Part shown: one piece after another, positions 1 to 33,943 of the stretch
How the letters are laid out: each line of letters begins with the position of its first letter
Position numbering within the stretch: position 1 is the stretch's first letter
DNA from: an uncultured Clostridia bacterium
GTDB lineage: Bacteria > Bacillota > Clostridia > Oscillospirales > Acutalibacteraceae
Reading direction: 5' to 3'
DNA length: 33,943 nucleotides
Assembly (NCBI GenBank): GCA_945876745.1
Contig: CAMCPL010000013.1
Location: 1-33,943 of the forward strand
Position numbers and translations under genes: made by a program
Notes under the pieces: model-generated
What the model was told of the DNA's origin: nothing
Database searches by the model: none
The model's input: only the letters and a program-made list of their open reading frames with translations

Positions 1-14
1 TTTATGCAAAAAAA

Positions 15-44
15 TAAATGTTGGAGTTCCCACCCCAACATTTA
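15..44 (-). terminator. Second intrinsic terminator-like hairpin downstream of the GH95 gene
   Basis: A perfect 10-bp inverted repeat (TAAATGTTGG at 15-24, CCAACATTTA at 35-44) has a 10-nt loop. A run of seven A on its left (8-14) becomes a U-tract on the minus-strand transcript. It probably backs up the hairpin at 62-87. It could also serve a plus-strand gene beyond the left edge, although the right flank is only weakly T-rich. Confidence 0.6.
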
Positions 45-61
45 TTATAGAACCAGAAAAA

Positions 62-87
62 ATCGGCTTGGATTGCTCCAAGTCGAT
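62..87 (-). terminator. Intrinsic terminator of the GH95 gene
   Basis: An 11-bp stem (ATCGGCTTGGA at 62-72, TCCAAGTCGAT at 77-87, one G-T pair) has a 4-nt loop. It lies about 20 bp beyond the stop codon of the minus-strand gene. The A-run at 57-62 gives a U-tract at the 3' end of the minus-strand RNA. Confidence 0.8.
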
Positions 88-105
88 TTTCTTTATGTAC
101 AAATT

Positions 106-2754
106 TTATATATTAAACGAAACGCTTTTGCTTTCGCCTGCCTTAAATTCAAGGGCTTGCTCGTTGTCGCCGCAGGTTATAGCTACTGTCTGGTCGATAT
201 CGGAGGTTATTACCGCTTCGACGGTTTTACTGTTGATATCCCACTTCATAGAAGTGACGGTTGCTCTCGTTCTTGTCTTTATTCCCGTGATTTCGCCCTT
301 GTCAAAGCCGCTCGTAGGCAATGCGGGAAGAAGTCCGATTTCGCCGATATTCGAATACACGAGTGATTCGTTGATAATTCCCAAATATCCGATTGCGAAG
401 TCGGTACAATAGCAGCTGCCTCTATCGTAATCGTGATTTGTCATAAGTGAATTATATCTGATTTTGTGATTCATCAGCTTCAAAAGAGCGTCGCTTAAAG
501 CGTCTTCGTCCTTAAGTCTTGCGGCAATAAGCGAACGGTGAACGAGTGCGTGAGAAGCCTCGTTTTCACTTTCTCTGTTTGCAATAGCCTGAACGCACGC
601 GTCTGCAAGCGTTTTGTTTTTCTGCGTTTCAAACAGAGGCCATACGCAGTACAAATGACTGAGATGTCTGTGCTCGTTGTTTTCCTCAAAGCTTGTAGTT
701 GCCCATTCCTTGAGCGCACCTGTTTCATCGTAAAGATACGGCGGCAAATTATCCTCTAATTCCTGCCACTTGCCGAAATCTGCCTCAGGTGTTACGTCTG
801 CCATAACTCTTTTGAGCATTTCGAGATTGTCACGGCATGCGCTGATATCAATAGCACAGTTTGCGTCGGACGGCGACGGATAATTTGAAGGATTATTCTC
901 AGGCGAATACGACGGCAAAATGCAATATGCTTCACCCTCGTTAAGCTCCGTCTTGCCCTGTTCATAATGAATAACGCCGTTTTCGTCGGTATAATATTCC
1001 GGAGTCATAAGCTGTGCCCAATAGTTTGCAGATTTTGTCAGCATAGGAAGAAGAATATCCTCCTCAAGCATCATATATCCCTGCTCTTCAAATTCGGCAA
1101 TATCCTCATCAGTTATATCAAGCACGGATTTGAGCGAATACAAATCGAACTCATCACTAAGCGGAATTTGAATATTTCCGTAGACAAGCAAGGTCTCGTA
1201 CAACGGCTGAATCATCCACGACGTGCCTGCGTTCCAATATCTAAACGGGTATGGATAACAGGTTTCGGTAATTACTGCCTTGTCGCCGTCGGTGTTTACA
1301 GGTGCCTGAATAGCGTCTGTAAAGCCGTGAGTTGCAAGCGCATTTTCCTCCCAATCGGGGAGCTGACGAAGAATGAAATAAGCATATCCTATCGGAGTTG
1401 AGCTCATATTGCCGGTGTTCATCGACGACGTTTGCAAATTAACATTTGCGTCCATTGTGTACTTACTTCCCCAGCCTGTGTTAAATTCTCCTGTCCACAT
1501 ACCGTAAAGCCTGCTTGTCGAATAACCGGAGCAGCATAAATACGCATATCTTCCTGCATAATATGTGCGCTGTGCCAAAGCAGCGTTAATGCTCTTTGCG
1601 CCCTTTTGGTCAGACAACAGCTTCTCGTTTGAAGCGCCGCTGTCCTCTAATGTAAGCGTAACTGCATCAAACTGCGGCTGATATATAGCAAGGTGATTTT
1701 CAAGAGCGGTGTCGTAATCAAACGAGCCGTTTTGAGAATACTTTTGAGCTACCGCCTTTGTAGTTTTTTCAAGGTCGTTTATCAATTCAAATTCCGTTTG
1801 CGCCTCAAAATCGTCAATGCTGCCCATATCGTACGTTCTGTCCGACACCGTAATGAGATAAACCTCGTCTGCGCCGCTTATCTTAACGCCCTTGTTTTCA
1901 CCGCAAAACTGCGATTCCTTCGTTTTCTTCTCAAGAGATACGGCTTGCTTTTCGCCGCCTGATGTTACGATATATGTCAGCGTTGCATATCCGCCGTTTT
2001 TGAGCTCGCTGTTTTCGTAATTCGGGTAATGCGCAACAAGTGCAAGATACTCGCCGTTTTCGTCGGTTACCTTTTTATACTTCATATTCGCTTCGTCGCT
2101 GTCACCGAAATTAGCAAGCGTCGACAAATCGTCAAACGAAAGTGTTGCATTGACTTTTGCACCCTCGCTTGATGACGAAAGCCTTGTAATTACAACGCCG
2201 TCAGCCATTGAAGTAAATGATACTCTGTCCCACTCGCCGTCGCCGTTTTTGTAATGCACGCCGACTTGAGAGGTTTCGTAATCCGTGTATCTTGCGTAAT
2301 CCTTTTCGCCCTTACCGTCAAGCTCCAAGCGTAGCTGACCGCCGGGATGGAATCTGTAAACATCATCATACGAAGCGTTGTCAACAATATCCTCACCCTT
2401 AACGATATTTTGCTTTACAGTTTCGAGTTCAAAAGCAGTATCGGGACAGGTGCGCTGATTTTGGTTCGGCATAATGAAATGCATATTTTGAAAAATGAAT
2501 GTGTCGCTGTACGGCGAGCCGCTTTCAACAAAGCCCTGCATACCGTTGCCCGACACCATTCCCTGCCGCCAAGCGCTTGTTGAATTTTTCTTTGATGATT
2601 TCAATTCCTTATACGAAAGACTGTATGAAATCTTTGAGCTGTCCGTAAAAAGACTGTCGATAACACCGCTTTCGGTCTTGTCGGAGCAACCTGCAAAGCC
2701 TGCGACCATAGCGCCGCAAAGTGCAAGCGCAATAAACTTCTTAAACTTCTTCAT
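106..2754 (-). CDS. Secreted lipoprotein glycoside hydrolase, GH95 type (alpha-L-fucosidase/galactosidase-like)
   Basis: This 882-aa protein probably hydrolyses alpha-L-fucosyl or related alpha-L-linked residues of host or plant glycans at the outer face of the membrane. A signal peptide with a lipobox ends in FAGC (residues 20-23). The N-terminal beta-domain opens with a WRQGMVSGNG stretch typical of GH95. The barrel carries GRYAYLCCSG, then LYGMWTGEFNTGWGSKYTMD, then HRHLSHLY, the hallmark GH95 strings. A C-terminal beta-domain follows. The length fits GH95 (about 750-900 aa). The ATG is preceded by TAGGAGGGG on the minus strand. The gene is monocistronic, with its own promoter and two terminators. 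GH95 also includes alpha-L-galactosidases, so the sugar specificity is not settled; the fold assignment is firm. Confidence 0.85.
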   Translation of the reverse strand: MKKFKKFIALALCGAMVAGFAGCSDKTESGVIDSLFTDSSKISYSLSYKELKSSKKNSTSAWRQGMVSGNGMQGFVESGSPYSDTFIFQNMHFIMPNQNQRTCPDTAFELETVKQNIVKGEDIVDNASYDDVYRFHPGGQLRLELDGKGEKDYARYTDYETSQVGVHYKNGDGEWDRVSFTSMADGVVITRLSSSSEGAKVNATLSFDDLSTLANFGDSDEANMKYKKVTDENGEYLALVAHYPNYENSELKNGGYATLTYIVTSGGEKQAVSLEKKTKESQFCGENKGVKISGADEVYLITVSDRTYDMGSIDDFEAQTEFELINDLEKTTKAVAQKYSQNGSFDYDTALENHLAIYQPQFDAVTLTLEDSGASNEKLLSDQKGAKSINAALAQRTYYAGRYAYLCCSGYSTSRLYGMWTGEFNTGWGSKYTMDANVNLQTSSMNTGNMSSTPIGYAYFILRQLPDWEENALATHGFTDAIQAPVNTDGDKAVITETCYPYPFRYWNAGTSWMIQPLYETLLVYGNIQIPLSDEFDLYSLKSVLDITDEDIAEFEEQGYMMLEEDILLPMLTKSANYWAQLMTPEYYTDENGVIHYEQGKTELNEGEAYCILPSYSPENNPSNYPSPSDANCAIDISACRDNLEMLKRVMADVTPEADFGKWQELEDNLPPYLYDETGALKEWATTSFEENNEHRHLSHLYCVWPLFETQKNKTLADACVQAIANRESENEASHALVHRSLIAARLKDEDALSDALLKLMNHKIRYNSLMTNHDYDRGSCYCTDFAIGYLGIINESLVYSNIGEIGLLPALPTSGFDKGEITGIKTRTRATVTSMKWDINSKTVEAVITSDIDQTVAITCGDNEQALEFKAGESKSVSFNI

Positions 2755-2777
2755 AATTCCCCTCCTAAATCTACTTC

Positions 2778-2806
2778 ATTATACCAAACACTTATATCAA
2801 TTGCAA
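2778..2806 (-). promoter_or_regulatory. Promoter of the GH95 gene (TTGCAA-N17-TATAAT, extended -10)
   Basis: On the minus strand a TATAAT (2778-2783) preceded by TGG forms an extended -10. A TTGCAA -35 (2801-2806) lies exactly 17 bp upstream. The leader to the ATG at 2754 is short. The same intergenic space must also hold the promoter of the divergent DUF421 gene, for which I see no clear -35/-10 pair. Confidence 0.65.
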
Positions 2807-2854
2807 TTAAGTATTTTATTATAAAAATCGCTAATAATAAAAACGGTGATTTTT

Positions 2855-3544
2855 ATGGAAGCGTTGTATGTATTAGTGCTCGCCGCTGGCTCGTTTTTAA
2901 CATTGTTTGTACTCGACAAATTAATGGGACACCGCCAAATTTCGCAGATGTCGTTTTTTGATTACGTAGTCGGAATAACGATAGGCTCAATAGCCGCAGA
3001 AATGGCGACAAATCTCGACAAAAGCTGGTACTACGGGGTAATCGCCATGAGCGTATACGCCGCGATAGAAATTTTACTGTCATTTTTAAGTCGCAAAAGC
3101 ACAAAGGCACGAAAGCTTCTTAACGGCAGTCCCATCATTCTTATTTCAAACGGTAAAATAAGTAAAGGCGCGCTCAGGAAAGCAAAAATCAACATCAATG
3201 ATTTGATAACTCAAGCGAGAAATCAAGGCTATTTTGACATCGGTGAAATTGATTATGCCTTAATGGAGGACAACGGAAGCATCAGCTTTCTTCCCTTTCC
3301 GATTTACAGAAGCGCAACGCCGCAGGATATAAACAAAAATCCCGCAAGAAGCGGTTTAGTAATAAATTTAGTCGTCGACGGTAGGCTTCAACAGAACGCC
3401 GTCAGCTATTCCGGCTTAACCGAAAAAGAAGTAGAACGCATAATCGAAGACGCAAAAACACCCCTGTCAGATATCCTGCTTCTCACCATCGACGAAAACA
3501 AAAAAACACAAATCTTCAAAAAAACATCTCCCCTTGAAAATTAA
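2855..3544 (+). CDS. DUF421 (YetF/YrbG-type) integral membrane protein
   Basis: This 229-aa protein of the DUF421 family has three N-terminal membrane segments (about residues 1-20, 33-52 and 57-78) and a cytoplasmic alpha/beta domain. Family hallmarks are visible: the F-D-Y-V-V-G-I-T-I-G-S loop between membrane segments and the NGSPIILISNGKI strand-turn of the soluble domain. Family members in Bacillus are linked to spores and membranes but have no settled biochemical role. A GTG at 2846 is in frame, but the ATG at 2855 follows GGTGA at a normal distance, so I start there. The stop codon lies inside the terminator hairpin shared with convergent nrdD. Confidence 0.85.
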   Translation: MEALYVLVLAAGSFLTLFVLDKLMGHRQISQMSFFDYVVGITIGSIAAEMATNLDKSWYYGVIAMSVYAAIEILLSFLSRKSTKARKLLNGSPIILISNGKISKGALRKAKININDLITQARNQGYFDIGEIDYALMEDNGSISFLPFPIYRSATPQDINKNPARSGLVINLVVDGRLQQNAVSYSGLTEKEVERIIEDAKTPLSDILLLTIDENKKTQIFKKTSPLEN

Positions 3545-3552
3545 GGGGAGAT
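3526..3552. terminator. Shared terminator between DUF421 and nrdD
   Basis: A perfect 10-bp stem (ATCTCCCCTT at 3526-3535, AAGGGGAGAT at 3543-3552) has a 7-nt loop. The A-run at 3518-3524 makes a strong U-tract for the minus-strand nrdD transcript. The plus-strand gene ends inside the hairpin, so it probably uses it too, with a poorer U-tract. Confidence 0.8.
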
Positions 3553-3571
3553 TAATTATAAGGTTATAAAA

Positions 3572-5773
3572 CTACAGGTGGAGAACTCTGTCCTTGATTT
3601 CCTGTGTTCTGCCCTGATTCCAGAACTGTGTTCCAATATATCCGCAGGTACGGCGTGCAACGTTCATCTTGTCCTGATCCTCGTTGCCGCAGTTAGGACA
3701 TCTCCAAATGAGCTTGCCGTGTTCGTCTTCAACAATTCTGATTTCGCCGTCGTAGCCGCAGCACTGACAGTAGTCGCTCTTTGTATTTAGCTCTGCGTAC
3801 ATAATATTGTTGTAGATAAATCTCATAACCTGCAATACTGCCGGAATATTATCCTGCATATTCGGTACTTCAACATAAGAGATTGCGCCGCCCGGTGAAA
3901 GCGCCTGGAACTCGCTTTCAAACTTCAGCTTTGTAAATGCGTCGATTTCCTCTGCAACGTGAACATGATAGCTGTTTGTAATATAGTTCTTATCGGTTAC
4001 GCCCTTGATTATGCCGAATCTCTTTTGAAGACATTTTGCAAACTTATAGGTAGTCGACTCAAGCGGAGTGCCGTAGATTGAGAAGTCGATATTTGTATCT
4101 GCCTTCCACTTTGCACAAGCGTCGTTCATATACTGCATTACCTTTAATGCAAAATCCTTGCCGCCTGTTTCGTCTGTATGCGACTTTCCTGTCATATACT
4201 TTGTGCACTCATAAAGACCTGCATAGCCGAGCGAAATTGTTGAATAACCGTCGAACAAAAGTCTGTCGATAGGCTCGCCCTTGTCAAGTCTTGCAAGCGC
4301 GCCGTGCTGCCACAAAATAGGTGCGGCGTCGGAAAGAGTGCCCTTCAATCTGTTATGACGGCACATAAGCGCACGGTAGCAAAGCTCAAGTCTTTCGTCA
4401 AATACCTGCCAGAACTTCGTCATATCGCCGCCCGAGGTGCAAGCAATGTCAACAAGGTTAATTGTAACAACGCCCTGATTGAATCTGCCGTAATACTTCT
4501 TCTTGCCCTCAACATAATTCTTTGCTCTTGCGATATTGCCAACGCCTGCGGCAGTAAAGCGGTCGGGAGTAAGGAACGAACGGCAACCCATAGGAGTGTA
4601 AACGTCGCCCTTTAATTCAAGCATTACCTTCTCGCTTACATAATCGGGAACAAGACGCTTTGCGGTACATTTTGCCGCAAGCTCTGTAAGGTAGAAATAC
4701 TCGCTGTCGTCGTCAACGTTGTCGTCCTCTAAAACATATATAAGCTTCGGGAATGCAGGCGTTACCCAAACGCCCTTTTCATTTTTAACGCCCTGTATTC
4801 TCTGCTTGAGCGTTTCCTCGATAATGAGCGCAAGGTCCTTCTTTTCCTGCTCGTTGCGAGCCTCGTTAAGGTACATAAATACTGTTACGAAAGGAGCCTG
4901 ACCGTTTGTTGTAAGCAGGGTAACAACCTGATACTGAATAGTCTGAACGCCGCGGGAAACCTCGTCACGAAGTCTTTTTTCGGTAATCTTTTGGATTTTT
5001 TCCTCTGTAAGCTCGCCGCCGAAATCCTCTGCCTCTTCAAGAACCTGCTTGCGAATTTTCTCTCTGCTTATCTGTACGAACGGTGCAAGATGAGTAAGCG
5101 AAATCGACTGACCGCCGTACTGTGAGGATGCAACCTGTGCGATAATCTGAGTTGCGATATTGCAGGCAGTCGAAAAGCTGTGCGGCTTTTCAATCATAGT
5201 GTCGGAAATAACAGTGCCGTTTTGGAGCATATCCTCAAGGTTTACGAGGTCGCAGTTATGCATATGCTGTGCAAAATAGTCTGCGTCGTGGAAATGAATA
5301 AGACCGTTTTCGTGAGCCTCGACAATATCCTCAGGAAGCAAAATTCTCTTTGTGATATCCTTTGATACCTCGCCTGCCATATAGTCTCGCTGAACGGAAT
5401 TTACGGTAGGATTCTTGTTTGAATTTTCCTGCTTAACCTCCTCGTTATTACATTCAATAAGAGAAAGAATTTGGTTATCGGTGGTGTTAGCCTTACGAAC
5501 AAGAGAACGAGTATAGCGGTACTTTACATAGCGCTTTGCAACCTCAAATGCGCCCTGCGCCATAATCTGATCCTCAACGATATCCTGAATTTCCTCAACC
5601 GACAAAGCTCTGTTTGCCTTGCGGATTTTGAACTCAACATATTCTGCAATTTCGTTAATCTGTCCCTGCGAAAGCTCCTTTTTTTCACAAGCCTGATTTG
5701 CTTTTGATACGGCTATGATAATCTTGTTAATATCAAATGTTGCCTCCGAGCCGTTTCTCTTGATAATGTTCAT
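3572..5773 (-). CDS. nrdD: Anaerobic ribonucleoside-triphosphate reductase, class III
   Basis: This 733-aa oxygen-sensitive glycyl-radical enzyme makes deoxyribonucleotides from ribonucleoside triphosphates in the cytoplasm. The ATP-cone domain is at residues 1-95 (starting MNIIKRNGSEATFDINKI). The barrel follows. The C-terminal zinc site shows CQCC and, after a short linker, CPNC. The glycyl-radical motif RTCGY places the radical at about G711. The length is normal. The ATG has an AAGGGG ribosome binding site. The activase gene nrdG, often adjacent, is not in the window: the gene is followed at once by a terminator. The promoter and two NrdR-like boxes upstream indicate repression by NrdR when dNTPs are plentiful. 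Confidence 0.97.
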   Translation of the reverse strand: MNIIKRNGSEATFDINKIIIAVSKANQACEKKELSQGQINEIAEYVEFKIRKANRALSVEEIQDIVEDQIMAQGAFEVAKRYVKYRYTRSLVRKANTTDNQILSLIECNNEEVKQENSNKNPTVNSVQRDYMAGEVSKDITKRILLPEDIVEAHENGLIHFHDADYFAQHMHNCDLVNLEDMLQNGTVISDTMIEKPHSFSTACNIATQIIAQVASSQYGGQSISLTHLAPFVQISREKIRKQVLEEAEDFGGELTEEKIQKITEKRLRDEVSRGVQTIQYQVVTLLTTNGQAPFVTVFMYLNEARNEQEKKDLALIIEETLKQRIQGVKNEKGVWVTPAFPKLIYVLEDDNVDDDSEYFYLTELAAKCTAKRLVPDYVSEKVMLELKGDVYTPMGCRSFLTPDRFTAAGVGNIARAKNYVEGKKKYYGRFNQGVVTINLVDIACTSGGDMTKFWQVFDERLELCYRALMCRHNRLKGTLSDAAPILWQHGALARLDKGEPIDRLLFDGYSTISLGYAGLYECTKYMTGKSHTDETGGKDFALKVMQYMNDACAKWKADTNIDFSIYGTPLESTTYKFAKCLQKRFGIIKGVTDKNYITNSYHVHVAEEIDAFTKLKFESEFQALSPGGAISYVEVPNMQDNIPAVLQVMRFIYNNIMYAELNTKSDYCQCCGYDGEIRIVEDEHGKLIWRCPNCGNEDQDKMNVARRTCGYIGTQFWNQGRTQEIKDRVLHL

Positions 5774-5846
5774 TTTCTTACCCCTTGTTTGTAATAATCA
5801 TTCGGTTTGTAACAAATTTGTAATTTTCTTTTCAGAAGTCTTTTAC

Positions 5847-5875
5847 ATAATAACAAAATATTGTGCGTGTGTCAA
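5847..5875 (-). promoter_or_regulatory. nrdD promoter (TTGACA-N17-TATTAT)
   Basis: On the minus strand a perfect TTGACA -35 (5870-5875) is followed after exactly 17 bp by TATTAT (5847-5852). A leader of roughly 65-70 nt runs to the ATG. An NrdR-like box fills the spacer and touches the -10 element. Confidence 0.8.
5851..5866 (-). promoter_or_regulatory. NrdR box 2, within the nrdD core promoter
   Basis: This 16-bp site has the core CAAAATATTG and matches about 12 of 16 positions of the NrdR consensus (acaCwAtATaTwGtgt). It lies between the -35 and -10, overlapping the -10 by two bases, so a bound repressor would block RNA polymerase. Confidence 0.7.
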
Positions 5876-5892
5876 TAGGTTTTTCTCAAAAA

Positions 5893-5908
5893 ATACAATA
5901 TATTGTAT
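5893..5908 (-). promoter_or_regulatory. NrdR box 1, upstream of the nrdD -35
   Basis: The perfect 14-bp palindrome TACAATATATTGTA (5894-5907) lies in a 16-mer that matches about 14 of 16 consensus positions. Its centre is 42 bp from the centre of box 2, four helical turns, so both boxes face the same side of the DNA, as expected for cooperative NrdR binding. Confidence 0.75.
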
Positions 5909-6028
5909 GCATTTTTGTAATTGTAACCTTTTAATACGAAATGTAGAAGTGTCAAAAAATGCAAAACGCCCTAAAATAGAGGATTTTCAATTCCTTGCAA
6001 GCAAGTATATATTACAAATTGTAATCAC

Positions 6029-6060
6029 AAAAAGCACCCTACCGATAAGCAAGGTGCCTT
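6029..6060 (-). terminator. Probable terminator of the VTC-CotH operon
   Basis: GCACC (6034-6038) pairs with GGTGC (6053-6057) across a 14-nt loop, with extra A-T pairs beyond one mismatch. The A5 run at 6029-6033 gives a U-tract on the minus-strand RNA. The stem is short and imperfect, but it lies 17 bp beyond the CotH stop codon. Confidence 0.55.
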
Positions 6061-6076
6061 GAAGATTATTACGAAA

Positions 6077-9000
6077 TTACTGCTTTGTATTGTAGAACGC
6101 GTCAAAGCCGTCGAGCAATACAGTGCGGATTGAAGCAAATCTGTCGTATTTATAAATCATCGCATAATCCTTTGCGTTGATAACGCCGTCGCCGTTTGCA
6201 TCATACGGATTAATTCCGATAACGTGCTCACATCCTACGTCAGCCTTTACCGTCTGTATATCGCTTGCAAAGGTTGCGTTTTCATTTATGCTTGCATAGA
6301 ACGAATAGCTCTCGCCCTGCATAATCTGCATAGTAAATGAGCCGTTTTTGGTTTCATAAGCGTTGCCGTTTACGAATACATAACCGTCAACCAATGTGTC
6401 GCTGATAGCTCCGTCGTCGGTCAAAACCGCTTTCGTTGTAAACACAACATCAAGCAGCTGCGGTATTCTCACACCCGAAAGCTCAATGCCGTTAATACCG
6501 GTGTTACCCTTAACAACGCTCTCAAGCTCCGTTGCGTCAACACTCTCGCCGCCGTTGATGAAAATCTTAATGTAAAGCTCATCGGCATTGTCACAACCCG
6601 ACGGAAGCGGAAGATTGTTGTAAGACTCAATCGGTGAATTAGTTGCGTCATTGCTTATTGCCCTAACGTTCGATTTAGCCACAAATGTATAGCTTACACC
6701 GTCTGTTGAATATGCAACACCCCAGTCACGAGGACCCTTGTTCGAGCTAATTTGCTCCAAATTGAGTGTCAAATCGCAATAGCCCTTTGACGAGGTCTTA
6801 ATAAGCCAGTAGCCGTTGCCCTGCTCATTATCGAGCACCTTCGTTGCGGTAAATCTATTGTCACTCGCCCACGAGGTCTTAACGCCGTAAGCGCCTGTGT
6901 AGCTGAGTGTTGTCGCCGTTTGCGCATTCGGATACATCGAAAGCGTACCGGCATATGCACCGGAGGTATTACCGACAGATGTAAGCGTTGCGTCAACATA
7001 ATCGGCAAACAGCTTCGTAGTATCATTATAATTAAACTTCGTAACAGTTTCGCCCTTGTAATAGAATTTCTTGACATTTATTGCCGAAGCGTCGTCACCG
7101 TTGTGTTCCCAAACGCTGACTGTATACGGTCCGCTTGAAAATGTATTTAGCTTGCCGCTGTTATAAATATCAATACCTGTTTCAACATAATCGCCCGACA
7201 TAATCATATTGCCGTTTGCGTCGATAACGCTGTACTTCATCGGAACGCCGTCAACGCTGTGATACTTAATAGCCGAGGTGCTGAAATAATCCGTCGTTCT
7301 GTTTGTGTACGGCATTTTCAGCGTTTCGGTATCGTTGTTACCGGAAACGATTATATCATTAACATAAAGATTACCCTTTGAAAGTGAGTTATGAAGCGTT
7401 GTGCCCGAGCATGTCAAATTTTCTACCGTTACAAGTCGGATATAAACAACGCTCTTGTTTGCACATTCTGCGGGAAGCGGTGCATTATACAATAGCTGAG
7501 AAAGTGTGCCGGTTGCGGTGAGTGTAATATTATCACTCGCCGAGCTCCAGCTCTTGCCGTCGAGTGAATATTGAAGCTGAACGCTCTTCGGTCCCTGCGC
7601 CGTTGTGTAAGCCTTTGCCGAAAATGCGATATTACTGTAACCTACCGTTGAAAGCTCGTAGTAAAATCCGCTGTCTGCGCTCCAAAGCGCACCGTCGTCG
7701 GGAGCAAGCAAGAATGCCTTGTTGTCTGCGTGCCAATACGGAACATACATATTCTTTGAATCCGCAACGGCAGTCATTTTTGCGCTCTCGTCATAAGCGC
7801 CGCCGTTTGAAAATACTGCGCCGTTTGAAACATTCTGCGAGTAATTTTCAAAGTGCCATTGAACTATCGAATCACCGGCATACGTCAGCACAAGCTCGCT
7901 TAACTCGGAGGTAATCTCCTCGTGCTTTGCATAAGCGCTGACAGTAACTGTATCACCGACGGTATTTGCAGATGTAAACGGATTGAACGGTGCTTCATAT
8001 TTAATATCTTCTCCGCCGTTAATGCTGTAATACAAATCAGCTCCGCCGTTTGTGTCGGTTATTATTACACTATTATTGTTATAAATATGCTCGCTCGTAT
8101 CTGCGATTGAGTCGGTTGTTATAGTCGGTGATGAAAGCGAGGTAACAACCGAGGTTGATGCGCCGTATACTCTGATATTATTAATAGACGCGTCGCCGCT
8201 TGTCTGAGCAACTATCGTATTTATTCCGTTAATCGCAATATTAGTATAAGCAACAACTCGGATATAAACAACATTTTTGTTATCGCACTCGGCAGGAAGC
8301 GAAACCATATCAAACGCCTGCTCCATATTCTTGTTTTTTGTAATAGAATATGTTGCATTTTCAATGTCGGTGTATGTAACGCCGTCAAGCGAATATTGTA
8401 GCTTCCAATCTCTCGGTCCCTTCTTTGAACCGCCCAGCCTTGCAGAGAACGAAATGTGTTCAAAGCCTATTGTCGAGGCTTCAACAGTAAAATACGGATA
8501 TTCGCCCCAAGCAATATTATTAGTCTTGCTTGTAGACATAACCGGAGACTGATCGGAGGATACGGAGCTTTCGGGATTTGCATACAAATCCGCAGAGCCC
8601 GACCACTTAATCTGGGCATTGTCAAGCGCATTTACACTTGCAGTAAGAACGCCTGTTACCGCTTTTTCGCCGTTAGTTGCCGCATAGTAATACTGCGCTC
8701 CTGTTTCGTCGGCAGTAACAAGTCCTGTTTCATTAGCGGAGTAATCATAATCCCACGAAGCAATCGTCTTTGTATAGCCTGTCGGACGTTCACCGGAATT
8801 TACAAAGCAGGAATTAGATGTAACCGCCGTATCCGTGAAGTCAGAAGTATTGCCTGTTACGGTAACGCTGATATTCTTGCCCTGCATACCGTCAATAACT
8901 GTGTAGCTCGAAGCAGTTGCGCCGTCTATATTTCCGTACTCGGTCTTCCATTGATACGAAAGTCCGTCGGTTAGAACAGCTCCGTCCTGCGCCTTTACCA

Positions 9001-11293
9001 CAGCCTCAAGAGTGTCGCCGACATAAGCCGCCTCGTTTATCTCAACCGAGCCTATCGTACCCTTGTTTATTGTAAATTCAGCGTCCTTTGTACCGCTGAA
9101 TCTTCCCAAGCCTGTGAGAGTTGCAGTTGCGGTACCTGCGTTGATATTGTTGCTGTAAGAAACAGAATAATCCTCGCCCTCAACAAGCTTAACGCTCTCG
9201 TAGCTAACGCTTAAATTCGGAGTTTGCTCCAAACCGTTATATGTGCAATCCCTCGTCTGTTCAACTGATGCGCTTGAAATGTTGGCAGTCGAAAGCTGAC
9301 TTGTAATCCAAGTATCACGAGCATTAAACCAATCGTTAAAGCCGTTAATGAAGCCCTGAGCGTCATACGAGCTTGTAGAGCTTATACGCATATTATTCAT
9401 AAGTCCCGATTTTGCAACGGTATTGATATAATATGCCGTATCGTGAAGCACGCCTGTTTCGTCAATAGCCTCGCCTGTCAAAACCTTAATAGCCGGCTTC
9501 ATAATGCTGTACCACTGATTTTGAGCCATGCTCCAAAAATCGGAGCAGTTTGTTGCAAGAGCACCATACAGACTTAAAGGCGCCTTTTTATCATCTGAAT
9601 ATGTCGTTGTCGAGTCATTATATCTCCAACGGTAGATTCGAGTATTTTTTGTATACCAATCGTCAGTAGAAGTATAACTGTGTCCCCAACGGCTTCCGCT
9701 TCTGCCGTAGCCTATTGCATTGTCCATATCCCAAACAGGACCTGCATAAAGCATAGAATCAACCGAGTCGCTATCCTTGTAGAAATAGGTCGACGAGGTT
9801 GAGGAGTCCATATTCTTGAAATACTCCTGCGTCCAGTAATATTTAACTGCACTGTCTGCGTCCAATATTTCATTCCATTTCTTGTTTTGATACTGCGTTG
9901 CAGGAGCAGGATTTGTACAAGAGCTTGCTCCGTAAAGCATAACAGTCGCTATTAATCCCGAGCAGCTTGTCGTTGTGGATTTGCTTGGAACAACACCGCC
10001 GTTATATACCGAAGAGCCAAGAGCATAAAGTAAATCATAGGAATAGTTAAGCATATTTTTCGATATATAATCCGTACTCTTAATTACCCAGCCCTGTCGC
10101 GCATAGGCTCCGAATCCAGCATTTTCTTCAGTCCATCGCTTTGATATTTCCAATTCATACAGATAACCGCCCGAATAATCATCAGGATTTTTCAAATCAC
10201 TCGAATACTTCTTTGCACCAACCTCTAATGCCATACTCGTCAAATCGGCAGTTGCAGTATCTTTACCTGAAACGGTAAGATATGCGTTAACCTTTGTACC
10301 CGTCAAATCGGCAGGTACAACAAGTCCCGTTGCTTCGTCAACCGTACCGTTTGCAATTTCAAGATTATCATAAGCGTCGGTTACATTAATACGATTTGAT
10401 TTTATTTCAACCTTTTCGGAAAGCGAATACGAGCCGTAATACTGCTGATTAACGTATAAATCAACAGGCTTGCACACAGGCTGATACTTAACGCCGATAT
10501 ACTTTGAAAAATCATATGTAATCTGATTTCGCACAAGACTGTCGTCGTCCGCATTTGCAAGAAGCACCCACTTCTTCGCTTTCGGCATACCTAAAAGCGA
10601 GGTCGAAACGGCGAGCTTTACATTATACGGATTTTTTACATTAGCCTTATCCCAAGTACCGTTACCTCTACCCGACATTTTTTCCATAATGCCGTCATAC
10701 TCAATAGTGCCGTCCGGCGCAATAACCATAATCGTGCCGCTTGTATATGTGTCGTGGTTAGTTGAATTAACCTCGGAAATCGAGCCGCTTTGAGTATCAA
10801 TATAAACCGTACCCACATCTCCCGACTTAATTGCAACGAGCGTATAAGAATTTGTGCCTATCTTGAGCGTATATTCCTTTGAAACGCCGCCTGCGTTGAT
10901 ATCTGCAAATACCGATGTATACTCACCGCTTACGAGAGTTGTTCCGCTTATTGATGCGGTGCTTGCGCTGAACCATAGTTTAAGATTTGTACAGTCCGCA
11001 TTGCTCGGCAAAAACAGATAATACTTGTTTTCATTCGTCGCACGGCGGAATACGCCGACTGCGCCCGTCATTGTTGTTTTTGACGTGCCTCGTGTAAAGT
11101 CGTCAACATCCTGCTGAGTAAGCGAATTTTCGGGGTCTGCCCAAAAGCTCAGTCCCGAGCTTTCAAGACTTGACGGTGCGTCGGCAGCACTTGTCACAAC
11201 CGGACAGGCAATTACACTTGTAACTAAAAGTGCAATTACCGTAAGCAATGACAGTATTCTTTTTACTGGTTTGTTTCTTTTAATATTTTTCAT
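6077..11293 (-). CDS. Giant secreted CotH-kinase protein with three related beta modules and a half-dockerin
   Basis: This 1738-aa exported protein has a signal peptide (about residues 1-37). VIAC at 27-30 could be a lipobox; TSAADA could instead be a signal-peptidase I site. A CotH-type kinase domain spans about 180-670, with RGNGTW (209-214), a KKWVLLANADDDSLVRNQ stretch and the metal-site motif GPVWDMDNAIG (518-528). A YDG-like and an Ig-like segment follow. Three similar modules then recur, each carrying GP-(R/K)-(D/S) and (A/Q)YS-D-G-(V/K)-S/T signatures and ending in a LP-x-(E/G)-C motif. The C-terminus has one calcium loop (DANGDGVINAKDY). CotH of Bacillus is a spore-coat protein kinase; substrates here are unknown. 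A TTG at 11311 is in frame, but the ATG at 11293 sits 8 nt after AGAGG and is preferred. Last gene of the four-gene operon. Confidence 0.85.
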   Translation of the reverse strand: MKNIKRNKPVKRILSLLTVIALLVTSVIACPVVTSAADAPSSLESSGLSFWADPENSLTQQDVDDFTRGTSKTTMTGAVGVFRRATNENKYYLFLPSNADCTNLKLWFSASTASISGTTLVSGEYTSVFADINAGGVSKEYTLKIGTNSYTLVAIKSGDVGTVYIDTQSGSISEVNSTNHDTYTSGTIMVIAPDGTIEYDGIMEKMSGRGNGTWDKANVKNPYNVKLAVSTSLLGMPKAKKWVLLANADDDSLVRNQITYDFSKYIGVKYQPVCKPVDLYVNQQYYGSYSLSEKVEIKSNRINVTDAYDNLEIANGTVDEATGLVVPADLTGTKVNAYLTVSGKDTATADLTSMALEVGAKKYSSDLKNPDDYSGGYLYELEISKRWTEENAGFGAYARQGWVIKSTDYISKNMLNYSYDLLYALGSSVYNGGVVPSKSTTTSCSGLIATVMLYGASSCTNPAPATQYQNKKWNEILDADSAVKYYWTQEYFKNMDSSTSSTYFYKDSDSVDSMLYAGPVWDMDNAIGYGRSGSRWGHSYTSTDDWYTKNTRIYRWRYNDSTTTYSDDKKAPLSLYGALATNCSDFWSMAQNQWYSIMKPAIKVLTGEAIDETGVLHDTAYYINTVAKSGLMNNMRISSTSSYDAQGFINGFNDWFNARDTWITSQLSTANISSASVEQTRDCTYNGLEQTPNLSVSYESVKLVEGEDYSVSYSNNINAGTATATLTGLGRFSGTKDAEFTINKGTIGSVEINEAAYVGDTLEAVVKAQDGAVLTDGLSYQWKTEYGNIDGATASSYTVIDGMQGKNISVTVTGNTSDFTDTAVTSNSCFVNSGERPTGYTKTIASWDYDYSANETGLVTADETGAQYYYAATNGEKAVTGVLTASVNALDNAQIKWSGSADLYANPESSVSSDQSPVMSTSKTNNIAWGEYPYFTVEASTIGFEHISFSARLGGSKKGPRDWKLQYSLDGVTYTDIENATYSITKNKNMEQAFDMVSLPAECDNKNVVYIRVVAYTNIAINGINTIVAQTSGDASINNIRVYGASTSVVTSLSSPTITTDSIADTSEHIYNNNSVIITDTNGGADLYYSINGGEDIKYEAPFNPFTSANTVGDTVTVSAYAKHEEITSELSELVLTYAGDSIVQWHFENYSQNVSNGAVFSNGGAYDESAKMTAVADSKNMYVPYWHADNKAFLLAPDDGALWSADSGFYYELSTVGYSNIAFSAKAYTTAQGPKSVQLQYSLDGKSWSSASDNITLTATGTLSQLLYNAPLPAECANKSVVYIRLVTVENLTCSGTTLHNSLSKGNLYVNDIIVSGNNDTETLKMPYTNRTTDYFSTSAIKYHSVDGVPMKYSVIDANGNMIMSGDYVETGIDIYNSGKLNTFSSGPYTVSVWEHNGDDASAINVKKFYYKGETVTKFNYNDTTKLFADYVDATLTSVGNTSGAYAGTLSMYPNAQTATTLSYTGAYGVKTSWASDNRFTATKVLDNEQGNGYWLIKTSSKGYCDLTLNLEQISSNKGPRDWGVAYSTDGVSYTFVAKSNVRAISNDATNSPIESYNNLPLPSGCDNADELYIKIFINGGESVDATELESVVKGNTGINGIELSGVRIPQLLDVVFTTKAVLTDDGAISDTLVDGYVFVNGNAYETKNGSFTMQIMQGESYSFYASINENATFASDIQTVKADVGCEHVIGINPYDANGDGVINAKDYAMIYKYDRFASIRTVLLDGFDAFYNTKQ

Positions 11294-11319
11294 TTTATAT
11301 GCCTCTGTCAAAAGACGAA

Positions 11320-13245
11320 TTATCTGGTGGATTTTATCTTTGCCTCACCGATTTTTGTGTCCCAATCAACTGCCGCCGGTGTTGTAGTTGAATCTCCCAC
11401 GGCTGTATATTCCTCATTTTCGCTCAACGCATAAGAGGAATAAAGGAATTTTGTACACTTATTCTGTGAAGCCTTAACAAGCGCACCGCTTGAATTTTTA
11501 ATTGTTATAATCTGTCTGCGTGAGCTGTCGTCAGCACTTATTGCGCCGTCAGTTGACGAGTTTGAAGTGCTTTTCTTTATTTTTGCGAGAATATTAGCTT
11601 GATCGGCAATCGTAACCTCTGTCAGCTTCTTGCTTTCGCCGACAACAGTACCTGCCGTAATCTTAAAGTAATCTCGTATTTGATTATTTTCGTCAAGCCT
11701 TACTTTAAGATTAGTATCCGCCACGCCGTTGACTGTGTTGTTTACTCGGCGCACCTTAAATGACGATTTTTCAAGCGCAATGCAGGTTATGTTGCCGCCC
11801 GAAATATGTATTCTGTCATCCGTATCAATAGCGTCGCACGCCGATGATACTATCGAAGCAACGCCGCCCTTGCAATAAAAATCATCACATCTTATTGCGT
11901 CGCCGTTGGTTTTTATGTTTACATTGCCCGACTCGATAGTCACCTTGCCGTAAGAGAAAATACCCTTTGCCGAGCCGGAAGCGGCGGCAAGCTTATGAGT
12001 TGAAGTATTCGCCGCAGTAGTCATATCAAGCGTTAAATTCTTGATAGTAACGCTCTTTGTCGAGCATAGGCAATTGTCGGCATTCGTCCTTGACTCAACG
12101 GTAAGACTTCCGTTACCCTTTAATGTCAGCTTCGATTCGTTATATATAACGCCCGTGTAGCTGTTTGCGGTTGAATGGAAGGTTGATGAAGTACCTGTCG
12201 GAAATACCAAATCAACATTCGGCGCCATATTGCTTTCCGCAATCTGCTTAATTGCGTCGTCCATCGAATCGGTTGCCTCAACCTCTGTTTCAAGGAAGGT
12301 TCTTTCAGTCTCAATACTGCTGTCCTGAATTTGAAGAATATTGCCCTTGTTGTAGGAAATATTTACGTTTTCAAACCTTATTTCGCATTCCGCCGTATTC
12401 GGAAGAGTAACGACTATTCTGCCGTGCCATTCGTTTGTATCACTCGTAACGACATAATTCTTCGCCTCGGTGATTTTTACCAATCCTTCGGAAATCGAAA
12501 CGCCCGATTTAGCAGTAGTTTTTGCAGTTGAATTCTTGCCGAGAATAATGTGATTTTCTCTCTTGCTTGTATTCGTATCATTACCCGAAGCGGTATTTCC
12601 CCCGCTTGATTTGTTCGGCTTGTCCTCAACAACCGTAACCTTTTTACCGTCCTGTTGAACAACGGCGGTCGTTCCGTCCTCCTCCTGTTCAACTGTTACG
12701 TTAATCAGATTACCGTTCTCGTCGGTATCGAGCTTAATGAACAAATTGTCCTGAATGTCAATTTGCGAAAGCACCTGGAAATATTCTGCTTTGTCGCCGT
12801 CCTTGTCAACGTCCGTTACGTCAAGCAAAGCAATAATATTGCCTTCTTCGTCAAACAAAGCGTGCATAAGCACAATGCTGTTATTCTCGTCATACGAAAT
12901 CACAACATTACCCGCTTCATTTTTTGAAAGCGCAATAACCTGACCGATAAGCTCAAAAGCTGAAGCCTCAAGCGCATTGCCCTGCGAGTCAACAGCGCTT
13001 TCAACATAGCCGCCGATAACCGTCACGCCGTCCTTGTCAAACACCGGAACGACAGTCAGCTTGTTATTATCGCTGTCTGCTAATTCAATTTTTTCGTGCA
13101 ATATTTCTTCGCTGGGTTGCTGTTCCTCGCCTATTTGAGTTACATCAAGCTTCTCGCTGACTGTTGCGTCAAGACCCGAACACGAAGCAAGCGAAACGCA
13201 AAGCAATACGCAAAGAACTACTGCCGATATTTTCTTAAGTTTCAT
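11320..13245 (-). CDS. Cthe_2159-type beta-helix carbohydrate-binding lipoprotein
   Basis: This 641-aa surface lipoprotein has a signal peptide ending in the lipobox LASC (residues 20-23). About 200 residues of acidic beta-rich repeats follow, then a Ser/Thr/Asn-rich linker (about 215-230). The C-terminal half is a right-handed beta-helix of the Cthe_2159 carbohydrate-binding family: GVSISEGLVKI, then repeated turns such as IKNLTLDM, GKVTIESGNVNIKTNGDAIRCDD, and SACDAIDTDDRIHISGGN. Cthe_2159 of Clostridium thermocellum is reported to bind cellulose and polygalacturonate. The gene lies between DUF4956 (16 bp) and CotH (26 bp to the chosen ATG) in one operon. I infer a wall- or glycan-anchoring role for the CotH system; the ligand is unknown. 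Confidence 0.8.
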   Translation of the reverse strand: MKLKKISAVVLCVLLCVSLASCSGLDATVSEKLDVTQIGEEQQPSEEILHEKIELADSDNNKLTVVPVFDKDGVTVIGGYVESAVDSQGNALEASAFELIGQVIALSKNEAGNVVISYDENNSIVLMHALFDEEGNIIALLDVTDVDKDGDKAEYFQVLSQIDIQDNLFIKLDTDENGNLINVTVEQEEDGTTAVVQQDGKKVTVVEDKPNKSSGGNTASGNDTNTSKRENHIILGKNSTAKTTAKSGVSISEGLVKITEAKNYVVTSDTNEWHGRIVVTLPNTAECEIRFENVNISYNKGNILQIQDSSIETERTFLETEVEATDSMDDAIKQIAESNMAPNVDLVFPTGTSSTFHSTANSYTGVIYNESKLTLKGNGSLTVESRTNADNCLCSTKSVTIKNLTLDMTTAANTSTHKLAAASGSAKGIFSYGKVTIESGNVNIKTNGDAIRCDDFYCKGGVASIVSSACDAIDTDDRIHISGGNITCIALEKSSFKVRRVNNTVNGVADTNLKVRLDENNQIRDYFKITAGTVVGESKKLTEVTIADQANILAKIKKSTSNSSTDGAISADDSSRRQIITIKNSSGALVKASQNKCTKFLYSSYALSENEEYTAVGDSTTTPAAVDWDTKIGEAKIKSTR

Positions 13246-13261
13246 TTTATATCCCTGTCAA

Positions 13262-13966
13262 TTATTGAAAATGGAAGCTCTTTGTTGCAGGAGCCTCTGT
13301 CGAAAGCATAATTTTAAGATTGCCGTTCATAGCACGAAGCTCGTCGAGCATTTTTCTGATATCCTTGTCGTCCTTGAGGTTAACTGAAAACGAAAGCTCA
13401 AACAATGCGCCGAAATCAACCGACTTAACTCTTGCGAGCTTGAATGAATTTGTATACTTCTTGAGCACGTCGTCGAATACGCCTACATAGTTGAGCGTTT
13501 CGGGAACGGTAATTTTCAGCTCATATGTATTGCCCTTCTTGCCTGCGTAATTAACAAAGTGCAAAACAAGAATGATTACGCAAAGAACTGCAACTGCAAG
13601 CGCCGCATAAATCCAATATCCCAGTCCGCAGGTAAGACCCATTGTAACGCTCATAAACACAAACGCAATATCCTTCGGGTCGCCGGGCGCACTACGGAAA
13701 CGAACAAGCGCAAACGCACCTGCAAGCGAAAATGCCGTTGCAACATTATTGCCGATTACCAAAATAACCATACCTACAATCGGAGCAAGCAGTATAAGAG
13801 ATACGCAAAATGCCTGACTGTAGCCCTCTTTTTTGTGGGTAAGCATATAAACGAGGCTGATAACAAAGCCGATGATTGAAGCAGAAATAACTACCTCAAG
13901 TACGCTCTGCCAGCTAAGCATTGTAGCGTAGTCGCCACTCGTTAAATTATAAAGAAAATCCTGCAT
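13262..13966 (-). CDS. DUF4956 membrane protein
   Basis: This 234-aa protein has four likely membrane segments (about residues 22-43, 52-72, 76-90 and 101-139, the last probably two) and a soluble C-terminal alpha/beta domain (145-234). The conserved signature is AFSLAGAFALVRFRSAPGDPKDIAFVFMS-like (about 78-106; key residues R89, R91, D96, D99). No biochemical function is established for DUF4956, which occurs next to VTC-domain and CotH genes. In yeast VTC the membrane part coordinates polyphosphate with arginines, so R89/R91 make a channel role thinkable; this is only inference. Its ribosome binding site AGGAGGAAG is strong. It follows the VTC gene by 11 bp. Confidence 0.85.
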   Translation of the reverse strand: MQDFLYNLTSGDYATMLSWQSVLEVVISASIIGFVISLVYMLTHKKEGYSQAFCVSLILLAPIVGMVILVIGNNVATAFSLAGAFALVRFRSAPGDPKDIAFVFMSVTMGLTCGLGYWIYAALAVAVLCVIILVLHFVNYAGKKGNTYELKITVPETLNYVGVFDDVLKKYTNSFKLARVKSVDFGALFELSFSVNLKDDKDIRKMLDELRAMNGNLKIMLSTEAPATKSFHFQ

Positions 13967-13977
13967 TTTTCTTCCTC

Positions 13978-14760
13978 CTAAAAATTAATAAAATAATCAA
14001 AATCTACCTGTCTGCCGTTTTCGTCAGTCAGATAATAGTTTAACAAATGAGCTTCGGCGTCCCTCTTGTACTTAACGCCGTATTTTGAAAAGCCGTGACT
14101 GAAAAGCTCGTTTTCGCTCAATAGCCTTGTCAGCCAAAGCGGCATTGCGCCGAGAATTTTTATCTCCATTATGTAAACGTCATTCGGCAGTAAAAGCTCG
14201 TCCTCTTCTGTTTCTCCGAAGGTAAAGTTGCTTCGCCTCGTTCTGACGTTTCTGTCGAAGGTCATTCTGAAATTCTTGTCCTCCTTGCCGAAAAGCGCAA
14301 GCCTGTCATATTGAACATAAAGTGCCGGTGCAACCTTGTTTTTGCTGAAATAATAAGCAAGCTCGTTTGCAACCTGATTAGAAAGATAATCCTTTGTTTC
14401 GGGCATAATACCCTCGTTAACAAACGGCGCAACCTCCCTGTTTCTGATTTTTATTCTGCGCTTGTTGCCCACGCCGTTGCACTTCTTCTTTATTTCCATA
14501 AAGATTTTGTCGTCGGGCTCGTTTTTCGGATAGTACGAACGAAGTCGCATCTTTTCCTTGTAAGCCTTACCTGCCGAATTGTCACGTATAACATCGTGAT
14601 TAATCGTATCGTAATATATGCTGTAAATCCTGTACTCATTACCGTTTAGGCAGTAGTCGTCAAGCTCCATATATTCGAGTAATATCGGCAGTATTGAGTC
14701 AAGCTTCTCTTTTGAAATAAGATATTTTTTCTCGTATCGCTTAAATGTTGCGATAGCCAT
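13978..14760 (-). CDS. VTC-domain polyphosphate polymerase-like protein (tunnel fold)
   Basis: This 260-aa cytoplasmic protein is of the VTC superfamily (triphosphate tunnel metalloenzyme fold), whose yeast member Vtc4 polymerises ATP gamma-phosphate into polyphosphate. Basic and acidic strand motifs typical of the tunnel are visible: FKRYEKKYL (6-14), EKMRLRSYY (69-77), FMEIKKK (87-93), NKRRIKIR (99-106), the later FRMTFDRNVRTRRS strand and YIMEIKIL. Unlike eukaryotic Vtc4 it has no SPX or membrane domain; the next gene, DUF4956, could supply the membrane part. It is the first gene of the operon, with a strong GGGAGGTGG ribosome binding site. Polymerase activity itself is not proven for this bacterial branch. 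Confidence 0.85.
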   Translation of the reverse strand: MAIATFKRYEKKYLISKEKLDSILPILLEYMELDDYCLNGNEYRIYSIYYDTINHDVIRDNSAGKAYKEKMRLRSYYPKNEPDDKIFMEIKKKCNGVGNKRRIKIRNREVAPFVNEGIMPETKDYLSNQVANELAYYFSKNKVAPALYVQYDRLALFGKEDKNFRMTFDRNVRTRRSNFTFGETEEDELLLPNDVYIMEIKILGAMPLWLTRLLSENELFSHGFSKYGVKYKRDAEAHLLNYYLTDENGRQVDFDYFINF

Positions 14761-14793
14761 AATCCACCTCCCGACTGAGCTTTACATAGATTT

Positions 14794-14807
14794 TACATAC
14801 CTATGTA
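14794..14807. promoter_or_regulatory. Operator-like palindrome at the VTC operon start site
   Basis: TACATA-CC-TATGTA has perfect 6-bp arms and sits at the expected transcription start of the VTC operon. It is embedded in a cluster of TTTACAT-like words at 14781, 14792, 14804 (TGTACAT) and 14811, with the reverse ATGTAAA at 14866. The first two are 11 bp apart, the direct-repeat spacing common for OmpR-type regulators. Confidence 0.5.
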
Positions 14808-14808
14808 C

Positions 14809-14838
14809 ATTTTACATTATTTTCAACGTCAAAGTCAA
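14809..14838 (-). promoter_or_regulatory. Promoter of the VTC-DUF4956-CBM-CotH operon (TTGACT-N18-TAAAAT)
   Basis: On the minus strand TTGACT (14833-14838) and TAAAAT (14809-14814) are separated by 18 bp. The leader to the ATG at 14760 is about 40 nt and contains the TACATA/TATGTA palindrome. Confidence 0.55.
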
Positions 14839-14971
14839 GATTAAAGATAAAATTAACCTTATATAATGTAAAATTCACTTTTTATTTACAAATATTAATA
14901 TCTGTAATATTGTTATTTTTCAGCACTCTATTCTCATCTTGCCTAACGAATATTATTAAATATATCTAAAC

Positions 14972-15000
14972 TTGATTAATGACTGCAAATGATTTACAAT
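14972..15000 (+). promoter_or_regulatory. Promoter of the two-component operon (TTGATT-N17-TACAAT)
   Basis: TTGATT (14972-14977) and TACAAT (14995-15000) are exactly 17 bp apart on the plus strand. The start site would be near 15007, giving a very short leader with GAGGTGAG as ribosome binding site. The remainder of the 260-bp divergent region is AT-rich and holds the opposite promoter. Confidence 0.65.
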
Positions 15001-15020
15001 AAAGACATAGAGGTGAGCTT

Positions 15021-16142
15021 ATGAAGCGAATAAAAAAGTTCTTGAGGGATATGAAAATCAACACCCGAATAACCCTTTCCTGTATCGGCGGCATATTTAC
15101 TGCAGCACTGATTACCGGATTGGCTGAACTATTTGTAGAACATAATTTCCCCGAAATTCAGGACGAGCTTATTGAGATATTAAGTCACCCAGGCTTCACA
15201 TGGACGCTGATAGCAATAGGTCTTATTTTTGCAATTATTCTTGTTTCCTACATAACGAGCAAAACTATTGTCAAGCCTATCAATATGTTTTGCGACGGCG
15301 TTAGAGAAATATCAAACGGCAATCTTGATTACAAAATCGACTACTACGGAAAAAACGAGCTTGGCATAACTGCCGAGGCGTTTAACGAAATGACCGATAA
15401 GCTCAAGGAGTCAATGGACGCTCTGCAAGCAGTTGAAAAATCAAGAAAGCAATTGATTGCCGGTGTTACCCACGATTTAAGAACGCCGCTAACCACTATC
15501 AAGGGATATACCGAGGGACTTCGTGACGGAATTGCAAACACTCCCGAAAAGCAGCACGAATATCTCCAAACTATTTACTATTCCGCCCTTGATATGCAAC
15601 GACTTCTTGATGAGCTTTTGAACGTTTCAAATCTTGAAACGGGAAAAATCGAGCTAAATTTTCAACCGTGTAATCTCTATGAATATTTAACCGAGTATAT
15701 GTCGGAAGCGTCTTATCTTTTAGAGAAAAAAGGCGTCGAATTTTCGTTTGATGCTTCCAACTTCGACAAAGAAACTACCGTAATGCTCGACCCCGACAGA
15801 TTTTTGAGGGTATTGTCAAATCTTATGACAAACGCAATCAAATATTCCTCAAAAATCAGAAAGCCCAAAATAACAATTTCCCTGCAAAGATACGAAAAAA
15901 GCGTTATCATAACAGTTAAGGACAACGGCATAGGCATAAGCAAGGAAAATCTGCCTCACATTTTTGAAACCTTTTTCCGTGCCGACCAAGCAAGAACAAG
16001 GGTCTCAAACGGTTCAGGTCTCGGACTTTCCGTGTGTAAGGAAATCATAGAGCTTCACCACGGAAAAATATGGGCAAAAAGTACCGAAGGTGAGGAAACC
16101 TCAATTATTATATCACTGCCGAAAATTACACAGGAGGACTGA
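15021..16142 (+). CDS. Sensor histidine kinase (HAMP, HisKA, HATPase)
   Basis: This 373-aa membrane kinase senses an envelope signal and phosphorylates the next gene's product. Two membrane segments (about 16-38 and 59-79) enclose only about 20 extracytoplasmic residues, so the signal is probably read within the membrane or through a partner. HAMP spans about 79-131. HisKA has the phospho-accepting H151 in VTHDLRTP. The ATPase domain has the N box around N271 (NLMTNAIKYS), DNGIG (301-305) and GSGLGLS (331-337). All catalytic motifs are intact. It is divergent from the VTC-CotH operon, which suggests that operon as a target, but the sequence does not prove it. Confidence 0.95.
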   Translation: MKRIKKFLRDMKINTRITLSCIGGIFTAALITGLAELFVEHNFPEIQDELIEILSHPGFTWTLIAIGLIFAIILVSYITSKTIVKPINMFCDGVREISNGNLDYKIDYYGKNELGITAEAFNEMTDKLKESMDALQAVEKSRKQLIAGVTHDLRTPLTTIKGYTEGLRDGIANTPEKQHEYLQTIYYSALDMQRLLDELLNVSNLETGKIELNFQPCNLYEYLTEYMSEASYLLEKKGVEFSFDASNFDKETTVMLDPDRFLRVLSNLMTNAIKYSSKIRKPKITISLQRYEKSVIITVKDNGIGISKENLPHIFETFFRADQARTRVSNGSGLGLSVCKEIIELHHGKIWAKSTEGEETSIIISLPKITQED

Positions 16143-16144
16143 TT

Positions 16145-16831
16145 ATGGCATACAAGATACTTATCGTAGAAGACGACGAAAACATTTCGAGACTTGAAAG
16201 AGATTACCTCGAAGCAAACGATTTTGAGGTTGACTGCGCCTATGACGGCATTGAGGGCTTGCGTATGGCAAGAAACAACGAATACGCACTTCTCATTCTC
16301 GATATTATGCTTCCGGGAATTGACGGTCTCGAAATTTGTAAAGCTATTCGTGATACTATAAATACACCCATAATTTTAGTCAGCGCAAAGCGTGACGATT
16401 TTGATAAGGTTCAGGGCTTCGGCTTCGGCGCAGACGATTATATAGTAAAGCCGTTCAGCCCATCTGAGCTTGTTGCAAGGGTAAAGGCTCATATAAGCAG
16501 ATATGAACGCCTGACCACTCCGCCCGAAAATGATGTTATAATAATCAACGCTTTGAGAATAGAAAAGGACAGTCGCCGAGTTTTCTATCACGACCAGGAA
16601 ATCACCTTTACAAATAAAGAATTTGATCTGCTTGCAACTCTCGCGCAAAACCCGAATACCGTATATACAAAACAAGACCTTATCAGTATGATATGGAAAT
16701 ACGAAGCCGTCGGCGACACTTCAACCGTCACCGTTCACATCAACCGTATTCGTGAAAAACTTTTCGCAATCAACCCAAACACAGAAATTATCAACACCGT
16801 CTGGGGCAAAGGCTACCGATTTTATAAGTAA
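16145..16831 (+). CDS. OmpR/PhoB-family response regulator
   Basis: This 228-aa DNA-binding regulator is phosphorylated by the kinase encoded 2 bp upstream. The receiver domain (1-120) has the acidic pocket VEDDEN, the phospho-acceptor D53 in LLILDIMLPG and the conserved lysine in YIVKPFSP. The winged helix (about 130-228) ends in the typical TVWGKGYRFYK string. GGAGG overlaps the end of the kinase gene, so the two are translated together. OmpR-type proteins bind direct repeats about 10-11 bp apart; the TTTACAT words near 14781-14817 are the obvious local candidates. Confidence 0.95.
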   Translation: MAYKILIVEDDENISRLERDYLEANDFEVDCAYDGIEGLRMARNNEYALLILDIMLPGIDGLEICKAIRDTINTPIILVSAKRDDFDKVQGFGFGADDYIVKPFSPSELVARVKAHISRYERLTTPPENDVIIINALRIEKDSRRVFYHDQEITFTNKEFDLLATLAQNPNTVYTKQDLISMIWKYEAVGDTSTVTVHINRIREKLFAINPNTEIINTVWGKGYRFYK

Positions 16832-16909
16832 AAATGAAGCATTGACTCAAACAATATGAAGTCGCTTCGCTATGAAAAATAAAACTGACCATCAATGCTT
16901 TCCCCTGTT

Positions 16910-17200
16910 TTAACCAACAAAGGCTCCCCTTGATACTCAAATCAATGGGAGCCTAACACTTTAAGACTAAACGCTGTTTTAACAGAAAAAGGCTCCCCTT
17001 GTTTTGAGAATCAAGGGGGGCTGTCTCGCTACTGCGAGACTGAGGGGATAAAAGGACAAAACCGCTTGCGGTGGAGAGATTCGATTCATCATTTGCAAAA
17101 TCGGACGAGCAATGCTCGTCCCTACGGGATTTCGCAAAAACGAAACGACTTCGTAAATGTTAAAACTACCGTAGGGACGATTATCAATCGTCCGAAAATA
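16910..17200. repeat. Cluster of dispersed palindromic repeats (copy R1) between the response regulator and hpf
   Basis: This 436-bp gene-free stretch holds several palindromes. AGGCTCCCCTTGAT (16921-16934) pairs with ATCAATGGGAGCCT (16941-16954) with one mismatch. CCCCTTG/CAAGGGG follows at about 16995-17018. A GTCTCGC-tact-GCGAGAC hairpin lies near 17031. GGACGAGC pairs with GCTCGTCC within 17103-17121. The block 16969-17121 recurs, reverse-complemented and slightly shorter, at 22542-22649. The opening part is also partly duplicated in tandem (16910 and 16974). No ORF is convincing here. The nature is REP- or MITE-like; one or more of the hairpins may also terminate the response-regulator transcript. 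Confidence 0.75.
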
Positions 17201-17267
17201 TATAATCAATCAAACCTATTCTTTTATCTTTTCTCACTTATCTTTTCTCTGCGAGCGAAGCGAGCTT

Positions 17268-17816
17268 TTATTCGCACACGAGCACTCCGTAGCCCTTTTT
17301 GCGCTTATAGATTATCTTCGTTTCGCCGTCGATTCCGAGATACACGAAGAAGCTATGTCCGAGCATTTCCATTTGAACGATAGCCTCGTCGTCGGTCATA
17401 ATATTCGGCGTAATCGTTTTTTTACGGGTAACATCAACGCTGTCAAAATAAACCTCGTCAAAATCGTCCATTGAAACGTCGTCGTCAAAATCCTCAAAGG
17501 CTGTTGCGATTTCGTCAATACCGCCCTTACGTTTTTTGTCAACAAAATATGTTTTAAGCTTACGAAGCTTTCTTTTCAAGTCGTCAACAGCGAGGTCGAT
17601 AACAGGCTCAATTCTCGCAGCAACTGCCTCGCCCCTAATGAACGAGCCGATATGAACAACGGTAATATCGCATTTATATCCGTCCTTTGTTTTTGAAAGA
17701 GTAACATCAAAACTTGCGTTTTTCGGCAGCATCTTTTCGATACGCATAAGCTCGCTTTCGATACCGTCCTTTGTACCCTGTAACAAATCAAATCCTCTTG
17801 CTGTAATATTAATCAT
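17268..17816 (-). CDS. hpf: Ribosome hibernation-promoting factor, long form
   Basis: This 182-aa protein dimerises 70S ribosomes into inactive 100S particles in stationary phase. The N-terminal HPF/RaiA domain (1-100) starts MINITARGFDLLQGTKDGIE and contains the basic helix DDLKRKLRKLK. An acidic linker follows (about 110-132). The C-terminal dimerisation domain (about 133-182) has the family string EMLGHSFFVYLG and ends near KRKKGYGVL. The ribosome binding site AAAGGAGGT is near perfect. A TATAAT lies upstream (17859-17864), but no good -35 accompanies it, so another sigma factor or activator may act. Confidence 0.95.
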   Translation of the reverse strand: MINITARGFDLLQGTKDGIESELMRIEKMLPKNASFDVTLSKTKDGYKCDITVVHIGSFIRGEAVAARIEPVIDLAVDDLKRKLRKLKTYFVDKKRKGGIDEIATAFEDFDDDVSMDDFDEVYFDSVDVTRKKTITPNIMTDDEAIVQMEMLGHSFFVYLGIDGETKIIYKRKKGYGVLVCE

Positions 17817-17858
17817 AATAATACCTCCTTTGGAAGAACAAACATTCTCCCTATCTTT

Positions 17859-17864
17859 ATTATA
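17859..17864 (-). promoter_or_regulatory. -10 element of the hpf promoter
   Basis: A perfect TATAAT on the minus strand lies about 43 bp upstream of the hpf ATG. The region 16-18 bp further upstream (TTTTAT-like) is a poor -35. Confidence 0.45.
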
Positions 17865-17890
17865 GACCGAAGCCAGACATAATAAAAGTA

Positions 17891-17918
17891 TTGTAAAAGA
17901 TTATATTTATGGTATAAT
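17891..17918 (+). promoter_or_regulatory. Promoter of the tex operon (TTGTAA-N16-TATAAT, extended -10)
   Basis: On the plus strand TATAAT (17913-17918) is preceded by TGG (extended -10) and, 16 bp upstream, by TTGTAA (17891-17896). It is nearly back to back with the hpf promoter. It would yield a leader of about 215 nt that includes the repeat at 17961-18082. Confidence 0.6.
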
Positions 17919-17960
17919 GGAAGTGAACGCTGTTATTGCGTCATACCTTACACAACAACC

Positions 17961-18082
17961 CAAGCCTCCCTTGTTAAAGGGTGCGGGTGTCCGGTGGACA
18001 CCTCTGCATTTTAATGCAGAAGCACCGACCGAACCGGCAGGCGAGACGGTGGGTTTTTGCTTGCAAAAAGACGGAGGGATTC
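17961..18082 (+). repeat. Dispersed palindromic element (copy R2) inside the tex leader
   Basis: The ends (AAGCCTCC-(C/T)-TTGTTAAAGGG and GACGGAGGGATTC) are shared with the element at 22662-22715. The middle is different and longer here. It folds into GTGTCC-ggt-GGACAC and CTGCATT-tt-AATGCAG hairpins. It lies between the promoter and the tex start, so it is transcribed. I read it as a mobile or REP-like repeat rather than a riboswitch, because the same ends recur elsewhere in the window away from any 5' leader. Confidence 0.7.
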
Positions 18083-18137
18083 TTTCGTTAATTATTTCGT
18101 TGATAATATTAATTACATTATATATAAAGGATATTTT

Positions 18138-20282
18138 ATGGACATCTTAAAGCAACTTGAAAATGAATTTTCACTAAAAGCGTGGCAGGTAAAAAACACA
18201 GTTGAACTTATCGACGCAGGAAACACAATACCGTTTATTGCTCGATACAGAAAAGAAGCGACGGGCTCGCTTGACGACCAGCTTTTACGTGAGCTAAACG
18301 ACAGGCTGGCGTATCTTCGCTCGTTAGAGGAGCAAAAGGAAAAAATCATTTCTTCAATAACCGAGCAGGAGAAAATGACCGATGAGATAGCGCTTGCTAT
18401 TGAAAACGCAAAAACGCTCACCGAGCTTGAAGACATTTACCGACCGTTCAGACCGAAGCGCAAAACGAGGGCAAGCGTTGCAAAGGCGCTCGGACTTGAC
18501 GGACTTGCCGAAAAAATCTATGCACAGGAAAAAGGCACTCCCTCTCCTGAAATCCTTGCACAGGAATACATTACCGACGAGGTACCGACGGTTGAGGACG
18601 CATTGCAAGGCGCAAGAGATATTATTGCCGAGCAGGTGTCCGACGATTCACAGGGTAGAAAACTTATACGCTATGCCGTAAAAAATCACGGAGTGATATC
18701 GGTTTGCGGTGCCGACGAGGATTTAGGCGTTTATGAAAACTACGCCGAATACAGCGAGAGCATAAAGACAATCGCAGATCACAGAGTTTTGGCAATCAAC
18801 CGAGGCGAAAAAGAAAGCAAGCTCAAGGTTAGTATTGATTTCGACAAAACAATAGCCTTCGATTTGCTGTACAACATTCATTGCAAGGGCAACAACGCCT
18901 GCACAAACGAGGTTATAACGGCAGTTCAGGACGCCTACATCCGACTGATTTTTCCGTCAATCGAGCGTGAAATACGTAACGAGCTGACAGACAACGCCTG
19001 CGCGTCTTCAATAAAGGTTTTCGGCGAAAACACACGCCAGCTTCTTATGCAGCCGCCTGTCAAAGGCAATGTTACAATAGGACTTGACCCCGGCTACCGT
19101 ACGGGCTGCAAGGTTGCGGTTATCAGCGAAACGGGAAAGGTGCTTGACACGGGAGTAATCTACCCCGCCCCGCCTCACAACAAAATTGACGAAGCGAAGA
19201 AAATAATAAAAAATCTTGTTAAAAAGCATAATGTAAAAATGTTTGCAATAGGCAACGGCACTGCCTCTCACGAGACAGAGGTTTTTGCCGCAGAGGTAAT
19301 CAAGGAGCTTGACTGCGGCATAACATATATGGTTGTCAGCGAAGCAGGTGCATCTGTATACAGCGCATCAAAAACCGCCGCCGAGGAATTTCCGCAGTTC
19401 GACGTAAGTCTGCGCAGTGCAGTCAGCATTGCAAGGAGACTTCAAGATCCACTTGCAGAGCTTGTTAAGATTGACCCAAAGGCAATAGGTGTTGGACAAT
19501 ACCAACACGATATGCCGCAAAAGGAATTATCCGCCGCACTTGACGGCGTTGTTGAAGCGTGCGTAAACTCTGTCGGAGTTGACTTGAATACCGCTTCGCC
19601 ACAGCTTCTTTCGAGGGTTGCCGGCATCAATTCATCAATCGCCAAGAACATTGTTTTGTACCGTGAGGAAAACGGAGAGTTCACAAGCCGAAGCGAGCTT
19701 AAAAAGGTTGCAAAGCTCGGACCCAAGGCGTTTGAGCAATGCGCCGGCTTTTTGAGAGTTGCCGAAAGCAAAAACGTTTTTGACAACACGGCTGTTCACC
19801 CCGAAAGCTACACGGCGGCAAAGGAGCTTTTGAAAATCTGCAATGTCAGCGAAAGCGACATAAAAACGGGTAACATTTCCCTGCTCAAATCGCAGGTCGA
19901 AACGCTCGGCACATCGGCACTTGCAAAGCAGCTCGACATCGGCGAGCCGACGTTAATCGACATTGTATCGGAGCTTTCAAAGCCCGGACGAGACCCTCGT
20001 GACGAGCTTCCAAAGCCGTTGCTTCGAAGCGACATTATGGGTATTGAGGACTTAAAAGCCGGAATGGAATTAAAAGGAACCGTGCGAAATGTAATCGACT
20101 TTGGTGCATTCGTTGATATCGGAGTTCATCAGGACGGACTTGTTCACATTTCGCAGATAACAAACAAATTCATAAAACATCCGAGTGAAATGCTAAAGGT
20201 CGGCGACATTGTTACGGTTTGGATTTTGTCTGTTGATGCAGAAAAAAAGCGAATTTCGCTAACGATGAAAAAGCCGAAATAA
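18138..20282 (+). CDS. tex: Tex family RNA-binding transcription accessory protein
   Basis: This 714-aa nucleic-acid-binding protein acts in the cytoplasm. It has the N-terminal Tex helical domain (MDILKQLENEFSLKAWQV onward, NTIPFIARYRKEATGSLDDQ), a YqgF RNase H-like domain (about 325-450, IGLDPGYRTGCKVAVIS), helix-hairpin-helix repeats (about 500-560, VGVDLNTASPQLLSRVAGI) and a C-terminal S1 domain (about 645-714, GTVRNVIDFGAFVDIGV). Length and order match the family. An in-frame upstream start at 18057 would add 27 residues encoded by repeat DNA; the ATG at 18138 has AAAGGA before it and matches family N-termini, so it is preferred. The MFS gene follows after 3 bp. Confidence 0.95.
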   Translation: MDILKQLENEFSLKAWQVKNTVELIDAGNTIPFIARYRKEATGSLDDQLLRELNDRLAYLRSLEEQKEKIISSITEQEKMTDEIALAIENAKTLTELEDIYRPFRPKRKTRASVAKALGLDGLAEKIYAQEKGTPSPEILAQEYITDEVPTVEDALQGARDIIAEQVSDDSQGRKLIRYAVKNHGVISVCGADEDLGVYENYAEYSESIKTIADHRVLAINRGEKESKLKVSIDFDKTIAFDLLYNIHCKGNNACTNEVITAVQDAYIRLIFPSIEREIRNELTDNACASSIKVFGENTRQLLMQPPVKGNVTIGLDPGYRTGCKVAVISETGKVLDTGVIYPAPPHNKIDEAKKIIKNLVKKHNVKMFAIGNGTASHETEVFAAEVIKELDCGITYMVVSEAGASVYSASKTAAEEFPQFDVSLRSAVSIARRLQDPLAELVKIDPKAIGVGQYQHDMPQKELSAALDGVVEACVNSVGVDLNTASPQLLSRVAGINSSIAKNIVLYREENGEFTSRSELKKVAKLGPKAFEQCAGFLRVAESKNVFDNTAVHPESYTAAKELLKICNVSESDIKTGNISLLKSQVETLGTSALAKQLDIGEPTLIDIVSELSKPGRDPRDELPKPLLRSDIMGIEDLKAGMELKGTVRNVIDFGAFVDIGVHQDGLVHISQITNKFIKHPSEMLKVGDIVTVWILSVDAEKKRISLTMKKPK

Positions 20283-20285
20283 ACT

Positions 20286-21473
20286 ATGAAATTAAGCTAT
20301 AAATCAACTATAAACGCCTGCTTTCTTGCGTATATTGTACAGGCGATAATCAACAATTTTACACCGCTTTTGTTCATCACCTTTCAGCGTGAATACAACA
20401 TTGAGCTTTCAAAAATCACGTTGCTTATAACGATGAATTTTCTGATTCAGTTGAGCGTTGACCTCGTTTGTGCAAAGGCGGTTGACAAGGTCGGCTACCG
20501 CACCTCAATGATAATTGCACATATACTGTCAGCGGTCGGCTTGGTATCGCTTGCAGTTTTGCCCGGCATAATGAAAAGCGCCTTTGCAGGTCTTGCAATA
20601 AGCGTAATAGTCTACGCAATCGGCGGCGGAATTTTAGAGGTACTTGTAAGCCCCGTTATGGAGGCTTGTCCCACCGATAACAAGGAAAAGGCAATGAGCC
20701 TGCTTCATTCGTTTTATTGTTGGGGTCACGTCGGAGTTGTGCTTATATCGACCCTCTTTTTCCGTATTTTCGGCATAGAAAATTGGAAAATCCTTGCGAT
20801 AATATGGGCGGTTATTCCGCTTGTAAATTCGTTCGTTTTCGCAAAGGTTCCGATTGCAAGGCTTGTTAGCGAGAACGAAAAAGGAATGAGCATAAAAGAG
20901 CTTTGCACAAATAAGCTGTTCATTTTGTTATTCGTTATGATGGTTTGCGCAGGTGCAAGCGAACAGGCAGTTTCGCAATGGGCTTCCGCCTATGCACAGC
21001 AGGGGCTTAACGTTTCAAAAACAGTCGGCGACCTCGCCGGTCCGCTGTCTTTCGCTGTATTAATGGGAACCTCACGTGCAATTTACGGAAAATTCGGAGA
21101 CAAATTTGAAATATCAAAAGCAATGAAGGCTTCGACCGTACTTTGCATTGCTTCGTATCTCTTAATCTCGCTTTCGCCCACTCCGGTATTATCACTTATC
21201 GGCTGTGCGCTGTGCGGCTTGAGTGTTGGCATAATGTGGCCGGGAACGTTCTCGCTTTCGGCAAAATCACTTCCCAAGGGCTCAACGGCTATGTTTGCTC
21301 TGCTCGCACTCGGCGGTGATTTAGGCTGTTGCTCCGGTCCGTCGGTTGTCGGCTTCGTATCATCTCGCTTCTCCGATAGCCTCAACACAGGAATTTTGTC
21401 ATCAATCATCTTCCCGATATTGCTGATTTTATCCCTGCTTGCACTCGGCAAGACAAAAATCAAGGCTGAATAG
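20286..21473 (+). CDS. MFS transporter
   Basis: This 395-aa protein has about 12 hydrophobic segments, the usual length and topology for the major facilitator superfamily. The A-like motif after segment 2 reads AKAVDKVGYRTSM, and the mid-protein loop (about 195-210) is basic and acidic. The distribution of glycines resembles the sugar/fucose-permease-like branch, but the substrate cannot be deduced. The start codon lies 3 bp after the tex stop and has no clear ribosome binding site, so translation is probably coupled to tex. Confidence 0.85.
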   Translation: MKLSYKSTINACFLAYIVQAIINNFTPLLFITFQREYNIELSKITLLITMNFLIQLSVDLVCAKAVDKVGYRTSMIIAHILSAVGLVSLAVLPGIMKSAFAGLAISVIVYAIGGGILEVLVSPVMEACPTDNKEKAMSLLHSFYCWGHVGVVLISTLFFRIFGIENWKILAIIWAVIPLVNSFVFAKVPIARLVSENEKGMSIKELCTNKLFILLFVMMVCAGASEQAVSQWASAYAQQGLNVSKTVGDLAGPLSFAVLMGTSRAIYGKFGDKFEISKAMKASTVLCIASYLLISLSPTPVLSLIGCALCGLSVGIMWPGTFSLSAKSLPKGSTAMFALLALGGDLGCCSGPSVVGFVSSRFSDSLNTGILSSIIFPILLILSLLALGKTKIKAE

Positions 21474-21517
21474 CGGCGAATTTCAAGGCTGTTCGGCAGA
21501 AAGGATAAATTAACTTT

Positions 21518-22078
21518 ATGGATATTAATTTAGTAAGCCACGCAAAGGACTATATCGACGATTTGGCACGAGGAATAAATCCGCTGACAAAGGAGGATGT
21601 CAACGAGCAGGACGTGATAAACAATGTTAAAATTTCGCGTTGCCTGTTCTACGTTTCCGACGTTCTCGGCGAGGTTATAAAAAACGGCGTCGCGCCTGCC
21701 AAAAAGATTAAAAAGGTTGATTTTTCACTCGAAGCACTTGATTTGGATAAAATAAAAATTACCGATGAACCGATTTCGGTTTCGGTAATCGTTAAAAATA
21801 TCAACGAGATAATTCCCGAGAATATGAAGCCGCTTAAAACCACCGCTGTCACAAGCTGGCTTGTTGATATAAATATGCTCAGCGTTGTTCAGGTCAACGG
21901 CAAAAACCATAAGCGTCCCACAAAAAACGCAGAGGAAATCGGCGTTTTTCAGCAAGAAAGGCAAGGTCAGTACGGCACCTATATTTCCGTTATGTACCGC
22001 AAGGAAGCGCAAAAATTCATTGTCGACAACCTAAGCGCAATAATCGACGGCGGCTACAATATTTCAAAACGAGCATAA
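21518..22078 (+). CDS. Unrecognised 186-aa protein, possible winged-helix-like C-terminal half
   Basis: I cannot assign this protein to a named family with confidence. It has no membrane segment or signal peptide. The N-terminal region (1-60) is helical, with the string INNVKISRCLFYVSDVLGEVI. The C-terminal half (about 90-186) has the layout of a small DNA-binding or antirepressor-like domain: TTAVTSWLVDINMLSVV, then KRPTKNAEEIG, then QYGTYISVMYRKEAQKFIVDNL. It follows the MFS gene by 44 bp, with AAAGGAT about 11 bp before the ATG, so it may be the third gene of the tex operon. The function is unknown. Confidence 0.75.
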   Translation: MDINLVSHAKDYIDDLARGINPLTKEDVNEQDVINNVKISRCLFYVSDVLGEVIKNGVAPAKKIKKVDFSLEALDLDKIKITDEPISVSVIVKNINEIIPENMKPLKTTAVTSWLVDINMLSVVQVNGKNHKRPTKNAEEIGVFQQERQGQYGTYISVMYRKEAQKFIVDNLSAIIDGGYNISKRA

Positions 22079-22081
22079 ATC

Positions 22082-22112
22082 ATTGACTTCGTCAATATAT
22101 GTTTTTCTTTTA
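22082..22112 (+). terminator. Probable terminator of the tex operon
   Basis: A small hairpin (ATTGAC at 22082-22087, loop TTC, GTCAAT at 22091-22096) is followed by a T-rich stretch (22097-22112). It starts 3 bp after the last stop codon. The stem is short. A fragment of the dispersed-repeat family (CCCCTCAGTCGC at about 22115) follows. Confidence 0.5.
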
Positions 22113-22162
22113 TCCCCTCAGTCGCAAATGCACCGGCTGAAGGCATAAAAAACAACAAAGTA

Positions 22163-22191
22163 TTTACAAAAATTGTCGAATATGGTAATAT
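22163..22191 (+). promoter_or_regulatory. Promoter of the small toxin mRNA (TTTACA-N17-TAATAT, extended -10)
   Basis: TTTACA (22163-22168) and TAATAT (22186-22191) are 17 bp apart. TGG directly precedes the -10. The predicted start at about 22198 coincides with the first base of a GAGC-TTCG-GCTC hairpin. Confidence 0.7.
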
Positions 22192-22197
22192 ATTTTT

Positions 22198-22297
22198 GAG
22201 CTTCGGCTCCGGGAGCTATCATAACGGTAGGTGGTTTGCCCTTCTTTTGAGAGGGCGTTGGTTTCTGTCCTCTTAGTTTTTCACAAAGGAGGGCGAT
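22198..22297 (+). promoter_or_regulatory. Structured leader of the toxin mRNA
   Basis: The leader starts with a very stable UUCG tetraloop hairpin (GAGC 22198-22201, GCTC 22206-22209), which would protect the 5' end. GGAGCTA (22212-22218) and GGTTTGCCCT (22233-22242) recur in inverted orientation at 22474-22480 and 22455-22464. GTCCTC (22267-22272) can pair with GAGGGC (22289-22294), hiding the ribosome binding site. These are features of type I toxin mRNAs, whose translation is held off until the structure changes. Confidence 0.65.
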
Positions 22298-22300
22298 ATG

Positions 22301-22393
22301 ATGTACATAACATTAACAGAATTGTTTCTGTTTTTCAGTTTGATTATATCATTGGTTTCTCTTATCGTTTCGATTTACGAACATAAGAGATAA
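22301..22393 (+). CDS. Small hydrophobic membrane peptide, type I toxin-like (holin-like toxin group)
   Basis: The 30-aa peptide starts MYITLTELFLFFSL and ends IYEHKR. A single hydrophobic helix (about residues 9-25) is flanked by a polar N-terminus and a basic C-terminus, the layout of Firmicutes type I toxins and of the putative holin-like toxin group. Two ATGs occur in tandem (22298 and 22301). AAAGGAGG (22286-22293) lies 4 nt from the first and 7 nt from the second, so the second is preferred. Its own promoter, a structured leader with a hidden ribosome binding site, and an antisense promoter at the 3' side support a toxin-antitoxin reading. The peptide is expected to insert in the membrane; toxicity is inferred. 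Confidence 0.75.
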   Translation: MYITLTELFLFFSLIISLVSLIVSIYEHKR

Positions 22394-22484
22394 AAAAAGA
22401 AACAACCACCCATACTGTCCTTTGGGTGGTTGTTTCTAATAAACAAATCACATTAGGGCAAACCGTCTATCGGTAGCTCCTTGT
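22392..22484 (-). ncRNA. Predicted antisense antitoxin RNA
   Basis: A consensus promoter (22491-22519) reads leftward with a start near 22484. About 95 nt downstream the 14-bp hairpin (22398-22437) followed by seven A on the plus strand (22392-22398; U7 in the RNA) is an excellent terminator. The RNA would overlap the 3' part of the toxin mRNA including its stop codon region, the arrangement of txpA/RatA and bsrG/SR4. Its first about 30 nt repeat the leader of the toxin mRNA in the same sense. The RNA itself is predicted, not observed. Confidence 0.7.
22398..22437. terminator. Perfect 14-bp hairpin, terminator of the antisense RNA and perhaps of the toxin mRNA
   Basis: AGAAACAACCACCC (22398-22411) pairs perfectly with GGGTGGTTGTTTCT (22424-22437) across a 12-nt loop. 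The left flank is A7, giving U7 for the leftward antisense RNA. The right flank has no T-run, so rightward termination may be leaky and the toxin mRNA may extend to the next hairpin at 22542-22562. Confidence 0.85.
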
Positions 22485-22490
22485 ATTTTT

Positions 22491-22519
22491 ATTATATACG
22501 GATATTTTTGATTTGTCAA
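22491..22519 (-). promoter_or_regulatory. Perfect-consensus antisense promoter (TTGACA-N17-TATAAT)
   Basis: On the minus strand TTGACA (22514-22519) and TATAAT (22491-22496) match the vegetative consensus at 12 of 12 positions with a 17-bp spacer. No ORF follows it, which fits strong constitutive expression of a non-coding RNA. Confidence 0.85.
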
Positions 22520-22541
22520 TATCAAATTGATTATATATCTT

Positions 22542-22715
22542 CGGACGAGCATTGCTCGTCCGATTTTATTAATGATGAATTGAATCTCTCCACCGCAAGC
22601 GGTCCCCCTCTCTTTGACAAGAGAGGCTTTGTTGGTTAAAACAGCGTTTCGTCTTGAACATCAAGCCTCCTTTGTTAAAGGGAGGTGGCACGGCTTTGCC
22701 GTGACGGAGGGATTC
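22542..22715. repeat. Dispersed palindromic repeats (copy R3), inverted relative to R1
   Basis: The part at 22542-22649 is the reverse complement of the R1 block at 16969-17121, with shared CGGACGAGC/GCTCGTCCG, ACCGCAAGCGGT with its flanking AATCTCTCC, and AAAACAGCGTTT, but a shorter middle. The part at 22662-22715 shares its ends with R2 and contains the hairpin CACGGC-ttt-GCCGTG. The first hairpin (22542-22562) is followed by ATTTTATT and may terminate rightward toxin transcription. No gene is seen between 22394 and the GH30 stop at 22787. Confidence 0.75.
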
Positions 22716-22786
22716 AAAACATCGCTTCGCTCGCAAAAAAGATAAGTGCGAAGAAATAAGAAAATCGTTTTTTGATTATATTTTCA

Positions 22787-24343
22787 TCATTCAAACACAA
22801 CCGTTGTAATGCTTTTTTCGGGAAGTGCAATTTTTGTTATATCACCTTGATATGTCTGCTCAAGCTGACTTTCCTGCGTTGTCGTGTAAACCGTCATACT
22901 GTCAGCCTTAACCTTAAATGTGATATTTCTCTGTGCGCCCTCATTAACAATAACCGTGACGATTTTGCCGTCGGGAGTACGGTAAGAAACAGCATTAACA
23001 ATATATCTTTCGCTTGTTTTCACCGTGCCGTCCTCAAGCGGTTCCTCGGTCTTGATAACGTCGTTAATATTCTTTTTGCTCGTCATTTTAACGCTTCCGA
23101 CAGGAATGAATTTGCTGAAATGTGCAACTGCATAATATCTCATTGCAATCTTGTATTCGCTGAAATCATTATTTGCCGCAAGAAGACCGTCCGAATATTC
23201 CCTACCGTCTTCGCCTATGCCTGTATCGTTAACTCCTACCCAAGCCGTCCACGAATTTACATTGCTGAAATCAAGATCGTTTGCCATAACTCTCGCCTGC
23301 AAAAGTGCGCCGTCAATAGAATCTATCGGCGAATTACACGGCAAATGGCACCATTCAGACATTTCAACCGGCACTTCGTCAACATTCTCTTTTATCCATT
23401 CACCAAGAGCGATTTTGTTGTATGCAGAATCATCTGCCCAATAGCTGTGATATGACAGAGTGCCCAAGTACGGACGTATTTCCTCGTCGTTATAAAGATA
23501 TTCAAACCACTCGTAAAGCCTAAATCCGATTTCTCCCGACTCCGGACCGGTGAGCTTAACGTCAAGATTTTTCTCCTTGATTTTTTTTACAACCGCTTTG
23601 TAAACGTCGTAAATATCCTCGGAGTTGTAAAAACAGCCCTCCTGTCCCTGATTAACGCTTTCAACGCCCCACGACCAGTTAGGCTCGTTAATCGGACTGA
23701 TGTATTTTACAGGAACGCCCTTATTAATAAAATACTCGGCAATGGTAACAAGATAGTCGGCATATGCATCGTAATTTTCTCTCGGAAGATTGCTTACCCA
23801 CCATTCCTCGTTTCCGTAAGTCTTGCCGTTGAGCGTCATTGAATAATGCGGAGAGTTTGCAAAAAGCACAACCGTATCAATACAACCGTAAGAAAGACAA
23901 AGGTCTAAATACCTTTGCGCTGCGGCGTCTTTTGTAAAATCATACTCGTACTCGCCCGTTTCCTCGTTGAAAACATAGAAGCTCTCCGTTTTGCGCCACG
24001 GATTTGATATGGCAGAATTCGGATTGTCGGCGGAGCCTGCACCGATATTATATCGGTAAATATTAAGCCCCAAGCCCTCTTTGCTGTAAAGTAGCTTTGC
24101 CGTTTCCTCGGCGTACTCGCTGTCGCCTGCAAGCTGTGACCACCAACACGCAGACGTTCCGAAGCCGTCAAGCGTTTCACCGTTTTTATCGTCGCTGATA
24201 GTCAGCTTCACATCTGCTGTCAGCGACTTTTCAATAAACCACGCCGTGTCCCTGAAAATGTCGTCAAAGAACACCCCGACAACAATCGCACCGACAAGAA
24301 AAATCGCAATAACACCAATTAGTATTTTATGTATCTTTTTCAT
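22787..24343 (-). CDS. Membrane-anchored GH30-family glycoside hydrolase
   Basis: This 518-aa retaining glycoside hydrolase acts on the outside, anchored by an N-terminal membrane segment (about 7-26) with no lipobox. GH30 markers are present in order: LDGFGTSACWWSQ (59-70), IYRYNIGAGS (95-104), FANSPHYSM (161-169), the acid/base E220 in SPINEPNW and the probable nucleophile E330 in EMSEWCH. A C-terminal beta-sandwich (about 435-518) completes the family fold. The GFGTSACWW and RYNIG strings recall the endo-beta-1,6-galactanase subfamily (GH30_5), but glucan or xylan activity cannot be excluded. AAAGGAGAGG precedes the ATG. The gene stands alone between the toxin locus and the accessory island. 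Confidence 0.85.
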   Translation of the reverse strand: MKKIHKILIGVIAIFLVGAIVVGVFFDDIFRDTAWFIEKSLTADVKLTISDDKNGETLDGFGTSACWWSQLAGDSEYAEETAKLLYSKEGLGLNIYRYNIGAGSADNPNSAISNPWRKTESFYVFNEETGEYEYDFTKDAAAQRYLDLCLSYGCIDTVVLFANSPHYSMTLNGKTYGNEEWWVSNLPRENYDAYADYLVTIAEYFINKGVPVKYISPINEPNWSWGVESVNQGQEGCFYNSEDIYDVYKAVVKKIKEKNLDVKLTGPESGEIGFRLYEWFEYLYNDEEIRPYLGTLSYHSYWADDSAYNKIALGEWIKENVDEVPVEMSEWCHLPCNSPIDSIDGALLQARVMANDLDFSNVNSWTAWVGVNDTGIGEDGREYSDGLLAANNDFSEYKIAMRYYAVAHFSKFIPVGSVKMTSKKNINDVIKTEEPLEDGTVKTSERYIVNAVSYRTPDGKIVTVIVNEGAQRNITFKVKADSMTVYTTTQESQLEQTYQGDITKIALPEKSITTVVFE

Positions 24344-24401
24344 ATCGCCTCTCCTTTAATTCAAAAATTCTCAACTGTTTTTATGTCAATATCATTCTAT
24401 C

Positions 24402-24429
24402 ATTATACAAAAATTAATTCGATAGACAA
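24402..24429 (-). promoter_or_regulatory. Promoter of the GH30 gene (TTGTCT-N16-TATAAT)
   Basis: On the minus strand a perfect TATAAT (24402-24407) has TTGTCT (24424-24429) 16 bp upstream, about 60 bp before the ATG. A separate 7-bp inverted repeat, GTTTGTG-ata-CACAAAC (24524-24540) followed by TATTTTTG, lies further off; its role is unclear (operator or terminator). Confidence 0.5.
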
Positions 24430-24641
24430 AAACACATCCAGCATAATTATTAATCTTGATTAACATTAACCGTAATTTGAAAACAAAATTTTTTCATTGC
24501 CAAATATTTTCATTAGTATTTTTGTTTGTGATACACAAACTATTTTTGCAAGCGGTTAACAAAATGATTTGCAGGGGCGCAATACGTTCGTGTACATCAT
24601 TTTCGCCCTTGTAAATTAAGATAAAGAGAGGTGTATGCACA

Positions 24642-24731
24642 ATGGCAAAGAATACAGTTCCACAGGCTAAGGAAACCTTGAACAGATTTAAGATGGAGGC
24701 TGCCGCAGAGGTTGGTGTTTTTTTGCATTAA
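24642..24731 (+). pseudogene. Truncated alpha/beta-type small acid-soluble spore protein (SASP)
   Basis: The 29-aa reading frame starts MAKNTVPQAKETLNRFKMEA and continues AAEVGV, an unmistakable start of alpha/beta SASP, the DNA-coating spore proteins of about 60-70 aa. It then ends in FLH and a stop. The conserved second half (the GxxTSxxxGSVGG and MVRRMIE region) is absent in every frame downstream. The ribosome binding site (GAGAGGTG) and a strong terminator (24851-24885) survive, so the 3' half seems to have been replaced, not merely frameshifted. It marks the left edge of the toxin-antitoxin island. No remaining 3' half is found at the island's right side. Confidence 0.8.
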
Positions 24732-24756
24732 AAAAATTCAAAATGCCCTATTTAAG

Positions 24757-24788
24757 CCACTTTCGGGACTTGAAAAACGCGAAAGTGG
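24757..24788. repeat. 9-bp inverted repeat between the SASP remnant and its terminator
   Basis: CCACTTTCG (24757-24765) and CGAAAGTGG (24780-24788) flank a 14-nt loop. It lies in the gene-free junction between the broken spore gene and the island. It could be a recombination scar or a minor RNA structure; no duplicate is seen in the window. Confidence 0.4.
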
Positions 24789-24850
24789 GCGCCTATTTAC
24801 ATTAAAAACATAAAATTAACGAAAATTGAACTACATATCCGCAAAAATTT

Positions 24851-24885
24851 GAGCCGAGAGGACACCCCTCTCGGCTCGATTTTTT
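24851..24885 (+). terminator. Strong intrinsic terminator behind the SASP remnant
   Basis: A perfect 11-bp GC-rich stem (GAGCCGAGAGG 24851-24861, CCTCTCGGCTC 24867-24877) has a 5-nt loop and is followed by GATTTTTT. It points rightward, as expected for the SASP gene, and abuts the stop codon of the convergent nucleotidyltransferase gene. Confidence 0.9.
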
Positions 24886-25585
24886 ACCATTCGCTTAACT
24901 TATTTATAATGTCATCAACGTTATCCTCTGACAAAACATTTTCGTATTTTTCTTCAAATTGAATTAGATTATCTTTTATGCTTTGCTCGGTTTCCTTTTG
25001 AAGATTATATCCGTCAACAAATGTTTTGTTTTCAATAGCCGTTTTGACAAACTCTACAACATCACCTTTAATTCTATCAAAATTGCCGTATAAATCCACT
25101 ATCGCCTTTTCAATTTGCTGATAAGTTATTTCGTCATTGTTTTTGTAATGATAATAAAGTATGCCGAGAATATCGGACAAATCATTTTTATATTTCCTGC
25201 CCGAGACCATTTTCATAGCTACCAAATACTCACGACTGATTGTTCTAATTTCCAACACATTGCTAAAGGTTTTATAATAACTTGAATACTGTCGTAGTCT
25301 TGGCGAATAAGACGGTGTTTTCTTAAAATCATCATTAAGCCATTGCTGTGAAAGATTATACTTATCAGCAACGAGTTTCGCTGCATCCTTAATAGCACTA
25401 TCATAGGTGTTAAACGCATCAACATCAACACTGTTCATTCTAAAATCATAGTTGAGAAGCACAGAACCACCGCCAACAATGATAATTTCGGCTGATATTT
25501 TTCTTCCGGTAATTCGCTTGAATTCCTTTGCAAGCTCTTTGAGGTACAAATCAATCATATCTTTTTGAATATCGTTACGCAACAT
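24884..25585 (-). CDS. AbiEii-like nucleotidyltransferase, putative toxin
   Basis: This 233-aa protein has a nucleotidyltransferase fold like AbiEii/MenT toxins, which transfer nucleotides to tRNA or other targets. The active-site pattern reads GGGS (38-41), then R49, then the metal-binding D54 and D56 in NSVDVDAF, matching the GG-(T/S)...R..S.D.D layout. The rest is helical. The ATG at 25585 lies within the last codons of the upstream HTH gene (11-bp overlap), with GAGGTG 4 nt upstream, so it is chosen over the in-frame TTG at 25603. The tight coupling to a DNA-binding partner supports a toxin-antitoxin pair; activity and target are inferred. Confidence 0.7.
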   Translation of the reverse strand: MLRNDIQKDMIDLYLKELAKEFKRITGRKISAEIIIVGGGSVLLNYDFRMNSVDVDAFNTYDSAIKDAAKLVADKYNLSQQWLNDDFKKTPSYSPRLRQYSSYYKTFSNVLEIRTISREYLVAMKMVSGRKYKNDLSDILGILYYHYKNNDEITYQQIEKAIVDLYGNFDRIKGDVVEFVKTAIENKTFVDGYNLQKETEQSIKDNLIQFEEKYENVLSEDNVDDIINKLSEW

Positions 25586-26144
25586 CAAACACCTCACTCT
25601 CAACTATATTAAAGCGCAGAAATTCAGGAATCGCATTTGCCTTAGACTTGTCGAGCAAAGACTCGTCATTCATAACCTTTGCCTCTGCTAATATGCTTGC
25701 AGGGTAAATAATTTCATTCAGTTTTGCATTGCGATACTTATTGTATTTTGTGCAAAGAGGAATTTTGTTAATTCGGCTGATATAATCAAGCATAGCTAAT
25801 AAATATAGTGCTTCAGGATACCATTTCTTATTCATATATTCAGTTATATCATCTGATTTGAGAACCGAAACAATAAACTGCTTAAAGCCTAATTCCTTTA
25901 ATTCGTGGCGAATATTACTCTTAAACGCCTCAAATTCATAACGAATATCGTTATTCTTATAGAGCAAATCCTCCATTGAAACACCAAAGAATTTTGAAAG
26001 CTCATAAACAGTTTTAGCATTGCAGTTTTCAAGCGTAGTTTTGCCATTGCAAATATCACTTATCGTCGAATACGGAATATTGGTTTCCTGCGATAATCTG
26101 TATTTTGAAATATTATTTTCTGCCACCAAATAACTGATATTCAT
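25575..26144 (-). CDS. XRE-type HTH protein, putative antitoxin of the nucleotidyltransferase pair
   Basis: In this 189-aa protein, residues 1-62 form an XRE/Cro helix-turn-helix (KYRLSQETNIPYSTISDICNGK), followed by the usual LSKFFGVSMEDLLY helix. The C-terminal part (about 70-189) is a helical domain with YPEALYLLAMLDYISR, and a PASILAEAKVM stretch near the end; I do not recognise it as a named domain. It probably represses its own operon by binding the palindrome at 26165-26190 and neutralises the downstream enzyme. The ribosome binding site is GGTGGTGAT. The toxin gene overlaps its 3' end. Confidence 0.8.
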   Translation of the reverse strand: MNISYLVAENNISKYRLSQETNIPYSTISDICNGKTTLENCNAKTVYELSKFFGVSMEDLLYKNNDIRYEFEAFKSNIRHELKELGFKQFIVSVLKSDDITEYMNKKWYPEALYLLAMLDYISRINKIPLCTKYNKYRNAKLNEIIYPASILAEAKVMNDESLLDKSKANAIPEFLRFNIVESEVFDVA

Positions 26145-26164
26145 TATATCACCACCTATGAAAT

Positions 26165-26194
26165 CATTATAACGGTATTCCGTGATAATGTCAA
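26165..26194 (-). promoter_or_regulatory. Perfect promoter with operator palindrome in the spacer (HTH/nucleotidyltransferase operon)
   Basis: On the minus strand TTGACA (26189-26194) and TATAAT (26166-26171) are exactly 17 bp apart (12 of 12 consensus positions). The inverted repeat CATTATAACGG (26165-26175) / CCGTGATAATG (26180-26190), 11-bp arms with one mismatch and a 4-bp centre, covers the spacer, the -10 and the edge of the -35. A protein bound there would shut the promoter, as expected of an autoregulated toxin-antitoxin operon. Confidence 0.85.
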
Positions 26195-26247
26195 GTTATA
26201 TTAGTATATGTAAGATTCAAAATTCAATATACAGACAAAATGAAATT

Positions 26248-26280
26248 AAGCGTTGGAGAAGCCAAATCTCCAACGCTTTT
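26248..26280. repeat. 33-bp terminator-like direct repeat, left copy
   Basis: The perfect 12-bp stem AAGCGTTGGAGA (26248-26259) / TCTCCAACGCTT (26267-26278) has a 7-nt loop and ends in TTTT. It lies just beyond the stop of the HipA-like gene and is probably its terminator, although the U-tract on that strand is weak. The same 33 bp with two differences recurs in the same orientation at 27725-27757. Confidence 0.8.
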
Positions 26281-26284
26281 GATA

Positions 26285-27076
26285 TTATCTATTGATTTGT
26301 CTTTCAATGATATACTTAACACGATTTATGATTTCAGGATTGTAATATTCATTCAAATCATCAAGAATACTATTCACATCGTCCATAGTAAAACTAATAT
26401 CTAATTGCTTACCGTATAGCTCTTGTGCTGCTTCAACTTGTTTTTTGAAGGTAGCAAACGGCTTTGCATTAACTCTTGCTATGTGTTTTTCGGTATCACC
26501 GTCAAGCCAAAAGCCGTCTAAATCGGATAGTAAAGACAACCCTTGGTCAAAATATGGGCAAAGGCTGAATTCGTTTGTGTTTGGATTGCGAATAATCGCA
26601 ATATTGTTTGTGTGTCTGTCTTCGTTAAGGAAAAACGCATCTATTTCAAGCATTGCAGTTAGGTATTTGCCAAAGTCTTTGATTTTTGTTACATCCTCAA
26701 CAAAGTCAACGGTGTATTTTATTCTATCCTTTGCGTTGTCAAATTCTTTTAGCTTTTGGCTCAAACCGATAGTAGTGTATAATCTGTGCAATCTTTCCAA
26801 CGGAATAAGTTCATATCCCTTATGCAAAAAATTATGGCTGTAGCATCCCGAACGATTGTGGTAACCGAACTCAATTTTGCAGGGATAATATTCAACAAAA
26901 TTTGTAATATTCGTTTTTTTGAGCAAACGAGAAATTACCACCTCGGCAAGTCCCTCGTAGCCCATATGGTCAGCCTTGTACCAGATACCATCAACGCACC
27001 ATTTCGGCTGATTGCCCTTTGACGAATGATTGGCACTTTCTATTATTTCTTTTTCGGATAATTTAACTTGCTTCAT
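26285..27076 (-). CDS. Short HipA-like Ser/Thr kinase, putative toxin
   Basis: This 263-aa protein has the HipA/CtkA-like kinase fold: a glycine loop region SSKGNQPKW (18-26), the ATP lysine K34 in WYKAD, a glutamate in the EGLAEV helix, the catalytic motif LNEDRHTNN (150-158; D153) and the metal motif YFDQG (175-179; D177). It is much shorter than HipA (about 440 aa) because the N-terminal subdomain is absent, like HipT or CtkA. HipA toxins phosphorylate aminoacyl-tRNA synthetases; the target here is unknown. The ATG overlaps the upstream HTH gene by 14 bp, with TAGGAG before it, indicating translational coupling. Confidence 0.8.
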   Translation of the reverse strand: MKQVKLSEKEIIESANHSSKGNQPKWCVDGIWYKADHMGYEGLAEVVISRLLKKTNITNFVEYYPCKIEFGYHNRSGCYSHNFLHKGYELIPLERLHRLYTTIGLSQKLKEFDNAKDRIKYTVDFVEDVTKIKDFGKYLTAMLEIDAFFLNEDRHTNNIAIIRNPNTNEFSLCPYFDQGLSLLSDLDGFWLDGDTEKHIARVNAKPFATFKKQVEAAQELYGKQLDISFTMDDVNSILDDLNEYYNPEIINRVKYIIERQINR

Positions 27077-27638
27077 ATGAACTCCTACGCTTAAACCTCA
27101 TCCATTGACTATCCTCATAAGTTTTGCCCTTTGTTTGCTCAATTATTTGAAAAGGGTCATAGCTATCAAGCCCCAATGCACGAAGAACAGACTTTCTGTC
27201 ACCCCTTGATTTAGAAAAGCACCTGTCTTCCAAAAATGTATTGAAATCCTCCCAAGTAGGATTTTCGTTAACTCCAAACGCCCTATGAAGAATATCATCG
27301 GTTTTGTTAATAATCTTAACTTGCTCGTCCCAAAAATTAACTAAAATAGTTGTGCAAACCGAGGTCTTATACATAAAATCTATTTGATAATTAAAACGAC
27401 CGTCCAACTTGTTCTTAAGGTACTTTGAAATCGTTTGACGGGTAGTGCCGAAATGCTCTGCAATCCTTTGCTGAGAAATATTATGTGTTTGCATATCTCG
27501 CATTTCTGCAATCTGCTTTTCGGTAAATGCCTTTTTCCTACCGGCACCGCGATTATTCTTTTTTGCAATAGCCTTTAATTCTTCAACATAGGTTGTACCA
27601 AACAATTCAAGACAAAGCTCTTTATAATCAACACTCAT
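27063..27638 (-). CDS. Resolvase-type HTH DNA-binding protein, putative antitoxin of the HipA-like kinase
   Basis: In this 191-aa protein, residues 28-75 carry a resolvase/Hin-type helix-turn-helix preceded by a basic RGAGRKKAFTEKQIAEM segment, with QQRIAEHFGTTRQTISKYL as the recognition unit. The remaining about 115 residues match nothing I know; they include NFWDEQVKIINKTDD and a C-terminal basic tail MRFKRRSS. This is not a HipB-like (XRE) partner, so the pair is unusual. It probably autoregulates through the inverted repeat at 27656-27687 and may supply an inhibitory segment to the short kinase (inference). Confidence 0.7.
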   Translation of the reverse strand: MSVDYKELCLELFGTTYVEELKAIAKKNNRGAGRKKAFTEKQIAEMRDMQTHNISQQRIAEHFGTTRQTISKYLKNKLDGRFNYQIDFMYKTSVCTTILVNFWDEQVKIINKTDDILHRAFGVNENPTWEDFNTFLEDRCFSKSRGDRKSVLRALGLDSYDPFQIIEQTKGKTYEDSQWMRFKRRSSYEAS

Positions 27639-27655
27639 AAAATCACCACTTATAT

Positions 27656-27687
27656 TATATGTAAATTATTTAATTTCATTACATATA
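27656..27687. promoter_or_regulatory. Operator-like inverted repeat of the HTH/HipA-like operon
   Basis: TATATGTAA (27656-27664) and TTACATATA (27679-27687) are perfect 9-bp arms separated by 14 bp. They lie between the -10 and the start codon of the operon, a suitable place for repression. The surrounding sequence is very AT-rich, which lowers the weight of the match. Confidence 0.5.
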
Positions 27688-27688
27688 T

Positions 27689-27717
27689 ATAATAAAACAA
27701 TTTCACAACTATGTCAA
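27689..27717 (-). promoter_or_regulatory. Promoter of the HTH/HipA-like operon (TTGACA-N17-TATTAT)
   Basis: On the minus strand TTGACA (27712-27717) and TATTAT (27689-27694) are exactly 17 bp apart. The leader to the ATG at 27638 is about 45 nt. Confidence 0.75.
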
Positions 27718-27724
27718 TAGGAAA

Positions 27725-27757
27725 AAGCGTTGGAGAAACCAAATCTCCAGCGCTTTT
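27725..27757. repeat. 33-bp terminator-like direct repeat, right copy; terminator of the Fic operon
   Basis: AAAAGCGTTGGAGA (27723-27736) pairs with TCTCCAGCGCTTTT (27744-27757) with one G-T pair. A5 on the left (27722-27726) gives a U-tract for leftward RNA, so it ends the Fic/UPF0158/SAP-like transcript. It matches the copy at 26248-26280 in 31 of 33 positions, in direct orientation, so the two bracket the HTH/HipA-like operon. Confidence 0.85.
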
Positions 27758-27794
27758 CTGTTATTAACATTCGGTCTTATTGAGTTCAATTATA

Positions 27795-28754
27795 TTATCT
27801 CATCTGCTTTCTCAATTCAACAGGCGTGTTGCCGCAGTTTTCCCAAAGCCTCGTGTTGTTTTGCATATCTGCATACGCACTCATAAATCTGTTGCATTGT
27901 TCCATATCCTTAAACACGATATTTTTGTCTTCAAGATACTGAAAAACAAAATCGAAATCCACATCTGCCTTGCACATATATGCAAAATCATTGGCAATTT
28001 CTTCAGCGTCTGCCTTGCTTAATCCGAGTTCAAATGAAAGCATTGTTTGCATTTTTCTGTACTGCGGCGTTTTTTCAAAATAATCAGGATCAATATACTT
28101 AAAAAGCTCGTCCTTCGGTAATATTGCGTGTTTTTTACCATCTTGATTTTCTGTTAGTTCAAAAAGAAAATCAATGCATTCTTCATATGAAAAAATTTCA
28201 CGGTTTATCAAATATTCATTGTCAACAACATATGGCAGTGGCTTAATGTATGTCATATTCTTTATATCTTCAAGCTCGCTGTCTTTCAGTTTAATATCTT
28301 CGTATCGATTGAATATTTTGGCAATCTTATCTACGGGCACAACACCATAAAGATTAGCAAAACAAGTGAAATATTTATTAATTAAATTGTTGCGTTTTCT
28401 CTTTTCTTCAAGTTTTAAGCTTGGAGAATTTATACAGTCAATTATAACATCACTGATTAATATTTGATTTTTAATGTTGATATAACCAATCATATGTAGC
28501 AATAGCAATTTTTTCTCATCATATAAATTGTTAGACTTATCATTTAATGAAGCAAGCTTGATATTTTCAATTTCTTCATCACTCAATAAAGAGTAAACAA
28601 AATCAAGTGTTTCCTTTTTATTAAGTGTTTCATACAATAGATTAATTATATCTGCCTTTCGGCTTGAAATAGGTAGAGCAATATTAAGAATATCACATGC
28701 GAATTTCAGTTGATTTAAATTTTTACTGTTCAATACTTTTCTTAAATCAGTCAT
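27795..28754 (-). CDS. Unrecognised 319-aa protein with SAP/Rho-N-like N-terminus
   Basis: There is no signal peptide or membrane segment. Residues 1-45 (LNSKNLNQLKFACDILNIALPISSRKADIINLLYE) resemble a SAP/Rho-N helix-loop-helix, which often binds nucleic acid. A mostly helical middle follows. The C-terminal end carries YADMQNNTRLWENCGNTPVELRKQ, a tail I have seen on uncharacterised Clostridia proteins but cannot name. It is the last gene of the Fic operon, 4 bp behind UPF0158, with AAGGAAT before the ATG. The function is unknown; the context suggests a part in the Fic toxin-antitoxin or defence module. Confidence 0.65.
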   Translation of the reverse strand: MTDLRKVLNSKNLNQLKFACDILNIALPISSRKADIINLLYETLNKKETLDFVYSLLSDEEIENIKLASLNDKSNNLYDEKKLLLLHMIGYINIKNQILISDVIIDCINSPSLKLEEKRKRNNLINKYFTCFANLYGVVPVDKIAKIFNRYEDIKLKDSELEDIKNMTYIKPLPYVVDNEYLINREIFSYEECIDFLFELTENQDGKKHAILPKDELFKYIDPDYFEKTPQYRKMQTMLSFELGLSKADAEEIANDFAYMCKADVDFDFVFQYLEDKNIVFKDMEQCNRFMSAYADMQNNTRLWENCGNTPVELRKQMR

Positions 28755-28758
28755 AGTA

Positions 28759-29175
28759 TTATTCCTTTATATATTCAATATTATTTTCTTTACACCAATT
28801 TTCGGCAATTTGAAGATATTTTGATTTTTGAAATGCAAAATATTCCTCTCTTATGCCAAGATAAAAAATCTCGTCCTTAAAATGCCTAAACGGTTTTCTG
28901 CCATTGAGAGCCTTTGATAATTTGTATGTCGCTTCTTCATCATCAAGAGACTCTGCAAAATCGACCATTATATCAAATTCACGAATTTCGTATTGATTTG
29001 GTAACCTTATATAATTATCGGATTCTTCTATTTCTTCGGCAAGCATTTCGTCTTCTTCATTTCTGTCGTAATCGGGAAGCGCAACAAATTCACCTGTTTT
29101 TTTATTGTAATACTGCTCCCAATTCTGCATAGTCATTTCAAGACAATCTGCAATTTCGGATAATTTTACTTTCAT
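28759..29175 (-). CDS. UPF0158-family acidic protein
   Basis: In this 138-aa protein, family landmarks are present in order: the N-terminal LSEIADCLEMTMQNWEQYY, a tyrosine/glutamate-rich turn KTGEFVALPD, a strongly acidic segment (about 37-53), IRLPNQYEIREFDIMVDFAESL, the core LNGRKPFRHFKDEIF, and the helical end FQKSKYLQIAENWCKE. Members have no known biochemistry. It sits between Fic (13 bp) and the SAP-like gene (4 bp), with GGAGAAAG as ribosome binding site. Its acidity and place make it a candidate Fic antidote, but that is inference. Confidence 0.8.
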   Translation of the reverse strand: MKVKLSEIADCLEMTMQNWEQYYNKKTGEFVALPDYDRNEEDEMLAEEIEESDNYIRLPNQYEIREFDIMVDFAESLDDEEATYKLSKALNGRKPFRHFKDEIFYLGIREEYFAFQKSKYLQIAENWCKENNIEYIKE

Positions 29176-29187
29176 AGACTTTCTCCG

Positions 29188-30345
29188 TCAATTTACACTA
29201 TACAAAACTTTATTTTTCATTTTTTGAGCATTCAGCAGACCTAAATCCGTGAATTTCAAAACAAAGGTACGCACCGTTGCAAAGGCAGCATTGCCGAAAT
29301 CCTTTTCAAGCTGTTTTGTTGTGAATGGATCGCCGGCATAAGTTGACAGCACAAACTGCCAGAGCTTTGCTTCTTTCTGAGTAATCTCACCTGATGAAAG
29401 TGCCGAGTTATACTTTTCAAGCGTATTTGCTTTAACTGTGTCGTCTATCATTTTTTCATAAACATTTTGGGTAAAATAAATCAAAAAAGGAGTAATGTCA
29501 ATTACACCCGACAGCTTATAATTTTCTTCAACAAGTGTATAAGCGTCGTAATACTTCCTTCTGCTCTTTTCAACATAGCTTGAAAACGGAACAAAGAGTG
29601 TGCTTTCATATCCCTTTTGAATTAAAAACCACATTTGAATAAGACGAGCCATACGACCGTTTCCGTCAAAATATGGGTGCAGATAAGCAATATAAAAATG
29701 TAACATTGTTGCCTTCAATAAGTCGTTTATGCCGTCCTTTGCATTTGCAAATTCTACAAACGATTTCATATATTCAGGTAGTTTCTTATGGTCAATTCCG
29801 CTGTGCTCAACCCTGTCGCTCATAACATAAACTGTATCGTGACGGTAAAAATTCCCCTGCTTGGGCTTGCTTTCGTCATCAAGGAAATTTCCGATTGCCA
29901 TCATATAAAGCTTGAAAATGTTTTCTTCGGTAATTTTGTTTTCCTTGTGACTGATGAATTCAAAGCCCTGCTTCAAGCCGAAAATTCGGTTTTCCTCCTC
30001 GTCCTTGGGTGCAAGACCTTTCATAATATTTCGAACGCTGTCCCTGTTGAAATCAATACTCTCAATAGCAGAGGTTGCAACAATTTCCTCCTCCAAAGCC
30101 TTTGTACCGTATGCAGAGCTTTGTGAGGTATAAAGCAGCTTTACTGCATCTAAATTAACACCTGTGCAGGAATTGAGATAAACAATACTGTTGCCCTTAA
30201 AGTCGTTTATAGGTAATTCTTCATAGTATGACGATTTCAATATTTCCACAAACTCGTCAAAATCATCGGGATATTTGTATTTTAGTTTTTTGAAATCAAC
30301 AATATGCTTATCCGAAAGCATTTTTGAAAATTTTATCGCATCCAT
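29188..30345 (-). CDS. Fic-domain AMP-transferase
   Basis: This 385-aa enzyme probably transfers AMP (or a related group) from a nucleotide to a protein hydroxyl. The Fic core has the complete active-site motif HPYFDGNGRMAR (223-234), with catalytic H223. Upstream, TSAIES (91-96) matches the autoinhibitory (S/T)xxxE(G/N) helix except that S replaces the last G/N, a class II layout with inhibitory E95. A winged-helix-like tail (about 320-385) is typical of this stand-alone type. It heads an operon with UPF0158 and the SAP-like protein and has a near-consensus promoter. The weak ribosome binding site GGTGAC suggests low expression. Confidence 0.9.
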   Translation of the reverse strand: MDAIKFSKMLSDKHIVDFKKLKYKYPDDFDEFVEILKSSYYEELPINDFKGNSIVYLNSCTGVNLDAVKLLYTSQSSAYGTKALEEEIVATSAIESIDFNRDSVRNIMKGLAPKDEEENRIFGLKQGFEFISHKENKITEENIFKLYMMAIGNFLDDESKPKQGNFYRHDTVYVMSDRVEHSGIDHKKLPEYMKSFVEFANAKDGINDLLKATMLHFYIAYLHPYFDGNGRMARLIQMWFLIQKGYESTLFVPFSSYVEKSRRKYYDAYTLVEENYKLSGVIDITPFLIYFTQNVYEKMIDDTVKANTLEKYNSALSSGEITQKEAKLWQFVLSTYAGDPFTTKQLEKDFGNAAFATVRTFVLKFTDLGLLNAQKMKNKVLYSVN

Positions 30346-30355
30346 TTTGTCACCA

Positions 30356-30387
30356 ACTGATACTTATTGATACTAACCAATATCAGT
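30356..30387. promoter_or_regulatory. TGATA-repeat operator of the Fic operon
   Basis: ACTGATA (30356-30362) and TATCAGT (30381-30387) are perfect 7-bp inverted arms. A further TGATAC lies at 30368-30373, exactly 10 bp after the one at 30358-30363. The set abuts and overlaps the -10 and covers the start site. The Fic protein's own winged-helix tail could be the regulator, as in other Fic-HTH proteins. Confidence 0.6.
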
Positions 30388-30413
30388 ATATCCATAAATC
30401 GCCCGTTTGTCAA
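30385..30413 (-). promoter_or_regulatory. Promoter of the Fic operon (TTGACA-N17-TATACT)
   Basis: On the minus strand TTGACA (30408-30413) and TATACT (30385-30390) are 17 bp apart. The predicted leader of about 30-35 nt contains the TGATA repeats. Confidence 0.75.
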
Positions 30414-30463
30414 TAAAATATTACATAGTTTGTTTTATTTAATTCAAATTCTAATGTTATAAA

Positions 30464-30492
30464 TTGACAAGAAATTATCTGTAATATACAAT
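30464..30492 (+). promoter_or_regulatory. Promoter of the GH31 gene (TTGACA-N17-TACAAT)
   Basis: TTGACA (30464-30469) and TACAAT (30487-30492) are exactly 17 bp apart, 11 of 12 consensus positions. The operator palindrome at 30489-30521 overlaps the -10 and start site. Confidence 0.8.
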
Positions 30493-30521
30493 AGTGTAAA
30501 GATTGAAAGTATACACTATTG
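30489..30521. promoter_or_regulatory. Operator palindrome of the GH31 gene
   Basis: CAATAGTGTA (30489-30498) and TACACTATTG (30512-30521) are perfect 10-bp arms with a 13-bp centre, spaced 23 bp. They overlap the -10 element, so a dimeric repressor bound here would block transcription, probably until a sugar inducer is present. No regulator gene lies next to it. Confidence 0.7.
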
Positions 30522-30543
30522 AAATGAGTATCGAGGTAGTAGA

Positions 30544-32514
30544 ATGAACAATATTAAGCAGGACAATGACATACTGAAAATCAAAAGTGATAACTTATAT
30601 ATAACTGTTGAGGCGTACGGTAACGGCATTAGATTTTATGCAACGAAAAACGAAGCCGTCAACGACTATATGCCTGTGTTGATGAAAACCAATGACGAGC
30701 AACCGTTGATAGTTACGGAAAACAACTGTGCCGTTATGACTAACAAAAACACGAAAATTGAGTTAAAGTCGAGCGGTTCAGGGCTTGTTATAACCTTTTT
30801 CAGCAACAAAAACGAAAAGCTGATTAAGGCGAATATATCCGACTTTGATTTTGAACATATTGACGATAACGATTACAGGCTCAAGGCGGAATTTCAGGCT
30901 CCCGAAAACGAAAAGCTGTTCGGTATGGGACAGTACCAAAACGGCAGATTTGATTTGAAAAATTCCACTCTGCCTCTTTTTCAGGAAAACAAGCAGGTCA
31001 GTGTTCCCTATGTGATTTCGTCAAGGGGCTACGGTTTTTTCTGGCACAATCCGTCAATCGGTCAGGCTGAATTTACAAATGACAAAATGATATGGACTGC
31101 CGATTGCACCGAAAAGCTTGACTTTTGGGTGGTTGCAGAGGATACACCTAAAGACCTTGTGAGAGCATATTCAAATGTAACAGGCAAGGCTCCCGTTATG
31201 CCCGAATACGCAATGGGCTTTTGGCAGAGCAGACTTCGTTATTGGAATCAGGAACAGCTTCTTGATGTTGCAAGAGAATACAAAAAACGCAACATTCCTC
31301 TTGATATAATCGTGTGCGACTTTTACCATTATCCAACCTTGGGAGATATGAAATTCGATTTAGATTTATTCCCAAATCCGAAAGAAATGGTTGACGAGCT
31401 AAAGGCTATGGGAACTCAGCTTGTAATTTCATTCTGGCCTCATACCGAGGTTAAGAGCGATACATACCGTGAAATGAAGGAGAAAAATCTTCTTGCCGAA
31501 ACCGAAGGAGATTTGTCCCAATGTGACCTTTTCGGCACTACTGCATTCTTTGATATGAGCAATCCCGAAACTGTTGAATATGTTTGGGAAAAGTGCAAAA
31601 AGAATTATTACGACAACGGTATTCATCTCTTTTGGCTTGACGAAATCGAGCCGACACTTTCAAGAAAATCTCCCGAATGTCACAGGCTCAAGGCAGGTAA
31701 ATATCAAAAAATCGCAAATCTCTATCCTCTCCTTTGCGAAAAGGCGTTTTATGATAGCTTAACTCAAGAGGGCGAAACCGAGATTGTCAGCCTGTCCCGT
31801 TGTGCTTGGGCAGGAAGCCAAAAATACGGCTCACTTGTTTGGTCGGGAGATATTGACAGCAAATTTGATGTTTTGGCTCGGCAGATAGTTGCAGGTCAGC
31901 AAATAGGCATTGCCGGAATACCTTGGTGGAATACGGATATAGGCGGATTTTTTACATCAAATCCGCAGTCGCCGGAATTCAAAAATCTGTTAGTCAGGTG
32001 GTTTGAGTACGGTGCATTTTGTCCTGTAATGCGTCTTCACGGCGACAGAGCAAAGGATTATATCCCCGAAAAAGCAGACGGAACAAAGCTACTGTTTTCA
32101 GGTCAGCCGAATGAAATTTGGAGCTACGGCAAGCGAGTAGAAAGGATATTGACAAAGTATATTCAAATCCGAAATTCAATGAAGCCCTACACAAAGCAGT
32201 TGTTTGAGCAGGCGCATAAATACGGCGATCCTATCATAAGAACGCTGTTTTATGAGTTCCCCGATGACGAAAACTGCTGGAGCATCAGCGACGAATATAT
32301 GTACGGTGGAGATATGCTCGTTGCACCAATAACAGAGCAGTTTTCTACAAAAAGAAAGGTATATCTGCCAAAGGGTGCAAGGTGGAAGAGTGCAATTAAC
32401 GGTAAAACCTACGAGGGCGGACAAACCGTTAAGGTCAGCGCAAGGCTTGACCAAATCCCCGTATTTCTGCGAAACGGTAATCAATATGATTTAGTTAGGC
32501 AAATCGGCGAGTAA
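30544..32514 (+). CDS. GH31-family alpha-glycosidase (alpha-glucosidase/alpha-xylosidase-like)
   Basis: This 656-aa cytoplasmic enzyme (no signal peptide) removes alpha-linked glucose or xylose from oligosaccharides. An N-terminal beta-sandwich (about 1-215, with KLFGMGQYQNGRFDL) precedes the barrel. The catalytic nucleophile is probably D366 in HLFWLDEIEPT and the acid/base D436 in LVWSGDIDS; WWNTDIGGFF (461-470) and FCPVMRLHGDR follow. The C-terminal beta-domains contain MLVAPITEQ. The WLDExEP form resembles alpha-xylosidase-like GH31 members more than classical maltases, but the substrate is not certain. GAGGT precedes the ATG. It is controlled by the palindrome over its promoter. Confidence 0.9.
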   Translation: MNNIKQDNDILKIKSDNLYITVEAYGNGIRFYATKNEAVNDYMPVLMKTNDEQPLIVTENNCAVMTNKNTKIELKSSGSGLVITFFSNKNEKLIKANISDFDFEHIDDNDYRLKAEFQAPENEKLFGMGQYQNGRFDLKNSTLPLFQENKQVSVPYVISSRGYGFFWHNPSIGQAEFTNDKMIWTADCTEKLDFWVVAEDTPKDLVRAYSNVTGKAPVMPEYAMGFWQSRLRYWNQEQLLDVAREYKKRNIPLDIIVCDFYHYPTLGDMKFDLDLFPNPKEMVDELKAMGTQLVISFWPHTEVKSDTYREMKEKNLLAETEGDLSQCDLFGTTAFFDMSNPETVEYVWEKCKKNYYDNGIHLFWLDEIEPTLSRKSPECHRLKAGKYQKIANLYPLLCEKAFYDSLTQEGETEIVSLSRCAWAGSQKYGSLVWSGDIDSKFDVLARQIVAGQQIGIAGIPWWNTDIGGFFTSNPQSPEFKNLLVRWFEYGAFCPVMRLHGDRAKDYIPEKADGTKLLFSGQPNEIWSYGKRVERILTKYIQIRNSMKPYTKQLFEQAHKYGDPIIRTLFYEFPDDENCWSISDEYMYGGDMLVAPITEQFSTKRKVYLPKGARWKSAINGKTYEGGQTVKVSARLDQIPVFLRNGNQYDLVRQIGE

Positions 32515-32634
32515 AATTTCATAATTTTTTGTTTTCTTTCCATAACATTCCTCGTATTTTTTATCGAAAAACGGTAGAAATTTAGTATGATTTGTAGTAC
32601 AATGAGGTCAATGAATTATGAAAGGAAGATACCT

Positions 32635-33324
32635 ATGATTAGAAAAATCATTAAGATAGATAAAGAAAAATGTAACGGCTGCGGTGCATGTGCATCTGCC
32701 TGCCATGAGGGTGCAATAGAAATGGTAAACGGCAAAGCCGTTCTCACAAGAGAGAACTATTGCGATGGCTTGGGAGATTGCCTGCCCGCCTGTCCTGTTG
32801 ATGCAATTTCGTTTGAAATGCGAGAGGCTCCGGCTTATGACGAGGCGGCGGTTAAAGCAAGTCAAAGAGCAAAGCAACACGCACATTCAGGCTGTCCCGG
32901 TTCACGCTCAATGAGAATAGATCACGAAAAGAAAGTGGATAATACCGATATTTCGGTATCAAGTCAGCTTTCACAATGGCCTGTGCAGATTAAGCTTGTG
33001 CCTGTAAATGCTCCGTATTTTGACGGTGCAAACCTCCTTGTTGCCGCTGATTGCTCGGCCTATGCCTACGGCAATTTTCACAACGATTTCATCAAAAACA
33101 AGGTTACTCTTATAGGTTGCCCAAAGCTTGATGATGTTGATTATGCAGAAAAATTAACTGCAATTATTGCGAATAATAATATCAAGAGCGTAACCGTTGT
33201 TAGAATGGAGGTGCCTTGCTGCGGAGGTATTGAATACGCAGTAAAAACAGCACTTCAAAACAGCGGAAAATTCATTCCGTGGCAGGTCGTAACAATCTCA
33301 ACCGACGGAAAAATATTATCGTAG
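32635..33324 (+). CDS. Two-cluster 4Fe-4S ferredoxin-domain protein
   Basis: This 229-aa iron-sulfur protein is likely an electron carrier of the anaerobic cytoplasm. The first cluster motif is CNGCGACASAC (about 13-23) and the second is YCDGLGDCLPACP (about 42-54), where an unusual C-x5-C spacing is typical of this family. After a linker rich in charged residues (about 70-105), an alpha/beta domain (110-229) holds ADCSAYAYGNFHNDF, IGCPKLDD and EVPCCGG; the cysteine pairs may bind another cofactor. The in-frame ATG at 32587 would add 16 residues; the ATG at 32635 follows AAAGGAAGA and gives the family-like start MIRKIIKID, so it is preferred. TACAAT at 32598-32603 may be its -10. Confidence 0.85.
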   Translation: MIRKIIKIDKEKCNGCGACASACHEGAIEMVNGKAVLTRENYCDGLGDCLPACPVDAISFEMREAPAYDEAAVKASQRAKQHAHSGCPGSRSMRIDHEKKVDNTDISVSSQLSQWPVQIKLVPVNAPYFDGANLLVAADCSAYAYGNFHNDFIKNKVTLIGCPKLDDVDYAEKLTAIIANNNIKSVTVVRMEVPCCGGIEYAVKTALQNSGKFIPWQVVTISTDGKILS

Positions 33325-33370
33325 ATTAAGGGATAATCAAAAAAGGATTTCAAAATTCTATCAATAAAAT

Positions 33371-33404
33371 AACCGAGAGTGATTTAGTTGCTCTCGGTTT
33401 TGTT
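33371..33404 (+). terminator. Intrinsic terminator of the ferredoxin-domain gene
   Basis: A perfect 9-bp stem (AACCGAGAG 33371-33379, CTCTCGGTT 33391-33399) has an 11-nt loop and is followed by TTTGTTG. It lies about 47 bp after the stop codon. Confidence 0.85.
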
Positions 33405-33480
33405 GTTTATCAATTCACGATTAATATTTCAAATGCATTTTATATAACATTAGCAAACAAGGGTTTGTCAGCAGTTTGAG

Positions 33481-33504
33481 AGATACCCTTGTGGTATCTT
33501 TTTT
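33481..33504 (+). terminator. Orphan terminator-like hairpin
   Basis: AGATACC (33481-33487), loop CTTGT, and GGTATCT (33493-33499) are followed by five T, a good rightward terminator. The upstream gene already ends at 33371-33404, so this is either a backup or a left-over from a lost gene or element. An overlapping CAAGGGT/ACCCTTG pairing (about 33458-33492) could form the alternative structure. Confidence 0.6.
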
Positions 33505-33549
33505 AATTTGATTAATTAATCCTTATTTAACACAAAATATTTCTATAAA

Positions 33550-33873
33550 TTATAATTCTAATAACTCTTTTTTCTTTGCGTTAAATTCTTCTTGAGTGAT
33601 AATACCTTCGTCTAAAAGAGTTTTGAACTTTTTTATATCTTCAACAACACTATCAATGGATGCTTTTTTAATTTGCTTTTCTATTTCGGAAAATAATTCA
33701 TCAATGTTTTTAACACTTTCAGCAGGTAAAATTAATCCTTCAACATATTCGTAAAATTTATAGTTATCACCTTGAAATGTTGTGATATACAGATACCTAA
33801 GATTTTTAGACACAAGATCTCCTTGCTTTGGTTCATATTCTTCTGTAAGTACAATTGGATGATTATTAAGCAC
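33550..33873 (-). CDS. SHOCT-domain protein, possibly truncated at the N-terminus
   Basis: This 107-aa reading frame ends in a SHOCT domain (IKKFKTLLDEGIITQEEFNAKKKELLEL, about 80-107), a short oligomerisation tail found on many bacterial proteins. The first 75 residues (PIVLTEEYEPKQGDLVSKNLRYLYITTFQGDN) form an uncharacterised beta-rich domain. The only usual start is a GTG at 33873. Upstream the frame continues with plausible coding sequence (PTDEGRIG) to an in-frame TGA at 33898-33900. Either the GTG is real, or the 5' end has been frameshifted and belongs to a longer gene running beyond the window. The function is unknown. Confidence 0.55.
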   Translation of the reverse strand: MLNNHPIVLTEEYEPKQGDLVSKNLRYLYITTFQGDNYKFYEYVEGLILPAESVKNIDELFSEIEKQIKKASIDSVVEDIKKFKTLLDEGIITQEEFNAKKKELLEL

Positions 33874-33943
33874 ACCTATTCTGCCTTCATCAGTCGGTCA
33901 TTTTTTGCGGACAGTTCATACATGCTATCCTTTTCTGTTCTCT

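Follow-up and report, generated by a model that had tools for sequence, protein, structure and literature searches.

A VTC-type polyphosphate polymerase and a DUF4956 membrane protein are encoded as a near-obligate gene pair in the genomes compared here, and their association is far beyond chance. Together they probably form a membrane-coupled polyphosphate synthase made by two genes, with an exchangeable partner at the cell surface. The window, i.e. the whole stretch of DNA that was analysed, is one entire contig (C13) of 33,943 bases, taken from a genome of 1.93 Mb with a completeness of 98.6%. Among named genomes, those of uncultured Ruminococcaceae/Oscillospiraceae are closest to it, along with other Clostridia; RUG, red-deer- and rabbit-named assemblies are included here, and the VTC identity is 71-80% in 16 related loci.

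Four genes follow each other on the reverse strand of the window. The VTC (TTM) polyphosphate polymerase (13978..14760, 260 amino acids) matches Pfam PF09359 with an E-value of 1.6e-47, scoring 162.5 bits against a cut-off of 23; no second Pfam model exceeds its cut-off in this protein, and no membrane segment is seen in it. It is followed by the DUF4956 membrane protein (13262..13966; PF16316, 2.1e-15), by a divergent member of the Cthe_2159-type beta-helix lipoproteins (11320..13245; PF14262, 8.8e-13, residues 254-509) and by a giant, apparently secreted CotH-family protein of 1744 amino acids (6077..11311; PF08757, 4e-19). Each of these four matches exceeds the curated Pfam cut-off. On the forward strand, divergent to the set, lie a sensor histidine kinase whose extracytoplasmic segment is short (15021..16142; HAMP, HisKA and HATPase_c in Pfam) and a response regulator of the OmpR/PhoB type (16145..16831; Response_reg 3.6e-28, Trans_reg_C 1.3e-24). 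Open reading frames and Pfam confirm this gene order and the divergent two-component system, both of which had been proposed in a sequence-only reading of the DNA. According to the list of open reading frames, the gap between VTC and DUF4956 is 11 bases and the gap between DUF4956 and Cthe_2159 is 16 bases, while CotH begins 8 bases further on if its TTG start is used and 26 bases further on at the next ATG. The gaps of 11, 16 and 26 bp given earlier are therefore reproduced, the last one being the distance to that ATG.

Across 147 genomes of the order, VTC is found in 99 and DUF4956 in 96; three genomes have VTC alone and none has DUF4956 alone. A DUF4956 gene lies within 2 kb and on the same strand for 125 of the 134 VTC matches, and it is downstream in 124 of them. 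The nine unpaired matches include contig ends (G115, G121) and partial or weak matches (G018, G111, G090, G099, G085), and two full-length VTC genes, on contig C111 of G093 and contig C4 of G071, have no DUF4956. Among other members of the phylum, DUF4956 is beside VTC in all 27 newly fetched loci. The same is true for 77 of 80 loci from named genomes, a set that includes relatives from the order and, among its records, one from Treponema and two from Anaeroplasma. Of the loci without it, L229 and L230 stop inside or just past VTC, and the third (L283) continues for about 1.3 kb after VTC without DUF4956. The order set and the named-genome set overlap slightly, because at least one VTC protein is identical in both. 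In the control genomes, VTC and DUF4956 both match in the same three out of 14.

The partnership is also specific for subfamilies. For 26 genomes with two or more pairs, we took the nearest VTC elsewhere for each VTC and compared the DUF4956 distances with those of the paralogue. DUF4956 tracks the subfamily of its own VTC in 58 of the 60 within-genome comparisons with a clear VTC difference, meaning identities more than 3 points apart, and the opposite is seen in two. The identities of VTC and DUF4956 have a correlation of 0.90 over 24,976 pairs, a figure to which shared ancestry adds; shared ancestry weighs less on the within-genome paralogue test. A coupling analysis was run on 224 pairs (124 from the order, 27 from the phylum and 73 of the 80 named-genome loci, loci on short fragments being dropped by length) with an effective depth of 185. 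Its top inter-protein score is 1.27, compared with maxima of 0.72-1.22 after a shuffling that does not preserve phylogeny, and is therefore no proof of contact. A fused VTC-DUF4956 gene would have hinted at contact between the two proteins, but the order loci contain none, and we count this against a two-protein synthase. The adjacency and the subfamily-specific partnership bear out the earlier claim that VTC and DUF4956 belong together. All four families were seen together in the window's genus; outside it, just two further loci (L233, L289) have them all, in a different gene order.

Judged from its residues, the VTC enzyme looks active. A profile made from 30 VTC relatives matches the yeast Vtc4 structures with an E-value of 9.8e-22. 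R72, R74 and E199 of the window's protein align with R264, R266 and E426 of Vtc4, presuming a three-residue offset in the Vtc4 chain numbering, and this triple was altered in Vtc4 to inactivate the enzyme (PMC9911596). Over the 224 pairs, R72, R74, E199, K12, K70, E89, K91, K100, R153, R165 and K201 are identical in all ungapped rows, K226 is kept in 223 (E once) and K93 is replaced by R twice. The catalytic residues of the tunnel are in this way intact in the alignment, being identical or nearly so, and the window's VTC would be expected to synthesise polyphosphate from ATP. No match to PPK1 or PPK2 at E 0.001 was found in the window's genome, therefore VTC is the sole candidate polyphosphate synthase found there.

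PPK1 is absent from 67 of the 99 VTC genomes of the order. A complementarity of PPK1 and VTC was considered and rejected, since PPK1 is present in 32 of the 99 genomes with VTC and in 18 of the 48 others (Fisher p 0.58). The distribution of PPK1 across genomes shows no complementarity with VTC and no linkage to it, an observation that was counted against the reading as a synthase.

By profile comparison, DUF4956 is a remote relative of MgtC/SapB (PF02308). An hhalign comparison of 124 DUF4956 sequences with nine MgtC sequences gave a probability of 97.9 and an E-value of 5.6e-13 over 194 columns, and a second profile run gave a probability of 99.0%. Five other membrane families from the loci, used as controls, reached probabilities of at most 0.9. 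The MgtC sequences come from genomes of the same family and represent nine of the 13 loci that were over the cut-off. The alignment spans most of DUF4956, including the membrane part and the C-terminal domain. With the Pfam model PF02308 no row is obtained for the window's DUF4956 up to E 1, PF16316 being the only model over its cut-off, and among 31 genomes PF02308 matches one DUF4956 protein (G118), with 4.9e-4 and a score of 20.8 against a cut-off of 31.4. Hydropathy suggests four to five membrane segments together with an ACT-like cytoplasmic domain; the resemblance of the C-terminal domain to an ACT domain is weak, E 0.44. The two families differ in an E-R pair that all nine aligned MgtC sequences share; DUF4956 lacks it and has an RxR motif instead. 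Its arginines, R89 and R91, are invariant in all 124 order pairs and are present in 223 and 224, respectively, of the 224 pairs of the wider set, as highly conserved as had been claimed. From hydropathy and charge we read the RxR as lying close to where a membrane helix ends on the cytoplasmic side. MgtC is involved in virulence and in phosphate balance, and its molecular function is, to our knowledge, unsettled. In Salmonella it acts on PhoR and also on ATP synthase, so DUF4956 may regulate rather than conduct.

The two remaining proteins carry secretion-type signals. The N-terminus of the window's Cthe_2159 protein contains a lipobox-like LASC, and a Sec-type signal can be read from the CotH sequence, so that the predicted products span the cytoplasm, the membrane and the surface in the way the sequence-only reading had described. 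By a simple hydropathy rule, 49 of 52 CotH and 43 of 46 Cthe_2159 neighbours in the order loci carry a signal or anchor at the N-terminus, and 27 of the 46 Cthe_2159 proteins have a lipobox. Cthe_2159 proteins are described as beta-helices that bind cellulose and polygalacturonic acid (PMC6712302). The giant CotH has an identity of 48-55% to eight other genus members. Its residues N500, D502, D528 and D530 are identical in nine out of nine aligned genus members, and N500/D502 and D528/D530 correspond in the alignment to the N-x-D and WD motifs that 16 canonical CotH neighbours have; we take these four to be catalytic and metal-binding positions. The profile of the canonical CotH neighbours matches the CotH structure 5jd9 with an E-value of 7.3e-27. 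The giant protein also has sub-threshold discoidin-like matches and, in its C-terminal region, one sub-threshold dockerin-like repeat (17.8 against 22.9 bits). It differs from cellulosomal proteins by not having a full dockerin, and no match to cohesins was found in the window's genome; G145, of the same genus, has six.

Outside the window's genus, either CotH or Cthe_2159 usually takes the third place, and the two are seldom found together. Among 144 such loci with at least 2.5 kb on both flanks, 43 have CotH, 44 have Cthe_2159, two have both (14.4 expected) and 55 have neither. When at least 7 kb are demanded on both flanks, 102 loci remain, with 32 CotH, 28 Cthe_2159, none with both (8.8 expected) and 42 with neither of the surface genes, i.e. 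the VTC-DUF4956 pair can stand alone. These flank-filtered counts supersede a looser count that includes loci too short for a second gene (CotH 64, Cthe_2159 67, both 2 with 24.2 expected, neither 55, p 2e-14), and all p values ignore shared ancestry. The calls use profiles built from the loci, by which divergent members can be missed. L216 was scored as Cthe_2159-only in the looser count because the profiles missed its giant CotH, visible by alignment.

For 38 of the 134 VTC loci of the order, the stretch that was fetched contains no CotH and no Cthe_2159, and some of these loci are on short contigs; CotH is near VTC-DUF4956 in 50 out of 125 rows, from 46 genomes. Conversely, 98 of the 150 CotH matches listed for the order have no VTC match within 6 kb. 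A tree built from the pairs requires at least eight partner switches among 135 loci, compared with a mean of 45 in 50 shuffles; the surface partner has therefore stayed the same through long parts of the tree and changed on several occasions. In the window's genus, profiles show the order VTC-DUF4956-Cthe_2159-giant CotH in ten loci, counting the window, and alignment adds L216. In the remaining loci of the genus the contig stops before the CotH position.

A link to two-component systems is real and not a chance placement, though in a minority of loci, as genes of the kinase cluster occupy 33 of 246 places at -1 and -2 from VTC and 4 of 315 places at -3 to -5. A kinase and a regulator are both found from -5 to +7 genes of VTC in 34 of the 134 order loci, in 24 immediately upstream of VTC, on the same strand in 16 and divergent in 8. 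In the genus, 10 of 18 loci, counting the window, have homologues of the kinase in divergent orientation to VTC; the eight misses include L225 and L226, each with less than 2.1 kb upstream. Another cluster, six genes from 5 genomes, is located at -1 or -2 from VTC, and the one gene that was tested codes for an RsgI-like anti-sigma protein. A consensus scan gave a candidate sigma-A-type promoter for the VTC operon on the reverse strand (14809..14838; TTGACT, 18 bases, TAAAAT; 10 of 12 matches), in a region where such sites are near chance (31 against 26.2 in shuffles). By eye, TTGACT-type sites precede VTC in several genus members. A possible Pho-box between VTC and the histidine kinase gene (TTTACA-N5-TTTACA, 14781-14797) was rejected, as TTHACA-N5-TTHACA occurs 13 times in the genome and 8 times in the reversed control. 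It is further undercut by the other genus loci, where a similar site is found in 3 of the 15 tested, at different places.

The set of CotH, polymerase and DUF4956 is already known from Pel loci (PMC7112168, PMC12345266). According to PMC7112168, Gram-positive Pel loci carry cotH, a poly-P polymerase, DUF4956 and DUF4832 beside the pel genes. The window shares with these accessory genes, and with SIR_1594-1591 of Streptococcus intermedius (PMC12345266), the adjacent VTC, DUF4956 and CotH families. Its differences are that no PelG match was found in the genome, so that by this marker the genes are not contiguous with pelDEADAFG, and no DUF4832 in the window, that Cthe_2159 lies between DUF4956 and CotH, that its CotH is giant and that the two-component system is divergent. 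Going by the gene order in PMC7112168, SIR_1592 would be DUF4956, and the Streptococcus membrane homologue is described as MgtC plus an ACT domain (PMC12345266). Taking PelG as the mark of Pel, we find it over the cut-off in one of the 147 order genomes (G116), with four reaching E 0.001; in G116, PelG directly adjoins CotH-VTC-DUF4956. The arrangement of CotH, polymerase and DUF4956 is thus common without PelG, contrary to the remark printed in PMC12345266 (2025) that it was not found outside Pel.

Other comparisons are more distant. In Clostridium perfringens, NELoc-2 has two VTC-domain genes, each followed by a gene for a membrane-located protein of 222-226 amino acids, and CotH after the second (PMC2879425). 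These membrane proteins are annotated there as tubulin/FtsZ; given their size and place they are probably DUF4956. The eukaryotic VTC complex (Vtc1/Vtc3/Vtc4; PMC9911596) is of the same TTM polymerase family, with aligned tunnel residues, and links its synthesis activity to a channel with a lining of basic residues. It differs from the window's VTC, which has no SPX or membrane domain and whose membrane part would be a separate MgtC-like protein. In the literature searched (mostly open-access, no bioRxiv preprints), we found nothing on a general VTC-DUF4956 pairing or on VTC with Cthe_2159, nor on the Pel-free spread, the specificity of the pair or the alternation of CotH and Cthe_2159.

In the mechanism that we favour, the cytoplasmic VTC tunnel enzyme would make polyphosphate from ATP. 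The MgtC-like DUF4956 would be its dedicated membrane partner, holding and controlling VTC at the membrane in a physical complex, and may pass the chain outward past the RxR at the cytoplasmic end of the membrane helix; export by such a putative conduit is plausible. A Cthe_2159 beta-helix or a CotH-family protein would then act, jointly and under shared control, on surface polymers or proteins, and in the window's genus the core is followed by both surface genes and often has a divergent two-component system next to it. The more far-reaching version, where VTC-DUF4956 is the bacterial counterpart of the eukaryotic polymerase-translocase and an MgtC-fold conduit exports surface polyphosphate that is handled by Cthe_2159 or CotH, is possible but doubtful. 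A tentative alternative sees DUF4956 as a regulator instead of a conduit, an MgtC-like sensor in the membrane by which VTC, ATP or phosphate balance is tuned, with the polyphosphate remaining an intracellular store. The MgtC alignment includes the weakly ACT-like C-terminal domain, pairs without CotH or Cthe_2159 are common, and in Salmonella phosphate transport is activated by MgtC, which has PhoR as its target (PMC6658541). However, operon links to secreted or surface proteins are frequent, and a sensor role alone would seem to leave the near-invariant RxR at the membrane edge unexplained.

A role as an accessory of Pel-like exopolysaccharide production, in which the module would adjust how much matrix polymer is made and how cells aggregate, has been proposed for Streptococcus and Clostridium but is unlikely here: the genes are known beside pel genes, also in G116, but PelG is far rarer in the order than VTC, and no polysaccharide synthase was found among the 18 other window proteins scanned. 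Far less probable is the idea, the weakest part of the first reading, that the four genes form a single system where exported polyphosphate is the phosphate donor of a secreted CotH kinase on a wall or glycan scaffold bound by Cthe_2159. ATP is scarce outside cells, CotH retains its motifs and looks secreted, and the window shares the linkage of all four genes with the ten other genus loci whose contigs reach CotH. Against this, CotH and Cthe_2159 interchange, 55 of the 144 well-flanked loci outside the genus have neither, and most of the CotH matches listed are far from VTC. In S. intermedius, according to the available part of PMC12345266, deletion of CotH reduces both aggregation in sputum medium and Pel, deletion of the DUF4956-type gene reduces aggregation in this medium and increases Pel, and the polymerase mutant aggregates and has Pel, with no change reported there. 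As the phenotypes differ between the deletions, the parts are not simply one pathway in that organism. The many pairs without CotH and these phenotypes leave polyphosphate as a donor for CotH unsupported.

Two unrelated surface proteins occupy the same operon place behind the pair. VTC genes are common in the order (99 of 147 genomes), and a membrane connection of bacterial VTC is not described in the literature searched. If the conduit reading is true, the MgtC superfamily would gain a transport-type function tied to phosphate. With a near-obligate, subfamily-specific and MgtC-related partner, the questions of how bacterial VTC is connected to the membrane and of what MgtC does become testable in one two-gene system.

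Upstream of a VTC pair (VTC and DUF4956) in locus L099 lies a gene for an RsgI-like anti-sigma protein (11613-12662), a call that comes from the one tested member of a cluster of six genes in 5 genomes. It recalls the sigma/anti-sigma genes of NELoc-2, the Clostridium perfringens locus with VTC-domain genes and CotH (PMC2879425). In L218, a locus of the window's genus, a gene of about 205 aa with a TetR_N match (7172-7780) separates VTC from the divergent histidine kinase. Some other loci of the genus (L219, L221 and L224) have a comparable gene at this place, assigned as counterparts by size and place only, the TetR_N match being that of L218. Immediately ahead of the VTC start in the window there is a direct repeat, TTTACA-N5-TTTACA (14781-14797), and no conservation of it was seen at that position across the loci of the genus.

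PelG, CotH, VTC and DUF4956 are found in a row in one genome (G116, contig C29, 46265-50808), the only one in the order sample with PelG above the cut-off.

Elsewhere in the window, a YetF/DUF421 membrane protein (2846-3541) is encoded near the operon and outside it. The stretch 24884-30345 has a GC content of 29-38%, against about 43% on both flanks, and looks like an acquired island, possibly of toxin-antitoxin or defence type. It encodes a DUF6036 nucleotidyltransferase adjoining an HTH gene, as well as a resolvase-type HTH, UPF0158 and a Fic protein. The contig that carries the operon also encodes the glycoside hydrolases GH95 (109-2754), GH30 (22790-24343) and GH31 (30544-32511), a set as in a glycan-degrading gut bacterium.
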